Shown piece after piece: positions 1-64,000 of a stretch of DNA of 64,000 bases. The translations under genes and the position numbers were made by a program. Positions within the stretch are counted from its first letter, which is position 1; each line of letters begins with the position of its first letter. The DNA is from Clostridia bacterium (lineage in GTDB: Bacteria > Bacillota > TC1 > UBA5767): NCBI GenBank assembly GCA_016887505.1, contig CP069393.1, positions 2,069,001-2,133,000 of the forward strand. The letters run 5' to 3'. The notes under the pieces are model-generated. The model made no database searches. It worked only from the letters and a program-made list of their open reading frames with translations, and was not told the DNA's origin.

Positions 1-189
1 CCTTTTAATGCCTCAAGACGATTTGGAGAAGATTTTATAGATATATTTGAAGAAGGTAAACGCGACTTCTATATCGTAGATAAAGATATTCATACTGTGG
101 CCCGCTATGAGTTCACCAATATTGCTACTGGCAACAGCTTTGCAGCTGGAGAATTGCGAGAGGATAAATTAAAGAAATCTTTGTTCTAA
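1..189 (+). CDS. C-terminal end of a methenyl-H4MPT cyclohydrolase-like protein (partial)
   Basis: Frame 1 is open from the window edge to TAA at 187-189 and gives the last 62 residues of a protein whose start lies outside. The fragment has the pattern FG..F..IF, then DFY..D, then N..TG, then a final K.S, which I recall as the carboxy end of methenyltetrahydromethanopterin cyclohydrolase (Mch). That enzyme interconverts methenyl and formyl groups on a pterin carrier. Identification rests on a short remembered pattern and no alignment was run. It lies 34 bases before the flavin oxidoreductase in the same direction, so it probably belongs to the same operon. Confidence 0.5.
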   Translation, partial: PFNASRRFGEDFIDIFEEGKRDFYIVDKDIHTVARYEFTNIATGNSFAAGELREDKLKKSLF

Positions 190-223
190 GCATTGCTGGA
201 TAGATAGACAGGTGGGTGAAAGC

Positions 224-1366
224 ATGTCGCAACGTTACGATTATTTAATCATAGGCGCGGGAATCACGGGAACGTCGTTAGGAGCTAGGCTTTCTGCTCG
301 TGGCAAGACTGTGCTGATTCTCGACAAACAAGGGATTGCCGGTGGCGCTTCGGGAGGAAATCTAGGACAAATTTCACTGATGGATCGTTTCGAACCGTGG
401 CATCTAGAATTGGCCATGGAATCTTTGGACTTTTATGAAAAATTGGAAAAGAAGATTGCCATCGGCTACCGGCAGCATGGAGGTTCCATCTTGCTGATGA
501 AGCAAGACCAGATTGAAAGGGCTGAAGAAGTCCAAAAAATTCAGCAACCAAGGGGGCTTTCCATGGAACTATTGACCCCCAAAGAAGCAAAAACATTGGA
601 ACCGAGACTGAAAAAAGAAGGCTTAAATGCGATGGTTTATTGTCGGCAAGAGGGATCGGTAGACCCCTTGGCACTGAATTTTTATATGGCTGATATGGCT
701 GTAGCAAGTGGGGCTGAAATTCGCACTAGCGAATGTGTGATGGAACTTGTTCAATCTGCGCAAGGAATTGAGAAGGTTCTGACAGATAAAGGTACATATA
801 CAGCGGACACTGTAATCAATTGTGCTGGCGGTTGGGCGGAGCAGATTGCCAATCTGGTGGGAGATGAATTGCCTATTCGCTCCCATAAAGGAACGGCATT
901 TGTAACCCAACCCATGCCGAAATTTCTCACGACCACTTTGGTAGGCGGGGGATTCTTAATGGAGGATACCGGTGGGGATGCAGAAGACCTACGGATTGGT
1001 ACAGCCATTTGCCAACATGTTAACGGCAGTATAATCATTGGCCAAGCGACAGAAAAGACCATGACGGATGACCGCTCGATTGGCCGTGTCGGACTTGGAC
1101 AAACGGCAATCAATATGATGAGTTATTTTCCGGATCTAAGGAATGTGGACATTCTGAGGGCTTGGGCTGTTTCTACATCCTACTCGGATGACGGGAAACC
1201 GGTCATGGGATATAGCGAAAAGGTGAGCAACTTGTTTACGGTAGCTGGATTCAAGGGAGCATTTACTACAGCACCTGCTGTAGCAGACAGAGCCTCTAGA
1301 ATGTTGCTTTATGGTGAGCCTTTCGTTGCCGAGGCCGAACAGGGAAGGAAGCGTAATCAAGAGTAA
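224..1366 (+). CDS. DadA/DAO-family FAD-dependent oxidoreductase
   Basis: Predicted FAD enzyme of the D-amino-acid oxidase / glycine oxidase fold, 380 residues, which would oxidise a C-N bond of an amino acid or secondary amine. The dinucleotide-binding motif GAGITG is at residues 11-16, followed by the acidic end of the second strand (ILDK) and a GGASGGN stretch typical of the family. The carboxy part has the second FAD contact (VAGFKGAF). I chose ATG 224 over the in-frame GTG at 212 because GGTGGGTGA just upstream is then a ribosome site at normal distance. The stop overlaps the next start (TAATG). The substrate cannot be read from sequence; amidohydrolase neighbours suggest a step in breakdown of a nitrogenous compound. 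Confidence 0.85.
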   Translation: MSQRYDYLIIGAGITGTSLGARLSARGKTVLILDKQGIAGGASGGNLGQISLMDRFEPWHLELAMESLDFYEKLEKKIAIGYRQHGGSILLMKQDQIERAEEVQKIQQPRGLSMELLTPKEAKTLEPRLKKEGLNAMVYCRQEGSVDPLALNFYMADMAVASGAEIRTSECVMELVQSAQGIEKVLTDKGTYTADTVINCAGGWAEQIANLVGDELPIRSHKGTAFVTQPMPKFLTTTLVGGGFLMEDTGGDAEDLRIGTAICQHVNGSIIIGQATEKTMTDDRSIGRVGLGQTAINMMSYFPDLRNVDILRAWAVSTSYSDDGKPVMGYSEKVSNLFTVAGFKGAFTTAPAVADRASRMLLYGEPFVAEAEQGRKRNQE

Positions 1367-2142
1367 TGCGGATAGATATTCATGTGCACGATACTAAACC
1401 CATAGAATTGTTGCTGGAATCAATGGAGAAAAACCAAATAGACAAAGCCTTTGTGTGCTCTTCGGCTGTGGCCAAGGGTGAAAATGTGAAGACGCTGAAA
1501 GATGCTAAGATGGTGCTTGGAAATGTCGCAAGAGCACAAACAAAGGAAGGCAGCCAGCGCACCGTTCAAGAGGTAAATCGGGATTTGGCCGAAAAACTCG
1601 CGCCATACAAAGGAAAGCTATATGGATTTGGAAAGGTAGACTTATATGACCAAGATATAGAAGCACAAATGGCTTCTATCGTGGAATGTGGTCTTTATGG
1701 TGTCGGCGAAATCATCGGAATACATGAGCATGTAGAACTTCTAAGGCCGGTACTATCTTTTTCTTCCAAGCAAAAGACTTTTCCGATATTTATTCATTGT
1801 GATTTTCCTGTGGAATACGAGGACTTGGAAAACCTTTTCGATTTGATTGAAGAGTATCCCGATGCAAGAATTATTATTGGACATATGGGAGGCAACCACT
1901 GGATTAAGGCAGTGGAACGGGTCAAGGGTCTTACGAACTGTTTACTCGACGCCTCGGAAGTTGTAAATTATGTGCCATTTTATGTGGCCGTTGCTGAACA
2001 TCCGGATGTAGTAGCTTATGGCTCAGATTTCCCATGGGACCTTCAGGAAGTGAATCTAGCTCGCTTGAACAACATGGGACTGTCTAAAGAAGTGTATGCC
2101 CAGGTTATGGGTGAAAATCTTAGACGATTCATGGAGTGGTGA
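1366..2142 (+). CDS. Metal-dependent amidohydrolase, Amidohydro_2 type (first)
   Basis: TIM-barrel hydrolase or decarboxylase of 258 residues. Metal ligands are visible in order: HVH at residues 6-8, IHCDFP mid-protein, IGHMGGNH, and the final Asp in YGSDFPWD. Length and motifs fit the Amidohydro_2 family, which includes lactonases, amide hydrolases and aminocarboxymuconate-type decarboxylases; no reaction can be assigned. The start codon shares its A with the previous stop, so translation is coupled to the flavin oxidoreductase. The next gene is a second member of the same family, so the two may catalyse consecutive steps. Confidence 0.8.
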   Translation: MRIDIHVHDTKPIELLLESMEKNQIDKAFVCSSAVAKGENVKTLKDAKMVLGNVARAQTKEGSQRTVQEVNRDLAEKLAPYKGKLYGFGKVDLYDQDIEAQMASIVECGLYGVGEIIGIHEHVELLRPVLSFSSKQKTFPIFIHCDFPVEYEDLENLFDLIEEYPDARIIIGHMGGNHWIKAVERVKGLTNCLLDASEVVNYVPFYVAVAEHPDVVAYGSDFPWDLQEVNLARLNNMGLSKEVYAQVMGENLRRFMEW

Positions 2143-2144
2143 TT

Positions 2145-2984
2145 ATGAAAAAAATTGACGCACACGTACATTTGACGCCGCCTTGTATTGAAAAAAGATG
2201 TGAAGCGCTTAAGAAAACGGAACCGTATTGGCAGTTATTGGCGGATAGTCCGAAAAACAGTTTTACGGATGCAGAAGGATTGATAGCAGAAATGGATCGA
2301 ATCGGTATAGATAAGTCAGTAGTGTTTGGATTTTCTTTTTTGGACCCACTACTGTGCCGAGAGGTGAACGACTATACCTTGGATGCTATAAAAAGATATC
2401 CAGATCGGTTAATTGGATTCATGTCTGTATCGCCACATGACCACAATTTGGAATCCGAAATTGACCGTTGCCATGCGGGTGGCTTACGGGGAATCGGAGA
2501 GATGTTCCCGGATGGGCAGAAGTGGGATATAACAGATAAAGCGCACACCTCGCCTTTAATTGGACTCTGTGCGGAGAGAAACCTGCCGGTTATGGTACAT
2601 ACCAACGAACGAGTTGGCCACTATTATCCAGGTAAAGTTTCGACAACTCCGCTGGAAGCTTCAAGATTGGCAGAGCACCATCCTGATGCGACTTTTATCT
2701 TTGCGCATTGGGGTGGAGGACTTCCCTTTTATGAACTGATGAAAGAGATTCGTCATAATAATCGGAACGTCTACTATGACACGGCAGCAAGCATATTTTT
2801 GTATGATAAGGCTATTTTCCGAGTGGCAAGGGAATTGGGCGTTTTAGACAAGGTACTGTTTGCCAGCGATTATCCACTGGTTACACCTGAACGTTATTTT
2901 GACTACATTGATACTAGTGGCTTGAGCCAAGAGGAGCTTGAAGCAGTATATCATAAAAATGCAGAAAAACTATTGGGGGAATGA
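2145..2984 (+). CDS. Metal-dependent amidohydrolase, Amidohydro_2 type (second)
   Basis: 279 residues, second TIM-barrel amidohydrolase of the operon. Visible ligands are HVH at residues 7-9, VHTNE, FAHWGGG and the Asp in FASDYP. It is only loosely similar to the preceding protein, so a different substrate is likely. The start is ATG 2145, two bases after the previous stop, with GGAGTGGTGA as ribosome site inside the end of the upstream gene; the GTG at 2136 falls within that site and is unlikely. Function within the family (hydrolase versus decarboxylase) is open. Confidence 0.8.
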   Translation: MKKIDAHVHLTPPCIEKRCEALKKTEPYWQLLADSPKNSFTDAEGLIAEMDRIGIDKSVVFGFSFLDPLLCREVNDYTLDAIKRYPDRLIGFMSVSPHDHNLESEIDRCHAGGLRGIGEMFPDGQKWDITDKAHTSPLIGLCAERNLPVMVHTNERVGHYYPGKVSTTPLEASRLAEHHPDATFIFAHWGGGLPFYELMKEIRHNNRNVYYDTAASIFLYDKAIFRVARELGVLDKVLFASDYPLVTPERYFDYIDTSGLSQEELEAVYHKNAEKLLGE

Positions 2985-2988
2985 ATTT

Positions 2989-4332
2989 ATGATCTGGATA
3001 CAAAACCTGGACTATCTAATTCAGGATGCCGAACGAGTGCTATGTGGAGCAGATCTATTGATTGATGGCGACCGCATTGTTGCAGTAGGTACGGTTGATC
3101 CAGCGCAAGCAGGAAATGCCGAAATAATCTCTGGCGAGGGGAAAATCGCCATGCCGGGTTTCGTAAATACCCATACTCATCTCTACCAAAATATGCTCAA
3201 GGGTATGGGAGATGGGCTCAGACTAAAACCATGGTGTGAACAGGTGACCTTTCCTTTTGCCAGTATTATCCATAAAGAGGAACGGGAGACGGATGAACCT
3301 AAACTGGGATATCACTGGGCAGCCTTAGGTGCCATGGAAATGGTTCGCAGTGGCATTACTAGTTTTGTGGATATGGACATCGTGCAAGATGGTGTCTTGC
3401 AGGCGTGGCAGGACATTGGTGTTCGAGGGAATTTAGCACTGCAATTGGTGAATAAATGGGTTCCTAAAGAGCTGATGGTACCGGATGAAGTTAGAAAGAA
3501 AAAAGCATTAGACATCATTGAACGGTGGCATAAGAATGGTAAATTAACTGTTTCTTTGGCCCCGTCAACACCGTTTGCTTGTACACCCGAATTCCTTATG
3601 TGGATTAGGGATACAGCAAAAGAACGTAACTTAGAGATATTCATACATATCTCCGAAACCAAATGGGAGGTGGAACAAGCTAAGGATGAAACGGGGAATA
3701 CGCCATTTGGCTATTTGGAAGAAATGGGATTCTTCGAAAGGCCCGTACATGCAGTACATTGTGTCTGCGTGGAGCCTGAGGATATTGAGATTATGAAGAA
3801 ACGAAAGCTAGATGTGATTTATAATCCCAAGAGCAATGCGAAACTGGGAAGTGGCATAGCTCCTATTGGAACCTATCTAAAACAGGGGATTCCAGTGGCG
3901 GTTTCGACGGACGGTGCGGCGTCTAATGACTCACTGGACATGTTCGAAGAAATGCGCTTTGGACAGCTTCTACAGAAAGCCAGTGCTCAAAACCCACTGG
4001 AAGTTAGCGTCGAGGATATGTTCAATATGGCTACCAAAGAGGGAGCCAAAATGATGAATATTGACGCTGGTGTACTGGAGGAAGGCAAGCTAGCCGACCT
4101 AGTGTTGTTGGATGACAGAGGAGTACACATGCAACCGATCAACGGCGTTCTACAAACTGTATTTTACTGTGCTAAATCTTCAGATGTCGATACCGTTATC
4201 ATCGGCGGAGATATGGTTATGCAAGATAAGCAGTTTGTTACAGTGGATGAAACCGGGATTATAGATTCTGCGGTCGGTCTGAGTAACAAGGCCAAGGCCC
4301 AGGTTGGAAAAAAACTTGATGCGGATTTTTAA
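2989..4332 (+). CDS. Aminohydrolase of the SsnA / MTA-SAH deaminase / atrazine chlorohydrolase group
   Basis: 447 residues, composite-domain amidohydrolase that most often deaminates purine- or pterin-like rings. The small beta domain (residues 1-55) precedes the barrel; H62 and H64 in NTHTHLYQ, the HISETKWE strand with its catalytic Glu, HCVCVEPED and STDGAASND complete the mononuclear metal site. The start is ATG 2989 with GGGGGA just upstream, four bases after the previous stop; the longer frame from 2938 overlaps the upstream gene by 47 bases. Guanine, thioadenosine, cytosine-like or pterin deamination are all possible. In this operon a pterin-type substrate is my preferred guess. Confidence 0.8.
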   Translation: MIWIQNLDYLIQDAERVLCGADLLIDGDRIVAVGTVDPAQAGNAEIISGEGKIAMPGFVNTHTHLYQNMLKGMGDGLRLKPWCEQVTFPFASIIHKEERETDEPKLGYHWAALGAMEMVRSGITSFVDMDIVQDGVLQAWQDIGVRGNLALQLVNKWVPKELMVPDEVRKKKALDIIERWHKNGKLTVSLAPSTPFACTPEFLMWIRDTAKERNLEIFIHISETKWEVEQAKDETGNTPFGYLEEMGFFERPVHAVHCVCVEPEDIEIMKKRKLDVIYNPKSNAKLGSGIAPIGTYLKQGIPVAVSTDGAASNDSLDMFEEMRFGQLLQKASAQNPLEVSVEDMFNMATKEGAKMMNIDAGVLEEGKLADLVLLDDRGVHMQPINGVLQTVFYCAKSSDVDTVIIGGDMVMQDKQFVTVDETGIIDSAVGLSNKAKAQVGKKLDADF

Positions 4333-4347
4333 TGAGAGGGGTAAAAA

Positions 4348-5169
4348 ATGAGTATCCTAGACTATCATTATGGGGATTCTTTTGTACACAGGATGGATCC
4401 CAGGGTGAAGATGATTTTGTTGATTCTATTGACCATTGTCGTTTTCATGATTAGTAATTTTTATGTATTGGTTGCAATGTTTGCGCTAGTGCTATTAATT
4501 TGGAAAACGGCGTCATTACCTTTGAAGAATATAGTAAAGTACATGAAATTTTTGCTCAGTTTGGTTGCTTTTCTGATTGTCTTGCAGGGCTTATTCTTTT
4601 CCAGCGGAGACAATCCAGTCATTTTGCTGCATCCAATTATTCCTGATGTGGTACCTTTGATCGGGGGACACGGAACAATTTATTTAGATGGTATATTGTT
4701 TGGACTTATTTTGGGATTTAGACTCCTGACTCTAGTATGTATAATGCCAATTTTTGTCATGACCACTACGATAAGTGAGACTTCCTTGGGACTCGTTAAA
4801 CTGGGTATGAATTACAAGTATGCCTACATGACAACGACAGCGTTGAATCTAATTCCTACTCTGCAAGATGAAGCGAAGTTGGTGATGGATGCGCAGAAGA
4901 TGCGCGGATTCATGGTTTTTGAAACAGGTAAATTCATGGAGAAACTCCGAGCTTATAGCACACTAGTAGTGCCATTGGTTGTTGGAGCCATGCGCCGGGC
5001 CCAACTTATGGGTGTGGCTATGGAGGCTAGGGCTTTTGGGGCTATGAAGACTAGAACCTATCGAGAAGAGCTACATATGCAAACCAAAGACTTTGTTTAT
5101 GGAGCGATTGTTGCGCTTCTTTGTATTGGACTGGTGTATTTTAACAATCGTTTAGGGGGATGGTACTAA
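4348..5169 (+). CDS. ecfT: ECF transporter transmembrane component EcfT
   Basis: Integral membrane scaffold of an energy-coupling-factor importer, 273 residues, about five to six hydrophobic segments. The two cytoplasmic coupling helices that grip the ATPases are recognisable: DAQKMRGF and AMEARAFG carry the Ala-Arg signatures of the CbiQ/EcfT family. It is followed without gap by two ATPase genes, giving the usual T-A-A' module. The substrate-binding S protein is encoded 3 kb downstream (8344-9063), with a hydrolase between. An ECF module inside a catabolic cluster is likely dedicated rather than the shared housekeeping one, but that is inference. Confidence 0.88.
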   Translation: MSILDYHYGDSFVHRMDPRVKMILLILLTIVVFMISNFYVLVAMFALVLLIWKTASLPLKNIVKYMKFLLSLVAFLIVLQGLFFSSGDNPVILLHPIIPDVVPLIGGHGTIYLDGILFGLILGFRLLTLVCIMPIFVMTTTISETSLGLVKLGMNYKYAYMTTTALNLIPTLQDEAKLVMDAQKMRGFMVFETGKFMEKLRAYSTLVVPLVVGAMRRAQLMGVAMEARAFGAMKTRTYREELHMQTKDFVYGAIVALLCIGLVYFNNRLGGWY

Positions 5170-6041
5170 TGGGTACAATCATAGAAGCCAAAGATTTTAG
5201 CTACAATTATCCCAGAAGGGAAAATCAGGTTCTGAAGGATCTGAATTTCAAAGTAGAAGAGGGAGAATTTATTGCTATCATGGGTAGAAACGGTGCAGGT
5301 AAATCTACACTTTGCCAAGCACTCGATGGAGTAATTCCACATTTGCATGGGGGGTCAGTATGGGGCAATATCGTAATCGATGGTCTGGATACTCAAGATG
5401 TTGAAGTTGCGACGATGGCACAAAAGATTGGGATAGTCCTTGAAGACCCAGAAGCGCAGCTCTTTACAACTCGCGTGGATGATGAGATTGCCTTTGGTAT
5501 AGAAAACCTATGCCTACCTCGGGAAGAAATTATTGAACGGATTAAATGGGCTACCAAGGTAGTACGTTTGGAAGGATATGGCGATCGCGAACCGACAGCA
5601 CTTTCAGGAGGTCAAAAACAGCGTTGTGCAATTGCTGCCACCTTGGCAATGAAGCCTAAAATAATGGTGCTGGATGAACCGACATCGCAGTTGGACCCGA
5701 TTGGTACATATGAAGTATTTGACGTAATCAAGAGCCTAAAAGAGGAATACGGTATGACTGTATTGGTCACCACGCATAAAAGTGAACACATTGCACAATA
5801 TGCCGATAAAATAATGGTATTGGAGGATGGCAAAATCGTTGCATTCGATACACCGCAAGCAATCTTCCGTAATTCTGAATTATTAGAACATGTGGCCGTC
5901 AGACCGCCACAGGTATCCTTACTAGCCTCATATTTGAATAGCAAGGGGCAGCATATTGAGCGAACGGATTATCCAATTTTGATTGAAGAGGCGGAAGCCC
6001 TGATTCGCAAATTGACAGGAGGTGCTTCAAATGGCCAATAA
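5169..6041 (+). CDS. ecfA1: ECF transporter ATPase A component (first)
   Basis: ABC-type ATPase of 290 residues that powers the ECF importer. Walker A is GRNGAGKST, the signature is the canonical LSGGQKQR, and Walker B is MVLDEPTSQLDP, followed by the switch His in TTHKSEH. The start ATG 5169 overlaps the ecfT stop (TAATG); the in-frame GTG at 5160 lies inside ecfT. It overlaps the next ATPase gene by 11 bases, so both subunits are probably made in equal amounts as a heterodimer. Confidence 0.9.
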   Translation: MGTIIEAKDFSYNYPRRENQVLKDLNFKVEEGEFIAIMGRNGAGKSTLCQALDGVIPHLHGGSVWGNIVIDGLDTQDVEVATMAQKIGIVLEDPEAQLFTTRVDDEIAFGIENLCLPREEIIERIKWATKVVRLEGYGDREPTALSGGQKQRCAIAATLAMKPKIMVLDEPTSQLDPIGTYEVFDVIKSLKEEYGMTVLVTTHKSEHIAQYADKIMVLEDGKIVAFDTPQAIFRNSELLEHVAVRPPQVSLLASYLNSKGQHIERTDYPILIEEAEALIRKLTGGASNGQ

Positions 6042-6870
6042 CATTATTGAGGTAAAAGATCTTAGTTATTGTTATGTTGAAAACGGTCCTATGTGTGTGA
6101 ACAATATGAACATCAGCATTGAGGAAGGTTCTTTTGTCGGGATTATTGGGCAAAATGGTGCTGGGAAATCCACCTTGATGAAAAATTTAACTGGATTACT
6201 GCGCCCGACAAAAGGAAGCATATACATCAAAGGCGAAGATATTGCAGAGACACCGGTAGCTGTGATTGCCAATACACTAGGATATGTTTTACAAAATCCT
6301 GACCGCCAGCTATTTGCTGATACGGTACGGGAAGAATTGGCCTTTGGTCCCACAAACCAGGGTGTATCAGAAGAAGAAGTCAATAAGAGAATTGACTATA
6401 TCTTGGAATCGATTGGAATTATGCATTTGGCTGATGAATATCCTCCAGCCTTGTCCAAAGGGGACAGAGCGAAGGTGGTAATTGGTTCCGTGTTAGCAAT
6501 GGAACCTCAAATTATTATTTTGGATGAACCTACTGGTGGGCAGGACTATATTGGACGCTATCAAATTATGGATATTGCTCGGAAATTCCATGAGCGTGGA
6601 CATACCGTGGTTGTAGTTACCCATTCCATGGCACTAGTGGCGGAATATTGTGACAGGATTATTGTGTTATGCAATGCGGAAATATTACTTCAAGGAACCA
6701 GCAAGGAAGTTTTCTCACAACCCGAAGTTTTAGCAAAAACCTTTATTCGTCCTCCTCAGATTACGGAGCTAGCAAATAGGATGAAAGAAGAACTGAATAT
6801 TCATGAAACTTTGCTTAGTGTTGAAGAGATGGGAAATAAGGTGTTGGAACATATCCCGGAAGGAAAGTAG
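6031..6870 (+). CDS. ecfA2: ECF transporter ATPase A' component with atypical signature
   Basis: Second ABC ATPase, 279 residues, partner of the preceding one. Walker A is GQNGAGKST, the Q-loop is LQNPDRQ and Walker B is IIILDEPTGGQD. The ABC signature reads LSKGDRAKV instead of LSGGQ, so one of the two composite ATP sites in the heterodimer is probably degenerate. The ATG at 6031 has a strong AGGAGGT site at 6017-6023 inside the upstream gene. The sister subunit keeps a normal signature. Confidence 0.9.
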   Translation: MANNIIEVKDLSYCYVENGPMCVNNMNISIEEGSFVGIIGQNGAGKSTLMKNLTGLLRPTKGSIYIKGEDIAETPVAVIANTLGYVLQNPDRQLFADTVREELAFGPTNQGVSEEEVNKRIDYILESIGIMHLADEYPPALSKGDRAKVVIGSVLAMEPQIIILDEPTGGQDYIGRYQIMDIARKFHERGHTVVVVTHSMALVAEYCDRIIVLCNAEILLQGTSKEVFSQPEVLAKTFIRPPQITELANRMKEELNIHETLLSVEEMGNKVLEHIPEGK

Positions 6871-6881
6871 TAGGAGTAACA

Positions 6882-8216
6882 GTGAAAAAAGCGATGCAAT
6901 GTTTTGAAGAAATCAAAGATGACGTTGAAGTCTTAGCAAACAAAATCTGGAGTCATCCGGAAATTGCGCTAAATGAGTTCTATGCTGTCAAATTATATCG
7001 AGACTACCTTGAAGGGCAGGGCTTTAGGGTCTTGCCTGTAGAAGGCCTTTCGACTGCTTTGGTGGCTGAATATGGCTCTGGGCACCCCATTGTAGGTGTT
7101 TTGGGTGAATATGATGCTTTGCCTGGTTTGTCCCAAAAAGTCTCATCGAAACAGGAGCCTGTTGAAGAAGGCGGCTTGGGCCATGGCTGCGGCCATAACT
7201 TGTTGGGCGCATCTGCTGCTGTAGCTTGTGTGGCTGTGAAAAAGAGCATGGAAGAATCAGGTTTGACTGGAACAGTACGCTTCTATGGATGTCCGGCCGA
7301 AGAAATCGGTAAGGGCAAGGCCATCATGAATGAAAAAGGCGTGTTTGACGATCTCGATGCTTGTTTGACCTGGCATCCAGGCCCATGGAATGCCGTGACA
7401 GCTAGCAGATTAAGTGCACTCATGCGGGCGGAATTCTTTTTTCATGGTGTCGGAGCACACGCGGGTGCACATCCAGAACTAGGCCGTAGTGCCTTAGATG
7501 CTGTTGAATTGATGAACGTAGGGGCAAACTATTTAAGAGAACATATCCCTATGGGGACCCGCTTGCATTATATTATTACCAATGGGGGTCAAGTCGTTAA
7601 TACTGTCCCGGAGGATGCTAGTGTTCAGTATGTAATACGGGCACCGAAATCCAATATTGTCCATGAAGTATTTGACCGCCTTACGAAAGTGGCAGACGGT
7701 GCAGCGATGATGACAGAGACGTCTGTGCGAGTAGAATTACAATCGGATAACTATGATACTAAAAACAACATGGTATTAGAAGATTTGATGCATGAAGTTT
7801 ACCAAGAGTGTGGCGAAATTGAGTTCACACAGGAAGAAAAGAAACTGGCCGAAGAGCTAGTGAAAACGCTTCCAGAAAGCCACTACAACAATGCTCGATC
7901 AGTCTATGGTGTTGAAAAGGGGATCTATCTAGATGGTAAACCCCGACCCATTCTAGGACGGAATGAAACCTTTGGTGCATCATCGGATATAGGGCACGTG
8001 ACCTATAAAGTTCCGACGATGCAGTGTTCAGGAACATGCTTTCCTTTGGGTGTTCCACTACATAGTTGGCAGGCGACTGCGAGTGCTGGTTCGAAGTTTG
8101 GTGTTCGAGGTGCTAGGCATATGTCAAAGGTATTAGCATGTGGTTTGGAGCGACTTCTGTTGAATGAGAAACAAGTTCTTGAAAAGGCCAAACAAGAGTT
8201 TCTGCAAGATGATTAA
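6882..8216 (+). CDS. M20-family metallohydrolase, AbgB-like (aminobenzoyl-glutamate / amidohydrolase type)
   Basis: 444 residues, dinuclear zinc peptidase/amidohydrolase fold. Visible motifs are GEYDALPG with the first metal-ligand Asp, GCGHNLLGASA, EEIGKGK with catalytic and ligand Glu, HPGPWNA and, near the end, SSDIGHVTYKVP. The last feature and the length resemble AbgB, which splits p-aminobenzoyl-glutamate in Escherichia coli; other M20 amidases look alike, so the substrate is inferred. Start is GTG 6882 after an AGGAG site, 11 bases behind ecfA2. Its place inside an ECF transporter operon implies it acts on the imported molecule. Confidence 0.8.
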   Translation: MKKAMQCFEEIKDDVEVLANKIWSHPEIALNEFYAVKLYRDYLEGQGFRVLPVEGLSTALVAEYGSGHPIVGVLGEYDALPGLSQKVSSKQEPVEEGGLGHGCGHNLLGASAAVACVAVKKSMEESGLTGTVRFYGCPAEEIGKGKAIMNEKGVFDDLDACLTWHPGPWNAVTASRLSALMRAEFFFHGVGAHAGAHPELGRSALDAVELMNVGANYLREHIPMGTRLHYIITNGGQVVNTVPEDASVQYVIRAPKSNIVHEVFDRLTKVADGAAMMTETSVRVELQSDNYDTKNNMVLEDLMHEVYQECGEIEFTQEEKKLAEELVKTLPESHYNNARSVYGVEKGIYLDGKPRPILGRNETFGASSDIGHVTYKVPTMQCSGTCFPLGVPLHSWQATASAGSKFGVRGARHMSKVLACGLERLLLNEKQVLEKAKQEFLQDD

Positions 8217-8279
8217 ATTTTGCAGGAATCTAGCCTTTGATATAGAATTCATACTATGTTGTAAATAATTTGTTTTTTT

Positions 8280-8299
8280 CTCAAGAGCGCCAGCTTGAG
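8280..8299 (+). other. Small hairpin in the leader of the ECF S gene
   Basis: CTCAAG (8280-8285) and CTTGAG (8294-8299) form a six-pair stem with an eight-base loop, just after a run of seven T. It sits in the 127-base gap between the M20 hydrolase and the ECF S gene. It lacks a T-run on its 3' side, so it is not a good terminator. It may be a weak processing or attenuation element; no known riboswitch is seen. Confidence 0.25.
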
Positions 8300-8343
8300 A
8301 CGTTTCCTTATTGTTTTTTGGTTTTATAAGAGAGGTGACTATT

Positions 8344-9063
8344 TTGGCTGAAGCAAGAAAGTATGAAGGAAAAACTAACTTTGCCGTTTATGCGGTTTGG
8401 GCTGCACTCATTTCTGTAGCATCTTTATTACCTTCCATTCCTATGATAGGAACAGGAGGAACATTCAGCTTAAAAGCGATTGTATTGCCATTGTCTGGTA
8501 TTTTATTTGGACCAGCTGCCGGTGCTATCATTTGCGCAATTGGAGGCTTCATTGGACAAATGTTGGCTCCTCATACGGCATGGATGGGTATTGCGACTTT
8601 CATTACTGGAATTTTTACCGGAACTATTGCCGGATTTGTATCCCGCGGTAACTGGAAGATTCCATTGGGCATTTTGATAATTTTTACTGGCCTATGGCTC
8701 ACACATCCTATCGGTAGAGAAGCAATCATTTTCCCAGCAGTTTTCTATTCCTTGGGTGCAGTTACCATTATTATTGGTGGGATTTTCGCTAAGAAATGGT
8801 TGCTTGGTACAAACAATGTACTAAAAGGGGTAGCTATTTGGCTATCGTCTTTCTCTGGATTTGTTCTTGCTGCTGGCTATGCGAACTATATTGGCGGTCT
8901 GCTGATGTTGCAACTACCTGCAACAGTATGGGTTGGACTTACTTTTCTGTCTCCGATTGAGAGATCAGTTTTCTCTTTGGGCGCAGCCATTATAGGTATA
9001 CCATTATTGGTTGGTTTGCCGAAGATTGGTGTCTTTGTAGGCCCCAAACCTGAGGGAGAATAA
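8344..9063 (+). CDS. ECF transporter substrate-binding S component
   Basis: 239 residues, six or more hydrophobic helices with the small-residue-rich pattern of ECF S proteins (LSGILFGPAAGAI in the second helix region). It would bind the vitamin-like substrate and dock on the EcfT/A/A' module encoded at 4348-6870. The start is TTG 8344, placed by AGAGGTGA at 8331-8338; the longer frame from 8311 has no ribosome site. The specificity is unknown. Linkage to an AbgB-like hydrolase and deaminase-type enzymes suggests a folate/pterin-like compound. A terminator follows. Confidence 0.78.
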   Translation: MAEARKYEGKTNFAVYAVWAALISVASLLPSIPMIGTGGTFSLKAIVLPLSGILFGPAAGAIICAIGGFIGQMLAPHTAWMGIATFITGIFTGTIAGFVSRGNWKIPLGILIIFTGLWLTHPIGREAIIFPAVFYSLGAVTIIIGGIFAKKWLLGTNNVLKGVAIWLSSFSGFVLAAGYANYIGGLLMLQLPATVWVGLTFLSPIERSVFSLGAAIIGIPLLVGLPKIGVFVGPKPEGE

Positions 9064-9080
9064 AAAAGTTGCTGGCGCGA

Positions 9081-9108
9081 GTGCAGGAATTAATCCTGCA
9101 CTTTTTTT
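9081..9108 (+). terminator. Rho-independent terminator after the ECF S gene
   Basis: GTGCAGGA (9081-9088) pairs perfectly with TCCTGCAC (9094-9101) around a five-base loop, followed by seven T. It closes the transport/catabolic operon that starts before the window. Confidence 0.92.
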
Positions 9109-9249
9109 ATGGCGGCAAAAGAACAGGCACAATCCATCCAGGCAAAGAGAAAGTATATATTTATTGTTTCCTTGGAACATTTGCTTGTATAGCTGATTTT
9201 TTATATTATGGTGTAGAAGATACTATGCTATAATTAAGCGGAGGCATTT

Positions 9250-9612
9250 ATGGACAATAGGGAACAAAACAGCGTCTACGATGACCCAGGTAGAAGAGCG
9301 AAAAAGAAAAAAAGAAAGCCGAAGATTAAGCGGACATTTGTTACCGTATTGTTAGGCTTGGTGTTTCTCTATGCAATTTTCATGATCACCAAAACCCAGT
9401 GGAGCCTCTTTCAGACTAACCAGGAAGTGGAAGCACTTCAGCAACAATTAAATGAAGTACAAGAAGAACAAGAGGCCTTGCTAGAATTAAAAGATTATGT
9501 TGGCAGTGATGAATATATTGAGTATAAGGCTCGGAAGGAACTGGGCCTGATTAAGCAGGGAGAGCATCTGATTGTGCTAGACGAAACGCTAGAAGACGGT
9601 GAAGAAAAATAA
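9250..9612 (+). CDS. FtsB/DivIC-family cell-division protein
   Basis: 120-residue bitopic membrane protein. A very basic cytoplasmic start (residues 16-28, KKKKRKPKIK) precedes a single membrane helix at about 30-47, then a coiled coil (about 54-78, EVEALQQQLNEV) and a short conserved tail with YKARKELGLIKQGE, the hallmark of septum-formation-initiator proteins. It would act in the division complex outside the membrane. GCGGAGG six bases ahead supports ATG 9250. A TATAAT at 9229-9234 could be its -10 box, although the -35 is poor. The tRNA genes follow under their own promoter. Confidence 0.85.
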   Translation: MDNREQNSVYDDPGRRAKKKKRKPKIKRTFVTVLLGLVFLYAIFMITKTQWSLFQTNQEVEALQQQLNEVQEEQEALLELKDYVGSDEYIEYKARKELGLIKQGEHLIVLDETLEDGEEK

Positions 9613-9627
9613 ATTTTCGAAAAACTA

Positions 9628-9656
9628 TTGACATTCTGTACATAAGCGTTGATAAT
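9628..9656 (+). promoter_or_regulatory. Promoter of the tRNA-Met pair
   Basis: TTGACA at 9628-9633 and GATAAT at 9651-9656 are separated by 17 bases and end 12 bases before the first tRNA, which is an ideal housekeeping sigma promoter for a stable RNA unit. Confidence 0.8.
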
Positions 9657-9668
9657 AAGTCTTGTCGT

Positions 9669-9744
<76 letters not shown>

Positions 9745-9757
9745 CTTTTTTTATTGT

Positions 9758-9834
9758 GGCGGTGTAGCTCAGATGGTTAGAGCATACGGCTCATACCCGT
9801 AGTGTCACAGGTTCGATTCCTGTCACCGCTACCA
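9758..9834 (+). tRNA. Elongator tRNA-Met (anticodon CAT)
   Basis: 77-base cloverleaf with encoded CCA. Acceptor strands are GGCGGTG and CACCGCT, the anticodon stem is TACGG/CCGTA around CTCATAC, and the T arm is normal. It lacks the initiator features of the neighbouring gene. A CAT anticodon could also mean tRNA-Ile read by lysidine, which matters because tilS is the next gene; overall sequence looks more like elongator Met. Confidence 0.85.
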
Positions 9835-9842
9835 CGATATTG

Positions 9843-9868
9843 CAGACTGTTATCAGTCTGTTTTTTTT
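9843..9868 (+). terminator. Terminator after the tRNA-Met pair
   Basis: CAGACTG (9843-9849) and CAGTCTG (9854-9860) pair around TTAT, followed by eight T. It ends the tRNA transcript 25 bases before tilS. Confidence 0.9.
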
Positions 9869-9893
9869 ATATTGTTAAACAGAAAGGCATGGT

Positions 9894-11270
9894 ATGCTGC
9901 TAGAGAATTTGGAAAAGACTATACAGCAATGGAATATGTTGGAAGACCATGATACGGTAGTCTTAGGCTTATCAGGCGGCATGGATTCTGTCTGCCTCTT
10001 TCACCTGTTTCGTGAACTTGCGGTTCTTCATGGATACCGCATAATTGCTGTTCATTTGAACCACGAGCTTAGAGAAGAAGCAGGAGAAGATGAGAAATTC
10101 GTAAAGGAGCTTTGCAACTTTTACGGAGTAGAGCTAGTTTGCTGTAGTAGAGACATATCCCAACTTGCAAAAGAATTTGGTCATGGCATTGAAGAACAAG
10201 CTAGGGAAGAACGGTACCAGCTATTTGAAGAAGTTAGAATAGAGTATGGGGCTAAGGCCATTGCTCTTGCACATCATAGGGAGGATCAAGCGGAGACGGT
10301 TTTACACCATATGATTCGTGGCTCAGCCTTACGTGGGCTCGGTGGCATGCGCTACAAGCGGGATCATATTATTAGGCCTCTTTTATCATGCAGCAAGAAA
10401 ATGCTTGAAACATATCTTTTAGAAAAGCAGTTTAAATGGGTTGAAGATTCATCCAATCGTAGCCTTGTTTATACTAGAAATCGCTTGCGCCACCAGGTAC
10501 TACCGCTGCTTAGAGAAATTAATCCTAGTGTCGACAAGTTGTTTTTTGAGACTAGCCTTCTTTTGCAGAAGGATGAAGAGGCTCTTGAAGCATTGAGTGT
10601 AGAATGGATGAAGCAATATGTTACAGTTTATGGTGTATTGGGTGCGCGGGTAGGATATGAACATTGGGAGGCTGCTCCTTTTGCTTTCCGGGCCCGTTTT
10701 TTGCGAAAAATCTACTATGTTCTCACCGGATGTGGACTAGAAAAGAAGTATATTCTACAGTTGGAAGAACAATGGAGCCATTGTTCAGAAATAGACCTAC
10801 CGGGTGGAGTCTTTGTTCGAATCAACAAAAACTGTATTACTGTTGGATCAAAACATATTAAAAAGATTCCATATGAGGTGGAAATGAGTTTGCCGGGTGA
10901 AGTTGAATTAGAGGTTGGATTGATCGCCAAATCAAGTCTCGTAATGAGAGAAGAATATGAGAAGTTGACTGACGAAAAGTGTGGCAATGCACTTCAATTT
11001 CATGCAGATTTAGACAAGTTGGGTGAAAGGCTGTTACTTCGTAACCGCCAGCCAAAGGATGCGTATAAGATGCTTGGCGCCAAAGGTCAATCATCCGTTA
11101 AAAAAATATTTTCTGCTATGGGACTAGGGGGGTATGCCAATCAAAACTTGCCGGTTATCTGTTCAGGAACCGGTGAAATTGTCTGGGTTGTAGGTGGTAG
11201 AATTAACTCGGATTTTAAGGTAACGAAGAAAACAAGTAGGATTGTGATTGTTGAGCTCCTCCTACATTGA
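9894..11270 (+). CDS. tilS: tRNA(Ile)-lysidine synthase
   Basis: Converts the C34 of the CAT-anticodon tRNA-Ile to lysidine so that it reads AUA. 458 residues, the usual long form. The PP-loop SGGMDS is at residues 27-32, followed by the family motif AVHLNHELRE and ALAHHREDQAET, then RPLL and the DSSN region that contacts tRNA; the carboxy third is the TilS substrate-binding domain. It is downstream of two CAT-anticodon tRNA genes and upstream of ftsH, the same order as in many Firmicutes (divIC-tilS-hpt-ftsH); hpt is absent here. Confidence 0.93.
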   Translation: MLLENLEKTIQQWNMLEDHDTVVLGLSGGMDSVCLFHLFRELAVLHGYRIIAVHLNHELREEAGEDEKFVKELCNFYGVELVCCSRDISQLAKEFGHGIEEQAREERYQLFEEVRIEYGAKAIALAHHREDQAETVLHHMIRGSALRGLGGMRYKRDHIIRPLLSCSKKMLETYLLEKQFKWVEDSSNRSLVYTRNRLRHQVLPLLREINPSVDKLFFETSLLLQKDEEALEALSVEWMKQYVTVYGVLGARVGYEHWEAAPFAFRARFLRKIYYVLTGCGLEKKYILQLEEQWSHCSEIDLPGGVFVRINKNCITVGSKHIKKIPYEVEMSLPGEVELEVGLIAKSSLVMREEYEKLTDEKCGNALQFHADLDKLGERLLLRNRQPKDAYKMLGAKGQSSVKKIFSAMGLGGYANQNLPVICSGTGEIVWVVGGRINSDFKVTKKTSRIVIVELLLH

Positions 11271-11343
11271 AAGAACATAGCCTATATGTTAGTATATTGT
11301 AGTATATGCGAAAAGGAAATGAGCTTGAAAGGATTAATAATTG

Positions 11344-13248
11344 ATGGGAAAAAATACTAAAAATATAACCTTCTTTCTACTGTTGGCCCTACTGCTGTTT
11401 ACCATGCTGCGGATCAACATGGGAAGTACACCGGAGGTTAGTGAACTTACCTACAATGAGTTTAGCAATCTGGTTGAATCTGGACAGGTGGAAGAAGTAT
11501 CTCTAGAAGTAGAAGATGGTTCGATGGTAGACATCACGGGTACTATGGATGATGGAAGCAATTTTATCCTCACTGCAGTACAGTGGGATAATATGTCGGA
11601 ATGGCTTTTAGAGAATGATGTACAAATCACAAAGTCTGCCATTAAGGAAGACCCTTGGTGGTTAGGCATGATTGGCTATTTGTTGCCAATAGCACTTTTA
11701 ATTGGGATGTTGGTGTTCATGTCACAACAAGCTCAAGGTGGTAATAAAGCGATGCAATTTGGCAAGAGTAAAGCGAAATTGCAAAATGAGATGACCAAAA
11801 AAGTCACCTTTAAGGATGTGGCTGGTTGTGATGAAGTCAAAGAAGAACTGGAAGAAATTATTGAATTTCTAAAGAGTCCGGAAAAATTCACAAAACTAGG
11901 GGCCAAAATCCCCAAAGGAGTATTGCTCTTCGGAGCGCCCGGTACCGGCAAGACGCTTCTTGCTAAAGCCGTGGCAGGAGAAGCAGATGTGCCCTTCTTT
12001 ACCATTAGTGGTTCAGACTTTGTAGAGATGTTTGTAGGTGTAGGGGCATCTAGGGTACGTGATTTATTTGAACAGGCCAAGAAAAGTTCACCTTGTATCA
12101 TCTTTATCGATGAGATTGATGCAGTGGGTAGACAACGTGGAGCAGGTTTAGGCGGCGGCCATGATGAGCGCGAACAGACATTGAACCAACTGTTGGTAGA
12201 GATGGATGGATTTGAAACCAACGAAGGCATCATCATTATCGCAGCAACCAATAGACCAGATATTCTTGACCCCGCACTACTCAGACCGGGTCGTTTTGAC
12301 CGTCAAGTAACAGTCGGAGCACCTGATGTTAGAGGTAGAGAAGAAATTTTGCAGGTTCACTCCAAGGGAAAACCGTTAGCTGAAGGAGTAGATTTATCTG
12401 TTTTAGCTAAGAGAACGCCAGGATTTACGGGTGCAGATTTAGCCAACCTGATGAATGAGGGTGCCTTGCTCACGGCTAGAAAAAATGGACTGCGCATTGG
12501 TATGGAGGAACTTGAGTCTTCTATAGAGCGAATCATTGCTGGACCGGAAAAACATTCCAAAATAATGAGCGAAAAAGAGAAAAAGCTGGTGGCCTATCAT
12601 GAAGCGGGCCATGCTGTTACGAGTCATTACTTGCCGAATACGGATCCACTACATAAGGTGTCAATCATTCCTCGGGGTGCGGCAGGCGGTTATACGCTAT
12701 TGCTGCCAGAAGAGGATCGCAATTATATAACCAAGGAGCAAATGTTTGAACAGGTTTGTATGCTATTGGGAGGACGAATTGCGGAGTCCTTGGTGCTGGA
12801 CGATATTTCTACTGGAGCTTCAAACGACTTAGAACGAGCAACGGGTACCATCCGTAGCATGATAACGGAATACGGCATGAGCGAAGAACTGGGTAGCATG
12901 ACCTTTGGAAATAAAGCAGACCATCAGGTATTCTTGGGACGTGATATTTCTAGAGAACGAAATTACAGCGAAGAAATTGCTTATAATATCGATAAAGAAG
13001 CCAAACGCTGGATGGATAATTGCTACAAGCGGACGGAGACTATTTTAAGGGAACACATGGACAAGCTGGTGCTTTTGGCAGATAGTTTAATGGAACGTGA
13101 GACCATCGATGCAGAAGAGTTTATTTTGCTGATGGAAAAAGGAGAACTTGCTGAGTCTGCGATAGAAAACAAAGAAGTGGTAGAAGAGGCTAAGGAAGAT
13201 AAAAAAGATGAAAGGGCGTTAGACTTGGAAACAGGATTAAATGCCTAG
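11344..13248 (+). CDS. ftsH: ATP-dependent membrane zinc protease FtsH
   Basis: 634 residues. Two membrane helices (about 7-25 and 106-124) bracket a small outer domain; then the AAA ATPase with Walker A GAPGTGKT, Walker B IIFIDEID and the arginine-finger region RPGRFDRQ; then the zinc protease motif HEAGH with the third ligand Asp in [13 protein letters not shown]. It degrades misassembled membrane and regulatory proteins from the cytoplasmic face. TTG 11341 and ATG 11344 adjoin; ATG is better spaced from AAGGA at 11329. The acidic tail after about residue 600 is variable in the family. Confidence 0.96.
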
Positions 13249-13280
13249 GTTAGATAAATAACTTTTGGAGGATACCTACA

Positions 13281-13694
13281 ATGGAAAGAACTTATGTGAT
13301 GCTTAAACCGGATGCGGTTGAGCGTAATCTGATGGGAGATATTCTGTCCAGAATTGAGAAGAAGGGGTACCGCATTTCTGCCATGAAAATGGAGGTGCTT
13401 ACTGAAGAACAGGCCAGAAAGCATTATGCGGAACATGTAGACAAACCATTTTTCCCTAGCTTGTTGGAATTCATAACCTCAGGTAGAGTCGTCGAGATCG
13501 TTGTAGAAGGTGAAAATGCAGTGATGGGAATGAGAAAGATGTTGGGTGCAACAGATCCGAACGAAGCTGAACCAGGCAGTATCCGGGGAACCTACGGATT
13601 TAGCAAAACTACGAATTTGGTTCATGCATCGGACAGTCCTTCAAGTGCTAAAAGGGAAATTGCTTTGTATTTCAATGAAAATGAGATATTTTAG
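13281..13694 (+). CDS. ndk: Nucleoside diphosphate kinase
   Basis: 137 residues, the normal length for the hexameric/tetrameric enzyme that transfers phosphate from ATP to other nucleoside diphosphates. It opens with ERTYVMLKPDAVERNLMG, and the phosphorylated His is in NLVHASDS, where most relatives have HGSDS; the Gly-to-Ala change next to the His is mild. TTGGAGGA at 13265 supports the start. A terminator follows. Confidence 0.96.
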   Translation: MERTYVMLKPDAVERNLMGDILSRIEKKGYRISAMKMEVLTEEQARKHYAEHVDKPFFPSLLEFITSGRVVEIVVEGENAVMGMRKMLGATDPNEAEPGSIRGTYGFSKTTNLVHASDSPSSAKREIALYFNENEIF

Positions 13695-13740
13695 TAGTAC
13701 TAAAAATGAGATTTAATTTAATTAGAGTGTCTATATTTAA

Positions 13741-13772
13741 GAGCGGGTGAAAACTTTCACCTGCTCTTTTCT
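13741..13772 (+). terminator. Terminator after ndk
   Basis: GAGCGGGTGAAA and TTTCACCTGCTC form a 12-pair stem (one G-T) with a two-base apex that will open in practice, followed by a T-rich tail. It separates ndk from fhs. Confidence 0.85.
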
Positions 13773-13880
13773 TAAAATCGTTTGACAAGAAGGCGCAAGA
13801 TTTGTTTAAATGAAATGGAAAAGGCTATAAATTTAGACTTTCAAAGGGTAACCTTTAAAAAAAATTAAGGAGATGAAGAG

Positions 13881-15551
13881 ATGCTTACAGATATTGAAAT
13901 CGCCCAACAGGCGAAGATGTTGCCGATTGTTGAAATCGCAAAAGGCTTGGGATTGTCAGACGATGATATCGAGCTTTATGGTAAGTACAAAGCTAAGATT
14001 TCCATGGAAACCATTAAAGGTCTTGCAGACCGTGAAGATGGAAAATTGGTTCTAGTTACTGCTATCAATCCTACCCCAGCTGGTGAAGGAAAAACTACTA
14101 CTTCAGTTGGCTTAACAGATGGCCTGAGAAAACTGGGCAAAAATGCAATGGTCTGCTTGAGAGAACCATCCTTAGGACCGAGCTTCGGTGTTAAAGGTGG
14201 AGCAGCAGGCGGTGGTATGGCACAAGTAGTCCCAATGGATGAAATCAACCTGCACTTTACAGGCGATATCCACGCCATTACGTATGCTCATAACCTATTG
14301 GCCGCAATGGTAGACAACAGCTTAAAGCAAGGCAATCCGCTGAATATGGATCCGACGAGAATTGTGTTCAGACGTGTTATTGACTTAAGTGACCGTGCTT
14401 TGAGAAATATTGTAATTGGCTTAGGCGGACCGGCACACGGAATACCTAGACAAGATGGATTCGATATTACTGTAGCCTCTGAAATCATGGCGATCCTTTG
14501 CTTGGCAGATGACTTGATGGATATGAAGAAGCGTTTTTCTGAAATCATCGTAGGTTACACTTATGACAGAAAACCGATTACTGCTGGAGATTTGGAAGCG
14601 CAAGGCGCGATGACACTTTTGATGAAAGATGCTATCAAACCAAACCTAGTACAAACATTGGAAAATACACCAGCCTTTATCCATGGTGGACCGTTTGCAA
14701 ATATTGCACATGGTTGTAACTCAGTTACTGCAACTAAGACTGCTTTGAAACTGTCTGATATTGTTGTTACAGAAGCAGGCTTCGGTGCTGACTTGGGTGC
14801 TGAGAAGTTCTTTGATTTGAAATGCCGTTTTGCAGGCCTTAAGCCTGATGCGACTGTTATTGTTGCTACCGTACGTGCCTTGAAAATGCATGGTGGAGTA
14901 GCTAAGGCAGATTTGGCTGAAGAAAACCTAGCAGCTTTAGAAGCTGGTTTTTCAAACCTTGAAAAACACATTGAGAACGTAGGAAAATTTGGTGTACCTG
15001 CAATCGTTGCAGTCAACAAGTTCCCGACGGACACCGATGCTGAAGTTGAACTCGTGATTGAGAAGTGTCAAAAAGCAGGTGTTGAAGTTGCTTTGTCAGA
15101 TGTTTGGGCAAAAGGTGGCGAAGGTGGTAAAGAATTAGCAGAGATTGTTCTGAAGACCATTGCTGAAAAACCGTCTAACTTCAAAGTGCTTTATGATGAA
15201 AAACTGCCAATCGTGGAAAAAATTGAAACCATCGCGAAAGAAGTATATGGCGCAAGTGGTGTAAATGTTGAAGCGGCTGCTATGAGAAGCATTAAGCAGT
15301 TCACCGATATGGGTTATGGCGAGCTACCAATTTGTATCGCTAAGACACAATACTCCTTGTCTGATGATGCTAAAAAATTGGGTAGACCGGAAGGGTTCAC
15401 AATTAGTATTCGTGAAGTCAGACTGTCTGCTGGAGCAGGATTCTTAGTGGCTATTTCTGGCAATGTAATGACGATGCCTGGTTTGCCTAAGAGACCGGCA
15501 GCATGCAACATCGATATTGATGAGAGTGGTGTAATTACTGGTTTATTCTAA
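13881..15551 (+). CDS. fhs: Formate-tetrahydrofolate ligase
   Basis: 556 residues, the standard size of the homotetrameric enzyme that makes 10-formyl-THF from formate, THF and ATP. The P-loop-like [15 protein letters not shown] is at about residues 63-77; [19 protein letters not shown] and the family block [10 protein letters not shown] near the end are exact. It is transcribed alone between two terminators. A TTGACA at 13782-13787 with an imperfect TTTAAA 17 bases on may be the promoter. It is the only Wood-Ljungdahl-type enzyme in the window, so acetogenesis is not shown; purine or glycine fermenters also carry it. Confidence 0.97.
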
Positions 15552-15563
15552 GAAAAGCAATAA

Positions 15564-15592
15564 AAGCGAACGCGAGAGCGTTCGCTTTTTTT
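15564..15592 (+). terminator. Terminator after fhs
   Basis: AAGCGAACGC (15564-15573) and GCGTTCGCTT (15578-15587) form a perfect ten-pair stem with a GAGA tetraloop, then T's. Confidence 0.95.
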
Positions 15593-15657
15593 AATGCCAG
15601 AATAGAAGGGGTATATGCGAAAAAGCGGATACAATGTCTAGCATAAAAGCCAATTGA

Positions 15658-15670
15658 GTTAATCGTTTAG
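15658..15670 (+). promoter_or_regulatory. Upstream LacI-type operator-like site
   Basis: GTTAATCGTTTAG is the reverse complement of the promoter-proximal operator at 15813-15826 apart from its last bases. A central CG flanked by AA/TT half-sites is the LacI-family operator form. It lies about 150 bases from the proximal sites, a distance suited to a repression loop by a tetrameric or paired dimeric repressor (inference). Confidence 0.5.
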
Positions 15671-15778
15671 TTATTTTATTCACAAGGCAGGAAAAGCCCA
15701 GCTAAAGAAGAATAGTAGAAGTTATATAGATGTCTAACAAGTTGCGATTTTTTTTATTTGAGTTGTTATGAACATCTT

Positions 15779-15791
15779 GTTAAACGTTTAA
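15779..15791 (+). promoter_or_regulatory. LacI-type operator (perfect palindrome)
   Basis: TTAAACGTTTAA at 15780-15791 is a perfect 12-base palindrome centred on CG, the classical LacI/CcpA-like operator form, 45 bases before the lacI-type gene. It most likely serves autoregulation. Confidence 0.65.
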
Positions 15792-15812
15792 ATCAATGGT
15801 AAACTAAAACAA

Positions 15813-15826
15813 GTTAAACGATTAAC
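15813..15826 (+). promoter_or_regulatory. LacI-type operator (promoter-proximal)
   Basis: GTTAAACGATTAAC is a near-perfect palindrome centred on CG, ten bases before the regulator start and overlapping the region where RNA polymerase or ribosomes would enter. It is 34 bases (about three helical turns) from the previous site, so the two sites face the same side. Confidence 0.65.
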
Positions 15827-15835
15827 GGAGGACAT

Positions 15836-16822
15836 ATGGCAACAATCAAGGATATTGCGGAGCGCGTTGGCGTCAGTACTTGCACAGTATCACGCTATAT
15901 TAACCGCAAAATTGTAGTGAAAGAGGAGACGGCCAAAAAGATAGATGAAGCCATCAAGGAACTCGACTATCATAAGAATTATATGGCGGTCTCTCTTAAA
16001 ACAAGGAGTAGCAAAATAATCGCGTTGGTGATTCCATCGCTGAAAAATGTTTTCTTTGCCGAGATTGCAGATAACATTGCATCGCGCTTGGAAAAAAAAG
16101 GCTATTCCATGATTACGTTCACGACAGACAATAATTATGAAAAAGAAATGGAAACCTGCGAGAGACTATTGGAAGTCGGTGTAGCTGGGGTTATCTTTAT
16201 GACCAAGCCATTCGACTTTCAAAACGACGATCATCTCGAGCGGCTTCGAAAACATAACATCGTGACCCTGATGATCAATCGCAATTTTGAACCAAAGAAT
16301 TATCCGAGTGTAAGCACGGATTTTAAAGATGGTGTTCAAAGGGCAACACGCTTGTTGATTGAAAAAGGATGCAAAAATATTGGCTTGATTGTAGGGGCCA
16401 AAAATCATCCTCAATCAGATATTTACCGAGAACCATTCATTGAAGTTATGCAAGATTCCGGATTTTCACCGGACTCCTATCACGTAAAAACTTGTCATTT
16501 TAGCCCAAAGGAAATGGAAAAGGTAACGGAGGAACTCTTGGATGATGGTGTAGATGCCATTTTCGGAATTTCGGACTTTATTACCTTGTCAGCTCTTAAG
16601 GTTATTGAGAAAAGGGGCTTCAAAATACCACAAGACATCATGTTGATCGGCTCTGGGAATACGCAATTTTCTGAGCTTGTTAATATTTCTTCTTTAGATT
16701 CTAGAACAGATTTGTTAGGTCAAAAGGGCGCTGAGATGCTCTTAGCATTGCTAGAGGGGAAAGAAACAAAGACTTTTATCCTAGTGAAACCAGATATTGT
16801 TGAGCGGGCATCAACGAATTGA
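15836..16822 (+). CDS. LacI-family transcriptional regulator
   Basis: 328 residues. The helix-turn-helix at residues 3-24 (ATIKDIAERVGVSTCTVSRY) and the hinge lead into a periplasmic-binding-protein-like sensor domain (ALVIPSLKNVFFAEI). The effector is probably a small metabolite such as a purine, nucleoside or sugar; it cannot be read from sequence. It precedes a molybdenum hydroxylase and nucleoside-type ABC operon in the same direction, so it is the likely controller of purine uptake and oxidation, and three operator-like palindromes lie in its own upstream region. Confidence 0.9.
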   Translation: MATIKDIAERVGVSTCTVSRYINRKIVVKEETAKKIDEAIKELDYHKNYMAVSLKTRSSKIIALVIPSLKNVFFAEIADNIASRLEKKGYSMITFTTDNNYEKEMETCERLLEVGVAGVIFMTKPFDFQNDDHLERLRKHNIVTLMINRNFEPKNYPSVSTDFKDGVQRATRLLIEKGCKNIGLIVGAKNHPQSDIYREPFIEVMQDSGFSPDSYHVKTCHFSPKEMEKVTEELLDDGVDAIFGISDFITLSALKVIEKRGFKIPQDIMLIGSGNTQFSELVNISSLDSRTDLLGQKGAEMLLALLEGKETKTFILVKPDIVERASTN

Positions 16823-16897
16823 ATTACGTGCACGATATTCTCTATTGGGATTGCTCAATCTGTACTTGGAGCAGTGAACAAAATGAAAGGCGAATCT

Positions 16898-17377
16898 ATG
16901 AATACAATCGAACTGAAAATTAATGGAAGAACCTATGAAGCCAAAGTGGAAAAGAATTATACCCTCCTGTATGTATTAAGAGAGTTATTAGATATTACAG
17001 GGCCTAAGGAAGGTTGTGGAACCGGAGATTGTGGAGCTTGCAAGGTGTTAATTGATGGCGAAGCAGTCAATTCCTGCACTACATTGGCAATCAAATGTGA
17101 AGGAAAAGAAATTGTGACGATTGAAGGCATAGCGGATGGTCCTAATTTGCATCAGATACAGAAATCTTTTGTCGAAAAGGGCGCAGTTCAATGTGGATTT
17201 TGTACCCCTGGTATGGTCATTTCAGCAAAAGCACTTTTGGATAAAAATGCTAAGCCAACTAGGGACGAGATTCGAGCTGCACTCCAAAATAATTTATGTC
17301 GTTGTACAGGATATGTGAAAATTGTAGAAGCGATTGAAGATGCTGCTGAGAAAATGGGAGGCGAAAACAATGAATAA
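16898..17377 (+). CDS. Molybdenum hydroxylase iron-sulfur subunit (XdhC/CoxS-like)
   Basis: 159 residues carrying two [2Fe-2S] clusters that pass electrons from the Mo site. The plant-type cluster has GCGTGDCGAC plus a later Cys; the second has CGFCTPGM and CRCTGY. Start is ATG 16898 with AAAGGCG six bases ahead; the in-frame GTG at 16874 has no site. It overlaps the large subunit by eight bases. In xanthine dehydrogenases and carbon monoxide dehydrogenases a separate FAD subunit usually accompanies this pair; none is present here. Confidence 0.92.
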   Translation: MNTIELKINGRTYEAKVEKNYTLLYVLRELLDITGPKEGCGTGDCGACKVLIDGEAVNSCTTLAIKCEGKEIVTIEGIADGPNLHQIQKSFVEKGAVQCGFCTPGMVISAKALLDKNAKPTRDEIRAALQNNLCRCTGYVKIVEAIEDAAEKMGGENNE

Positions 17378-19664
17378 AGATTTGCGTATAGTTGGAGGAA
17401 GCCGCCCCATCTTTGATGCATACAATAAGGTGACGGGCAGAACTAGCTACACAAATGATATGAAGTTTCGCAATATGCTCTATGGCAAACTGGTCTTATC
17501 TGAAAAAGCCCATGCTCGTGTAATCTCGATAGATACTAGTGAAGCAGAAAAGATGGATGGAGTCGTAGCCATTGCCACACCATTCAATACACCAAACAAG
17601 AAATACAATAGTGCACTTCGTTTTGCAGACCACGATATTCCCAGGACTGAGACCATCTTTTCTGAGGTAGTCCGTTTTGTAGGTGACAGGGTATGTGCAG
17701 TTGCTGCTGTTGACCAAAAAACAGCCGATCGGGCTGCGAAGCTGATACGGGTTGAATATGAAGAATTGCCTGCAGTGCTATCCATAGAAGAAGCCTTGGC
17801 GGAGGATGCAATCCAATTGCATGACAATGTGAGCAACCGCCTTAATGAGGTCACCAATCAAGTGGGGGACGTTGAGAAAGGCTTTGCCATGGCGGACCAT
17901 ATCTTTGAAGATGAATACAGGACGCCGATTGTGAGCCCTATGGCAATGGAAAACCACGTGTGCATTGCAGATTTTGACGAGCAGGGTAAACTGACCGTAT
18001 ACTCCAGCACCCAAAATGCTTTTGCCATTCGAAACACCTTAAGTGATGTCTTCGATATGCCGCAAAGTAAGGTAAGAGTAGTTAAACCAACTTTAGGGGG
18101 AGCGTTTGGAAGTAAAATCCCGGCGGTGCTAGAGGGACCGGCTGCTGCCTTGTCTATGATGACGCACAGGCCTGTAAAGATTAATCTAACCCGTAAAGAA
18201 AATCTGATTGCAACGAGGACTAGACACGGCTCGATCATTCGAATCAAGACAGGAGTCATGAATGATGGAACGATTGTGGCACAGCAATTAAATGCACTGA
18301 TTAATACTGGCGCTTATGTAAGCGCAGCCTATAATGTTATTGGAGCGATGAGCCATAAGGTATTCAAGACCTACAAGATTCCCAATATGGTATATTTTGG
18401 AACACCGGTGTTGACGAATTTACCGATTGCTGGGGCCATGAGGGGCTATGGATCTCCACAAGCGATCTTTGCCCAACAGCGGCAACTACATGCCATAAGT
18501 CAAAGACTAGGGATTGACATCGTTGAACTGCAACGAAAGAATCTAGTTCGCCCGGAGGATGTGGATTTAGAGAAGGTAGGTAATCCTAGGCCCTTGGATT
18601 GTATGGAGCGAGGATTGGAGCTATTTGACTGGAAAGCTAAAAATAAATGGAAGTTAAAAATAAAAGAAGAAAATAATTTAGATTTAAGGAAGGAACATTC
18701 AGATTCAGCTCGAAAGATTAAGAGAGGAATTGGCTTTGCCATTGGTTGCCATGGGAATGGCGTTTTTGGGGCTCACCGTGATTTCATAGGTCTAAGGCTT
18801 AAATTGAACGATGATGGAACCATGATTTTACAGACTGGGACCCACGATATGGGCAATTCCTTAATTACGTCTCAAATGATGATTGTGGCTGAAGAACTGG
18901 GTCTTGAAGTTGAGGATATCGCTGTTGTGGAATCTGATACGGATTTGACGCCATGGAATCTCGGAGATTACTCAAGCCGAGGCGTATTCGTAACTGGTGC
19001 AGCCTGCATCAAGGTAGCTGGTAAGATGCGGGAAAAACTTTTGTCACTGGCGTCTGAGATGTTGGAAGAACCAGTAGGTAGTCTAACTCTCCTTGAAGGA
19101 AAGAAAGTGAAAGGTCTAGCTGGCAGAGAAGTTACTTTTGCTGATTTACTACTTTACTCCCATAGAGAACATGAGGAAGATGTAATGGTTTCTGCCTCCT
19201 ATGGTTCTATAGCTGGCAGAACTTCTTTCGGAGCACACTTTGCACAAGTGGAAGTGGATACAGAGTCTGGTACGGTTCGAATTCTTGACTATGTGGCTGT
19301 GCATGATGTAGGCCAAGCAATTAACCGAATGTCACTGGAAGGACAACTAGAAGGTGGTATCCAAATGGGCTTGGGTTATGCACTTTCTGAAAAGATGGAG
19401 TTTGATGAGAAAGGCAGATTGAAGAATAACAATCTGAAAAAGTACAAGATGTTCAAGGCATCAATGATGCCTGACATAAAGATTGATTTTATTGAGGAAG
19501 GAGAGACCCCCGGACCGTATGGGGGAAAGAGCATTGGCGAATGTGCTACAGTACCAGTTGCACCAGCCGTTGTCAATGCGATTGCTAATGCTTTGGAGTA
19601 TGATTTTCACTGCATGCCGCATCTCGCGGATGGAATGTTGAAGATCGCAGAATGCGAGTCATAG
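17370..19664 (+). CDS. Xanthine dehydrogenase-family molybdopterin-binding subunit
   Basis: 764 residues, the catalytic Mo-pterin subunit that hydroxylates an N-heterocycle. The amino-terminal Ald_Xan_dh_C domain begins GRTSYTNDMKF; Mo-pterin motifs include GGAFGSK, AMRGYG, GTHDMGNSL and, near the end, GGKSIGE with the likely catalytic Glu. GGGAGGCG at 17355 supports ATG 17370. Xanthine or a related purine fits the nucleoside-type transporter downstream, but nicotinate or aldehyde substrates cannot be excluded. The FAD subunit is missing from the operon; the FMN reductase at 21913 could supply an electron exit (inference). Confidence 0.9.
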   Translation: MNKDLRIVGGSRPIFDAYNKVTGRTSYTNDMKFRNMLYGKLVLSEKAHARVISIDTSEAEKMDGVVAIATPFNTPNKKYNSALRFADHDIPRTETIFSEVVRFVGDRVCAVAAVDQKTADRAAKLIRVEYEELPAVLSIEEALAEDAIQLHDNVSNRLNEVTNQVGDVEKGFAMADHIFEDEYRTPIVSPMAMENHVCIADFDEQGKLTVYSSTQNAFAIRNTLSDVFDMPQSKVRVVKPTLGGAFGSKIPAVLEGPAAALSMMTHRPVKINLTRKENLIATRTRHGSIIRIKTGVMNDGTIVAQQLNALINTGAYVSAAYNVIGAMSHKVFKTYKIPNMVYFGTPVLTNLPIAGAMRGYGSPQAIFAQQRQLHAISQRLGIDIVELQRKNLVRPEDVDLEKVGNPRPLDCMERGLELFDWKAKNKWKLKIKEENNLDLRKEHSDSARKIKRGIGFAIGCHGNGVFGAHRDFIGLRLKLNDDGTMILQTGTHDMGNSLITSQMMIVAEELGLEVEDIAVVESDTDLTPWNLGDYSSRGVFVTGAACIKVAGKMREKLLSLASEMLEEPVGSLTLLEGKKVKGLAGREVTFADLLLYSHREHEEDVMVSASYGSIAGRTSFGAHFAQVEVDTESGTVRILDYVAVHDVGQAINRMSLEGQLEGGIQMGLGYALSEKMEFDEKGRLKNNNLKKYKMFKASMMPDIKIDFIEEGETPGPYGGKSIGECATVPVAPAVVNAIANALEYDFHCMPHLADGMLKIAECES

Positions 19665-19697
19665 GATTTGCAAGACAGATGTATTGGGGGGAACGAC

Positions 19698-20807
19698 TTG
19701 GAAGAGAAAAAGCGATTATTGGGCGGCGAGATGCTACTCAAAAAATTGGGGATACCCTTCGTGGCTGTATTGGCCGCATTGCTCGTCGGAGCGGGTGTCA
19801 TCAAATTTATCGGTGTAGACCCACTGACAGCTTATAAGAGTTTGTTCATGGGATCACTAAGCAATAAGAACGCGATTGCGGAAACCTTGGTAAAGACAAC
19901 ACCACTTGTTTTTACGGCACTTAGTTATGCCTTTGCCGCACGTTGTGGACTGGTAAACCTAGGCGCAGAGGGTCAGCTGTACATTGGCGCGATATTTTCA
20001 ACGACTGTCGCCATTTATTTGACTGGGCTTCCGATGATTATTCACTTGCCAATGGCTATCATCGCCGGATTTGTTGGCGGTGGATTATGGGGCCTGCTGG
20101 CTGGTTGGCTGAAGGTTCGGTTCGGAGCAGCCGAGGTTATCACCACGATTATGCTCAACTATATAGCGACACATTTTCTAAGCTACTTGGTTACAGGCCC
20201 TATGATTGAGCCACCAGGAAGCTTTCCACAAACGGCACAGGCACAGCTTTCTGCCATACTGCCGAAAATTTTACCAGGAACTAGATTACACGCAGGATTT
20301 TTGGTTGCCCTGTTAGCCATTGTCTTTTATTACTATTTCCTATGGAAGACAACGACGGGTTATGAGACCAGAGTAGTTGGTCTTAATCCTACAGCAGCTG
20401 AATATGCGGGCATAAATCCAACGAAGAATGCGCTACTAGCTATGTTTATTGCTGGCGGTTTCGCTGGTTTGGCAGGAACATGCGAAATTCTTGGTATTCA
20501 GCTCAGAATGTTCCAGAATTTTTCACCTGGATATGGATTTGACGGAATAGCCGTAGCACTCTTGGGTGGCGGAGCTCCAGTCGGCATCCTGATTGCTGGA
20601 ATTCTTTTCGGAATTCTTCGAAGCGGTGCCAACATGATGCAGATGCTGGCCAAGGTACCCATAGCTATCATTTATATCATTCAAGCTTTCGTAATCTTTT
20701 TTGTAATTTCAAGTGGATTTTTTGAAAAAGTATACAATAAACGTAAATTGGAAAAAATAGCAAGACAAGGAGGTAATAAAGATGGAAATTCTAACAGCGA
20801 TCGCTAA
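19698..20807 (+). CDS. ABC transporter permease, nucleoside/BMP type (first)
   Basis: 369 residues, multi-spanning permease of the BPD_transp_2 family; LVNLGAEGQLYIGA and AEVITTIMLNYIA are typical of the YufP/NupP partner of BMP-type nucleoside importers. I place the start at TTG 19698, with GGGGGGA six bases ahead; ATG 19731 is an alternative. It overlaps the second permease by 26 bases. It follows the Mo hydroxylase by 33 bases, which links uptake with oxidation of the same purine-like substrate. Confidence 0.88.
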   Translation: MEEKKRLLGGEMLLKKLGIPFVAVLAALLVGAGVIKFIGVDPLTAYKSLFMGSLSNKNAIAETLVKTTPLVFTALSYAFAARCGLVNLGAEGQLYIGAIFSTTVAIYLTGLPMIIHLPMAIIAGFVGGGLWGLLAGWLKVRFGAAEVITTIMLNYIATHFLSYLVTGPMIEPPGSFPQTAQAQLSAILPKILPGTRLHAGFLVALLAIVFYYYFLWKTTTGYETRVVGLNPTAAEYAGINPTKNALLAMFIAGGFAGLAGTCEILGIQLRMFQNFSPGYGFDGIAVALLGGGAPVGILIAGILFGILRSGANMMQMLAKVPIAIIYIIQAFVIFFVISSGFFEKVYNKRKLEKIARQGGNKDGNSNSDR

Positions 20808-21708
20808 ATTTATCGCAGCAGATCTTCGGACTGCTACTCCCTTGATTCTTGCAGGTATAGGTCTTGTGTTCAGTGCGCGAGCAGGACTCGTAAATATTGG
20901 TGTGGAAGGAATGATGCTGGTTGGAGCACTTTCAGCGGTTGCTGGATCTTGGTGGTTCGGATCAGCCATGTTGGGCACATTGTTTGCCATGTTTACGGCT
21001 AGTATCATTGCTCTTATCTTTGCATACCTATCCGTAACAGTGAAAGCAGACCAAATTGTAGTCGGTACAGCGATTAACATCCTAGGTCTTGGTCTGACAA
21101 CGACTCTTGCTAGAACGCTCTTTGGCTTAAATACGGCACCTCCGGATGTAGCATCCTTTGAAATCATAGCGATTCCAGGATTATCTAAGATACCATTTTT
21201 CGGACAAGCCTTTTTTCAGCAAAACGCATTGGTATATCTGGCATTGATTCTAGTACCGATTGCCAGTTTCATCATGTTCAAAACAGATATTGGTCTTAAG
21301 GTTAGAGCGGTGGGAGAACATCCCAAAGCTTGCGATACCGTGGGAATCAACGTGTATCTAGTACGCTACGTAACCATCTTAATATCAGGTTTGTTTAGCG
21401 GCTTGGCGGGTGCATACGTTTCCCTAGGACTTTTGAGCTTCTTCACCGAAAATATGATAGCAGGTCGTGGATTTATGGTTTTGGCTGCTGTTGTATTTGG
21501 CAAATACACACCACGAGGTGTTCTGTTTGCAGGAATTATCTTTGGAGCAGCAGAGGCGATTCAGTTCAGGTTACAAGCAGCTGGTACAGCCATACCGTTC
21601 CAATTCTTATTGATGTTACCGTACGCTTTGACTATTTTTGCATTGGCAGGTTTTGTAGGAAAATCTCGTGGACCAGCAGCTATGTCTAAACCGTACGACA
21701 AGGATTAG
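20782..21708 (+). CDS. ABC transporter permease, nucleoside/BMP type (second)
   Basis: 308 residues with eight or more hydrophobic helices, YufQ/NupQ-like; LVNIGVEGMMLVGAL near the second helix and the ending LLMLPYALTIFALAGF fit the family. AAGGAGGTAATAAAG precedes ATG 20782. It forms the membrane channel with the previous protein; the ATPase is encoded at 22604 after an inserted reductase gene. No substrate-binding lipoprotein gene is adjacent; the BMP-family lipoprotein at 40456 could serve. Confidence 0.9.
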   Translation: MEILTAIAKFIAADLRTATPLILAGIGLVFSARAGLVNIGVEGMMLVGALSAVAGSWWFGSAMLGTLFAMFTASIIALIFAYLSVTVKADQIVVGTAINILGLGLTTTLARTLFGLNTAPPDVASFEIIAIPGLSKIPFFGQAFFQQNALVYLALILVPIASFIMFKTDIGLKVRAVGEHPKACDTVGINVYLVRYVTILISGLFSGLAGAYVSLGLLSFFTENMIAGRGFMVLAAVVFGKYTPRGVLFAGIIFGAAEAIQFRLQAAGTAIPFQFLLMLPYALTIFALAGFVGKSRGPAAMSKPYDKD

Positions 21709-21859
21709 ATTGGGTTTACGGTGAAATCTAGATCGAGGCATTTTGGTTGGTAACCCAAGCTAGTTCTTGAGAGGGCTCTAACCAAGTTGCAAGATAAAGA
21801 AAGAAAAGACTGGTGACGATTTTCGGTCTTGAAAAATTGATAACATTCAAATTCCTAGT

Positions 21860-21879
21860 GCACCTGCTACGGCAGGTGC
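21860..21879 (+). other. Perfect hairpin between the permease and the FMN reductase genes
   Basis: GCACCTGC (21860-21867) and GCAGGTGC (21872-21879) pair around TACG, a stable tetraloop stem, 34 bases before the next start. There is no T-run, so it is more likely an mRNA processing or stability element that separates the permease and reductase parts of the message. Confidence 0.45.
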
Positions 21880-21912
21880 AATCCTTCCAATAATTTGAAG
21901 GGAGATAGAACG

Positions 21913-22581
21913 ATGGCAATAATATTAGGCATTAGTGGCAGTCCACGTAAAGGGGCTACCGATTTTGCAGTAAATGAGGCACTGAAGGAAGCGGAAAAAG
22001 TTCCTGGCATTGAAACACTATATTGGACAGTTCGTGGTAAGAAAATAGGATACTGTGTTCACTGCGATGCCTGCATTCGCAACAATAGCATGTGTATCAT
22101 CAAAGATGATCTACAGGAGCTAGAGCAGCTAATTCTTAAGGCAGATGGATTTATCATTGGCTCGCCTGTTTATGACATGAACGTTTCAGCACAATTGGCA
22201 GCAATATTCAACAGATTACGTCCGATGTATTTAGTGCATCCTGGCCACTTGCAAAACAAGGTCGGTGCAGCAATCGCTACTGGCGGTACACGACATGGGG
22301 GTCAGGAAATGACCAATCTGGCCATCATTAATTACTATTTGATGCATGAAATGTTGGTATCTGGTGGTCTTGGCGGTTGTTATAATGGCGGTACAGTATG
22401 GACCAAAGACAACAAGAAAGACGGAGTGTTGGCTGATGAGATTGGTTTAGATACAATCAGGCGGTTAGGTTTGGGGGTTGCCGAGGCGGTAATGGTGACG
22501 GAACATGGTAGAACAAAATGGGACGAGATGAAAAAAGAGCTCGGACTAGTTGGAGAAAAATCACCGCTCCGCGACCACTAA
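21913..22581 (+). CDS. NADPH-dependent FMN reductase / flavodoxin-fold oxidoreductase
   Basis: 222 residues. The flavodoxin-like phosphate loop SGSPRKGATD opens the protein, and YCVHCDACIRNNSMC near residue 55 is the CxxCxxC-type cluster motif of iron-sulfur flavoproteins; SPVYDMNVSAQL and ATGGTRHGGQE complete the FMN site. GGGAGA at 21900 supports ATG 21913. Being placed between the permease and ATPase genes of a nucleoside-type importer and downstream of a Mo hydroxylase without FAD subunit, it may handle electrons from that enzyme or reduce the imported compound; both are guesses. Confidence 0.82.
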   Translation: MAIILGISGSPRKGATDFAVNEALKEAEKVPGIETLYWTVRGKKIGYCVHCDACIRNNSMCIIKDDLQELEQLILKADGFIIGSPVYDMNVSAQLAAIFNRLRPMYLVHPGHLQNKVGAAIATGGTRHGGQEMTNLAIINYYLMHEMLVSGGLGGCYNGGTVWTKDNKKDGVLADEIGLDTIRRLGLGVAEAVMVTEHGRTKWDEMKKELGLVGEKSPLRDH

Positions 22582-22603
22582 TAGATAGTTTGGGGGAGAA
22601 CTT

Positions 22604-24121
22604 ATGGCTGAAAATATTTTAGAAATGCGAGATATCGTCAAACAGTTTCCCGGTGTTTTGGCGAATGATCACGTAACATTCAAAGTGGAAAAAGGTGAAG
22701 TTCATACCTTGTTGGGTGAGAATGGCGCCGGTAAGTCCACACTGATGAATATTCTGTACGGGTTATATAGTCCGACATCTGGTGAAATATGGCTGCATGG
22801 TAAAAAGGTGGATATTCATTCACCACGAGTAGCCATTGAAAACGGCATTGGTATGGTTCACCAGCATTTTATGCTAATCCCAGCACTGACTGTTATCGAG
22901 AATGTGATTTTAGGCATGACCGAAAACAAGCAAGTACTGGATTTGGATGGCGCTGCAAATGCTTTCGTTGAGTTGGCGCAAAAATACAATATGAAGATTG
23001 ACCCTTATGAAATGGTGGAAAACCTGACTGTAGGCGAACAACAGAGAGTAGAAATTCTAAAAGCACTCTATCGGGGTGCGGATCTTCTTATTTTAGACGA
23101 ACCGACAGCGGTATTAACCCCGCAAGAGGTAGATGAGCTTTTCAAAATGATCGACACGCTAACTGGTGAAGGACATACTGTTATCTTTATCTCGCATAAA
23201 TTAAATGAGGTAATGCATATTTCCAATCGTGTAACGGTACTTCGAAGTGGCAAGTCGTGCGAAACGGTATTGAAAGAAAATACGGATAAACATGAGCTGG
23301 CTAGATTAATGGTAGGTCGTGAAATTGATTTAGACCGCTCCATTGGAAAACCACAGTTGGGTGATGTAGTCTTAGAAATGAAGGACGTTGAATGCGTCGG
23401 TGACAAAGGTATTAATGCCTTGAACGGACTTAATCTAACGGTAAGAAAAGGTGAAATTTTGGGTATTGCCGGTGTAGATGGTAATGGCCAGGATGAGATG
23501 CTCGATGTTATTGCTGGACTTAGAAAAGTGACCAAAGGAAGCATAAAAATCTGCGGCACAGATTCAACCAATTCTAATCCCAGGGAAATCATGAAGCGTG
23601 GTGTGGCCCATATTCCGGCTGACCGTCATAAGCGGGGCATGATTAGTGAAATGAGTATTAAGGAAAACTTGATGCTAATCGACTATTACAAACCACCCTT
23701 TGCCAAAGGAAAACGCTTAAACTGGAATGAAATTGAAAAAAGTTCCGAAAGACTTCTAAAAGAGTTTAATGTGAAAGCACCAAGCATTGAGACGGCCGGC
23801 GGTAGTTTATCTGGTGGTAATCAGCAGAAGATGGTATTGGCCAGAGAGTTGGACCGTGACCCTGAGTTCCTAATAGCTGCGCACCCCGTTCGAGGCTTGG
23901 ATATTGGTGCTACAGAATTTGTACACGAACGTTTGATAGCAGAACGTGCTAACGGTGTCGGTATTCTTTTGGTGTCGACAGAGTTGGAAGAGATTCTAAC
24001 CTTGGCAGACCGGATTGCCGTTATATATGAAGGTGAAATCATGGGAGTCATCGAGGCTGAAGACGCAACAGTAGCGGAATTGGGTCTGATGATGGCCGGT
24101 TCGAAAAAACAAGATTTTTAG
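22604..24121 (+). CDS. ABC transporter ATP-binding protein, nucleoside/BMP type (double ATPase)
   Basis: 505 residues with two ABC domains in tandem, as in YufO/NupO and RbsA. The first has Walker A GENGAGKST, signature LTVGEQQR and LILDEPTAVL; the second has GVDGNGQDEM, LSGGNQQKM and a Walker B without the usual Glu (AAHPVRGLD), normal for this family. It energises the two permeases at 19698-21708 for uptake of a nucleoside-like solute. A terminator follows 45 bases after the stop. Confidence 0.92.
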   Translation: MAENILEMRDIVKQFPGVLANDHVTFKVEKGEVHTLLGENGAGKSTLMNILYGLYSPTSGEIWLHGKKVDIHSPRVAIENGIGMVHQHFMLIPALTVIENVILGMTENKQVLDLDGAANAFVELAQKYNMKIDPYEMVENLTVGEQQRVEILKALYRGADLLILDEPTAVLTPQEVDELFKMIDTLTGEGHTVIFISHKLNEVMHISNRVTVLRSGKSCETVLKENTDKHELARLMVGREIDLDRSIGKPQLGDVVLEMKDVECVGDKGINALNGLNLTVRKGEILGIAGVDGNGQDEMLDVIAGLRKVTKGSIKICGTDSTNSNPREIMKRGVAHIPADRHKRGMISEMSIKENLMLIDYYKPPFAKGKRLNWNEIEKSSERLLKEFNVKAPSIETAGGSLSGGNQQKMVLARELDRDPEFLIAAHPVRGLDIGATEFVHERLIAERANGVGILLVSTELEEILTLADRIAVIYEGEIMGVIEAEDATVAELGLMMAGSKKQDF

Positions 24122-24165
24122 GACTTTAGCAAGTTTTTACAACAAGAAAATAGGCGTTAATGATG

Positions 24166-24195
24166 AAAGCAAAAGCCTTAGGCTTTTGCTTTTTT
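24166..24195 (+). terminator. Terminator closing the purine-type operon
   Basis: AAAGCAAAAGCC (24166-24177) and GGCTTTTGCTTT (24181-24192) form a 12-pair stem with a TTA loop and run into T's. Confidence 0.93.
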
Positions 24196-24264
24196 ATCTG
24201 CTATACTCAATGTGACGGCACGCTTTTGCGGCTGTACATTAGACCTATTAAGGTTGGAGGACTT

Positions 24265-24798
24265 ATGAAATTTAATACTAGGCAGATTGCTGTTGTGGGT
24301 CTGTTGGGAGCCATTACCGTGGTGCTGGGGAGTACGTCTCTGGGATTTATACCTATACCGTTTTCGCCAGCTGGTCGGGCAACAATTATGCACATCCCGG
24401 TCATATTGGCGGCCATTCTAGAAGGACCTGTTGTAGGTATGTTGGTGGGACTAATCTTTGGTATGTTTAGTTTTATCCAACAAGGAAGCCCCCTGTTTGC
24501 AGACCCTCTGATTGCCATTGGCCCCAGAGTTCTGATTGGGCTTACTTCGTACCTTGTCTTTATTCCCCTGGCTCGACTAGACAAGAAGGCTCTTGGATCG
24601 GTGGTGGCGGCCGTTATAGGAACCTTTACCAACACCATAGGAGTGCTTGGCTTGGCCTTGTTGCGTGGCTTTCTTCCGGACTGGCGTGTTGCGGGTATGA
24701 TTGTCGTGACCCATGGGCTTCCAGAGGTTGTTGTAGCAGCAGTCCTGATATTTTTTATTTATAAAGCGGTGAATCGCTATATGGAGATTTCAAGATGA
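24265..24798 (+). CDS. ECF transporter S component, probably for pantothenate
   Basis: 177 residues, about six hydrophobic segments; begins MKFNTRQIAVVGLLGAITVV and has the GPVVGMLVGLIFG helix typical of small ECF S proteins. The ATG at 24265 has GGTTGGAGG ahead; the longer frame from 24160 reads through the preceding terminator and is rejected. It overlaps coaX by four bases (ATGA), and coaX phosphorylates pantothenate, so pantothenate is the natural substrate guess (inference from linkage). Confidence 0.78.
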   Translation: MKFNTRQIAVVGLLGAITVVLGSTSLGFIPIPFSPAGRATIMHIPVILAAILEGPVVGMLVGLIFGMFSFIQQGSPLFADPLIAIGPRVLIGLTSYLVFIPLARLDKKALGSVVAAVIGTFTNTIGVLGLALLRGFLPDWRVAGMIVVTHGLPEVVVAAVLIFFIYKAVNRYMEISR

Positions 24799-25562
24799 TT
24801 CTATTGATAGATATTGGTAACACAAATACCGTAATTGGTGTGATGAAACATCATGTGCTAGATAAAAGCTGGCGCATTGAAACAGTAAAGCATAAGACAG
24901 AAGATGAGTACTTAGTGTTGATTCGTGGCTTATTTGACTTGGAGGGTTTAGATCCAAGTCAAATCCAAGATAGCATTGTTTCCTCGGTAGTACCGGAGCT
25001 AAATAAACCATATCGCACGATGCTTAGAAAACTGTGTGGTAGTGAACCCTTATTTTTAGGTCCGGGTGTTAAATCGGGTATGCCTATTTTATTGGACAAC
25101 CCCAAAGAAGTAGGAGCTGACCGTATTGCGAATGGCGTAGCAGCGTACGATAAATATAAGAGTGCCTGCCTGGTTATAGATTTTGGTACAGCGACTACGT
25201 TTGATGTTGTTTCGGGGAAGGGTCAATATTTAGGTGGTGCGATTTGCCCAGGACCAAGAATGTCAGTAGAGGCTTTGGGACGCATGACTTCGAAGTTGCA
25301 TGTTGTCGAAATTGAAAAACCTGTCAATGTAATTGGTAAAAATACAACGGACTCCATTAAATCCGGCATATTTTATGGTTATCTGAGCAAAATTGAAGGG
25401 CTTATCAGAAGAATAAGCGAAGAATTGGGAGAGGAACCGAAGGTTATAGCTACAGGTGGATTGGCGGAGATGTTTGCGTTGAGTACAGACCTTATTCAAG
25501 CAGTAGATAAAGATTTAACCTTGAAAGGTTTGAAAATAATTTATGATCGGAATAGAAAATAG
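24795..25562 (+). CDS. coaX: Type III pantothenate kinase
   Basis: First enzyme of coenzyme A synthesis. 255 residues with the ASKHA-fold phosphate loop IDIGNTNTVIG, the middle motif GADRIANGVAAY and ACLVIDFGTATTFDVV. It is translationally coupled to the ECF S gene upstream and abuts dusB downstream, the coaX-dusB order common in Firmicutes. Confidence 0.95.
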   Translation: MILLIDIGNTNTVIGVMKHHVLDKSWRIETVKHKTEDEYLVLIRGLFDLEGLDPSQIQDSIVSSVVPELNKPYRTMLRKLCGSEPLFLGPGVKSGMPILLDNPKEVGADRIANGVAAYDKYKSACLVIDFGTATTFDVVSGKGQYLGGAICPGPRMSVEALGRMTSKLHVVEIEKPVNVIGKNTTDSIKSGIFYGYLSKIEGLIRRISEELGEEPKVIATGGLAEMFALSTDLIQAVDKDLTLKGLKIIYDRNRK

Positions 25563-26546
25563 ATGTGGAATGTAGGAAACATTGAGATTGACAACCAAGT
25601 TGTTAGTGCGCCACTTGCTGGCATATCGGACAAAGCGTACCGAATAATTAGTAAAAAAATGGGGGCTGGAGCAGTTTTCACGGAGATGATTAGTGATAAG
25701 GCTTTGGTTTATAATAATAAAAAGACCTATGACCTTATGGATACCACCGGAGAAAAGCAACCGATTGCTGTTCAAATTTTTGGTAGGGAAGCAGAGTCCT
25801 TATCTAAGGCTGCTAAAATCATGGTGGAACGAGGCGCTAGGTGGATCGATTTCAATATGGGGTGTCCGGCCCCTAAAGTGGTAAAAAATAATGAAGGCTC
25901 TGCCTTGATGCTTGAACCGGATGTAGCCCTTCGAGCAGTAGATGCATTGGTGAGTGCGGTATCGGTACCCGTTAGCGTTAAACTGCGAAAGGGATTTTAT
26001 GGAGATGAGAACCTAGTGCTCCCCTTGGCAAAGAAAATATGTAGCCTGGGAGTTGCTGCTATTACGGTGCATGGCAGAACCCGGGCCCAGTATTATGGTG
26101 GACAAGCGGATTGGAACTGTATTCAAGAAGTGGTATCTGCAGTTTCTGTTCCGGTAATCGGGAATGGAGATATTGCGAAACCTGAGGACGCGAAACGAAT
26201 GATAGAACAAACTGGGTGTGCGGCTGTGATGATTGGCCGAGGTGCTTTTGGCAATCCCTGGCTAATACGTCAGAATCTCCAGGTCCTAGCCGGAGAGTCT
26301 CCCCAAGTTGTAGATATGCAGGAAAAAATTAGCATGGCCAAGCAACATTTGCTATTGGTCTGTAAATTCAAGGGAGAACGGATTGGCGTCCGTGAAATGA
26401 GAAAACAGCTGGCCTGGTATATTAAGAATGGGCGGGGCGCTGCTCATTACCGAGACATCATCAATCAAACAGAAAAAGTAGATGATATGATTCATTTATT
26501 AGACGAGTTTTTGCTGCATCAGCAGGAGGAAGAAAACCATGGCTAA
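25563..26546 (+). CDS. dusB: tRNA-dihydrouridine synthase
   Basis: 327 residues, FMN enzyme that reduces uridines in the tRNA D-loop. It starts directly after the coaX stop. APLAGISDKAYR and the catalytic Cys in NMGCPAPKV (near residue 100) define the family; VHGRTRAQYYGGQADW and GNGDI follow in the expected positions. It overlaps radA by eight bases. Confidence 0.94.
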   Translation: MWNVGNIEIDNQVVSAPLAGISDKAYRIISKKMGAGAVFTEMISDKALVYNNKKTYDLMDTTGEKQPIAVQIFGREAESLSKAAKIMVERGARWIDFNMGCPAPKVVKNNEGSALMLEPDVALRAVDALVSAVSVPVSVKLRKGFYGDENLVLPLAKKICSLGVAAITVHGRTRAQYYGGQADWNCIQEVVSAVSVPVIGNGDIAKPEDAKRMIEQTGCAAVMIGRGAFGNPWLIRQNLQVLAGESPQVVDMQEKISMAKQHLLLVCKFKGERIGVREMRKQLAWYIKNGRGAAHYRDIINQTEKVDDMIHLLDEFLLHQQEEENHG

Positions 26547-27885
26547 GTCCCGGAGTGTTTTTGTTTGTTCTGAGTGTGGACAGGAGTCACCCAAATGGAT
26601 GGGCAAGTGTCCTGGTTGTGGAGCTTGGAATACTTTGAATGAGGAAAAACCAATTAATACAACCAAGAGTATTCGGTCGCTAAAAGAAGGAAAAGTCCAA
26701 TCACTTGCTAGAGTATCTGGGGAAAACCGTGAAAGAATGCAAAGTGGCCTGGTGGAATTAGACCGGGTACTTGGAGGTGGATTCGTCCTGGATTCTCTTG
26801 TCCTTTTAGGAGGAGATCCGGGAATCGGCAAGTCTACCCTTTTATTGCAAAGTGCTGAAAAATTGGCGGCCAAGGAGCCGCTTCTCTATGTATCTGGGGA
26901 AGAATCAGCGAGCCAGATTAAAATGCGTGCGGAACGTCTAGGCATAAGGGGGGAAAATATTTTAATTCTTCCTGAAAATAATCTGGAACGCATTCTAAAT
27001 CGAATCACCAAAGAAAACCCTAAAGTAATTATTATGGATTCCATCCAGACTGTTTATACAGAAGAAAGCGAGAGCGCTCCAGGAAGTGTTTCACAGGTAC
27101 GCGAGTGTGCCATGAAACTGATGCTCGAAGCCAAAGGCTCCGACCGCATAATCATACTGGTAGGCCATGTCACCAAATCGGGGAACCTGGCAGGCCCCAG
27201 AGTTCTAGAACATATGGTTGATACGGTTCTTTATTTAGAAGGAGATAAAAACCAGGAATTTCGCATCCTACGCGGTGCAAAAAACCGTTTTGGTTCAACA
27301 CATGAGATTGGAATCTTTGAGATGAAGGAAAAGGGACTAATCGGAGTGGAAAATCCAGGAGAACTTTTTTTATCTCGTAAGCATACGTCTTCCGGCATAG
27401 TAGTGTATCCATCCCTTGAAGGATCGAGAGTTTTTTTGCTAGAGATTCAAGCACTTTGTGCCAAGAGTCCATTCGGCAATCCAAGACGATTGTCTAGTGG
27501 CTACGACCTGAATCGTTTACATCTGATGTTGGCTATTCTAGAAAAGAAGATGCATTATGTGCTGGCCGATCAAGACATTTATATCAATGTTGCTGGGGGC
27601 ATGAAGGTCCAGGAAACCGCAGCGGATTTGGCTGTTTGCATGGCGATCGTATCTTCTTTAAAAGAAAAGAGATTCGATGCAACTACCTTGGCTTTGGGAG
27701 AAGTGGGACTCGGAGGGGAAATACGAAATGTTCCCCAAATTGAAAAACGGGTGCTTGAGGCCCACAACTTAGGATATAGAAGAGTACTACTGCCGTGGGA
27801 GATGGCTGAAAAACTAGCGAAGACGGCACCAGTAGAACTTATAGGCGTCAAGAACATTCGCGAAGCCATTGAACGTACTAGTTAG
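26539..27885 (+). CDS. radA: DNA repair protein RadA
   Basis: 448 residues. The zinc finger CSECG...CPGCGAWNT (residues 10-33) is followed by the RecA-like domain with Walker A GGDPGIGKST, the RadA-specific KNRFG motif and a Lon-protease-like carboxy domain that lacks the catalytic pair. It processes branched recombination intermediates. In Bacillus the next gene is disA; here carD follows after a promoter. Confidence 0.95.
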   Translation: MAKSRSVFVCSECGQESPKWMGKCPGCGAWNTLNEEKPINTTKSIRSLKEGKVQSLARVSGENRERMQSGLVELDRVLGGGFVLDSLVLLGGDPGIGKSTLLLQSAEKLAAKEPLLYVSGEESASQIKMRAERLGIRGENILILPENNLERILNRITKENPKVIIMDSIQTVYTEESESAPGSVSQVRECAMKLMLEAKGSDRIIILVGHVTKSGNLAGPRVLEHMVDTVLYLEGDKNQEFRILRGAKNRFGSTHEIGIFEMKEKGLIGVENPGELFLSRKHTSSGIVVYPSLEGSRVFLLEIQALCAKSPFGNPRRLSSGYDLNRLHLMLAILEKKMHYVLADQDIYINVAGGMKVQETAADLAVCMAIVSSLKEKRFDATTLALGEVGLGGEIRNVPQIEKRVLEAHNLGYRRVLLPWEMAEKLAKTAPVELIGVKNIREAIERTS

Positions 27886-27888
27886 CAA

Positions 27889-27918
27889 TTGACATAGGGT
27901 GTAGTAGTGTGATATTAT
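27889..27918 (+). promoter_or_regulatory. Promoter of carD
   Basis: TTGACA at 27889-27894 and TATTAT at 27913-27918 with an 18-base spacer, 55 bases before the carD start. It allows carD to be transcribed apart from radA. Confidence 0.65.
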
Positions 27919-27972
27919 GTATTCTTATTTTTTTATGATATACTGGATATATACTGATGTGGAGGGCTGATT

Positions 27973-28464
27973 ATGTATAAAATCGGACAAAAAGTAGTAT
28001 ATCCCATGCATGGCGCCGGAGAAATTGTGAATATTGAGGCTCAGGAAGTCATGGGTGAAGAAAAAGAATACTATATAATAAATTTAGAAATTAATGACAT
28101 GCAAGTTATGGTGCCAGTAGATAATGCGGATAATTTGGGTCTTAGAGAAGTGAACAATAAAGTCGAGATGGAGAAGGCTTTTGCTGTGCTCGAAGATGAT
28201 GGTCGCGACTTGTCGGATAATTGGAACCATCGCTACCGTGCCAATATGGAAAAACTGAAAACTGGTGAAGTTGAAGAGATTTCTGAAGTGATCAAAGACC
28301 TGTATTTAAGAGATTGCGAGAAAGGTCTGTCCGCTGGTGAGAAGAAGATGTTAGACAACTCTGTTGGCATCTTGACGAGTGAAATTTCGCTAGCCAATGA
28401 CATTGAGCAAGACGAAGCCAAGGAAATTATTTTGGGCTTTTTGAATGGGGAAGAGCAAGAATAG
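27973..28464 (+). CDS. CarD-family transcriptional regulator
   Basis: 163 residues. The RNA-polymerase-interacting Tudor-like domain starts YKIGQKVVYPMHGAGEIV and ends near residue 60; an all-helical DNA-binding domain follows (RANMEKLKTGEVEEISEVI...). CarD proteins stabilise open promoter complexes at stable RNA and housekeeping promoters. TGGAGG precedes ATG 27973. It occupies the position between radA and yacL where disA stands in Bacillus. Confidence 0.9.
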   Translation: MYKIGQKVVYPMHGAGEIVNIEAQEVMGEEKEYYIINLEINDMQVMVPVDNADNLGLREVNNKVEMEKAFAVLEDDGRDLSDNWNHRYRANMEKLKTGEVEEISEVIKDLYLRDCEKGLSAGEKKMLDNSVGILTSEISLANDIEQDEAKEIILGFLNGEEQE

Positions 28465-28605
28465 TATTGCGTAATTGCGTACCCTAGGTTATTCTTTAGG
28501 TAATCATTTTTTTTAGTCACAACAAATTTTTGTTTTTTACTAATTTATTCAATATTTCTATCATTTATACTTTTATATTTTATATGAAATCATAAGGAGA
28601 ATCGA

Positions 28606-29676
28606 ATGCTAAGGAATGTAATAAGGTTTGTACTGACTGGTATGCTGACTGTACCTTTGTACCTTCTTCTAGGAGTGGCTTTTCGTAATTATTTGGCAAC
28701 TGATTTAGAAGCTAATATTGGTTACATGGTGCTATCGTTAATTGGGGCGACCTTGACAGGTTATGTGGCTGCCCACTTTTTACTTATCGGACTAGAAAAG
28801 CTGACTAAAATTGTTCGTACTAGTTTTGACAATATGTCACCTCAAGAGATGCTTAGTGGACTGGCTGGTACGGTTGTTGGGCTGGTTCTTGCCTTGCTGT
28901 TGGGGAATTCTATTTACAAGTTACCTTTGGTGGGACCATACATTTATGTATTGGTTGCATTTTTCTTTGCTTATATTGGGTGGATGATTGGTACGAGACG
29001 TCGTGAAGATTTTATTAGTATTTTTCCTAACTTTGTTTCGAGAGGGAAAAGTACACGACAGAAATCACCCCAAGTTCAACCGATGGGTATAGACAAGCTG
29101 GTAGATACAAGTGTAATCATCGATGGCCGAATTTATGATATTGCGAAAAGCGGTTTTATTGATGGTTCTTTGGTGATTCCTAATTTTGTTTTAGATGAGT
29201 TACAAAAAATTGCGGATTCTTCTGATTCCTTGAAACGAAATCGTGGACGAAGCGGTTTAGACATCCTAGGAATGATGCAAAAAGAAGATGATATTGTGGT
29301 ACGGATTGAGGAATCTGATTATCCGGATATTCATGAAGTCGACGCGAAATTGGTAAAAATGGGACAGGATTTGGGTATGCCAATTTTGACGAACGATTAC
29401 AACCTTAATAAGGTTGCTCAGTTACAGGGCGTAAAAGTTTTGAATATCAATGAACTGGCCAATGCCCTTAAACCGGTTGTATTGCCAGGTGAACAATTTA
29501 GAGTAAAGATTATGAAAGAAGGCAAAGAGGCTAGCCAAGGTATCGGCTATCTAGATGATGGAACCATGGTGGTCATTGAAAATGGAAAGCAACTGGTAGG
29601 AGATACCATCAATGTGGAAGTAACTAGCGTATTGCAAACGGCAGCTGGCCGGATGATTTTTGCCAGACCTAGGTAG
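28606..29676 (+). CDS. yacL: PIN/TRAM-domain membrane protein, YacL-like
   Basis: 356 residues: four hydrophobic helices (to about residue 130), then a PIN nuclease domain starting VDTSVIIDGRIYDI with the acidic residues of the metal site, then a TRAM RNA-binding domain at the carboxy end. It is probably a membrane-anchored ribonuclease of unknown target. AAGGAGAA precedes the ATG. It is followed by ispDF, as yacL precedes ispD in Bacillus. Confidence 0.92.
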   Translation: MLRNVIRFVLTGMLTVPLYLLLGVAFRNYLATDLEANIGYMVLSLIGATLTGYVAAHFLLIGLEKLTKIVRTSFDNMSPQEMLSGLAGTVVGLVLALLLGNSIYKLPLVGPYIYVLVAFFFAYIGWMIGTRRREDFISIFPNFVSRGKSTRQKSPQVQPMGIDKLVDTSVIIDGRIYDIAKSGFIDGSLVIPNFVLDELQKIADSSDSLKRNRGRSGLDILGMMQKEDDIVVRIEESDYPDIHEVDAKLVKMGQDLGMPILTNDYNLNKVAQLQGVKVLNINELANALKPVVLPGEQFRVKIMKEGKEASQGIGYLDDGTMVVIENGKQLVGDTINVEVTSVLQTAAGRMIFARPR

Positions 29677-29683
29677 GTGAAAC

Positions 29684-30871
29684 ATGAAGGTTAGTGTAGT
29701 GGTGGTTGCCAGTGGCAAGGGGCTGAGGATGGGCCATCCGGTTCCGAAGCAGTTTCTTCGAGTGGGAAATAAAACCATTTTGGAATACAGTTTAGATTTT
29801 TTTAATAATGATATAGCGACGGATGAAATAGTTCTAGTTCTACCGGCAGAGGAAATGCCGACGATGGTTCAAGAACTTACGACTCGTTATGGAAAAATCA
29901 GTCAAGTTGTTGCTGGAGCTAACAATCGGACAGATTCAGTACGTAACGGAGTAAGCGTAGTTTCCCCGCAAATGGATCTTGTGGCTGTACACGATGGTGT
30001 GCGGCCATTTGTTTCGCCTGTCCTTTGGCATAGATTGCTTGAAGCTTGTGAAAATGGTGCCGATGCTGTAGTGCCCGCTATTCCTGTTAAAGACACCATT
30101 AAGAGAGTAAGGGGTAGTCTTGCTATTGAAACACTAAAGCGGGATGAGCTACGTGCAGTTCAAACGCCACAAGTTTTTAAACGAAGTCTCTTGCAAAAGG
30201 CCTTTAAGGAAAAGTTGGATGGTGGTGTATATACAGACGAAGCCTCGTTGGTAGAGGCTTGGGGCCAGACTGTACACGTTGTTCTAGGAGACGAGATGAA
30301 CAAAAAGATAACTGATCCGGAAGATTTGGCTTGGATGAGGGATAAGATAGAAGTGAGTGAGATGAGAATTGGCACAGGGTACGATGCACACAAGTTGGTT
30401 TCAGGCCGTAGACTTGTGCTAGGGGGAGTGGATATTCCCCACAGTATGGGGTTGCTTGCTCATTCAGATGGAGATGTGCTGGTTCATGCCCTGATGGATG
30501 CCTTGCTAGGTGCAATGGGAGCTGGAGATATTGGAGAACATTTCCCTGATAGCGATGCGGCCTTTAAGGATGTATCTAGTCTGGTGTTATTAAAAAGAGT
30601 AGGACAGATCTTGCGTGATGCTGGATATGAACTGGTGAATGCAGATATGGTACTCATAGCGGAAAAACCCAAGCTGATGCCGTACAGAGATAAGATGAAA
30701 AGCAACATTGCAGAAAACCTGGAAGTAAATTTGGAACGGATTGGTATCAAAGCCACCACGACAGAAGGACTGGGTTTTTGTGGTCGTGAAGAAGGCATTG
30801 CTGCCCAAGCAGTTTGTTGCATTAAGCAAAAAAGAATGGATGAAAAGAGCCCTTATGGTACAATAGAATGA
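29684..30871 (+). CDS. ispDF: Bifunctional IspD-IspF (MEP cytidylyltransferase / MECDP synthase)
   Basis: 395 residues that join two enzymes of the non-mevalonate isoprenoid pathway in one frame. The IspD half (about 1-225) has the CTP loop ASGKGLRMG...PKQFL, VHDGVRPF and the ...QTPQVF element. The IspF half starts near residue 227 with MRIGTGYDAH, the zinc ligands Asp and His, and continues with HSDGDVLVHAL and GDIGEHFPDSD. No linker repeat is seen. Bacillus has the two as separate adjacent genes, so this is a fusion at the ancestral site. It overlaps the longer gltX frame by four bases only. Confidence 0.95.
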   Translation: MKVSVVVVASGKGLRMGHPVPKQFLRVGNKTILEYSLDFFNNDIATDEIVLVLPAEEMPTMVQELTTRYGKISQVVAGANNRTDSVRNGVSVVSPQMDLVAVHDGVRPFVSPVLWHRLLEACENGADAVVPAIPVKDTIKRVRGSLAIETLKRDELRAVQTPQVFKRSLLQKAFKEKLDGGVYTDEASLVEAWGQTVHVVLGDEMNKKITDPEDLAWMRDKIEVSEMRIGTGYDAHKLVSGRRLVLGGVDIPHSMGLLAHSDGDVLVHALMDALLGAMGAGDIGEHFPDSDAAFKDVSSLVLLKRVGQILRDAGYELVNADMVLIAEKPKLMPYRDKMKSNIAENLEVNLERIGIKATTTEGLGFCGREEGIAAQAVCCIKQKRMDEKSPYGTIE

Positions 30872-30894
30872 ATGTTTTTAGAGGAGGAAGTAGC

Positions 30895-32352
30895 ATGGAT
30901 AGAGTAAGATTGAGATTCGCACCCAGCCCAACGGGACCGTTGCATATTGGAGGAGCGAGATCTGCATTGTTTAATTATCTTTTTGCCAAGAAGTATGGCG
31001 GAGATTTTATTTTAAGGATTGAAGATACAGACTTAGAGCGTTCATCTAGAGAGTCAGAAGAAAATATTAAAGATGCTCTTAAATGGATAGGCGTCAATTG
31101 GAATGAAGGAATTGATGTAGGTGGCGACTATGGACCATATCGTCAGACTGAACGCCTAGATTTATACAATCAGTATGTAAACGAGCTTATGGAAAAAGGA
31201 TTTGCGTATAGATGCTACTGCTCACCAGAAGAGCTGGAAGATATGCGTGAGGAACAAAAGAGTCGGAGCGAGATGCCTCGTTACGATGGAAGATGCCGCA
31301 ACCTAAGCAAAGAACAGGAAGAAGCCTATATTGCGGAAGGTAGAAAACCGGTTATTCGTTTTCGTGTTCCGCAGGCAGAGAATATCGTAATAGATGATTT
31401 GGTCCGGGGCAAGGTTACTTTTGAAAGCGATGGTATTGGCGACTTTGTCATTGTTAAGTCAGATGGAATACCAACCTATAACTTTGCGGTAGTAGTAGAC
31501 GACTATACGATGAAGATTTCCCATGTGGTTCGAGGTGAGGAACATCTCTCTAATACTCCGCGCCAAGTGTTGATTTACCAGGCGTTGGGTTTGGAACAGC
31601 CTAAGTTTGCGCATGTTTCTCTGATTTTAGGCAAAGACCGTAGCAAGATGAGCAAACGGCACGGTTCCACTTCTGTGGTGAACTATGTAAACGCTGGATT
31701 TCTACCAGAGGGCTTGGTAAACTTCTTAGTTCTCTTAGGTTGGTCACCTGAAGGAGAAGACGAACTCTTTAGCATGCAGGAGCTAGAGCAGTTGTTTGAC
31801 CTGGACCGGGTAGCAAAAAATCCCGCTGTCTTTGATATGGATAAACTCAATTGGATCAATCATCAGCATATACAAAGAGCTGATGAGGATAGACTGACTG
31901 AGTTAGCGATACCGTACTTGGTTGAAAGCGGTTATTTGGAAGAAGCTGAAACGAAAGCCAATTACCAAAAAATAAAAAGTATTGTGGCGGTAGTTAAGAC
32001 TGGCCTAGACCATATGTCTCAAATCTCGGAGAAAGCGGAGCTGTTTTTTGGCAGTAAACCCCTTGAAGATGAAACAGCCAAGGAAATTATTTCGCAAGAT
32101 TTCATACCAAACATGCTAAAACAGTTTGTTCAGTTGCTTTCAGATAAAGACGAATTGACGCCAGCAGTGGTCAAAAAATGCTTTAAGGAAACCATGAAAA
32201 CCATGGATTTGAAAGGCAAACAAGTATTTATGCCTGTTCGTATTGCACTAACGGGTGTTATGAGTGGACCAGAGATGCATGAGCTGATTCCCGTTTTGGG
32301 TGTCGACGAAGTCAAAGAGAGAATATTTGCGAATACAGCGATTCGCTTATAG
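30895..32352 (+). CDS. gltX: Glutamyl-tRNA synthetase
   Basis: 485 residues, class I synthetase. The HIGH-type motif is PSPTGPLHIGG near the start; the KMSKR loop is DRSKMSKRHGS; the zinc-binding region has CYCS...C. AGAGGAGG eight bases ahead fixes ATG 30895 and rejects the longer frame from 30868. No T-box leader is seen, in keeping with its place inside an operon. In a bacterium without GlnRS it would also charge tRNA-Gln, which cannot be judged here. Confidence 0.95.
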   Translation: MDRVRLRFAPSPTGPLHIGGARSALFNYLFAKKYGGDFILRIEDTDLERSSRESEENIKDALKWIGVNWNEGIDVGGDYGPYRQTERLDLYNQYVNELMEKGFAYRCYCSPEELEDMREEQKSRSEMPRYDGRCRNLSKEQEEAYIAEGRKPVIRFRVPQAENIVIDDLVRGKVTFESDGIGDFVIVKSDGIPTYNFAVVVDDYTMKISHVVRGEEHLSNTPRQVLIYQALGLEQPKFAHVSLILGKDRSKMSKRHGSTSVVNYVNAGFLPEGLVNFLVLLGWSPEGEDELFSMQELEQLFDLDRVAKNPAVFDMDKLNWINHQHIQRADEDRLTELAIPYLVESGYLEEAETKANYQKIKSIVAVVKTGLDHMSQISEKAELFFGSKPLEDETAKEIISQDFIPNMLKQFVQLLSDKDELTPAVVKKCFKETMKTMDLKGKQVFMPVRIALTGVMSGPEMHELIPVLGVDEVKERIFANTAIRL

Positions 32353-32361
32353 GGTGAGAAT

Positions 32362-33759
32362 ATGTTAAAAGTATATAATACGATGGACAGGGCAAAAGTT
32401 CCCTTTAAAACAGTAAGAGAAGGCAAGGTTTCCATGTATGTTTGTGGGCCGACGACTTACAATTTCATTCATATTGGAAACGCACGTCCTATGGTAGTTT
32501 TTGATGCTATTCGAAAGTATCTGATCTACAAGAACTATGAGGTGACGTATGTTCAGAATTTCACCGATATAGATGATAAAATTATTAATAAGGCAGCAGA
32601 ATTAGGAGAAGATCCCATCTCCTTAGCTGCTCGTTATATTGAGGAATACAAAAAGGATGCTTCCGCATTGGGCGTTCTAGAGGCAGATATGCATCCAAAG
32701 GTTAGTCAGCATATAGATGATATCATCGATATGGTTAAGACGTTAGAAGATAAGGGACTTGCCTACAATGTAGACGGAAATGTATATTTCGAGGTGAGAA
32801 GCTTTAAGGGATATGGTAAACTTTCTGGACGAGATTTGGATGATCTAAAATCGGGTGCAAGAGTAGACGTAGATGATGAAAAGAAAGATCCACTGGATTT
32901 TGCTTTATGGAAAAAGGTAAAACCAGGTGAACCATCCTGGGATAGCCCATGGGGCAAGGGAAGACCTGGTTGGCATATCGAATGTTCAGCCATGAGCCTT
33001 AAATATATTGGTCCAACCTTCGATATTCATGGTGGTGGATATGATTTGATTTTTCCTCATCACGAAAATGAAATTGCTCAATCAGAGGGATATACGGGAA
33101 CTACATTTTCCAATTACTGGTTGCATAATGGATTTATCACAGTAAATGAGGAAAAAATGAGCAAGTCTGTAGGTAATTTCTTCATGGTACGAGATGTATT
33201 GGAGAAATTTAGTGGTCAGGCGATACGCTTCTTTTTGCTGAGTACGCACTACAGAAGTCCCTTGGACTTTAGTGACAGCAAATTGAATGAGGACCAAAAA
33301 GCTTTATCCAAATTACAGAATACATGGAATCGTTTGAATGCACTTGACTTGAAAGAGACTTCTGCTAAGGATGAACGGTGGGAAGAATTCCGTGCTAAGA
33401 TGGAAGAGGCCATGGACGATGATTTCAATACTGCTTTAACCATCGGACTGCTATTTGATCTAACCAAAGAGATCAATAAGGCGATTCGCACGAAAGATAC
33501 AGACAACCTGATAGCGGCTAAGTCATTGATGAAAGATTTTGCGATTGATATTTTAGGTATTATTGAGGAAGAACCGGCCGTAGAAGAAGTAGACGATGCT
33601 TTGGCAGGTGGCCTGATGGACTTGTTAATTGCAATTCGTAATAATGCCAAAAAAGAGAAAAACTTTGAACTGGCGGATCAAATTCGCGACGGACTGAAAC
33701 CCCTGGGAATCAACATTAAGGATACTAGGGAAGGAACGGTCTGGGAAGTCGAGAAATAG
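32362..33759 (+). CDS. cysS: Cysteinyl-tRNA synthetase
   Basis: 465 residues. Zinc and amino-acid site CGPTTYNFIHIGNARP near residue 28, GWHIECSAMS in the middle with further zinc ligands (HGGGYDLIFPHHENE), and KMSKS in EEKMSKSVGNF. It sits nine bases after gltX, the conserved gltX-(cysE)-cysS order; cysE is absent. It abuts mrnC with no gap. Confidence 0.96.
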   Translation: MLKVYNTMDRAKVPFKTVREGKVSMYVCGPTTYNFIHIGNARPMVVFDAIRKYLIYKNYEVTYVQNFTDIDDKIINKAAELGEDPISLAARYIEEYKKDASALGVLEADMHPKVSQHIDDIIDMVKTLEDKGLAYNVDGNVYFEVRSFKGYGKLSGRDLDDLKSGARVDVDDEKKDPLDFALWKKVKPGEPSWDSPWGKGRPGWHIECSAMSLKYIGPTFDIHGGGYDLIFPHHENEIAQSEGYTGTTFSNYWLHNGFITVNEEKMSKSVGNFFMVRDVLEKFSGQAIRFFLLSTHYRSPLDFSDSKLNEDQKALSKLQNTWNRLNALDLKETSAKDERWEEFRAKMEEAMDDDFNTALTIGLLFDLTKEINKAIRTKDTDNLIAAKSLMKDFAIDILGIIEEEPAVEEVDDALAGGLMDLLIAIRNNAKKEKNFELADQIRDGLKPLGINIKDTREGTVWEVEK

Positions 33760-34167
33760 ATGGAAGCAATGACACCGATTGAAGCTCGCCAGATTGCACC
33801 CCTGATGCTTGCCTATATTGGGGATGCAGTTATTGAACTCAGGGTTAGACGACGTGTTTTAGAGGATGGATGTTATCGTATGAATTTGGTTAATCGAAAG
33901 GTTGTTGCCTATGTTCGAGCAAGTGCTCAGGCAGCAGCGTATCATATGCTGAAAGGTATTACCTCAGCGGAAGATATGACGATTGCCAAACGAGGTAGAA
34001 ACGCGAAATCTAGGCATACACGTAAAAACGCTGATATGACAGAATATAAATTAGCGACTGGTTTTGAGGCCATCGTGGGCTACTATGAGCTGACCGCACA
34101 GACTGAAAAGCTGGAACAGGCTATGGAATGCCTTTACCGCGTGGTGGAGGAGCAGAAAGGGGAGTGA
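33760..34167 (+). CDS. mrnC: Mini-ribonuclease III
   Basis: 135 residues: only the RNase III catalytic domain, without the double-stranded RNA-binding domain. YIGDAVIELRVRRRVL holds the first metal-binding acidic residue and EYKLATGFEAIVGYYEL the conserved carboxy signature. In Bacillus it matures 23S rRNA. Start ATG follows the cysS stop directly. Confidence 0.93.
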   Translation: MEAMTPIEARQIAPLMLAYIGDAVIELRVRRRVLEDGCYRMNLVNRKVVAYVRASAQAAAYHMLKGITSAEDMTIAKRGRNAKSRHTRKNADMTEYKLATGFEAIVGYYELTAQTEKLEQAMECLYRVVEEQKGE

Positions 34168-34174
34168 CTGACTG

Positions 34175-34867
34175 ATGAAAATCGTAAAAGCATCCGTGAG
34201 GATACCGGAGGATCAGTTGGACCGGGTGCTTCTCAAACGCTTAGAACGTTATGCTAGAATCTGTTACAAATCTGAGGATAAAATGCAGACAACTCCTGGA
34301 GATAGTTTTATCCGCAGTATTATGAGGAATGGGCATGAATCTGTAATTGAACATGAGAAGATTACCTTGCTGTTGGTGACTGACCGTGGCGTGACTCATG
34401 AAGTCGTACGTCATCGCATAGGGAGTTATTCGCAAGAATCGACTCGGTATTGTAATTATAACAAGGAAAAATTTGGCAGTGAGATTACGGTGATCGAGCC
34501 TTGTTTTTATGAAAAAGAGGATCCTCGCTATGAACTATGGCACAAGGGTTGTCTAAACGCAGAAATGAGCTATTTTGCTATGCTAGAGGCTGGGGCAACA
34601 CCTCAAGAAGCAAGAAGCGTGCTTCCGAATTCGCTGAAGACGGAGATTGCAGTGACCTATAATATGCGGGAATGGAGACATTTTTTACGTCTTCGTGCAG
34701 ATAAAAGTGCGCATCCCCAGGCCAGAGAATTGGCCATACCTATCCTGAAAACGTTCCAAAAAGTCTTTCCGGAACTTTTCAGCGACATACCTTACGATGA
34801 AACGTTCCCATTAAAACAGTGTGCAGAGGTTATAATAACGGATGAGCTGTTTCGGGCACGGGATTAG
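34175..34867 (+). CDS. thyX: Flavin-dependent thymidylate synthase
   Basis: 230 residues. The ThyX motif RHRIGSYSQESTRY matches RHRxxS...S.RY, and RNGHESVIEHEKITL precedes it. It makes dTMP using methylene-THF and FADH2, and replaces ThyA. Its insertion between mrnC and rlmB is seen in other anaerobic Firmicutes. GGGGAGTGA lies before the ATG. Confidence 0.95.
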   Translation: MKIVKASVRIPEDQLDRVLLKRLERYARICYKSEDKMQTTPGDSFIRSIMRNGHESVIEHEKITLLLVTDRGVTHEVVRHRIGSYSQESTRYCNYNKEKFGSEITVIEPCFYEKEDPRYELWHKGCLNAEMSYFAMLEAGATPQEARSVLPNSLKTEIAVTYNMREWRHFLRLRADKSAHPQARELAIPILKTFQKVFPELFSDIPYDETFPLKQCAEVIITDELFRARD

Positions 34868-34875
34868 GAAATACA

Positions 34876-35601
34876 ATGGATGAAATGATATACGGTAGGA
34901 ATCCAGTGCTTGAAGCATTGGCGAGTGATGCCAATCTACAACGGATTTATCTACTGAAGGATAATCAGAAAAACAAAGATATCTTGGCAGAAGCCAAAAA
35001 ACGTGGCTTGCCCATCGACTATCATGACCGTACCTCTCTAACCAGAATTAGTGGTACGGAGAACCACCAAGGCGTGGCAGCACAGATGGCACCGTTAGGC
35101 TATGTAGAATGGGAGGATATTTTATCCATCGCAACAAAAAAAGGGGAAACACCTTTGATACTTATTTGCGACCATTTAGAGGACCCGCATAATTTAGGGG
35201 CCATCATTCGCTCGGCTGTTTGCTTTGGAGCGCATGGTATTATTCTGCCCAAGAAAAGAAGTGTCGCTATCACTTCAACTGTTCTAAAAGCTTCTGCTGG
35301 AGCAGCAATGCATATAAAAGTGGCCCGTGTATCTAATTTGGCCCAAACCATAGATAGACTGAAGCAAGAGGGACTATGGATTGTAGGAACGGATGCTGAT
35401 GGGGAATCACTAATTGGCAATACTGTGCTTACAGGACCGCTGGCAATTGTAGTGGGCAGTGAGGGAAAAGGGATGAGTACGCTTACCCGCAAAAAATGTG
35501 ATCTTGTACTTAAGATTCCCATGGAAAGTACCATTAATTCCCTGAATGCTTCAGTGGCTACAGGTATTGTGCTCTATGAGACTAGTAAATTGCGAGGCTA
35601 G
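34876..35601 (+). CDS. rlmB: 23S rRNA (guanosine-2'-O-)-methyltransferase, RlmB type
   Basis: 241 residues, SpoU/TrmH fold. The amino-terminal substrate-binding domain starts MIYGRNPVLEAL; the knotted catalytic part has DHLEDPHNLGAIIRSA, VVGSEGKGM and IPMESTINSLNASVA, the three SPOUT motifs. It methylates the ribose of a guanosine in 23S rRNA. Standard gene order mrnC-(thyX)-rlmB-yacP. Confidence 0.94.
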   Translation: MDEMIYGRNPVLEALASDANLQRIYLLKDNQKNKDILAEAKKRGLPIDYHDRTSLTRISGTENHQGVAAQMAPLGYVEWEDILSIATKKGETPLILICDHLEDPHNLGAIIRSAVCFGAHGIILPKKRSVAITSTVLKASAGAAMHIKVARVSNLAQTIDRLKQEGLWIVGTDADGESLIGNTVLTGPLAIVVGSEGKGMSTLTRKKCDLVLKIPMESTINSLNASVATGIVLYETSKLRG

Positions 35602-35611
35602 GAGTTAATCT

Positions 35612-36112
35612 ATGAAACGTCTAATCATTATTGACGGTTACAATCTGTTAAGTTATGGACGAGAGAGGCGACTGTTTGATTTTGAGCGCTTAGAAGATGG
35701 CAGAGACTTTCTGAAGGGGCTACTCATGAATTTTGCGGGGTTTCAACAGCAAGACCTCATATTGGTCTATGACGGAGCTGGAAAAAAAGAAGATATAGAA
35801 GAATACAAACATCTGCAGATTGTATACTCCAAAAAGGATGAGACGGCCGATACGTATATCGAAAAGGCGACAGATACTTTTGTGCGACAGGGGTACAATG
35901 TTACGGTGGTAACCTCAGATTATGAAGAGCAAAAGTGTATATTTGGTTCTGGAGCGATCCGCCTCAGTTCTAGAGAGTTCTTGGAGGATTTAAAGAACAG
36001 TAAGAGGAAAGAGAAGAACTATTTTATGGATCAAGCAGGCCAAAGAAACTATTTGGATGCCGATATGGATGAAGAGGTCATGCAGGTTCTAAAGGCGATG
36101 CTTAGGCCCTGA
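35612..36112 (+). CDS. NYN-domain ribonuclease, YacP/Rae1-like
   Basis: 166 residues. The NYN (PIN-like) nuclease fold begins LIIIDGYNLLSYG, continues with ILVYDGAGKK and the acidic TADTYIEK and VTSDYEEQ motifs. The Bacillus relative Rae1 cuts mRNA in the ribosomal A site; the same role is inferred here. It lies between rlmB and sigH as expected. Confidence 0.9.
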   Translation: MKRLIIIDGYNLLSYGRERRLFDFERLEDGRDFLKGLLMNFAGFQQQDLILVYDGAGKKEDIEEYKHLQIVYSKKDETADTYIEKATDTFVRQGYNVTVVTSDYEEQKCIFGSGAIRLSSREFLEDLKNSKRKEKNYFMDQAGQRNYLDADMDEEVMQVLKAMLRP

Positions 36113-36180
36113 TTTCTTGAAGTATGTAATATATTGGTTTATAATTGTTCTTACGCAGAAGTTTATACGGAGGAGCCCAT

Positions 36181-36816
36181 ATGATTTCAGACATGAGCAT
36201 GGATACGGACGAATATATTCTGTTGACTGATGAAGAGTTGGTTGTTAAGTCTCAAGATGGGGACAGTTATGCCCAAGAGTTTTTAATTAACCGCTATCGA
36301 AACTTTGTAAGGGTGAAATCACGCTCCTATTTTCTTATTGGTGCGGACAAGGAAGATATCATTCAAGAAGGGATGATTGGGCTATATAAAGCAACAAGGG
36401 ATTTCAAATATGAGAAATTGGCTTCCTTTCGTGCCTTTGCGGAGCTATGTATTACCCGCCAGATTATTACGGCTATTAAGACGGCCACCAGACAAAAGCA
36501 TATCCCACTCAATTCATATGTTTCATTAAACAAACCTATCTACGATGAGGAATCGGATCGTACACTATTGGATGTAATCTCAACAACTAAAATTACAGAC
36601 CCGGAGGATCTTCTGATATCCAGGGAGGAATTTGCCAATATTGAGGAAAAGATGAGCAAGGTATTGTCTCCACTTGAATGGAAGGTGCTCAACTTTTACC
36701 TAGAAGGCAAGTCCTATTTGGAGATTGCAGCAGATCTTGACCGTCATGTAAAATCTATCGACAATGCTCTACAAAGAGTAAAGAGAAAACTAGAAAAAGT
36801 AATCGAAAAGAAGTAG
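36181..36816 (+). CDS. sigH: RNA polymerase sigma factor SigH (Spo0H family)
   Basis: 211 residues, sigma-70-family factor of the transition state and sporulation. Region 2 has GADKEDIIQEGMIGLYKA, and region 4 ends DRHVKSIDNALQRVKRKL. CGGAGGAG before ATG 36181 sets the start; the frame upstream from 36145 has none. Its presence hints at a spore-forming lineage without proving sporulation. The conserved order breaks after this gene, where tRNA-Thr stands alone and secE/nusG are absent. Confidence 0.93.
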   Translation: MISDMSMDTDEYILLTDEELVVKSQDGDSYAQEFLINRYRNFVRVKSRSYFLIGADKEDIIQEGMIGLYKATRDFKYEKLASFRAFAELCITRQIITAIKTATRQKHIPLNSYVSLNKPIYDEESDRTLLDVISTTKITDPEDLLISREEFANIEEKMSKVLSPLEWKVLNFYLEGKSYLEIAADLDRHVKSIDNALQRVKRKLEKVIEKK

Positions 36817-36823
36817 AAATATG

Positions 36824-36852
36824 TTGACAAGGCATAACTAAATACGTAAAAT
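36824..36852 (+). promoter_or_regulatory. Promoter of tRNA-Thr
   Basis: TTGACA (36824-36829), 17-base spacer and TAAAAT (36847-36852), ending 15 bases before the tRNA. Confidence 0.82.
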
Positions 36853-36867
36853 TGTATTTGTTGAGTC

Positions 36868-36943
36868 GCCAACATAGCTCAGTAGGTAGAGCGTCGCCAT
36901 GGTAAGGCGGAGGTCACCAGTTCGATCCTGGTTGTTGGCTCCA
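36868..36943 (+). tRNA. tRNA-Thr (anticodon GGT)
   Basis: 76-base cloverleaf with encoded CCA: acceptor GCCAACA/TGTTGGC, D arm GCTC..GAGC, anticodon stem TCGCC/GGCGG around ATGGTAA, T arm CCAG TTCGATC CTGG. All stems are intact. Confidence 0.95.
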
Positions 36944-36971
36944 AGAGAACCCGTAGGGGTTCTCTTTTTTT
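36944..36971 (+). terminator. Terminator after tRNA-Thr
   Basis: AGAGAACCC and GGGTTCTCT pair around a four-base loop (GTAG), then seven T. It starts at the CCA end of the tRNA. Confidence 0.93.
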
Positions 36972-37105
36972 ATGCCCAATAAAGGGTACCTCCTATTTTG
37001 CTATGGATTATATAAATATCTTAATTATGATGTATAATTATATTAAAAGATGGTTGCATAGGTTCTTTCTTGTTGTAAGTATGAGGTTTCGAGAGGAAAT
37101 GTAGG

Positions 37106-38335
37106 ATGCGGATTGGGCAAATAGCAAAAAGGTTCAACATGCCGCTAACAACGGTTAGATATTATGTTGAACTAGGACTTTTGGTTCCGGATAAGGTAAA
37201 TAAAAATTTTATTTTTGATACTCAGTGTGTAGAAGATTTAGAATTCATTTTGCGGATAAAAGAACTAAATTTTACACTTTCTGAAATTCATGAGCTATTG
37301 TCGATCAGAAGAAGCTCAAATCTGGTAGATAAGCAGGATATTGATCATTACGTTCAAACATTTTTAAAAGTAAGGTCAAGACACCTTCATGAGATTGAAC
37401 ATTTGAATTCAATTACTTCTGAAATCGACAAGATGATTGTTGAAGTTAAACAAGCCAAAGAAGTTCCAAAGAAGCATACGGGCATCCATATTAAGTTTTT
37501 GGATTATTTGTCTTGCCCACACTGCAAAAGTATGTTGCAACTAGAGAATGCGAAAATAAACCAGAATCAAATCATGAATGCAGACTTGGTCTGTAAATGT
37601 TCCTATACAGCACATATTCGAAATGGAATATATATGGCCAACAGCAATATAAATAAAAAGTATGAGATTTATTATCCTCACAGGGAATGTTATGATGCTG
37701 ACCCATACACCATCACTTTGGTTCAAAAGTGGCATAACCGCATCATTAAATGGTTACAACAAAATGATTTAAAGGATAAAGTAGTTTTTGAAAACTATGT
37801 GAATCTGTTCTGTTTTCTAAATAAGGGATTAAAATACCTTGATCCAGATGCTTTGTATATCATAGCTGATCCCTATAAGGAAATAATTGAAATGTACAAG
37901 AATAGAATCGATTCATTGGAGCAGGACTATAATATTCTTTTCATTGTAAACGGGGATGACCGCTATCCCTTTAAACAAGGAAGTATCGATTATGCTATTG
38001 ATTTTATGTCATCAAATTTCTACAATCGGTCCAATTCTGATACGATGATATCCAATATTAGACCCTTATTTCATGAATCCACTAAAGTAGCAGGTGTATA
38101 CACCTATATAAAGGAAGGCATAAAATCCATTGAAACCTTTAAGAAAATGCATCCACTAGGTAATCAATGTAGTTATGATTTGAAAAAATTCAAAGAAGAT
38201 ATAGTTGCCAATAAGCTTGCGACGATTGAGGAATTAGATGAAGACATTATCAAGAAATCAGATATCCCATTTCATCTTCCTGGAGATACACTAGGATATT
38301 ATTTGTATTATTGCAGTCCTGAGAAAAAGGCTTAA
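37106..38335 (+). CDS. MerR-family regulator fused to a zinc-ribbon and methyltransferase-like domain
   Basis: 409 residues with three parts. Residues 1-70 are a MerR winged helix (MRIGQIAKRFNMPLTTVRYY), followed by a dimerising coiled helix to about 125. Residues 130-180 contain a four-Cys ribbon, CPHC then CKC, followed by IRNGIYMA, as in the amino end of RlmA-type rRNA methyltransferases. The remainder has a Rossmann-like pattern with YPFKQGSIDYAIDF, which resembles a SAM-methyltransferase post-motif. The glycine-rich SAM loop is not obvious, so the domain may be a sensor rather than an enzyme. Composition is more AT-rich than the housekeeping genes. Target unknown; nearby deaminase and transporter genes are candidates. 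Confidence 0.7.
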   Translation: MRIGQIAKRFNMPLTTVRYYVELGLLVPDKVNKNFIFDTQCVEDLEFILRIKELNFTLSEIHELLSIRRSSNLVDKQDIDHYVQTFLKVRSRHLHEIEHLNSITSEIDKMIVEVKQAKEVPKKHTGIHIKFLDYLSCPHCKSMLQLENAKINQNQIMNADLVCKCSYTAHIRNGIYMANSNINKKYEIYYPHRECYDADPYTITLVQKWHNRIIKWLQQNDLKDKVVFENYVNLFCFLNKGLKYLDPDALYIIADPYKEIIEMYKNRIDSLEQDYNILFIVNGDDRYPFKQGSIDYAIDFMSSNFYNRSNSDTMISNIRPLFHESTKVAGVYTYIKEGIKSIETFKKMHPLGNQCSYDLKKFKEDIVANKLATIEELDEDIIKKSDIPFHLPGDTLGYYLYYCSPEKKA

Positions 38336-38367
38336 TGGATGATTCGGTATATAATGGGAAAATTAGT

Positions 38368-38406
38368 AGGGGAGTGTGCAGTTCAACTGTACACTCCTCT
38401 ATTTTT
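38368..38406 (+). terminator. Terminator after the MerR-type gene
   Basis: AGGGGAGTGTGCAG (38368-38381) pairs with CTGTACACTCCTCT (38387-38400) around TTCAA, then A and five T. Two G-T pairs, otherwise perfect. Confidence 0.92.
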
Positions 38407-38421
38407 GTCTAAATTTACTGT

Positions 38422-38482
38422 GTTTACATCCGCCTGACTACGCGGTGTAAGCTTAGGTTAGCAAACTGTAGGAGACTGACCT
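38422..38482 (+). promoter_or_regulatory. Two-hairpin leader of the deaminase gene
   Basis: First hairpin: GTTTACA-T-CCGC (38422-38433) with GCGG-TGTAAGC (38442-38452), an 11-pair stem with one bulge and an eight-base loop CTGACTAC. Second: AGGTTAG (38455-38461) with CTGACCT (38476-38482). They lie 107 to 168 bases before the deaminase start. I recognise no riboswitch class; the loop resembles a part of the purine riboswitch, but the rest of that fold is missing. Confidence 0.35.
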
Positions 38483-38589
38483 TGATGAAATAGGTGAAGT
38501 ATTACAATAACAGGACAGAAAAAGAGATGGAACCGGGAATATCGGATGGTTTGAGAATTGGAATATGTTTAAAGAATGGAGATGGCAAA

Positions 38590-39969
38590 ATGGAAAAAAG
38601 AGTGTTGATACAAAATGCTAAGGCTATTGTAACGTGTGACTCGGAGGATAGGGTCTATAAGGATGCCGATATTCTAATTGAAGGTGCAAAAATAATTGAA
38701 ATAGGTAAAAATATAATTGCGGATAATGCTACGGTGATTGATGGTCGCGACAAGTTCATATATCCCGGTCTAGTTACGACGCATCACCATTTCTTTCAAA
38801 CGTTTGTGAGGAATCTTCTCAGCATTGATTATGTAAACATATCTGTCATGGAATGGCTCGATGTATTTTTCCCAATTATTGAACGGGTTAACGAGGATGT
38901 TATTTACCATTCTGCTATTGCTGCTATGGCAGATGCATTAAAGCATGGATGCACTACTATTTTTGACCATATGTATTGTTTTCCAAAATCTGCAAGCCCG
39001 GAAATGGTAGATAGGCAAATGGATGCTGCTGAACTTTTGGGAATACGGTATCACGCTGGTCGTGCTACAAACACTATTCCACATAGTGAAGGCAGTCCCA
39101 TACCGGATAGCATGGTAGAGACTACTGATTATTTTCTTTCAGATTGTGAACGGTTAATAAAAAAATATCATGACCCCAATCCATTTTCGATGTCACAAAT
39201 TGTGATAGCCCCATGTCAACCAATTAACTCGTATAAAGAGACTTTTATGGAGTCAGCAAAGCTAGCAAGGAAACATGGATTACGTCTTCATACTCATTTA
39301 GGAGAAGGAGAGGACGAGGGCATGGTTGCTCGATGGGGGAAACGATCAGTAGCTTGGTGTGAAGAGATTGGCTTTCTAGGTGAAGATGTATGGCTTGCTC
39401 ATGGTTGGGACATACAGCCAGATGAATACAAAGTATTGGGCAGAACTGGTACAGGGGTTGCCCACTGTCCAGGACCTGCTGTATTGGGTGGATTTCCGAT
39501 ACTCCCCATGCTTGAGATGCAAAAGGCAGGTGTACGAGTTAGTTTGGGAACGGACGGCTCAGCTACTTGTGACAGTGCCAACCCATTGGATTCTCTGAGA
39601 ATGGCCTATTTGATGCAAACCTATTTTGCGAAAGTGAGAGGCGGCTGTCCGACACCATATGATATTTTGAAAATTGCAACCAAGAATGGCGCGGAAACGC
39701 TAGGAAGACATGATCTAGGAAGCTTGGAGCTAGGGAAAGGTGCAGATTTATTCATGATTGACACGAATACCGTTGATATGATTGGTACTCTCCACGATCC
39801 CAAGAATGTACTTGCGCGCGTTGGCATTACGGGTCCGGTATGGTTAACCATGGTTAATGGTAAAGTTGTTTGGAAAGAGGGGGAGTTTCCTGGATTAGAT
39901 GAACATGCTCTGTCTTCCAAAGCCAATGATGTCTGTAAAAAGGTGTTTCCTGAAAGGTATGAAAACTAG
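38590..39969 (+). CDS. Amidohydrolase, AtzB/TrzN-like aminohydrolase (purine- or triazine-type deaminase)
   Basis: 459 residues, metal-dependent aminohydrolase. Metal ligands are HHHFFQ near residue 70, HTHLGEGE in the middle with the catalytic Glu, HGWDIQ and GTDGSATCD. The HLGEGE pattern is of the hydroxyatrazine hydrolase / guanine-like deaminase subgroup; a natural purine (for example an oxidised guanine) is the likely substrate. GGAGATGG before ATG 38590 decides the start. It is single, followed by 486 non-coding bases and a BMP-type lipoprotein gene, so purine uptake and deamination may be linked. Confidence 0.8.
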   Translation: MEKRVLIQNAKAIVTCDSEDRVYKDADILIEGAKIIEIGKNIIADNATVIDGRDKFIYPGLVTTHHHFFQTFVRNLLSIDYVNISVMEWLDVFFPIIERVNEDVIYHSAIAAMADALKHGCTTIFDHMYCFPKSASPEMVDRQMDAAELLGIRYHAGRATNTIPHSEGSPIPDSMVETTDYFLSDCERLIKKYHDPNPFSMSQIVIAPCQPINSYKETFMESAKLARKHGLRLHTHLGEGEDEGMVARWGKRSVAWCEEIGFLGEDVWLAHGWDIQPDEYKVLGRTGTGVAHCPGPAVLGGFPILPMLEMQKAGVRVSLGTDGSATCDSANPLDSLRMAYLMQTYFAKVRGGCPTPYDILKIATKNGAETLGRHDLGSLELGKGADLFMIDTNTVDMIGTLHDPKNVLARVGITGPVWLTMVNGKVVWKEGEFPGLDEHALSSKANDVCKKVFPERYEN

Positions 39970-40455
39970 TAGAATGCTAGGTTTCTAGAGTGTAGAGTAC
40001 GACTGTATACTTTGAGTGAATATGCCCGAATTTCTCATTTACGTATAGGGGACTGTATGGTGTACACTTGAATAGTAAGATATAGATTTGGTATAAAACT
40101 CAAGGGATAGTTGAGTAGGGAAGAAGGCACTTACGGAGTGCTCCCGATTTTTGTACCAATGAGTTGTAAACTAGAGAAAAAAATAAAGGAGCTGGTGAAG
40201 AGAACGATGAGGTGCTGCCTAGTGTAGCAAATGGCTGCAAGAGTAGGACTGAAATGTCTAGTGTTAGGCAGTGTGTGCTGCCAAACTGCAAGACAAAGAG
40301 AGCATACAAAGTAGACTTACCGTTTTTGGCATAAGTTTTCAAATAATTTCCAAGCATAAAAAATAGACATACAACTAAGTTAATGCGTAGCGTAAGGAAT
40401 CAAGTATTTTATTCTCGCACTGTAGTTATAAGTTAAAAAAACGTGGAGGAAAATA
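39970..40455 (+). other. Long non-coding leader region with possible three-way-junction RNA
   Basis: No convincing coding frame on either strand. At 40215-40271 a stem CTGCCTA/TAGGCAG encloses two smaller stems, GTAGC/GCTGC (40224-40238) and TA.GAC/GTC.TA (40244-40260), which would make a three-way junction. An earlier small stem GCACT/AGTGC lies at about 40130-40142 and is followed by CCGATTTTT, terminator-like. The stretch leads into the BMP lipoprotein gene, so it may be a regulatory RNA leader. I recognise no known riboswitch. Confidence 0.35.
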
Positions 40456-41598
40456 ATGAGGATTTACCATAAGCTGATAGCAGTATTTGTTTGTTTTTTC
40501 TTGGTTCTTTCAATTTCGGGATGTGCGAACAACCAGCCGGAAGAACCAGCCGAGGATGTATCTGAAGAACCTACGGAAGCACTTGTTGCGGACGGAGAAG
40601 ATCAGGTAAAGGTTGGATTTATTTTTCTCGGACCTGTAGGAGATGCAGGATGGAGTTATGCTCATGATCAAGGTAGAAAATATGTAGAAGAAAAAATGCC
40701 GAATGTTGAAACTGTTTATGTGGAAAATGTACCGGATTCTTCAGATTCAGAGAGAGTTATGACTGAGTTGATTGAAGAAGGATGTGTAGCAATTTTCGCA
40801 ACTAGTTTTGGCTATATGGATTTCATGATGAATGTTGCTGAAAAGAATCCTGATGTAGCATTTTTCCATTGCTCAGGATATAAGACAGCCGATAATATGA
40901 GTACATATTATGCAAGAATGTACCAGGCATCATATCTAACGGGTCTTACTGCAGGTGGGATGACTGAAACCAATGAAATAGGTTTTGTTGCAGCCCACCC
41001 AATACCAATCGTCATACAGGAAATTAATGCATTTGCAATTGGTGTACGAGAAGCCAATCCAGATGCAGTAGTGAAGGTTGTTTGGACGAATACATGGTTT
41101 GACCCTGCAAAAGAAAAAGATGCAGCAAAAAGTCTATTGGATGCAGGGGCAGATGTAATTGCTCAACACCAAGATACGTATGGTCCACAACAAGCTGCTG
41201 AGGAAGCAGGTGCCTATTCTATTGGTTTTAATGCGGATATGTGTGAATATGCTCCTCATGCGAACTTAACTTCGGCAGTGTGGAACTGGGGCCCGTATTA
41301 TGTAAGCGCTGTATCATCAGTCTTGGATGGTAGTTTTGAATGTGGAGACTACTGGGGCGGATTAGAAGACGGTATCGTAGATATTGCTCCTATGAACGAT
41401 GTAGTGGACAGTGAAATAGTATCCTTGGTCGAAACTAGAAAAAGTGAGATTATGGATGGTACGTTCGATGTATTTGCTGGACCTATAAAAAATCAAGATG
41501 GTGAAATCGTTGTACCTGCCGGCGAAAGCATTCAAGACAGTGATATCAATTCTATGCTTTGGTTTGTAGAAGGTATAGAAGGTGTAATACCAGAATAA
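40456..41598 (+). CDS. BMP-family ABC substrate-binding lipoprotein
   Basis: 380 residues. A lipoprotein signal ends in LSISGC, with the anchored Cys near residue 23, followed by an acidic linker. The mature part is a PnrA/BmpA-type domain beginning VKVGFIFLGPVGDAGWSYAHDQG, which in relatives binds purine nucleosides. GTGGAGGA precedes the ATG. No permease or ATPase is adjacent, while the BMP-type permeases and ATPase at 19698-24121 have no binding protein beside them, so this could be their missing part (inference). Confidence 0.9.
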   Translation: MRIYHKLIAVFVCFFLVLSISGCANNQPEEPAEDVSEEPTEALVADGEDQVKVGFIFLGPVGDAGWSYAHDQGRKYVEEKMPNVETVYVENVPDSSDSERVMTELIEEGCVAIFATSFGYMDFMMNVAEKNPDVAFFHCSGYKTADNMSTYYARMYQASYLTGLTAGGMTETNEIGFVAAHPIPIVIQEINAFAIGVREANPDAVVKVVWTNTWFDPAKEKDAAKSLLDAGADVIAQHQDTYGPQQAAEEAGAYSIGFNADMCEYAPHANLTSAVWNWGPYYVSAVSSVLDGSFECGDYWGGLEDGIVDIAPMNDVVDSEIVSLVETRKSEIMDGTFDVFAGPIKNQDGEIVVPAGESIQDSDINSMLWFVEGIEGVIPE

Positions 41599-41648
41599 TC
41601 AGTATTGCGCCTAGGGTTAAGCCACTGAAGTGAAAAGGGATTAAATTA

Positions 41649-41693
41649 AATAATGGTGTAGTGGGGCAAAACTTGCCCCACTACACCATTATT
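41649..41693 (+). terminator. 21-pair perfect hairpin between convergent genes
   Basis: The arms at 41649-41669 and 41673-41693 are exact reverse complements with an AAC loop. The element lies between the stops of the BMP gene (+) and the double-cubane protein (-), so a bidirectional terminator is the simplest reading. T-runs on both sides are weak. Confidence 0.7.
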
Positions 41694-41722
41694 ACTTTGT
41701 AAGGTGTGATTTTTGAATAATC

Positions 41723-42871
41723 CTATATCATCTCTAAAAAGGCGCTGATTCTAGTTTTCAATTGACCAAGGTCATTGGTTGAATAGTCAGTCTCAACACT
41801 CATATAGGGCACACCTTTTTCTTCTTTACTAAATTCTTTAATCCTTGTTGTTTCTACATTGTAGGTGTGGCAGGCTTGCAATACCACATCAATGACTCCT
41901 TCAACATGATATTCATCAAGCAAACGGTCCAAGAATTGTATCCGATTATCGTTTGGACTCATACAAGAGCATGGAACATTTAAATATTTTTCCGTTATGG
42001 CATCGATCGGATTTTTGTTTTCATCCACGGGGAATTCGTTATCCTTTATTCCTGTGCAATTTTCAAAACAAACGACTACACCACCATTTTCTTCAATAAT
42101 TCGAATAATCTTTTCTACTGCACCACCCATGGGACAACCAGTAATTAAGATTCTTTTTCTACTCTCAGATACCCTTCTTTCACCGTTTGCATAGGCGGTA
42201 GTCACTTCTTCGGTAAGGTGCTTTATTCTCTCGATAACAATTTCTTTATCAAAACTAAATTGTGAATTATTCATAACCAACTGAACCTCTTCACCGGAAA
42301 TTGGTGGTGGTACCAACTTAGATAGACTATAGAAGTCTTGCCTTGCCTTTCTTTCTCGGTTCCGTAGGTCGATTTGTTGTGAGAGCATATCATCCGTGAT
42401 TTTTAATCCAAATAGCTCTTCTAGTCTTTCCTTTAATAGGATCATTTCTTGTTTCCATAAATCATAAGACTGCTCTCGTTCTAGAGTCTGCGGTAGTTGC
42501 ATGACTTGCATTGGTTTAATTTTTTTCATATACTCAAACATTTTCTTTTTACCGTCACAAGTCGTTTCCCCAACGATTAAATCAGAAAAAGCAAAATAGG
42601 GACAAGTGTCTGTTATGGCAAAGCCGTAACTTGATTTTATCAGAGGACATAAATTTTTTGGCAAACATTTTTCCGCTTCTAAAATATTGCTATCACTACT
42701 ACTGCAAAGAGAAACTGGTATAGCATTGGCTGCTGCAATTAATTCCCAAGGTGTGAATAAACAATATACACCAACTATATTTTTACCTTGTTCCTTAATC
42801 TTTTTGACTTCGATAAATCCGTCATTCTGCCTGTCTATCAATTCTTGAAAAATTTCATCCAACCGACTCAT
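41723..42871 (-). CDS. Double-cubane-cluster reductase-like protein (2-hydroxyacyl-CoA dehydratase D-type)
   Basis: 382 residues. Cysteines and context match the DCCP/YjiM group: KNLCPLIKSSYGFA, TDTCPYFAFSD, TTCDGKKKMFE, FENCTGIKD and LQACHTYNVE. Characterised relatives hold a [8Fe-9S] double-cubane cluster and, once charged by an ATP-dependent activase, reduce difficult small substrates such as acetylene or azide; physiological substrates are unknown. Start ATG 42871 has GGGGGAG just upstream; the longer frame to 43009 has no site. The matching activase gene is 6 kb away at 48805-49566 on the other strand, an unusual split. Confidence 0.85.
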   Translation of the reverse strand: MSRLDEIFQELIDRQNDGFIEVKKIKEQGKNIVGVYCLFTPWELIAAANAIPVSLCSSSDSNILEAEKCLPKNLCPLIKSSYGFAITDTCPYFAFSDLIVGETTCDGKKKMFEYMKKIKPMQVMQLPQTLEREQSYDLWKQEMILLKERLEELFGLKITDDMLSQQIDLRNRERKARQDFYSLSKLVPPPISGEEVQLVMNNSQFSFDKEIVIERIKHLTEEVTTAYANGERRVSESRKRILITGCPMGGAVEKIIRIIEENGGVVVCFENCTGIKDNEFPVDENKNPIDAITEKYLNVPCSCMSPNDNRIQFLDRLLDEYHVEGVIDVVLQACHTYNVETTRIKEFSKEEKGVPYMSVETDYSTNDLGQLKTRISAFLEMI

Positions 42872-43280
42872 TCCTACTCCCCCTATATTACGATTCCAAT
42901 TATTTCTACTATTTATATATAGTATTAGATAAAAATCGATAATTATAACAGAAAAATCGTAACATAGCGTTTTTATAAAAGCAATCGCGTCTGCTAGTAA
43001 AAGTATCATCCATAAGTATCATTTATAAAGCGCAGAATACTATATCAAAAAAAGCATGAAATAGTGGATATTGTATAAATTTATTCGTTAATTTTGATGT
43101 AAGTATTGAAATAATTTATATTGCCAGTGCTTTTTGTTAAAGCGATTGAATGGGATAAATTTGTATGATAGCATTGCTGACGGTGAGAGGTATCGTGAAA
43201 AAAGATGGTGCTTCTCAATTCAATACGGTATGTCTTGCAATATAAGAAGGTATAAATTTGATAGGTGGAGGAAAGAAAGA
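42872..43280. promoter_or_regulatory. Divergent intergenic region with a 13-base tandem repeat
   Basis: It separates the double-cubane gene (-) from the ABC operon (+). AAGTATCATCCAT (43001-43013) is directly repeated as AAGTATCATTTAT (43014-43026), 11 of 13 bases identical, in the middle of the gap where a shared regulator could bind. The rest is very AT-rich. No further gene is seen. Confidence 0.35.
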
Positions 43281-44603
43281 ATGAAAAAATTGGTCTTAAT
43301 ACTGTTGGTTTTAATGTGCTCTTTGAACTTTGTAGGTTGTCAAAGCGAAGAGCTGCCAGAGGCATCCAATGCGGAGGATGGCTCAAATGCAATTAGTGGT
43401 GAAATTACCTTTTCTACATGGGGTTCATTGGAAGAAAAAAAAGTTAATGAAGATATCATTAAACTTTTCGAGGAAAAGAACCCTGGCGTAAAAGTCAATT
43501 TGGAATATATTCCAGAAGAATATACACAAAGAATTGACACCATGTTTTTAGGCAAGAGTGCTCCAGATGTTATATATGGTCATCCAAAATACTTTGCAAA
43601 ATGGGCTTCCCAAGGTCTCTTGATGGACCTGACGGAAAAATTCAATGAAAATCCTGAATTGTTGGATGATTCAAAATATAGAACCAACCTGTATGATGCC
43701 TTCACGTTCAATGGACAGAAAATTGCAACCATTAACGGTGCTGATACAATTTTACTTTTCTACAACAAGAGTATGTTTGATGATGCAGGTATTGCTTATC
43801 CTAATGATGATTGGACTTGGGATGATTTCGTTGCTGCTGCTACAGCACTCACGAAGCAAGATGAAAACGGAAAAACAATACAGTATGGTGTTTCTATTGA
43901 TGATGGATATTCATTAGAAGAAGTATTTACTTTCTCCTATGGCGCTAGCTGGTATGACGACATGAATTTGCCGACAGAAGTCACCTTTGATTCTCCTGAG
44001 ACAATAGAAGGTTTGCAATTGATGCAAGACTTGATTCATAAGTACAAAGTAGCACCGTCCAATTCAGATAAAGATATTTTGGGTGGCTCCTTTGATAGTG
44101 GGAAAATTGCCATGGACTTTAGTGGTGTTTGGGCTGTGGTATTTAGAAAAGACATTGAAGATTTTGATTGGGGTCTAGCAAATATTCCTGTTCCAGAAGG
44201 TCAGGACAGAAAGAACCCTGCACTTTATGCTGGCTATGCTATTTCAAAAACTACAGAGAACTATGATCTATCTTGGGAATTTGCCAAGTTTATGCAATCC
44301 GATGAAGCACAAAAAATGCTTGCTGCTTCCGGCTTGATTACCGTTATCAATAAGGATATTGCTTCTAGCGATGAAGTAATTGATATTCCTGGTGCTCCAG
44401 ATAACCATATGCTACGTGTAACTAGCTTGGATTATGCTGTTCACAACGATGCAATGGTAACGAATTGGGAAGAAACGATTACCAAGGTTGTAACACCCAA
44501 TATGCAGCTATTACTCGACAACAAACAAGATGCAGCAACAACGTCTAAAGCAATCCATGACGGATTGGTAAGAATGCTTGAAGAAGCTGAAACGACTAAA
44601 TAG
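43281..44603 (+). CDS. ABC transporter extracellular solute-binding lipoprotein (sugar type)
   Basis: 440 residues. Signal peptide KKLVLILLVLMCSLNFVGC with lipobox NFVGC, then an SBP_bac_1 (MalE-type) domain starting ITFSTWGSLEEKK. GGTGGAGG at 43264 supports ATG 43281 and rules out the longer frame from 43134. It is the first gene of an operon with two permeases, a UroD-like methyltransferase and an ATPase. The family usually binds oligosaccharides, but the methyltransferase inside the operon hints at a methylated solute. Confidence 0.92.
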   Translation: MKKLVLILLVLMCSLNFVGCQSEELPEASNAEDGSNAISGEITFSTWGSLEEKKVNEDIIKLFEEKNPGVKVNLEYIPEEYTQRIDTMFLGKSAPDVIYGHPKYFAKWASQGLLMDLTEKFNENPELLDDSKYRTNLYDAFTFNGQKIATINGADTILLFYNKSMFDDAGIAYPNDDWTWDDFVAAATALTKQDENGKTIQYGVSIDDGYSLEEVFTFSYGASWYDDMNLPTEVTFDSPETIEGLQLMQDLIHKYKVAPSNSDKDILGGSFDSGKIAMDFSGVWAVVFRKDIEDFDWGLANIPVPEGQDRKNPALYAGYAISKTTENYDLSWEFAKFMQSDEAQKMLAASGLITVINKDIASSDEVIDIPGAPDNHMLRVTSLDYAVHNDAMVTNWEETITKVVTPNMQLLLDNKQDAATTSKAIHDGLVRMLEEAETTK

Positions 44604-44631
44604 ATAAGAGATATTGGAAGGGGGCGTAAAT

Positions 44632-45528
44632 TTGAAAAAATCAATGAAGCAATCATTCACTTTTTTGGGATTTGCGTCCCCTTGGTTATTAGGATTCACT
44701 CTAGTTTTACTGATTCCGATTGTCATGTCATTGGTCATTAGTTTTACCAGATGGGATATTTTAACGAGTCCTAGCTGGGTTGGACTCGACAACTATATCG
44801 AAATTTTCCATGATGAATTATTCTTCAAGTCATTAAAGGTAACGCTGAGTTATGCCTTTTTCAGTGTGCCCTTGCAAATCGTACTCTCTATCTTTGTGGC
44901 AATGCTATTAAATGCAGGGGTAAAGTTTATCAATGTATTCAGGACCATATTCTATTTGCCGGTTGCTGTATCTAGCACAGCTGCTGCCCTTTTATGGGCT
45001 TGGGTATTTCACCCTGAGTTTGGTTTAATCAACAATCTACTATACAAGATTGGTATTAACGGACCTAGGTGGATTTATGATGAAAAATGGGTAATGATTT
45101 CTCTAATCATCATGAGCGTATGGAGTATTGGCAGCGGCATTATCATTTACCTTTCTGGCCTACAGAGTATCCCAACGGAACTTTATGAGGTAGCAAAGAT
45201 GGATGGGGCAGGATGGATGAGTAGGTTCATCCATATAACCCTGCCGTCTATGAGTCCGATCTTGCTTTTTACGACTCTCACAGGAATCATTGCTGCATTG
45301 CAAACCTTTACGCAAGCCTACGTTATGACGGCAGGGGGACCCAACAATGCTTCGATGTTTTATGCTTACTATATTTATAATCATGCTTTTGTCTGGCATA
45401 AGATGGGAATGGCCAGTGCTCTGGCATGGATTCTATTTGTAATCATATTTATCATATCGATAATCGTGTTAAAAGTTTCTAAGAACCGGGTTTATTATGA
45501 GTCCAAGGAAGATGTGGGTGTAATCTAG
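44632..45528 (+). CDS. ABC transporter permease, MalF type
   Basis: 298 residues, six membrane helices; the coupling-loop EAA motif reads ELYEVAKMDGAGWMSRFIHITLP. I set the start at TTG 44632 because AAGGGGGC is seven bases ahead; the frame from 44614 would place the site inside the gene. The next permease starts just after the stop. Confidence 0.9.
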   Translation: MKKSMKQSFTFLGFASPWLLGFTLVLLIPIVMSLVISFTRWDILTSPSWVGLDNYIEIFHDELFFKSLKVTLSYAFFSVPLQIVLSIFVAMLLNAGVKFINVFRTIFYLPVAVSSTAAALLWAWVFHPEFGLINNLLYKIGINGPRWIYDEKWVMISLIIMSVWSIGSGIIIYLSGLQSIPTELYEVAKMDGAGWMSRFIHITLPSMSPILLFTTLTGIIAALQTFTQAYVMTAGGPNNASMFYAYYIYNHAFVWHKMGMASALAWILFVIIFIISIIVLKVSKNRVYYESKEDVGVI

Positions 45529-45529
45529 T

Positions 45530-46369
45530 ATGGTTGTAACTAAGAAAAACACAATCAAAATTATTACATATATCTTGTTGATTGCCGGCTGCTTTGTGAT
45601 GCTGTTTCCATTTTTTTGGATGCTCTCAACGTCTGTTAAAAATCCAGTGGATGTGTTTAAGCTTCCAGTAAAATGGATTCCAGATGAACCAGTCCTAAGC
45701 AATTACACGAGGGTTATTACAGAATTTGAGTTTCTAAAGTACATGCGAAATTCACTCATCCTGTCCATCGCAAATACGATTGGAAGTTTGTTTTCCTGTA
45801 CACTGGTGGCCTACGCCTTTGCAACCCAAAAATTCAAATATAAAAAGCAACTATTTGTCCTTATTCTAGCCACGATGATGCTTCCGGGCGAAGTGATTTT
45901 CTTTCCCCAGTTTATTTTATATAACTTCATAGGTTGGTATGGGACAATGAAGCCCTTATGGGTCCCATCTTTTTTTGGTAATGCCTTTTACATTTTTCTT
46001 TTACGTCAGTACTTCCTAACAATACCGGCAGAGCTATCGAATGCGGCAAGAATTGATGGTTGTAATGCGTTCAAGATATTTTGGAAAATATACATACCGA
46101 TGTCAAAGCCGGCGCTTGCCGTTGTTGCTATTTATACATTTATGACAACATGGAACGATTTTTTTGGTCCCTTGATTTATATTACAAAAGAAGAATACAG
46201 GACAGCTTCCATAGCCTTGTACTATTTGAGGAATACCTATGAAACGACCAGTTCACTACCAATGACAATGGCGGCTGCAATTCTTACGATCATTCCTTGT
46301 CTTGCCTTATATTATTTTGGCCAAAGATTTTTTACCAGAGGGATTGTATTTAAAGGAATAGATAAATAA
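45530..46369 (+). CDS. ABC transporter permease, MalG type
   Basis: 279 residues with six helices, starting with FPFFWMLSTSVK after the first. The EAA loop is ELSNAARIDGCNAFKIFWKIYIP. It pairs with the MalF-type protein; the start follows the upstream stop by one base, so translation is likely coupled. Confidence 0.92.
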   Translation: MVVTKKNTIKIITYILLIAGCFVMLFPFFWMLSTSVKNPVDVFKLPVKWIPDEPVLSNYTRVITEFEFLKYMRNSLILSIANTIGSLFSCTLVAYAFATQKFKYKKQLFVLILATMMLPGEVIFFPQFILYNFIGWYGTMKPLWVPSFFGNAFYIFLLRQYFLTIPAELSNAARIDGCNAFKIFWKIYIPMSKPALAVVAIYTFMTTWNDFFGPLIYITKEEYRTASIALYYLRNTYETTSSLPMTMAAAILTIIPCLALYYFGQRFFTRGIVFKGIDK

Positions 46370-46385
46370 TGAAGGGGTGATTGTT

Positions 46386-47648
46386 TTGCACAGTCTTTTA
46401 GAATATATGAGTGGTTTTGACAGAAGATTAGTAGCTCCAATCGGCGGTCAACTGGACACAGAAAAACATGGAGCTTTTTTCGAACCGGATATTAAGTTTA
46501 TGTGCCGGAATGATATTGAGATGTGTAAGTGCTTCGGCTTTAGAACAGAGGTGTTGGAAGAAAATAACCTTGAGTTTATTGTTGAGGGGCAAATCAATGA
46601 CGAAAACGTTATTTCGAAACTAAAAAACAATGATATTGAGAAGAAAGCCTTTATAGAAGAAACAGTAGAGGAACTAAAAGAGCTAAAAGCAAGGAATCCT
46701 CATTTATATGTAGGGGGAGGTTGCTTTGGTCCATTCACCTTAGTTGGTACGATGCTTGGCGTGGAGAATGTCTGCATGAGCTGTATTAAATCGCCAGCCT
46801 ATGTAGAAGAGCTCCTTCATATCGCAAAAAGTTTTATTATGGATATTGCCAAGGCCTGCCAGGAAAATGGTGCGGACTTCTTTTGGATAGCAGAACCAAC
46901 GGCAGTGCTCTTATCTCCAGCCATGTATAAAAGATTTTCGGGGAATTACATCAAGGAGATTTATTCATGTATTTCGATACCCGGCTTTTTACATGTGTGC
47001 GGTGATACAACGCCTCACACGAAGGAGCTAGTCAATACGGGTGCCAAGTGCTTAAGCCTAGATAGCGTGGTAGATTTTCGTGATATGGCTCATATCGTTC
47101 CTTCTGACATTGTACTGATGGGGAATGTCAGTCCCATAAACATGAAACTGTTGGATCAAGAGAAAATTGTAGAAGAAGTTGCCAGTTTGAACCGAGATAT
47201 GAAAAATTATTATAATTTCGTTATGAGTTCGGGTTGTCTTATACCAGAAGAAACAGCGGAAGAAAATATCAAAGCACTGTTTAGAAATACCAAGGATAGT
47301 GTTGTGCAAGATATAAATACTTGTAGAAATATTAATCTTCTTTTTAATCACCTAATTAGCCATGGCGATAAGGACAGTTTAGAGTGTATTCATGAGCATA
47401 ATCTTACGAGTAAGGAAGTAGTGGCAGCAATTGAGGAATCGCTTACCTATATTGTTCGAAAACGTCAAGATGGAAAGCTAGATTCAAAGCAGTATACTCT
47501 AATTTTTGAAGAAATTGAGAAAATAATTTCCCGGTTAGACATTCGTGAGCAAGAAATATATGTTGATGGTGGCTACCGTAAGCTGAATAGTGAATCTTTG
47601 GAGATGCTGCAAAAAGGGGATGGGTGTTATGGCGAATTTAGTTCTTAA
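46386..47648 (+). CDS. UroD/MtaA-family methyltransferase-like protein
   Basis: About 420 residues. The UroD fold has the zinc ligands of corrinoid-dependent methyltransferases rather than of true uroporphyrinogen decarboxylase: HVCGD (His-x-Cys) and the later Cys in [26 protein letters not shown] and [12 protein letters not shown] fit the barrel. A helical extension of about 100 residues follows the barrel. TTG 46386 after AGGGGTGA is the best start; GTG 46377 lies inside that site. It would move a methyl group between a corrinoid protein and a thiol or receive one from the imported solute. It is sandwiched between permease and ATPase genes of one transporter. Confidence 0.75.
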
Positions 47649-48744
47649 GGATTTGAATAAGGTCTTCGATAATAGCTTTGCTGCAGTGAAGGATTTCAAT
47701 TTGGAAATCAAGGACAAGGAATTCATTATTCTAGTTGGTCCTTCTGGTTGTGGTAAATCCACCTCGCTAAGAATGATAGCTGGGCTTGAGGAGGCAACCT
47801 CAGGAGAAATATACATCGATAATAAGTTGGTAAATAATATTGAACCGAAAGATAGAGATATCGCTATGGTTTTTCAAAATTATGCCCTTTACCCCCATAT
47901 GAATGTATATGACAATATTTCTTTTGGTCTGAAACAAAGGAAGGTGCCGAAAGAAATAATTGAAGAAAAGGTATGTGAAGTAGCAAAAATACTTGAAATT
48001 GAAGAATTATTGAAAAGAAAACCCAAGCAGCTTTCTGGTGGTCAAAGACAGCGAATTGCTTTAGGTAGGGCAATCGTTCGAGATCCTAAAGTATTCCTAA
48101 TGGATGAACCATTGTCTAATCTGGATGCGAAATTAAGAGTACAGATGAGAGCAGAAATAAGCAAACTGCATAATAGGTTGCAAACTACATTTATTTACGT
48201 AACGCATGACCAAACAGAAGCGATGACCATGGGTGATCGAATTGTAATCATGAATGAAGGTGTCATTCAGCAGGTAGCCTCCCCACGGGAAATATATAAT
48301 CAACCCCAAAACATGTTTGTTGCAGGATTTATTGGTTCTCCTCAGATTAATTTTATTAAAGGCGTGGTAGTCAAAGAGGGGGATGAAATCGCAATTGAAT
48401 TCGCTGGTGGAAGGTTTAGCGTAGATGAGCGCAGTCATAGTTTTTTGAAGAATTATCCAAAAAACAAGGAAATCGTATGTGGCGTGCGTCCTGAACATAT
48501 TGAAGTTTGTGAAAACAGGGAAGAAAGTTACCTGAGTGCTGAAGTAGATGTCGTGGAACAAATGGGTTCGGAGAATTATATTTACTTAAAAGCGGATGGG
48601 TTTAACTTAATTGTAAGAACAGACCCGGATGTCATGGTACAGACTCTTGATAGGATCTATCTTTCTTTTAACCTTGCTAAAATCCATTATTTTGACGGTG
48701 AGACAAAAGAAAGAATAACCGAAGAAACCAACTATCCTAGATAA
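47629..48744 (+). CDS. ABC transporter ATP-binding protein, MalK/UgpC type
   Basis: 371 residues: ATPase domain with Walker [10 protein letters not shown], signature LSGGQRQR, Walker [13 protein letters not shown] and the His switch in THDQTEA, then a TOBE/OB regulatory domain from about residue 240. The start ATG 47629 overlaps the methyltransferase gene by 20 bases and has AAAAGGGGATGGG ahead. It powers the MalF/MalG-type permeases; MalK-type ATPases often serve several importers. Confidence 0.93.
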
Positions 48745-48804
48745 TATCTCAGGTTATATTGTACGTTGTTTTGAATATGTTTTTAAAGTTTAGAGAGGGT
48801 TTTG

Positions 48805-49566
48805 ATGAAATATATAGGTATTGATATCGGTTCAACAGCGTCAAAAGTTATTGTGCGAGGAGAAAGAGAAGAACACTTCACTATTCCGACTGGTTGGAAT
48901 AGCAAGGAGACTTCGAAAGCCATCCGGGAGCGTTTGGAGACGATGGATATTCATGTTCATTCTGCAGATGTTGTAACCATAGCCACTGGCTATGGCCGTA
49001 TTTCGGTTGAATATGCGGACAAGGTCGTAACGGAAATCACCTGCCACGGTAAGGGTGGATTTCAGCTGGTATCGGAAGATTGCACAATCATTGATGTGGG
49101 AGGACAAGATACTAAAGTCATCAATGTTGAAAATGGCATGGTAACAGATTTTTTAATGAACGATAAATGCTCTGCCGGTACAGGAAAATTTATTGAAATA
49201 ATGGCGAATCGGCTGAATGTTGCCATTGATGAGCTTTTTGATTTAGCAAAGCAGGGAGAGATTATCCCCATTAGTTCCTTGTGTACTGTTTTTGCGGAAT
49301 CAGAAATCATTAATTATATGGGAGAGGGAAGAAAAAAAGAAGATATTGCAGCAGGTGTAGTGGACTCTGTAGCTTCTAAGGTGCTGGGTCTTTGCCAACG
49401 CTTGGGCTTGCTTGAACGCATTATTATTACTGGCGGTTTAAGCCACAATGAGTATTTTGCGGAGGTACTATCTAAAAAGCTTAATCATACGGTGGAGCCC
49501 CAAAAAATGGGCAGATATGCAGGTGCCTTAGGAGCTTCCCTTCTGGCTGAAAAATTGAAAAGGTAA
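48805..49566 (+). CDS. Acyl-CoA dehydratase activase (HgdC/YjiL-type ATPase)
   Basis: 253 residues, ASKHA-fold homodimer with one bridging [4Fe-4S] cluster. It opens YIGIDIGSTASKV, has IDVGGQDTK, the cluster Cys in NDKCSAGTGKF and the second in SSLCTVFAESE, and ends GALGASLLAEK. It passes low-potential electrons to a dehydratase or double-cubane protein at the cost of ATP. ATG 48805 has GAGAGGG six bases ahead. Its probable partner is the double-cubane protein at 41723-42871. Confidence 0.9.
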   Translation: MKYIGIDIGSTASKVIVRGEREEHFTIPTGWNSKETSKAIRERLETMDIHVHSADVVTIATGYGRISVEYADKVVTEITCHGKGGFQLVSEDCTIIDVGGQDTKVINVENGMVTDFLMNDKCSAGTGKFIEIMANRLNVAIDELFDLAKQGEIIPISSLCTVFAESEIINYMGEGRKKEDIAAGVVDSVASKVLGLCQRLGLLERIIITGGLSHNEYFAEVLSKKLNHTVEPQKMGRYAGALGASLLAEKLKR

Positions 49567-49642
49567 GATAAAGGTAGTGCCAAAAAAGATGATGGCATGC
49601 ATCAATCTGCTCCCCGAATCCAATTAATCTTGGTGCTTTAAT

Positions 49643-49672
49643 AAAAGAGAACCCATTTGGGTTCTCTTTTTG
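49643..49672 (+). terminator. Terminator after the activase
   Basis: AAAAGAGAACCC (49643-49654) and GGGTTCTCTTTT (49659-49670) pair around ATTT; the 3' arm ends in four T. Confidence 0.88.
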
Positions 49673-49699
49673 GATCAAGAAATAAGGAAGCAAAGAGAA

Positions 49700-49733
49700 T
49701 CTCCTCACGCCCCAGACTTGGGGTATGAGGAGA
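49700..49733 (-). terminator. Terminator of the two-component operon
   Basis: TCTCCTCA-CG-CCCCA pairs with TGGGG-TA-TGAGGAGA around GACT. On the - strand it is followed by TTCTCTTTG, so it serves the histidine kinase transcript just upstream. Confidence 0.75.
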
Positions 49734-49740
49734 AAGTTAG

Positions 49741-51231
49741 TTATACGGTCTTTACATCAAACCAGAAGCAAACGCCATTGTCCTGGTTTTTCACGCCATA
49801 ATTATTACCATGCGCTTCCTGCATTACCTTAACGATGGATAAGCCCAAACCATGACCACCCTTTTCGCGGGTTCGTGATTTATCTACCTTGTAAAAACTG
49901 TTCCAGATATTTGTAAGGTCATGCTCATCAAATGGTGGTGAAGTGTTGAATACCTCAATCTTGGCCATTGTTTTAGTGGCGCTGATGTTTACTGTGATTT
50001 CCTTATTGTCATCTACGTAGTTGATGGCATTGTTAATATAATTGGTAAAAACACTTTCCAACATAATTAAATCGGCGGTTACGATTACGGGATCAGATTT
50101 ATGAATGCTCCATTTGATTTGGTTTTCATCAAATACCTTGATGTATTTTTTCAAGATGCTTTCGATGAAATCGTTGATTTCAAATTTCGAAAAATACAAT
50201 CTTGTATCCCCGAATTCTACTTGATTAATGTTTAGCAGTTTTTCAACCAATTGGTTCATCTTGTTTGCTTCATCCATAATTACATCGCAATAGAAATCGG
50301 ACTGCTCCTTGCTTTTCGATACATTTAATTTTAATCCTTCTGCATATCCCTGCATGAGAGCTAGAGGTGTTTTTAATTCATGCGACACACTATTTAGTAA
50401 ATCCTTACGCCGCTCATCCAACCGGTTCTTTTCGCTTATTTCTACTTTTAGTTCTTTGTTTTTATTATTTAAATTTTGTATGTTATAGGATAGCTCTGAG
50501 GATAGCTCGTTGATGCTTTGTGCTAATTGTCCAATTTCATCTTTTGTCTTAACGTTGCATTTGCTGTTGAAATCCAAATTTCTCAATTTCTTGGTTGTAT
50601 TATTCATTTGAATAATTGGCTTTGTAAAGTTATTGGAAATCAAATAAGCGATGAGCATGGCTACAACAAAGATTATGCTACCAATTATGAGGGCAAACTT
50701 GTTGTAAAGATTGATGTTTGTGTCAATTATGGATAGTGGAATCTTTAATTCAACAAGATACCCGTTTTCCAAAGAGCCAACTAAGGCCAGATGCTTAACA
50801 TTGATTGTGGTATCGTTAAACCCCAAAAAAGTGGTGTTTTCATCGATGGGTTCTTCCAAATATACATCATAGGAAGTAGGTAGCGAATAGCTACCGATAC
50901 GATGTTCCAAAGCCGGCAACCGGGGAGTGGGCGTGTTTCCTATATGGTTTGGTGCATTGGCACTCGCTCCATAAATTAAATTGTTGTCCGCATCTCTTAT
51001 TATGATGTCCACCCGTTGATCATTTTGGATTAACAAAAAATCGAGTGAATGGTCCTCATATTCGTCATTATTAATCTGGTCGATTGTATCATAAACCTCG
51101 ATTAACCATTTTTTTTGGTTAAAAACATAGAATGGCTCTAAAAGTAATGAATTGGCTAGGATTGTTAGCCCCACTAAGGTGATGGCCAGTGAACCGATGT
51201 ATATGAATAATTTTTTTCTTATGGAGTTCAT
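49741..51231 (-). CDS. Sensor histidine kinase with HAMP domain
   Basis: 496 residues. Membrane helices at about 8-28 and 178-200 bracket an outer sensor domain of about 150 residues without recognisable family. A HAMP domain, a helical stretch and the kinase core follow; the phosphorylated His is in SVSHELKTPL (about residue 285) and the ATPase has VFTNYINNAINY, and EKGGHGLGLSIVK. It overlaps its response regulator by four bases and is transcribed away from the Tat/flavoprotein genes, which are the likely regulon. Confidence 0.92.
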   Translation of the reverse strand: MNSIRKKLFIYIGSLAITLVGLTILANSLLLEPFYVFNQKKWLIEVYDTIDQINNDEYEDHSLDFLLIQNDQRVDIIIRDADNNLIYGASANAPNHIGNTPTPRLPALEHRIGSYSLPTSYDVYLEEPIDENTTFLGFNDTTINVKHLALVGSLENGYLVELKIPLSIIDTNINLYNKFALIIGSIIFVVAMLIAYLISNNFTKPIIQMNNTTKKLRNLDFNSKCNVKTKDEIGQLAQSINELSSELSYNIQNLNNKNKELKVEISEKNRLDERRKDLLNSVSHELKTPLALMQGYAEGLKLNVSKSKEQSDFYCDVIMDEANKMNQLVEKLLNINQVEFGDTRLYFSKFEINDFIESILKKYIKVFDENQIKWSIHKSDPVIVTADLIMLESVFTNYINNAINYVDDNKEITVNISATKTMAKIEVFNTSPPFDEHDLTNIWNSFYKVDKSRTREKGGHGLGLSIVKVMQEAHGNNYGVKNQDNGVCFWFDVKTV

Positions 51232-51899
51232 TTTGGCACCTCAAATTTATAACCATACCCTCGGACCGTCTTAATGTAGGAAACGTCTTGATTCAATTTA
51301 TCTCTAAGCCTATTGATATGGGTATCAACTGTCCGGTCAGTACCTTCATAGTCGTATCCCCAGACATTGTTTAATAGGGTATCTCTACCTACAACAACAT
51401 TTTCATTTTCTAACAAATAGACTAGTAACTTATATTCGGTAAGACTTAGTTCAATTTGCACATCTTCATTTTTGACTGAGTGTTTATCTAAATCTATGCT
51501 TAGCGTGCCTTTTTCTATTACGGAAGTCTTGTTATAGGTGCGAACTAGTAGGGCATTGACTCTCGCGACTAGTACGGATGGACTGAATGGTTTTTTGATG
51601 TATTCATCGGCCCCCTTATTAAATCCTTGTAATTCATCTTTTTCGGCCGCTTTGGCCGTAAGCATGATGATTGGAATCTTGCTACTACGCCGAATTTCTT
51701 CACAAATTTCCCACCCATTATAATATGGCATCATTACATCTAGGATCACCAGGCTTATGTCTTTGTTTTCCATAAAAATTTCGATGGCTTCAGCACCATC
51801 ACATGCCTCAATAATCTCGTATCCCGCATCTACCAAAAAGTCAGATATCAAAATACGCATTCGCTTTTCATCGTCTGCGACTAATATTTTATATTTCAT
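51228..51899 (-). CDS. OmpR-family response regulator
   Basis: 223 residues. Receiver domain with phosphoacceptor Asp in LVILDVMMPYYNGWE (about residue 54), KKPF with the conserved Lys, and an OmpR/PhoB winged helix ending YIKTVRGYGYKFE. It pairs with the kinase encoded immediately downstream. Direct repeats of a TTACAA-type element lie 43 bases upstream of its start, suggesting autoregulation. Confidence 0.93.
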   Translation of the reverse strand: MKYKILVADDEKRMRILISDFLVDAGYEIIEACDGAEAIEIFMENKDISLVILDVMMPYYNGWEICEEIRRSSKIPIIMLTAKAAEKDELQGFNKGADEYIKKPFSPSVLVARVNALLVRTYNKTSVIEKGTLSIDLDKHSVKNEDVQIELSLTEYKLLVYLLENENVVVGRDTLLNNVWGYDYEGTDRTVDTHINRLRDKLNQDVSYIKTVRGYGYKFEVPK

Positions 51900-51942
51900 T
51901 TAATCACACCATCCTTATGTTGATGATTCTACACGTGCTTTG

Positions 51943-51975
51943 TTACAACTATTTTACAATAATGTAAGAAAGATT
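51943..51975 (-). promoter_or_regulatory. Candidate response-regulator box (11-base direct repeats)
   Basis: Read on the + strand: TTACAACTATT, TTACAATAATG, TAAGAAAGATT, three 11-base units in register, the spacing used by PhoB/OmpR-type dimers. The surrounding 447-base gap (51900-52346) otherwise holds no gene; near 52190-52230 another TTACAA core occurs on the - strand, before the first tatA. Confidence 0.45.
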
Positions 51976-52346
51976 GCGCATAAATATTGTGGCAAAGAAA
52001 ACATAGGCAAACAAATAATCCCACAAGCCCTAGCCAGGTTTGAATTTTAGACATTCTCTTTCATTTGCAGCTAGAATCCAAACAATCCTTAAAATAGTAT
52101 ACCACGCATAGGATTCTTATTTTGGAATCGGAAGACCAGATTGGAAATACTTTTGCAATGCAGACGGGTTGGCTGTAAGAATTCAGTTTGAAATTTGTAA
52201 TTGTTATAAGATTGTGACAAACAATATTTAGAATAGGACCATAGATGACGAGTACTTGCTTGACTTGATCTGGATTAATTTCAATTGGCAAGCGATGTAT
52301 CGAACTGTTGAAAATGCAGAAAGCAAATTACAAAGGGGGAGAGGAC

Positions 52347-52514
52347 ATGGGTTCTACAGAATTAATCGTAATTTTGGCAATGGGGATACTGATATTTGGA
52401 GCATCAGCAATCCCGAAACTAGCAAGGTCATTCGGTGAAGCAAAAAAGGAAATTGACAAAGCTTTAAATGATGCAGAAACAGTATGCTCTAGTAAGAATC
52501 AAGACATCATATGA
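52347..52514 (+). CDS. tatA: Small TatA-type twin-arginine translocase subunit (first copy)
   Basis: 55 residues. A single membrane helix GSTELIVILAMGILIFGA followed by the conserved hinge FGASAIPKLARSFGEAKKE and a short charged tail; bacterial TatA is often longer, so this is a minimal form. GGGGGAGAGG sets ATG 52347 and rejects the frame from 52308. The first 12 residues after Met are identical to the second copy at 53652. It pores the membrane for folded proteins with TatC (53818). Confidence 0.88.
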   Translation: MGSTELIVILAMGILIFGASAIPKLARSFGEAKKEIDKALNDAETVCSSKNQDII

Positions 52515-52517
52515 AAA

Positions 52518-52545
52518 TGTGGACCTAACCGGAAAAGCGTCCACA
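52518..52545 (+). terminator. Weak hairpin after the first tatA
   Basis: TGTGGAC and GTCCACA pair around a 14-base loop and are followed by ATATTTGG, with no true T-run; possible attenuator between tatA and the lipoprotein gene. Confidence 0.3.
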
Positions 52546-52606
52546 ATATTTGGTCACGCATAGGAACTCTGAAAAGGATTGTTAAAAAAAGAAAAGGAAT
52601 AATGAT

Positions 52607-53218
52607 ATGAAAAAGAAAGCGATTTTACCAATATGTTTCATTGTCGTACTGGTCTTTTTTGCAGGTTGTAGTAGCACGGGAGCGACGGAAATAACAGCAG
52701 AAGATTTAGAATCAGCGGAAGAAGCAGTTGTCGACCAAGAGGAATTAGCAGCAGAAGAGGGGGTCTTACTTGATGCAGAAGAAGTACCTATAAAGGAGGA
52801 TGCACCTACGGCGGACAAGGAAAGAACTTCTTCTAAAGCGGATGCACCTGCAATGGAAACGGAAAAAGCTTCTCCGGTAAACGATGCTCCAGTAAACGAT
52901 GCTTCAGCTGAGAAAGTAGATGTACCTGCTGATGCTGACCGGCCAGAGCAGCAAGAGTCACAATTTGCTGAATATGTTGAAAGTGGTGTTTTAACGCAGG
53001 ACGAAGCGGAAGCTTTGGATGAGTACTTCAGGGAAAACATGCCCTCTCAAGAAATGTCAGAATCTTCTACAAATGAGATGGTAAATCCGTTAGAGGGTGC
53101 TGTTGAAGAGGGGATTATTACGCAAGCACAAGCAGATCTAATTGATATGGATAGCCCTATGGCTAGGCCCGAAATGGGAGCAGATAGAGAACCAGGTGGC
53201 GCAAGACCGAGTAATTAA
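52607..53218 (+). CDS. Glu/Ala-rich lipoprotein of unknown function
   Basis: 203 residues. Signal peptide KKKAILPICFIVVLVFFAGC with lipobox FFAGC; the mature protein is a long acidic, Ala/Glu-rich low-complexity stretch to about residue 110, then two short similar helical units, SGVLTQDEAEALDEY and EGIITQAQADLID, and a Pro/Gly/Arg tail. I recognise no domain. It lies between two tatA genes and upstream of the exported flavoprotein, so it may anchor or partner it at the outer face. A strong terminator follows. Confidence 0.75.
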   Translation: MKKKAILPICFIVVLVFFAGCSSTGATEITAEDLESAEEAVVDQEELAAEEGVLLDAEEVPIKEDAPTADKERTSSKADAPAMETEKASPVNDAPVNDASAEKVDVPADADRPEQQESQFAEYVESGVLTQDEAEALDEYFRENMPSQEMSESSTNEMVNPLEGAVEEGIITQAQADLIDMDSPMARPEMGADREPGGARPSN

Positions 53219-53270
53219 CCTATTGAAAGCAAACGTATGTGCAGCAAATTGATTTATAAAAACTTCCCAT

Positions 53271-53317
53271 AAGACCCCTGCCTATGTAAGACTTTTTCAC
53301 ATAGGCAGGGGTCTTTG
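53271..53317 (+). terminator. Terminator after the lipoprotein gene
   Basis: AAGACCCCTGCCTATGT (53271-53287) and ACATAGGCAGGGGTCTT (53299-53315) form a perfect 17-pair stem with an 11-base loop. It splits the locus into two transcripts. Confidence 0.85.
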
Positions 53318-53412
53318 ATGGCAAGTCCATATTTACATGTTGAACGATGTCTAGGTATCTTAGACTAGGGAATACACCTATTTGATTTGCTGGCAAGCAT
53401 GGGATGCAGTCA

Positions 53413-53463
53413 AATATGTTGTAATCGGTGATGAAATTACAACATATTGACAGAAGGTATAAT
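53413..53463 (+). promoter_or_regulatory. Inverted-repeat operator and -10 box before the second tat operon
   Basis: AATATGTTGTAAT (53413-53425) is exactly inverted as ATTACAACATATT (53436-53448), ten bases apart. TATAAT follows at 53458-53463, so a bound regulator would sit on the -35 region. The TTACAAC core matches the repeats before the response regulator, which suggests the same controller. The gap 53318-53651 holds no other feature. Confidence 0.6.
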
Positions 53464-53651
53464 TGTTAATTTGTTAATAAATTGGACCCAGCCGTCTTTG
53501 TGATATGGCTGTAACATAAATCCATTATTATTTTTTTAAACCGAATTGGTGCCATACAAAAAAAGGGTATTTCCCTAAATGAAGGCATATGACTCCAGTA
53601 TGGTGTAATGGGCTATGAACCAATAATTTGATGTTTAATGGGAGGTAAAAA

Positions 53652-53816
53652 ATGGGATCAACAGAACTAATCGTAATTTTGGCAATAGTGGTATTGGTAT
53701 TTGGAGCATCATCAATTCCAAAACTGGCAAGATCGATTGGCCAGGCAAGAAGAGAGTTTGACAAGGCGCTTAAGGATGACGATAAAGACCTAATTGATGG
53801 TAACGGAGAAAAGTAA
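53652..53816 (+). CDS. tatA: Small TatA-type subunit (second copy)
   Basis: 54 residues, shorter than most gene callers report. MGSTELIVILAIVVLVFGAS, then IPKLARSIGQARREFDKAL and an acidic tail. It is a paralogue of the copy at 52347, similar also at DNA level (shared stretch ctaatcgtaattttggcaat with one change). GGGAGGT lies eight bases before the ATG, and tatC starts one base after its stop. Two such genes 1.3 kb apart imply local duplication. Confidence 0.9.
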   Translation: MGSTELIVILAIVVLVFGASSIPKLARSIGQARREFDKALKDDDKDLIDGNGEK

Positions 53817-53817
53817 A

Positions 53818-54561
53818 ATGAAAACGGAAGTGCGTTCTGACAAATATATGCATATATTTGAACATCTAAGGGAACTGAGAAAAAGACTATTTATATCATT
53901 AGTAGGGTATGTACTCTTTCTAATTCTCGCCTTTGTGGTATATGACTATATTGTTGATGCATTCATTAAGTTTTACTCATCGATACCAAGCGGAGGTGAC
54001 AACGTATTGTTTGTTAACTCGGTTGTTGAAGGCATGACGACAAAAATCAAAGTATCCTTATTGATGGGACTGACGTTTTCACTGCCAGTGCATATATACA
54101 ATAGTATTGCTTTTGTGTTTCCGGCATTGGAGCCAAAGCAAAAGAGATATATTGTGGTTACCCTGATATGCAGCTTTGTCTTAATGTTGTTAAGTACGTA
54201 TCTTTCCTATTTTAAAATATTGCCAGTATCAATCAATTTTTTGACCAACAGTGGCTTTATTCCGAGCAATGTGGGTTTGTTGTTAAGCTATGAAACCAAT
54301 CTTTTCTACGTGTTGTACTTTGTGTTTTGGTCAATGGTTGCCTTTCAATTACCTATCGTGTTCGTATTGTTAATGGCATTTAACGTTATCAAGAGGAAGA
54401 CAGCGTTACAGATGAGCCGGTACATCATTATTGTGATCTTTGCTCTGGCAGCCATTGTTACCCCGCCGGATGTGATTAGTCAGGTAGGGTTAGCACTACC
54501 GCTAGTTATACTATTTTTTCTAGCAATCTTGATAGCGAAAATATTTAAGTTTGGAGAATAA
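53818..54561 (+). CDS. tatC: Twin-arginine translocase subunit TatC
   Basis: 247 residues, six membrane helices; the signal-peptide-binding start EHLRELRKRLFISLVGY and the later VTPPDVISQ motif are diagnostic. It recognises RR signals and recruits TatA. ATG 53818 follows tatA by one base and uses CGGAGA ahead. The flavoprotein at 56754 is an obvious substrate encoded in the same operon. Confidence 0.95.
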   Translation: MKTEVRSDKYMHIFEHLRELRKRLFISLVGYVLFLILAFVVYDYIVDAFIKFYSSIPSGGDNVLFVNSVVEGMTTKIKVSLLMGLTFSLPVHIYNSIAFVFPALEPKQKRYIVVTLICSFVLMLLSTYLSYFKILPVSINFLTNSGFIPSNVGLLLSYETNLFYVLYFVFWSMVAFQLPIVFVLLMAFNVIKRKTALQMSRYIIIVIFALAAIVTPPDVISQVGLALPLVILFFLAILIAKIFKFGE

Positions 54562-54563
54562 CT

Positions 54564-54818
54564 ATGTTTGGTCTAGGTTTTATAGAAATTATTGTGATCG
54601 GTATTGTAGTTTTACTGGCTGTAAAACCAGAAGACTTGCCTAATTTTGTAAAAAAAATTGGTAGGTCCTATAAAGAGCTTAAGAATACAATCAGTGAAGT
54701 AAATAAAATGAAAGAAGATTTTGTCAAAATAGCGGATAAAGATATCAAACAAGAAATAGTTGATAAAACAAAAAAAGTATTGGATTCCGATGATGCTTTG
54801 ACGGTAACTAAAAAATAA
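54564..54818 (+). CDS. TatB/TatA-like small translocase subunit
   Basis: 84 residues: an amino-terminal helix FGLGFIEIIVIGIVVLLA, then KPEDLPNFVKKIGRSYKELK, the hinge and amphipathic helix of the MttA/Hcf106 family, with a longer charged tail than the two tatA products. TatB-like function (substrate docking) is likely because TatA is already present twice, but the families are hard to separate. It follows tatC by two bases. Confidence 0.82.
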   Translation: MFGLGFIEIIVIGIVVLLAVKPEDLPNFVKKIGRSYKELKNTISEVNKMKEDFVKIADKDIKQEIVDKTKKVLDSDDALTVTKK

Positions 54819-54866
54819 CAATTTTGTCTTTGTGGCTATTCATGAATTTTGCAAAGGAGATTTAAT

Positions 54867-55085
54867 ATGGCGATTAATACTATTGATGGAAAATGTACCA
54901 GTTGTGGAGAATGCGTACTCGCGTGTCCCTGTGACGTATTGAGATTAGATGAAGAGACGAATCTTTGTGTTGTGAAATATCCAGATGATTGTCAACTGTG
55001 CAACTTGTGCGTTTACTATTGTGAATTTGATGCACTTGAGTTAACCGGTGAGAAGAATGGCAAGCTCGTTTTATCCTGGAGCTGA
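54867..55085 (+). CDS. 2[4Fe-4S] ferredoxin-like electron carrier
   Basis: 72 residues with two cluster motifs, CTSCGECVLACPCDVL and CQLCNLCVYYCEFDAL; the last one lacks the usual Pro after the fourth Cys. Size and order (ferredoxin then flavoprotein) recall AprB-AprA or small reductase partners. AAAGGAG supports ATG 54867. It is cytoplasmic, so it probably feeds the non-exported flavoprotein that follows 24 bases later. Confidence 0.88.
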   Translation: MAINTIDGKCTSCGECVLACPCDVLRLDEETNLCVVKYPDDCQLCNLCVYYCEFDALELTGEKNGKLVLSWS

Positions 55086-55109
55086 CGATTACTGAATTGG
55101 AGGGAATGT

Positions 55110-56738
55110 ATGGTTAATTATATAAAATCAGAATATTCCACTGATGTATTGGTTGTTGGTGGAGGAATAGCAGCAGTGTTTGCATCGTTGCGGGCACAAG
55201 AAAATGGCGCCAAGGTTTTACTGGTTGATAAGGGGAGCGTAGGCAGATCAGGGCAAACACCCTTTGCCAGTGCGATGGCTGTGTTTGATGAAGAAACACA
55301 AGACCGAGATTCTTGGCAGAAAATTATGGCAGAGAATGCTGAGAATTTGAATAATCCAGCCTATTTGGATGTGCTTATGGATTACTCCAAAGAAATATAT
55401 GATGAATTGGAATCGTGGGATGCAACCGGTGTCGGTTTCGGTTCTATATTTAGAGATAAGATTATGGAAAAAGGTGTAGAGTTACTGGAAAGATGCATGA
55501 TTACTTCATTGCTAGAAGAAAGTGGAACCGTGGCCGGTGCGATTGGATTTAAGATAGATAGCGGAGAAGCAGTAGTGATAAAAGCGAAATCTGTAATTCT
55601 ATGTACAGGTGCCGGTGGCTTTAAACCGAATGGATTTCAAGTTCGTTCCCTAACCTTTGATGGTGATGCCATGGCCTACCGGATTGGTGCAAAGATATCT
55701 GGCAAAGAGTTTGTCGATACGCATGGCACCTTAACCAGTTACCCGGCCTTTTGTTGGGGACAATGGGAAGGCATGTGGAATCAAGGCTTACCCGCAATTC
55801 CCGATGGACCCATGGATGGTGGTGGACAGGCCTTAGATCTTCATGAGTGTATCGATGTTCATGAAAATGGTGTTAGTACTTCTTCAAGCAGCGATGAGCA
55901 AGGAGGACCACCAGCAAGAGAGTCTGGAAGTGGGGAAGAGCAAGACGGGCCACCACCTGAAGAATCTGAAAGTGGGGATGAGCAAGCTGGACCACCACCT
56001 GGCGAATCTGAAGGTGGAGAAGAAAGAGGCGGTGGTGGAAATCCGAGAACGATGATCGGCGGAGCTTCTGCGGGCTTAGGTGTACATAAAGCCGAAGGCT
56101 TATTCCCTGCAGACAACAAATGCAGGACCAATATTAAGGGATTATTGGCTGCAGGAGATTGCTTGTCATCTATGCTAGTTGGACCACTATATAATGGGGT
56201 TGGTGGTTTTTCAGTATCTGGTTCTGCAACACAAGGGGCACTAGCCGGTGAAGTAGCCGCAGAATACATAAAAGCTAGCAGCCAGGTAAGTGTTTCAGAC
56301 AGTATGGTAGAGGAAGCAATTGATGAAATGTTTGAACCATTGAACAATGAATATGGATATTCACCTGGTTGGGTAGAGCATATGATTCAGGGTACTTTGA
56401 TTCCCTATTATGTCTTATATATTAAAGAAGAAAAGAGACTGAATTCAGCGCTTACGAATATTGAGTTTTTCAGAGACCATTTCTCCGTTAAATTGAAGGC
56501 TTCGGACCTGCATGATTTACGAAAAGCACATGAAGTGAAGAATATGTTGCTTAATGCCGAAATGAAATTGAGGGCCTCTCTATTTAGGACCGAGTCTAGA
56601 GGTAATCACTACCGCGAAGAGTATCCTGAAAGCAATGACAATGACTGGCTTGCCTGGGTCGTGATTCAAAAAGGCGATGATGGGAATATGCAGCTTGAAA
56701 AATTCATGATAAAAGAGTTTGAAAAGCTTGTAGTATGA
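55110..56738 (+). CDS. FAD-dependent reductase of the FrdA/AprA superfamily, no signal peptide
   Basis: 542 residues. The FAD loop is VVGGGIAAVFAS (last Gly replaced by Ala), followed by KGSVGRSGQTPFA; the second FAD motif is IKGLLAAGD and the helical carboxy domain has ...LRTESRG-type RTESRGNHYREEYPESND, the FrdA/AprA-like Arg-His-Arg region. Between residues 250 and 310, where relatives have a capping domain with the substrate lid, there is an acidic Gly/Pro-rich insert with three 14-residue repeats. No HPTG motif is seen, so ordinary fumarate reduction is doubtful. Its paralogue with a Tat signal follows 15 bases later. Confidence 0.82.
   Translation: MVNYIKSEYSTDVLVVGGGIAAVFASLRAQENGAKVLLVDKGSVGRSGQTPFASAMAVFDEETQDRDSWQKIMAENAENLNNPAYLDVLMDYSKEIYDELESWDATGVGFGSIFRDKIMEKGVELLERCMITSLLEESGTVAGAIGFKIDSGEAVVIKAKSVILCTGAGGFKPNGFQVRSLTFDGDAMAYRIGAKISGKEFVDTHGTLTSYPAFCWGQWEGMWNQGLPAIPDGPMDGGGQALDLHECIDVHENGVSTSSSSDEQGGPPARESGSGEEQDGPPPEESESGDEQAGPPPGESEGGEERGGGGNPRTMIGGASAGLGVHKAEGLFPADNKCRTNIKGLLAAGDCLSSMLVGPLYNGVGGFSVSGSATQGALAGEVAAEYIKASSQVSVSDSMVEEAIDEMFEPLNNEYGYSPGWVEHMIQGTLIPYYVLYIKEEKRLNSALTNIEFFRDHFSVKLKASDLHDLRKAHEVKNMLLNAEMKLRASLFRTESRGNHYREEYPESNDNDWLAWVVIQKGDDGNMQLEKFMIKEFEKLVV
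55896..56021 (+). repeat. Three tandem 42-base repeats inside the flavoprotein gene
   Basis: Units at 55896-55937, 55938-55979 and 55980-56021 encode EQGGPPARESGSGE, EQDGPPPEESESGD and EQAGPPPGESEGGE (residues 263-304). The frame is kept and the bases have partly diverged, so this is an older expansion of an acidic Gly/Pro linker. Confidence 0.9.
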
Positions 56739-56753
56739 TGAAGTGAGGTAGAA

Positions 56754-58418
56754 ATGTATATAAGCAGAAGATCATTTATTAAAGGTGCTCTTAGTGTAGG
56801 TGTTGCCGCAGTAGCTTCTACAGCGTTTTATATTAAAAACAAATCACCGGAAGAGGTTGCCACGATGATTGATAAGGCGACAGAAGGTAATGCCGATGTT
56901 TTGGTTGTTGGTGGGGGTATAGCAGGAATCTTTGCGGCCATACGGGCAGTGCGAAACGGTGCGAATGTAACCTTAGTAGATAAGGGCAGTGTTGGCAGAT
57001 CAGGTCAAACGCCCTTTGCCAATGGATTTAGAGTATTCGATGAAGATAATGGTGACGATAGGGAAACCTGGGTCAAGGACTGGAACACAGTGACCGGTGG
57101 AATTCACCATAGTGGCTATTTGGATAACTTTATGGACTATTCAAAGGATATCTATGAAGAGCTAGAATCATGGGGTGCTACCGATGTTGGTTTTGGCGCC
57201 GTCTTAAGAGCCAAGGTACAAGCAGAGGGCGTGGAAATCATTGAAAGAACGATGCTTACAACATTGTTGGAGCAAAATGGTCAGGTAGCAGGAGCTGTTG
57301 GTTTTAAATTAGACAGTGAAGAGGCTGTGGTCATTAAAGCTAGTGCGGTTATTCTTTGTACAGGGGCAGGCGCCTTCAAGCCCAATGGCTTCCAAGTGCG
57401 TTCCCTCACTAGTGATGGGGATGCCATGGCCTATAGAATTGGCGGACAGATTTCAGGAAAAGAATATGTTGATACCCACTTCACCGGATCGGTCAATCCC
57501 GCTTATTGTTGGGGAAATTGGGAAGACAAGTGGGAGACTGGCATGATGAAAGAAAGTGGTGGCCCAGAAGTAAATGGTGGTGGACTCGATTTGACGATGT
57601 ACCATGCAGCCCATGCCATGTCTGGGGAACAGTCGGACTTGCCGGGCGAGCAATCAGATAACCGAAGAGGTCCAGAAGGGGCTTCTGAAGGTGGCGAAAT
57701 GGAACGAGGACCAGGTGGCGGTGGTGCACCCGGTTCAGGGGAAGGGACTCAGATTGGTGGCGCTTCTGCTGGACTTGGCGTTCACAAGTGTGAAGGATTA
57801 TTTCCAGCAGATGATAAATGCGGAACCAATATCAAGGGGCTATTTGCTGCTGGTGACAGCCTGTCGTCAATGCTCGCGGGTGCAAAGTATGTGGGCGTAA
57901 ATGGTACCTCTCTAGCAGCTTCTGCAACACAAGGAGCCTTGGCTGGTGAAACAGCTGCTGAGTTTATACAGTCCAACGAAGCGCTAGAGATAGCAGAGGA
58001 TACGATTACGAGTATTAAAGAAGAAATGTTTAAGCCAAGGGAATTAACGGAAGGTTTCGATCCTGCCTGGGTGGCGGATATGCTTCGGTTTAATACGATT
58101 CCCTACTACGCCTTATATATAAAAAAGGCGGATCGATTGCAGGCGGCCTTAGACAATGTGGTCTATTTGAAAGAAAAGTATGGTAATATGATGGTTGCTA
58201 GTGATGCGCATGAGTTGCGTTTGGTTCATGAGACGAGAAATATGCTATTAAATGCCGAAATGAAACTGAGAGCATCCTTGTATAGGACTGAATCAAGGGG
58301 CAACCACTATAGAGAAGACTTTCCTGAACAAAACGATACGGACTGGCTGGCATGGGTTGTAATTGAGAAGGATGCAGATGGTAGTATGAAACTATCCAAA
58401 GTAGCGGCGAACAGCTAA
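56754..58418 (+). CDS. Tat-exported FAD-dependent reductase, paralogue of the preceding protein
   Basis: 554 residues. A twin-arginine signal is visible: RR at residues 5-6 in ISRRSFIKGALS, then a hydrophobic stretch to about 27. The FAD loop is VVGGGIAGIFAA, with KGSVGRSGQTPFA, IKGLFAAGD and RTESRGNHYREDFPEQND as in its neighbour. Instead of the capping domain it has a Gly/Glu/Ser-rich insert (near residues 285-330) of different sequence from the neighbour's repeats. It would act at the outer face of the membrane, receiving electrons from the FMN-binding protein encoded next. Substrate unknown. Confidence 0.86.
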   Translation: MYISRRSFIKGALSVGVAAVASTAFYIKNKSPEEVATMIDKATEGNADVLVVGGGIAGIFAAIRAVRNGANVTLVDKGSVGRSGQTPFANGFRVFDEDNGDDRETWVKDWNTVTGGIHHSGYLDNFMDYSKDIYEELESWGATDVGFGAVLRAKVQAEGVEIIERTMLTTLLEQNGQVAGAVGFKLDSEEAVVIKASAVILCTGAGAFKPNGFQVRSLTSDGDAMAYRIGGQISGKEYVDTHFTGSVNPAYCWGNWEDKWETGMMKESGGPEVNGGGLDLTMYHAAHAMSGEQSDLPGEQSDNRRGPEGASEGGEMERGPGGGGAPGSGEGTQIGGASAGLGVHKCEGLFPADDKCGTNIKGLFAAGDSLSSMLAGAKYVGVNGTSLAASATQGALAGETAAEFIQSNEALEIAEDTITSIKEEMFKPRELTEGFDPAWVADMLRFNTIPYYALYIKKADRLQAALDNVVYLKEKYGNMMVASDAHELRLVHETRNMLLNAEMKLRASLYRTESRGNHYREDFPEQNDTDWLAWVVIEKDADGSMKLSKVAANS

Positions 58419-58488
58419 CCAAATCCAAGGATTCAGGTACTGCCTCTTTTGGAAAGGCTAGTACTGCTTGGAAGGTGATAAAGAATAG

Positions 58489-60198
58489 ATGCTTTTTGTT
58501 CGGGGGGGCAATGTGAAAAAGAAGAAATTAAACAGGTCAGATGTGCAGTTTGCCTTTATAATAATGGCAATCTTAATAACCGTGAACCATTCATTGGTAG
58601 AAGTAGGCAAGGGGATTTCGTGGATTTCCAGTGGCTATATACACTATGTATGTCCCATCTGTGGCGTTACGACCATATACCAGTTTTTTGCATCAAGTGC
58701 AGATTGGTTGACAAAGCTTACAAACCCTGTCGCTTGGGTGATTCTGGGATCCATAATGGTGGCCGTATTGTTTGGTCCCATATTTTGCGGCTGGATCTGT
58801 CCTTTTGGAGGTTTTCAAGACCTAGTATCGAATAATTTAGGCAAACGAATTGTAAAAAATAAGCACAATAGATATATAGATAAGAAAGTGGATAAAAAAT
58901 TAAGGTACCTGCGATATGTGTCACTGGCAATCGTCTTCTATATGACAGCCAAGTCGGCCGTAACCGTGCTTGAAAATGTAAATCCATACCATGCACTGTT
59001 GAACTTATTTGTAGGTGAATTTGCAGTTATTGGATTAATCGTTTTGCTAATAGTAGCACTCGCCTCGGTATTTATTGCTCGACCTTGGTGTAAGTATCTC
59101 TGCCCATATGGTGCATTACTAGGATTGTTCAATATTGTTCGAGTTAAGGCCATTGTTAGAAATGAGCCTACGTGTATTCACTGCAAGAAATGTAGTAGGG
59201 CATGTCCCATGAATATTGAAGTAGCTGAAAGTAAGATTGTGCGAGATCATCAGTGTATTTCTTGCCTTGAATGTACTTCAGACAATGCTTGCCCCGTTGA
59301 GGATACGGTTCAGTTAAAAGGTACGAAAGGTCTTCAAGAAGTAGTTGAAATCAATGCGAAAAACATAATTGCTGTTCTATTGATAATTGTGTCTTTGAGT
59401 ATCTTTACCGCAGCGGTTGTATCAGATAAGACGACTGAAAGCAGTGCGGAAAGTGTGATTCCTCTTGTTTCAACCCAGCTAGATGGTAGCTATGAGTCTG
59501 GAGTATATACGGGGGAAGGAACGGGCTTTAATACCGGTTTAATGGTCGAAATTACCATAGACAATAACCAGATAACCAATATTGAGATAACTAGCCATAA
59601 TGAAACGATTGGTTACTATGAAGCCGCGTTTGAAACGATTCCAAACAGTATTATAACGGAACAATCAACGGAAGTGGATTCTGTGTCTAGTGCAACCAGA
59701 AGTTCAGAAGGAATAATGGAAGCAGTGAGCGATGCTTTGGAGAAAGCCTTGATTACGACTAGTAATACGACGGAAGTAGAGTCTGAGGGCGTAGAGGTAG
59801 TTGAGAGTGAAAGGGAAGTATCAGAGCCTGTGCAGCAAGATACTACTAGTCAAAATGAAAATAGCGAGCTTGAGATTGAGCCTGAAATTGAGCCCACGAG
59901 TGAAGAGGATAGTATTCAAGTAGACGATTCTGGTCGTTATGCGGATGGCGTTTATACCGGTGTAGGTGTAGGATATGGTGGCGAGCTGACGGTGGAAGTA
60001 ACCGTTGAAAATGGTAGCATCATGAGTGTGGAAGTTGTTGAAGACAATGAAACGCCGCGCTTCTTAAGTCGAGCCTCATCGATTCTAAGCAGCATACTAG
60101 ATAGGCAATCTACTGACGTAGATACGGTTTCGAGTGCTACGATGAGTTCGACGGCAATTCTAGATGCAGTAGACCAGGCTCTGGAAGGTGCCCAATAG
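58489..60198 (+). CDS. NapH/NosR-like membrane iron-sulfur protein with two FMN-binding domains
   Basis: 569 residues. About five helices carry the paired motifs CGWICPFGGFQDL and CKYLCPYGALLGL; CPICG follows the first helix. A 2[4Fe-4S] domain (CIHCKKCSRACP, CISCLECTSDNACP) precedes a final helix near residue 305. Two extracytoplasmic FMN_bind domains follow, with likely flavinylation Thr403 (SVSSATRSS) and Thr551 (TVSSATMSS), joined by an acidic Ser/Glu linker. It would take electrons from the membrane pool or cytoplasm to the outside. GTG 58513 with GGGGGGG ahead is an alternative start. A flavin transferase (ApbE) gene is not in the window. Confidence 0.9.
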   Translation: MLFVRGGNVKKKKLNRSDVQFAFIIMAILITVNHSLVEVGKGISWISSGYIHYVCPICGVTTIYQFFASSADWLTKLTNPVAWVILGSIMVAVLFGPIFCGWICPFGGFQDLVSNNLGKRIVKNKHNRYIDKKVDKKLRYLRYVSLAIVFYMTAKSAVTVLENVNPYHALLNLFVGEFAVIGLIVLLIVALASVFIARPWCKYLCPYGALLGLFNIVRVKAIVRNEPTCIHCKKCSRACPMNIEVAESKIVRDHQCISCLECTSDNACPVEDTVQLKGTKGLQEVVEINAKNIIAVLLIIVSLSIFTAAVVSDKTTESSAESVIPLVSTQLDGSYESGVYTGEGTGFNTGLMVEITIDNNQITNIEITSHNETIGYYEAAFETIPNSIITEQSTEVDSVSSATRSSEGIMEAVSDALEKALITTSNTTEVESEGVEVVESEREVSEPVQQDTTSQNENSELEIEPEIEPTSEEDSIQVDDSGRYADGVYTGVGVGYGGELTVEVTVENGSIMSVEVVEDNETPRFLSRASSILSSILDRQSTDVDTVSSATMSSTAILDAVDQALEGAQ

Positions 60199-60221
60199 TG
60201 TACGTGCATACAGTAAGATTC

Positions 60222-60252
60222 AATGGATAGGCTTTTGCCTATCCATTTTTTT
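60222..60252 (+). terminator. Terminator of the flavoprotein operon
   Basis: AATGGATAGGC (60222-60232) and GCCTATCCATT (60237-60247) pair around TTTT, then a T-run; it lies between convergent genes. Confidence 0.93.
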
Positions 60253-60259
60253 AACCCGA

Positions 60260-61519
60260 CTATTTTATGTTTTTTCGGTATTGCAGGGGGGTTAGCTTGC
60301 TTTCTTTCTTGAATACTTTTGTAAAATAGCTTTGGTCGTCATAGCCTGTAGAAAGTGCGACCTCCATGACGCTCAGGTTTGTCGTACTTAGAAGACGTTT
60401 GGCCTCATTAATGCGCAGGTGGTTGATGTATTCGGTAAGTGAGCTACCAGTTTCCTTTTTGAATACGGACGACATGTATTTAGGACTCAATTCGGCTACC
60501 TTGGCTACATCCTTTAAGGTGATATGTTGCGTGAAATTGGCGCTAATATATTTGAGTGCTTTCCGGATGGTGCTGGGATGGTCTGAATCAATTACCAAGA
60601 TGACGTGTTCTGTAAATCTGTCCAATACCTGCATCATCCAATAGGAAAGGTCGTCCATGGTTTTTATTTTGCTTAGGTCCTGAATGAAATGATAGTTCAT
60701 ACCAAACATTAGGTTTAGGTCGGCGCCGCCTTCAATGGCTGCTCTAGAAATGAGAGAACAAATTTCTAGTGCCCTGGATTTGCTGACTTCGATGTCAGCA
60801 TAGGTATCGAAAAAAATGTATCCTAGTAAATCGTTCAAGACGGCTCGTGCACCGTTGCTGTCGCCGCTTCGGACCTTCATGAGAAGGTCTTTTTCTTTTT
60901 CGTAGGGATATTGGGAGGATAAGCTACCCTCTTTTTTGATGTTGAGGAGGCTGTCATGAATTTGTTTTTGTTGTTCCTTTTTACTGTATAGTATTTTCAT
61001 TTCGAGTTGGCTTTGCCCCATCATGCGATCTCCTAATAGTTGGAGAAGAATGCCTAAATATCGAACCCGCTTGGGATCTATTACGGGAAGGCTTCGTAGA
61101 TATGGGTAGAGCTTTTTTTTATAACATATATCTAACTGGTTTTTTTCTAGTATTTCATCGACCAGAAGATCGTCCGGATAGGACATGAGTACAGGACCAC
61201 CGACTAAGGTACCGACGTGAACGCCTTCGATAATGATGGGATAGCAGAATTCTGTTAAACCGGCCGGGCAGAAAAAGATAAAAGTTTCTCCTAAGGTATG
61301 GGCTTGTTTGCCGGCATATAGGTGGGTCTGATTGCAGAGCTGTCCTCCATCGGTGATGGATTGGAATAGGTTGCAGAATGAAACTTCGTCGCACATATTG
61401 CACGAAGTTTTGCCACTTGCATCAACATATTTTACGGAAATAGTGGTGCTGTAGTAGTAGGTTTCCAACATATATTGTAGTCGTTCTCTGTCGATTGGCC
61501 CAATTTGGTTAAATATCAT
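60260..61519 (-). CDS. AraC-family regulator with PocR sensory domain
   Basis: 419 residues. The amino half is a PocR-type sensor with a Cys cluster (CNMCDEVSFCNLF, then CNQTH and FFCPAGLTEFC); the AraC double helix-turn-helix at the end has LKDVAKVAELSPKYMSSVFK and VALSTGYDDQSYFTKVFK. PocR domains occur in regulators of propanediol and of methyltransferase/corrinoid operons. It is divergent from the corrinoid protein genes, which are the probable targets. The effector is not identifiable. Confidence 0.9.
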   Translation of the reverse strand: MIFNQIGPIDRERLQYMLETYYYSTTISVKYVDASGKTSCNMCDEVSFCNLFQSITDGGQLCNQTHLYAGKQAHTLGETFIFFCPAGLTEFCYPIIIEGVHVGTLVGGPVLMSYPDDLLVDEILEKNQLDICYKKKLYPYLRSLPVIDPKRVRYLGILLQLLGDRMMGQSQLEMKILYSKKEQQKQIHDSLLNIKKEGSLSSQYPYEKEKDLLMKVRSGDSNGARAVLNDLLGYIFFDTYADIEVSKSRALEICSLISRAAIEGGADLNLMFGMNYHFIQDLSKIKTMDDLSYWMMQVLDRFTEHVILVIDSDHPSTIRKALKYISANFTQHITLKDVAKVAELSPKYMSSVFKKETGSSLTEYINHLRINEAKRLLSTTNLSVMEVALSTGYDDQSYFTKVFKKESKLTPLQYRKNIK

Positions 61520-61685
61520 AAAAAACCCCTCTTGTTTAAAAGAATATACCTAATTTTATCACGTAATAAAAAAATATATTTGAAGATATGGAAATATTAC
61601 CAAAAATATAACCAATTTTCGAGATAATACGCTAAATATGTTATACCATGTTGCTAGAGTGCTAGTGAAAGGAAAATGGAATATC

Positions 61686-62327
61686 ATGTATCTCGAAGAA
61701 ATTGTACGAGCGGTGCAAAATGGTAAGGCGGCAGCAGTAAAAGAGCAGGTACAAAAGGCAATTGAGGAAGGTGTTTCAGCAAGGGAGATACTCAATGATG
61801 GGCTTCTTAGCGCCATGAGTGTGATTGGTGATAAATTTACCAAAAATAAGATCTACGTACCGGAAGTGCTTTTAGCAGCACGTGCGACAAATGTGGGCAT
61901 TGCTCTTTTGCAACCATTGTTTGCAGAAGAAAATATTAAGCCCCTGGGGAAGGTTGTCATAGGGACGGTACAGGGAGATATTCATGATATAGGCAAGAAC
62001 TTAGTGGGTATGCTGATGAAGGGGATCGGGTTTGAAGTGCATGATATAGGTGTAGATATTGCACCGCTACAATTTGTTAAGGAAGCACAGAAAATTGGTG
62101 CTGATATAGTATGTATTTCTTCGCTTCTGACGACCTCCATGATTAATATGAAATGGGTTATTGATGAGTTTGAAATCCGAGGGATTCGAGATAAGCATCT
62201 TATTATGGTTGGTGGCGCCTTGGTCACTTCCCAGTTTGCCAAGCAAATCGGAGCAGATTTGTTTTCAGCTGAGGCGGGTGCGGCAGCTAGGTTGGCACGG
62301 AAGCAATTGATAGAGAGAAATTCATAG
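61686..62327 (+). CDS. Corrinoid carrier protein, MttC/MtbC type (first)
   Basis: 213 residues. A four-helix cap (residues 1-85) precedes the cobalamin-binding Rossmann domain with GDIHDIGKNLV, whose His coordinates cobalt, then SSLLTTSM and VGGALV. It carries a methyl group between two methyltransferases. The first in-frame Met with cap homology is ATG 61686; AAAGGA lies 12 bases ahead, a long spacing. No methyltransferase gene lies beside it within the window, apart from the distant UroD-like gene at 46386. Confidence 0.9.
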   Translation: MYLEEIVRAVQNGKAAAVKEQVQKAIEEGVSAREILNDGLLSAMSVIGDKFTKNKIYVPEVLLAARATNVGIALLQPLFAEENIKPLGKVVIGTVQGDIHDIGKNLVGMLMKGIGFEVHDIGVDIAPLQFVKEAQKIGADIVCISSLLTTSMINMKWVIDEFEIRGIRDKHLIMVGGALVTSQFAKQIGADLFSAEAGAAARLARKQLIERNS

Positions 62328-62401
62328 TTGGTAGCGGGTGATGTTGTGCACAGATGATGTTTTTAGGAGATATCCTAACAGAAACGTAAGGAGTGAACGA
62401 T

Positions 62402-63040
62402 ATGAGTATTTTAGAGGAATTGGCAGAAGCTGTTGAATTGGGAAAACCTGATGAAGCAATTGCGAAAACACAAGAAGCGATTGAATTGAAGATGAGTCCT
62501 TTGGATATCATGAATAAAGGTTTGATCGTGGGCATGGACATCATAGCTGAAAAGTGGTCCAGAAATGAAGTCTTCATACCTGAAATCTTGGTAGCTGCTA
62601 TGGCCCTAACACAGTCGGTTGAGCTTTTAAAGCCCTTGCTATTGGATGGAGATGTGAAACCGGTGGGTAAGGCTGTAATTGGAACCGCCAAAGGTGATTT
62701 GCATGATATTGGTAAAAATCTGGTTAAGCTGATGATGACTTCTGCTGGATTTGAAATGATTGATTTGGGTACGGATGTTTCGGATGAGGATTTTGTGACG
62801 GCTGTCAAGGAAAATGGTGCGGACATTCTCATGATATCTGCCCTATTAACTACCACAATGACTTATCAGAAGTTAATCATAGAATCGTTAGAGAAGAGTG
62901 GTTTAAGAGATCAGGTTAAAGTAATGGTTGGTGGTGCTCCTGTATCGCAAGAATTTGCCGATGATGTAGGGGCGGATGGCTTTGCAGTAGATGCTGTGGC
63001 TGCGGTCAAGGTAGCAAAGAAATTGCTTTTAGCAAGTTAA
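62402..63040 (+). CDS. Corrinoid carrier protein, MttC/MtbC type (second)
   Basis: 212 residues, same architecture as the preceding protein: helical cap, then GDLHDIGKNLV with the cobalt-ligand His, SALLTTTM and VGGAPV. AAGGAGTG seven bases ahead sets ATG 62402. The two copies are clearly diverged, so they may serve different methyl donors. They are followed by a cobalamin riboswitch and a cobT-like gene. Confidence 0.92.
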   Translation: MSILEELAEAVELGKPDEAIAKTQEAIELKMSPLDIMNKGLIVGMDIIAEKWSRNEVFIPEILVAAMALTQSVELLKPLLLDGDVKPVGKAVIGTAKGDLHDIGKNLVKLMMTSAGFEMIDLGTDVSDEDFVTAVKENGADILMISALLTTTMTYQKLIIESLEKSGLRDQVKVMVGGAPVSQEFADDVGADGFAVDAVAAVKVAKKLLLAS

Positions 63041-63191
63041 TCTAAAAAAAATTGGTAGGGTGATTGTGGCATACTTGGTTTCTTGTATTTAGAAAAAATG
63101 ACAAAAGATATTTGTTATATAGATGGAGTCTTGTAAGGAATGTATATTGTGGGAAGAGTGGTTTCTTGCTACAATACTATTAAATGAATAG

Positions 63192-63344
63192 AGCCTTGGG
63201 TGCCCTGTAGGGGAGAATAAGGGAATCGGGTGTGAATCCCGAGCGGGCCCGCCACTGTAAAGACTGAGTCGTGTTCATGTGCCACTTCGTAAGAGGGAAG
63301 GCGAATGCGATGATGACGTTGAGCCAGGAGACCTGCCCAAGACG
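63192..63344 (+). ncRNA. Cobalamin (B12) riboswitch
   Basis: The conserved core is plain: GGGAATCGGGTGTGAATCCC, then GCGGGCCCGCCACTGTAA, and the B12-box segment GAGCCAGGAGACCTGCC. The closing stem CTTGGG (63195-63200) pairs with CCCAAG (63336-63341). It should bind adenosyl- or methylcobalamin and switch off the cobT-like gene downstream. Confidence 0.95.
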
Positions 63345-63390
63345 ACTTTGCTGATTTCGATAGCACGATCAGCTTAGGTGAGGATGATGG

Positions 63391-63424
63391 AAAATCCATG
63401 CCAGACTTGGTGTGGGTTTTTTTT
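63391..63424 (+). terminator. Riboswitch-controlled terminator
   Basis: AAAATCCATGCCA and TGGTGTGGGTTTT pair (with G-T pairs) around GACT, followed by T's. A competing stem GCTGAT/ATCAGC lies at about 63350-63374. It is the likely expression platform of the cobalamin riboswitch. Confidence 0.78.
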
Positions 63425-63495
63425 GTTGCCTGCATAGGTCTTCAAGCGTCTGCTTTCGAAGAAAAAACGTGAGCTCGAAGGAGCAAGGAGGAACT

Positions 63496-64000
63496 ATGGA
63501 ACTACTAACGAATACACTTGAAAAAATTCAAGATTTGGATCGTGATGCTATGGATCAGGCTAGAAAGCGCATGGATAATCTGATTAAGCCTATGCGTAGT
63601 TTGGGTAGACTAGAAGATTTGGCAATCCAGATTTCTGGTATTACGGGAAAATTGCATGCTGAGTTAGATGATAAGGCGATTATTGTTATGGCGGCCAGTA
63701 ATGGTATCTGTGAAGAAGGAGTAGCGGCGGCCCCTTCAGATGTAACCCTCCTGATGACGAATTTCATTGGTTCTGGCGTGAGTGGGGTGCGTGCAATATC
63801 AAAGACGGCTGGTATAGATGTAATTACCGTGGATATTGGTGTGGACGGTGATGTGAGTGAAAAAAGTGTATTGTGTAAAAAAGTGAAATCAGGTACAGAT
63901 AATATGGCCAAAGGTCCGGCGATGAGTCGTGAAGAAGCTGTGAGAGCAATAGAAATCGGTATTGAAATTGCTACAGAAGAAATTCAAAAGGGTCGAAAAA
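63496..64000 (+). CDS. cobT: CobT-like nicotinate-nucleotide-dimethylbenzimidazole phosphoribosyltransferase (partial)
   Basis: The first 168 residues, open at the window end. LGRLEDLAIQISGI and NMAKGPAMSREEA match CobT, which activates the lower-ligand base of cobalamin. AASNGICEEGVAAAP stands where typical CobT has ADHGV..EGVSA.P, so this is a divergent member. AAGGAGG supports ATG 63496. Cobalamin control by the riboswitch ahead fits the role. Confidence 0.85.
   Translation, partial: MELLTNTLEKIQDLDRDAMDQARKRMDNLIKPMRSLGRLEDLAIQISGITGKLHAELDDKAIIVMAASNGICEEGVAAAPSDVTLLMTNFIGSGVSGVRAISKTAGIDVITVDIGVDGDVSEKSVLCKKVKSGTDNMAKGPAMSREEAVRAIEIGIEIATEEIQKGRK

Follow-up and report, generated by a model that had tools for sequence, protein, structure and literature searches.

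Which compound may the gene array at the start of this stretch of DNA from an anaerobe, Clostridia bacterium (contig CP069393.1; the full 64,000 nucleotides analysed are called the window here), take up and degrade? An initial annotation, made from the letters alone, had proposed that the array imports and dismantles a folate- or methanopterin-like molecule.

A conserved operon of twelve genes

Profile searches recovered every part that the annotation had named, each in its place, including the DAO-type oxidase, two Amidohydro_2 enzymes and a complete ECF importer (T, two ATPases and S). The window start cuts the operon, whose true 5' end lies 2.3 kb upstream of the window. Inspection of this flank, which the annotation had recommended, added a GntR/UTRA regulator, a methyltransferase and the rest of the Mch gene, making the operon larger than had been noted: 12 genes in one direction (negative positions lie 5' of the window).

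about -2319 to -1576, outside the window: GntR/UTRA regulator
-1589 to -795, outside the window: MeTr (methyl-tetrahydrofolate methyltransferase-like)
1 to 189, + strand: Mch_A, C-terminal end (full gene G000:C1:2068215-2069189, window -785 to 189)
212 to 1366, + strand: DAO-type FAD amine oxidoreductase (PF01266, 196 bits)
1366 to 2142, + strand: Amidohydro_2 enzyme a (PF04909, 48 bits)
2136 to 2984, + strand: Amidohydro_2 enzyme b (PF04909, 123 bits)
2989 to 4332, + strand: COG0402 deaminase/amidohydrolase, TRZ (PF01979, 216 bits)
4348 to 5169, + strand: ECF transporter T component, CbiQ-type (PF02361, 119 bits)
5169 to 6041, + strand: ECF ATPase 1 (TIGR04520, 273 bits)
6031 to 6870, + strand: ECF ATPase 2 (TIGR04521, 258 bits)
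6882 to 8216, + strand: M20 amidohydrolase (TIGR01891, 250 bits, above cut-off)
8311 to 9063, + strand: ECF S (substrate-binding) component, PF07155 group (PF07155, 42 bits, cut-off 26.7)
9079 to 9103, + strand: strong intrinsic terminator (10-pair stem, 5-base loop, T run) closing the operon

The intergenic gaps, in gene order, are -14, 9, 22, -1, -7, 4, 15, -1, -11, 11 and 94 bases. Apart from the 94 bases before the final gene (the S component) they stay between -14 and +22, which agrees with the coupled starts described earlier. As for conservation of the set, a further check that had been suggested, same-genus relatives keep the gene order (L045/L031, plus two partial copies in CSMAG_109) and distant Clostridia keep it in part, which excludes a chance array. 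An Rfam search returned tRNAs only and found no riboswitch. The same window also carries a formate-H4folate ligase (13881-15551), identified by reading.

Mch_A belongs to a separate clade

The fragment at 1-189, described initially as Mch-like, indeed aligns to the Mch family and is the C-terminal end of a full-length Mch_A. The complete protein (324 aa) scores 332 bits with PF02289, matches M. kandleri Mch (1QLM; phmmer 5.8e-66) and passes the NCBIfam equivalog cut-off of TIGR03120 (266.2 vs 228.8 bits). The catalytic Arg and Glu, which we take to be R183/E186 of A. fulgidus Mch, are kept (QVCSRTVE, with VCSRTVE aligned to VSARVVE of M. kandleri), as they are in other members of the same clade.

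The equivalog score could mean that Mch_A is an ordinary H4MPT-linked one-carbon (C1) enzyme sitting by chance in a peptidase/deaminase operon, but three observations make this most improbable. In a quick tree of Bacillota Mch, the Mch_A clade (39 of the 52 sequences) splits from the fhc-linked and M. kandleri enzymes with an SH-aLRT of 100; fhcABCD/mtdB neighbours, present in 8 of 11 C1-type Mch stretches, are not found beside Mch_A; and the sole FTR relative in the genome is divergent (134 bits vs a cut-off of 292.6). Because of the separate clade and the absent fhc/mtdB neighbours we reject membership in the H4MPT C1 module and do not take Mch_A to be the known H4MPT one-carbon enzyme. The tree omits the short Mch2 paralogues, which are too divergent and are without the catalytic residues. 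The host genome has three Mch genes; at one site, locus B, two Mch stand with an SDR and a 2-oxoacid dehydrogenase-like complex (E1/E2/E3), and a third locus holds the FTR relative.

Upstream of Mch_A, MeTr scores 229 bits with PRK07535, exceeds the PF00809 cut-off and aligns over its whole length to an AcsE-type methyltransferase (phmmer 6e-44). Of what are presumably the AcsE pocket residues (D75, N96, D160 and N199), it keeps D75, D160 and N199. Counting against the route proposed below, D replaces N at position 96 and the operon contains no corrinoid protein. Two pterin-enzyme families, MeTr and Mch_A, open the operon, which supports a pterin substrate. The upstream flank could have held a hydantoin or creatinine gene, which the annotation had named as contrary evidence; the gene found there is the pterin-binding MeTr.

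The importer and the putative degradative enzymes

Orthologues of the S protein (53-89% identical) occur in L046 as well as in the same genus, where they form the last gene of the operon. With the FolT family TIGR04518 the S protein scores 23.6 bits, below the cut-off of 60, which we count against a folate importer; its AlphaFold model (pLDDT 54) was too poor for use. Riboflavin was considered because PF07155, the Pfam family of the S protein, bears its name, and BMP-like riboflavin importers exist. We set it aside by reasoning, as riboflavin carries no amino group that could be taken off and would leave FolB without a role.

The nearest solved chain to the DAO-type enzyme is 1Y56_B, deposited as a sarcosine oxidase, followed by glycine oxidases and dimethylglycine dehydrogenases. 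Orthologues of Amidohydro_2 enzyme a keep the HxH, H, H and D ligand motifs; enzyme b likewise keeps its ligand motifs and is remotely similar to ACMSD-type decarboxylases and hydrolases. The COG0402 enzyme, whose HxH/H/H/D is kept in six orthologues, falls under every NCBIfam equivalog cut-off. Its initial label of SsnA/guanine deaminase had to be dropped: it reaches 172 bits against an SsnA cut-off of 444, and a true SsnA (661 bits) is encoded elsewhere in the genome. We also rejected an MTA/SAH/5'-deoxyadenosine deaminase (PRK06038, 353 vs 609 bits; PRK07228, 313 vs 522 bits), for which L137 has a better candidate at about 1.09 Mb, itself below cut-off with 513 bits. We propose that the COG0402 enzyme may be a pterin deaminase, an activity assayed for Arad3529, or a ring hydrolase. 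The description of the M20 enzyme as AbgB-like holds at family level but no further, since HmrA and Xaa-Arg dipeptidase are its nearest solved relatives, ahead of YxeP and AbgB; the argument from AbgB to p-aminobenzoyl-glutamate is lost with it. Its proposed substrate is an acyl-amino-acid amide, for example an acyl-glutamate.

Neighbourhoods of the Mch_A clade

Genes for COG0402 enzymes occur in 20/31 stretches around the Mch_A clade vs 0/11 near C1-type Mch, FMN reductase in 15/31 vs 0/11 and RibD_C reductases in 5/31 vs 0/11. FolB is found in 8/31 vs 3/11, the latter likely for reasons of cofactor synthesis. Counted per genome, 15 of 18 place a COG0402 gene within the stretch fetched around an Mch_A-clade gene; the chance expectation is about 12% per 20 kb in the deaminase-rich host genome. 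Importers beside the clade are ECF or BMP-type ABC systems, the BMP type standing in for ECF in relatives, and the combination of importer, COG0402 enzyme and enzymes related to pterins or flavins recurs around the clade in distant Bacillota. MetH-like genes are recurrent neighbours too, and one L109 cluster, which contains Mch_A, DAO and COG0402 genes, also encodes a homocysteine-MT + pterin-binding + B12 fusion, which fits the C1-removal step proposed below. The ECF-linked cluster of L046 is without M20, apart from a 28% relative just past the COG0402 gene, so it is doubtful whether the amide step belongs to the core. Assemblies of Lachnospiraceae and Oscillibacter contain similar clusters. 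The complete host genome lacks HPPK (it is present in 11/14 control genomes), which makes it unlikely that the host's FolB genes serve folate synthesis. Together with the FolB, RibD_C and MetH-like neighbours, this absence strengthens the folate/pterin idea.

Xanthine-dehydrogenase- and dihydropyrimidinase-like genes also adjoin the Mch_A clade; they fit other N-heterocycles as well and count against pterins. The operon might then degrade a purine-, deazapurine- or pyrimidine-like compound with a re-tooled Mch and MeTr, Mch for instance cleaving a formamidine ring like the imidazole of purines. Consistent with this, BMP-family transporters recur near the clade along with these genes, and the host is a heterocycle specialist with 17 COG0402 places and a true SsnA/YgeY/YgfK/Xdh uric-acid cluster, separate from the operon at about 2.17 Mb. 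Moreover, in the reductive urate pathway SsnA, itself a COG0402 enzyme, does not deaminate but opens a ring (PMC12507026). However, the uric acid pathway is thereby already encoded elsewhere in this genome, and profile searches did not find XDH, YgfK or dihydropyrimidinase in the operon itself. FolB, RibD_C, MeTr and Mch jointly indicate pterins, and to our knowledge FolB and MeTr occur with pterins only. We consider such a substrate unlikely.

A proposed route of pterin breakdown

The sequence is compatible with folate, with methanopterin or another pterin, and even with a heterocycle that is not a pterin. We consider some kind of pterin probable; folate itself we name tentatively, at somewhat under an even chance. 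Overall we see about an even chance that the operon is catabolic, under GntR control, and serves to import a reduced, most likely folate-type pterin, which may carry C1 groups, and to degrade it step by step; the substrates, the step order and breakdown rather than salvage are what we infer. The dedicated ECF importer would take up the pterin. MeTr would move an N5-methyl group onto a corrinoid protein and Mch would hydrolyse an N5,N10-methenyl bridge, leaving a formyl group; in this way C1 units would be harvested. The DAO flavoenzyme would then oxidise the C6 side-chain C-N bond, giving an arylamine (the p-aminobenzoate part in folate) and a pterin aldehyde, and M20 would split the acyl-amino-acid (glutamyl) amide. 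Finally, the COG0402 enzyme would remove the 2-amino group or open the ring; its products would pass to the Amidohydro_2 pair for hydrolysis or decarboxylation. The core of the initial proposal thus survives, upheld by the Mch alignment and the upstream MeTr, without the SsnA label and the AbgB argument.

The same enzymes could instead act on tetrahydromethanopterin or a relative from methanogens, with DAO cutting C11-N10 and the SDR and E1/E2/E3 of locus B turning the leftover acetyl side chain into acetyl-CoA. Mch is by family an H4MPT enzyme, and both the pairing of two Mch with these genes at locus B and the FTR relative at the third locus are in keeping with it. Yet H4MPT offers M20 no acyl-glutamate amide, Lachnospiraceae and Oscillibacter, which have like clusters, are typical of the gut, and we know of ECF S proteins only for small vitamins and metals. 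We regard this substrate as quite unlikely. Vitamin salvage, in which a cell unable to make folate takes up folates and makes them usable by trimming off C1 groups and glutamates, would fit the missing HPPK, an importer of the type that usually brings vitamins, the weak FolT-family signal of the S protein and the formate-H4folate ligase of the same window. We find it improbable, as the cofactor would be destroyed by DAO, the deaminase and the Amidohydro_2 pair, relatives have BMP-type importers instead of ECF, and an Mch clade of its own is superfluous for trimming folate.

The folate-type breakdown that we prefer may belong to something larger, although we put this just short of even: a patchy, widespread and undescribed family of anaerobic Bacillota pathways for pterins (folate, neo-/biopterin, methanopterin). 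Duplicated H4MPT-pathway enzymes (in the host, three Mch branches and the FTR relative) would have left C1 metabolism for pterin catabolism, each branch with its own C6 side-chain removal: FolB or aldolase, SDR plus the 2-oxoacid-dehydrogenase-like complex, or DAO. Against our preferred reading, the substrates of biopterin-like (SDR + E1/E2) or FolB loci would have no N10, leaving the need for Mch unexplained. The folate-like route has apparently not been described before; searches of an open-access library for work on how anaerobes break down pterin, biopterin or methanopterin returned nothing relevant, which does not prove that none exists. Little is known about what becomes of folates and other pterins in the gut and in anoxic habitats, and a recurring anaerobic set with importers would supply candidate genes for their loss there. 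Mch, usually taken as a sign of bacterial H4MPT-linked C1 metabolism, would have a large branch in another role.

Comparison with known systems

MeTr resembles AcsE and other methyl-H4folate:corrinoid methyltransferases in its full-length alignment and in three of four presumed pocket residues, and differs in the N to D change at AcsE position 96 and in an operon without a corrinoid protein. The bacterial H4MPT/methanofuran C1 module consists of fhcABCD, mch and mtdB (PMC5020050). Mch_A shares its Mch family and catalytic residues, but stands in another clade, adjoins no other module gene and has an importer and degradative enzymes as neighbours.

The reductive uric acid cluster (XdhD, YgfK/UacX, SsnA, HyuA, YgeW, YgeY and YgeX; PMC12507026) is, as the operon would be, a case of anaerobic heterocycle breakdown with clustered COG0402 and M20-family enzymes. 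Its signature, a true SsnA with YgfK/UacX, XdhD and YgeY, is absent from the operon and present elsewhere in the genome; the operon encodes no Xdh, YgfK, HyuA or YgeX, and its Mch, MeTr, DAO and ECF importer set it apart. A precedent for the proposed route is Variovorax sp. F1, in which carboxypeptidase G and a pterin deaminase break down folic acid (PMC9513972). There a metallopeptidase frees glutamate and a deaminase acts on folate, to which M20 and COG0402 correspond at family level (PMC9513972). This organism is an aerobic soil bacterium, and the available part of its account describes two steps, glutamate loss and deamination only (PMC9513972); that part is without the importer, Mch, MeTr, DAO and Amidohydro_2 enzymes, all of which stand in the operon (PMC9513972).

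Extent and conservation of operon A

The window covers bases 2069001-2133000 of a genome assembled as a single contig (2.56 Mb, completeness 99.2%). Among named genomes its closest relative, a member of the same genus, is Peptococcaceae bacterium UBA5767. The operon at the 5' end of the window (operon A) was borne out and enlarged, as the upstream flank (L002; its coordinates minus 10000 give window positions) adds GntR/UTRA, a methyl-tetrahydrofolate methyltransferase-like gene (MeTr) and the rest of Mch.

Features bounding operon A
L002 7071-7090: terminator-like site upstream of GntR/UTRA
L002 about 7681-8424: GntR/UTRA
L002 8411-9205: MeTr
L002 9215-10189: Mch, followed by the genes of the initial annotation
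window 9079-9103: 10-pair terminator 3' of the last gene

Since the gaps are short (-14, 9, 22, -1, -7, 4, 15, -1, -11, 11 and 94 bases) and a terminator lies 3' of the last gene, the 12 genes are one unit by anatomy. The operon's Mch protein (Mch_A) is full length, scores 332 bits to PF02289, exceeds the TIGR03120 cut-off and keeps the catalytic Arg and Glu.

A conservation check of the gene set found operon A whole, save at contig ends, in same-genus genomes (L045/L031); CSMAG_109 carries it twice, each time in part (L033, L034). The more distant Clostridia AS08sgBPME_225 (L046) carries GntR, Mch_A (75%), the FAD amine oxidoreductase (DAO), the ECF set, both Amidohydro_2 genes and the COG0402 deaminase/amidohydrolase, along with [2Fe-2S], pyridine-nucleotide-type and BFD genes; such genes supply the partners of DAO in amine dehydrogenases, and may do so here. 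Lachnospiraceae and Oscillibacter assemblies (L047/L109 and L048/L106) keep Mch_A (71-72%), DAO, COG0402 and one Amidohydro_2, with a BMP-family importer replacing ECF. Inside its Mch_A/DAO cluster, L109 also encodes a fusion protein (15225-17666) that joins homocysteine methyltransferase, pterin-binding and B12 domains. The core set is therefore Mch_A, DAO, COG0402, Amidohydro_2 and an importer, while the window's genus probably added the M20 amide hydrolase and the stand-alone MeTr. In L085 and L032 Mch_A has no DAO in its neighbourhood, so DAO is not obligatory either.

Two kinds of Mch neighbourhood

Mch-family genes were present in 27 of 398 Bacillota genomes, a sample that takes in the window's relatives; the window's own genome has three, 38-45% alike. 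Their neighbourhoods are of two kinds. The first holds the known C1 module genes (fhc/mtdB) in 8 of 11 stretches; the second holds varying sets of importer, COG0402, FMN reductase, FolB, RibD_C, SDR/E1/E2, DAO, AOR, iron alcohol dehydrogenase and xanthine dehydrogenase. A 52-sequence tree splits the two kinds (SH-aLRT 100) and divides the second clade into four groups, A (operon A), B1, B2 and C (FolB-linked). The tree was built by a quick method and some of its branches are long, so its inner branching order is unreliable. A short, divergent paralogue (Mch2; L082 13668-14390, also L089, L090, L036, L107, L108 and L122) immediately adjoins the catalytic Mch in FolB-type clusters; it is without the catalytic Arg/Glu in four aligned examples and is possibly a second subunit.

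Three further loci lie elsewhere in the window's genome.

Other loci of the genome (G000:C1)
562038-577581 (L006 2038-17581): locus B; E3, LOG, MeTr, FolB, GntR, SDR, Mch, E1a, E1b, three-lipoyl E2, Mch
322200-346800 (L112, L092): locus C
2170592-2181070 (L149): uric acid degradation cluster; YgeY, carbamoyltransferase, YgfK, true SsnA, xanthine dehydrogenase

In locus B the other two Mch genes flank a 2-oxoacid dehydrogenase-like E1a/E1b/E2 set accompanied by an SDR, with E3, MeTr and FolB upstream, which suggests removal of a side chain to acyl-CoA. The locus is kept within the order (L037, L038), where a BMP importer and a lipoate-ligase-like gene accompany it; L037 also has a COG0402 gene. 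A broken version (L042 3826-10897, G005:C1), with SDR, COG0402 and Mch fragmented, is probably a recent loss. Downstream of locus B (L007, 580001-587000; names assigned by reading translations), an ECF importer accompanies a kinase and a glycosidase of pseudouridine type; two SAM-hydroxide adenosyltransferase-like genes come next.

Locus C combines a BMP importer, ECF proteins, a corrinoid protein, an MtmB-like protein and a UroD/MtaA-type methyltransferase with a xylulokinase-like FGGY kinase, a COG0402 enzyme, two dehydrogenases, an LsrF/DhnA-type aldolase and a relative of FTR that scores 134 bits, short of its equivalog cut-off. In another genome (G576, L124), genes for Mch, COG0402, DAO and xanthine dehydrogenase are closely followed by relatives of fhcC, fhcA and ftr (13680-17353), so members of the FTR/FHC families may have been drawn into such clusters after Mch.

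Deaminases and purine use

A COG0402 gene was found in 20 of 31 second-clade Mch stretches (15 of 18 genomes) versus 0 of 11 first-kind stretches (Fisher p 0.0002, indicative only, as same-genome and overlapping stretches are dependent and the reference proteins were drawn from these loci). Chance expectation is ~12% per 20 kb in the window's own genome, which has 17 COG0402 places in 2.56 Mb. A second such gene of the window lies at about 38638-39924. The uric acid cluster (SsnA 661 bits, YgeY 698, YgfK 1480, xanthine dehydrogenase genes alongside) is typical of the reductive uric acid pathway (PMC12507026). Because this separate cluster covers purine use, operon A would be an addition to a heterocycle-using lifestyle and not the genome's purine route.

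A probable pterin substrate

To our knowledge, Mch, MeTr and FolB are familiar only with pterins, and their recurrence together in importer-linked clusters favours a pterin as the substrate. FolB is also near 3 of the 11 C1-type Mch genes, likely for cofactor synthesis. HPPK was not found in the window's genome and is present in 11 of 14 control genomes; its absence makes it unlikely, judging by gene content, that the genome's two FolB genes (in locus B, and in L140 adjoining a COG0402 gene) serve folate synthesis.

The nearest solved chains to DAO are enzymes of the sarcosine/dimethylglycine group, whose substrates are secondary amines such as these two. In folate, DAO would act on the C9-N10 secondary amine, M20 would cut the acyl-glutamate, and MeTr and Mch would handle the N5-methyl and methenyl forms, which would favour folate over other pterins; that the ECF substrate-binding (S) protein falls below the FolT cut-off counts against folate. 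H4MPT would suit Mch and DAO but not M20. In both Mch_A-linked MeTr proteins (operon A and the L109 fusion) D replaces N96 of AcsE, whereas the locus B MeTr keeps N; the D may mark a different pterin. The initial proposal that operon A imports and dismantles a folate- or methanopterin-like molecule stands in part, in a more general form, with the substrates predicted from sequence.

Most interesting is the presence of Mch in the FolB and SDR/E1/E2 loci: since the likely substrates there have no N10, a role at the N5-N10 bridge gives no ready reason for it. Either Mch of the second clade took on another pterin-ring hydrolysis, or these loci also handle C1-bearing pterins.

For comparison, carboxypeptidase G and pterin deaminase of Variovorax are presumably of the M20 and COG0402 kinds. 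The published folic acid route of Variovorax uses these two enzymes (PMC9513972) and to that extent would resemble operon A, with its M20 and COG0402 enzymes.

Follow-up and report, generated by a model that had tools for sequence, protein, structure and literature searches.

The window analyzed here, a 64,000-nucleotide stretch of the genome of a Clostridia bacterium, contains a two-component system encoded divergently from two tat transcription units, the second of which continues into a respiratory operon. The genes and terminator-like element considered below are as follows.

49741-51231, minus strand: sensor histidine kinase, 496 aa (HAMP, HisKA, HATPase_c); overlaps the regulator gene by 4 nt
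51228-51899, minus strand: OmpR/PhoB-family response regulator, 223 aa (Pfam Response_reg, 96 bits; Trans_reg_C, 93 bits)
52347-52514, plus strand: tatA1, 55 aa (Pfam TatA_B_E, 40.4 bits)
52607-53218, plus strand: lipoprotein-like gene, 203 aa (DUF2680 at 20.7 bits, below the cut-off of 25; lipobox LVFFAGC recognized by eye)
53271-53315, plus strand: 17-bp perfect hairpin, terminator-like, with a short T run, closing the tatA1-lipoprotein unit
53652-53816, plus strand: tatA2, 54 aa, a tatA1 paralogue (Pfam TatA_B_E, 53.8 bits)
53818-54561, plus strand: tatC, 247 aa (Pfam TatC; NCBIfam tatC above cut-off)
54564-54818, plus strand: tatB-like gene, 84 aa (TatA_B_E, 23.6 bits; cut-off 21)
54867-55085, plus strand: 2[4Fe-4S]-type ferredoxin
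55110-56738, plus strand: flavoprotein reductase 1 (FAD_binding_2 and Succ_DH_flav_C; signal peptide not apparent on inspection by eye)
56754-58418, plus strand: flavoprotein reductase 2, 59% identical to reductase 1, with N-terminal SRRSFIKG
58489-60198, plus strand: NapH-like membrane iron-sulphur protein with FMN_bind domains, the last gene before a hairpin

The receiver and winged-helix Trans_reg_C domains of the regulator both score above the Pfam cut-offs, placing it in the OmpR/PhoB family. Its best NCBIfam model is that of PhoB, which it matches with 205.5 bits, below the equivalog cut-off of 296.2 (TIGR02154), and a search of solved structures with the regulator retrieved other OmpR-family regulators only, with RegX3 as the best. 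The N-terminal ~190 aa of the kinase, which have no Pfam match, likely lie outside the cell. On the other side of the locus, TatA/B-type genes stand together with tatC, whose product is the genome's sole TatC match, and are recognized by Pfam and NCBIfam as components of a Tat translocase. The predicted operon runs from tatA2 to the gene for the NapH-like protein with no intergenic gap over ~70 nt and ends at the hairpin at 60222-60247. The SRRSFIKG sequence of reductase 2 was read by eye as a putative twin-arginine signal.

The first-pass annotation had proposed TTACAA as a control element common to the regulator and both tat transcripts. Two TTACAA copies are indeed present before the regulator, at 51943-51964 (TTACAACTATT/TTACAATAATG), where the notable feature is the 11-bp spacing of the copies next to a gene for an OmpR/PhoB-type regulator, half-sites spaced by 11 bp being typical of this family. 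The functional form is read from the opposite strand, as TTGTAA-N5-TTGTAACA, and points at the regulator gene. In the tatA1 leader, the minus-strand TTACAA is present as well (52195-52200), but the actual site is the adjacent plus-strand TTGTTA-N5-TTGTGACA at 52201-52219. A third box, overlooked in the first pass, lies in the tatA2 promoter. The three belong to a 34-bp module, TTGTDA-N5-YTGTRACA-N9-TANNAT, in which two half-sites in direct repeat, 11 bp apart in all three boxes, are followed by a -10 hexamer 11 nt beyond the second half-site.

51926-51959, minus strand: box 1 and -10 of the regulator-kinase operon, TTGTAA-N5-TTGTAACA-N9-TAGAAT, 0 mismatches; half-sites 51959-51954 and 51948-51943, -10 at 51931-51926, 26 nt to the ATG
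52201-52234, plus strand: box 2 and -10 of tatA1, TTGTTA-N5-TTGTGACA-N9-TAGAAT, 0 mismatches; half-sites 52201-52206 and 52212-52217, 112 nt to the ATG
53498-53531, plus strand: box 3 and -10 of tatA2, TTGTGA-N5-CTGTAACA-N9-TATTAT, 1 mismatch; half-sites 53498-53503 and 53509-53514, 120 nt to the ATG

Each box points at its own gene, and the spacing between box and -10 is identical in all three promoters. With spacers of 15-19, the best match to TTGACA reaches at most three of the six positions in each promoter, and none of the three was listed by a promoter scan. In pho promoters the box stands in for the -35, and a box without a -35 at one fixed distance from the -10 is the arrangement of PhoB-type activation; judged by sequence only, the three promoters share this class II layout. 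We consider it probable (roughly 77%) that the regulator binds the boxes and activates its own operon, the tatA1-lipoprotein unit, and the tatA2 operon. The phosphorylated regulator would bind the two half-sites as a head-to-tail dimer that sits in place of the missing -35 and contacts RNA polymerase, activating three units: the regulator-kinase operon itself, tatA1 with the lipoprotein gene, and the tatA2-tatC-tatB-ferredoxin-two flavin reductases-NapH/FMN protein operon. A single switch would then deliver the Tat exporter, the electron donors, and a probable cargo, the flavin-based respiratory enzymes of the operon probably being exported by its Tat system.

The same regulator on the same boxes could instead act as a repressor, its dimer covering the -35 region and shutting the three promoters, as the overlap of the box with the -35 position would allow; PMC10294691 describes PhoB as a dual regulator whose effect varies with the position of its site. 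However, promoters without a -35 of their own would leave little to repress, and the spacing to the -10 is the same in all three; we consider repression unlikely.

The closest likeness is to the E. coli pho box, where an OmpR/PhoB-family regulator likewise acts on a direct repeat, held in strict spacing to the core promoter according to PMC10294691. The PhoB consensus as quoted in PMC4168254, CTGTCATA-W-A-W-CTGTCACA, is close to YTGTDATAT-NN-YTGTRACA of the present box, although the position occupied by C in the PhoB consensus is a purine here (or, in the first half, T), and its targets are Tat and flavin reductase genes rather than phosphate genes. The WalR/VicR box, given in PMC4168254 as TGTWAH-N5-TGTWAH, shares the hexamer half-sites and the 5-bp spacer, and box 1 fits it exactly, whereas boxes 2 and 3 do not and the regulator scores 178.7 bits on the YycF model, below the cut-off of 340. 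The box is of the PhoB/WalR kind yet fits neither regulon's definition.

We then considered 80 loci encoding relatives of the regulator, 79 of which were scored, one having too little upstream sequence. The box, with at most one mismatch, is found in the 300 bp preceding the regulator homologue at 15 of the 79 loci, at least two of which (L041 and L045) look like chance, and the reversed pattern at none. The closest relatives have the same repeat, several of them with a -10-like hexamer at the 11-nt distance past the second half-site. Several foreign sites have an imperfect -10. On a regulator tree of 30 of the 80 loci, which left out L072 and three further box loci from C. difficile and counted L029 as box-bearing though its box faces the divergent gene, the box label requires 2 changes, compared to a mean of 8.7 for shuffled labels (0 of 500 shuffles as low). 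All rows of the nine-row clade that includes the window regulator (support 89/82) have the box. The box-bearing clade tends to a common recognition region, GTDRTVDT-xx-NRLR, with L028, L029, L032, and L037 varying in detail; the regulators of L030 and L031, 58-59% identical, lack the box.

These observations bear on the possibility that a second OmpR-family regulator in the cell, for instance the 49% identical paralogue at G000:C1:2028799, is what binds the boxes. Such candidates exist, the genome holding three regulators at E <= 1e-40, and boxes of a related type are found beside other clades of regulators, as at C. difficile locus L079. Nevertheless, the box accompanies the clade of the adjacent regulator across several families, lies beside that regulator's own gene, and follows its tree, which makes a different regulator quite unlikely.

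The third site assigned by the first-pass annotation to the common element was an inverted repeat before tatA2, thought to overlap a -10 box.

53413-53448, either strand: perfect palindrome AATATGTTGTAAT-N10-ATTACAACATATT, with 13-nt arms at 53413-53425 and 53436-53448 and a 10-nt gap

The repeat is real, being unmatched in size by any perfect repeat in five 64-kb Markov sequences and unique in the genome up to 3 mismatches, but it is a different element, scoring 2.8 bits on the box matrix compared to 20.9-26.5 for the three boxes (this matrix includes the window boxes). Instead of a -10, it covers ATTACA at 53436-53441, the possible -35 of a sigma-70-like promoter, ATTACA-16-TATAAT, that matches at 10 of 12 positions and whose TATAAT (53458-53463) starts 9 nt past the right arm; such promoter matches are no commoner than in shuffled sequences. 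For the palindrome to be the tatA2 target of the regulator is very improbable: both arms contain TTACAA/TTGTAA, and the OmpR-family regulator CmrR of C. difficile was shown to recognize an inverted repeat (PMC12548384), but the score is low, there is no copy before the regulator or tatA1, and a proper box lies ~50 bp downstream. We rejected the palindrome as the same site as the boxes. It is probably a separate operator, likely for a repressor, at an upstream tatA2 promoter, and would provide a second, separate input to tatA2 in addition to box 3.

A genome-wide search for TTGTDA-N5-TTGTRACA-N9-TANNAT with at most two mismatches yielded three matches in 2,563,013 bases, all three boxes and nothing beyond these control regions; the reversed control also gave three matches, so that the total is not enriched and the signal lies in the clustering only. 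Because boxes 1 and 2 were already known when this pattern was composed, only box 3 being new to it, and because its control gave three matches, the test was repeated with a matrix free of window sequence, built from ten sites at six foreign loci (L024, L025, L026, L027, L028, and L037). Across the whole window, box 3 ranks first (25.9 bits), box 1 second (24.2), and box 2 third (18.2), with the fourth-best position at 12.1 bits. Boxes 3 and 1 score above all of 6.0 million Markov positions, and the score of box 2 is expected 0.85 times per genome. Among 200 column-permuted matrices, none gave a third-best match as high, and the best single match reached 18.2 bits in four. When each locus was left out in turn, all 10 training sites were the top one or two matches of their own ~12.6-kb locus. 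Thus, a foreign-trained matrix picks exactly the three control regions that the first-pass annotation had grouped into one regulon, namely those of the regulator and both tat transcripts, and the grouping stands on a different element from the one proposed.

TTACAA itself was rejected as the motif. It occurs 54 times in the window, compared to a shuffle mean of 52.7 (sd 7.1), with 48 of 100 shuffles reaching as many, and the spaced pair TTACAA-N5-TTACAA occurs twice in the genome, as does its reversed control, showing no enrichment. The WalR consensus was rejected as well, with one window match compared to 0.42 expected and 11 genome matches compared to 21 for the reversed control. That the three leaders are simply AT-rich and share TTACAA-like words by chance, the objection anticipated in the first pass, is true of TTACAA alone but fails for the corrected 34-bp module and is contradicted by the matrix test, and is scarcely credible as an account of the boxes.

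Without mismatches, the half-site pair occurs four times in the genome, at the three boxes and between cyclophilin-like and htrA-like genes; with one mismatch it is uninformative genome-wide (44 matches compared to 53 for the reversed control). The fourth exact pair (G000:C1:1289103-1289120; L128:1501-1518) faces the cyclophilin side, the gene names resting on sequence reading, and may belong to another envelope-stress regulator. In the genomes of eight relatives, the module pattern gave 77 matches compared to 43 for the control and is therefore a poor genome-wide classifier. From these 77, 27 were chosen by eye and scored with a matrix built in part from the window sites, and seven were examined as loci. 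Five of the seven are correctly oriented and have a start codon following within 100 nt, preceding genes for an EF-hand protein (L158), a VTC operon (L160), and lipoprotein-like (L161), membrane-fusion-like (L163), and secreted-like (L164) proteins; the L159 match is inside an open frame, and that of L162 has no start nearby in the direction it faces.

The genes paired with the regulator differ among relatives. In five of them (L024-L027 and L037, from Oceanirhabdus, Vallitaleaceae, Clostridiaceae, and Acidaminobacter), the same regulator-kinase pair is divergent from a VTC-DUF4956-CotH-like set rather than from tat, with a box facing each side in four of the five (not L037). Pfam identified VTC, DUF4956, and CotH in L024 and VTC in L037, and L025-L027 were assigned by sequence likeness. 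At L029, the divergent gene with the box encodes an EF-hand/FGE-sulfatase protein. Oceanirhabdus has another VTC-DUF4956 operon on the contig of the regulator, ~0.97 Mb away, and a box precedes the start of this operon by 26 nt. The box is thus associated with targets too, and not with the regulator gene alone.

Searches for the same tat cluster elsewhere found TatC in only the bacterium's own genome, both among 299 genomes of the phylum (E <= 1e-45) and among four of the family, with no match in the three genus and family relatives; likewise, reductase 2 was found in 1 of 398 genomes, its own (E <= 1e-60; 3 candidates per genome scored). Since this genome holds no VTC domain gene and those three relatives lack TatC, the pairing of tat with the regulator looks acquired. 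The coding parts of tatA1 and tatA2 align, and their leaders do not beyond the box: the local alignment of the leaders is exactly the box, at a score of 9 that is not above shuffles (mean 9.5). Through the tatA paralogy, a single ancestral box could have given rise to boxes 2 and 3; a recent duplication of the whole tatA promoter region was rejected, as the leaders do not align, older events still being possible. In the one other Tat-linked relative, a Spirochaetales MAG (L036:1347-4774), a related regulator without an adjacent kinase is followed by flavin reductase, TatC, TatB, and TatA, a comparable cluster in a different phylum, and no module was found at this locus up to 3 mismatches.

The kind of switch is ordinary (PhoB-like), and relatives put this regulator and switch to work on quite different genes, one regulator clade keeping its box while the neighboring target operon differs. 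We tentatively suggest, at somewhat less than even odds, that the two-component pair and the divergent box layout form a cassette that has been re-used, for a VTC-DUF4956-CotH surface operon in relatives and, here, for the cell's only Tat exporter and a flavin-based respiratory chain. If so, exporter and cargo assembly would be one switch. The arrangement suggests for this anaerobe a dedicated Tat system that forms part of a respiratory operon and is inducible with it, instead of an exporter with housekeeping duties. In B. subtilis, phoD-tatAd-tatCd, a tat operon with its own substrate, is reportedly under the OmpR-family regulator PhoP, with TTAACA repeats, but regulator, box, and substrate are different and the setting is phosphate starvation. 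Other regulated tat systems are described in PMC9604234 (bile-salt induction via Psp in Salmonella) and PMC4038636 (PhoP-dependent Mcr7 in M. tuberculosis); the papers found on tat under two-component systems and on the link of VTC/CotH to the regulator provide context only. A six-letter coincidence is replaced by three base-exact promoter predictions, and a candidate binding consensus is now available for a clostridial regulator clade that had none in the open-access papers searched. The motif may already have been described for Bacilli; a set of Bacillus regulator motifs was reportedly predicted by de Been in 2008.

Some further features were noted in passing. At L079 (5907-5940), a perfect module, box plus TATAAT, lies before the genes of a regulator and kinase from a different clade, and a gene for a cell-wall-binding-like protein comes next. 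In both flavin reductases of the window, the region of the reductase domain contains low-complexity inserts with many E, S, G, and P residues (~55880-56045 and ~57620-57750), which look unusual for this enzyme family. The respiratory operon is followed, at 60260-63040, by a gene for a PocR/AraC-type regulator and two genes that look corrinoid-protein-like by eye.
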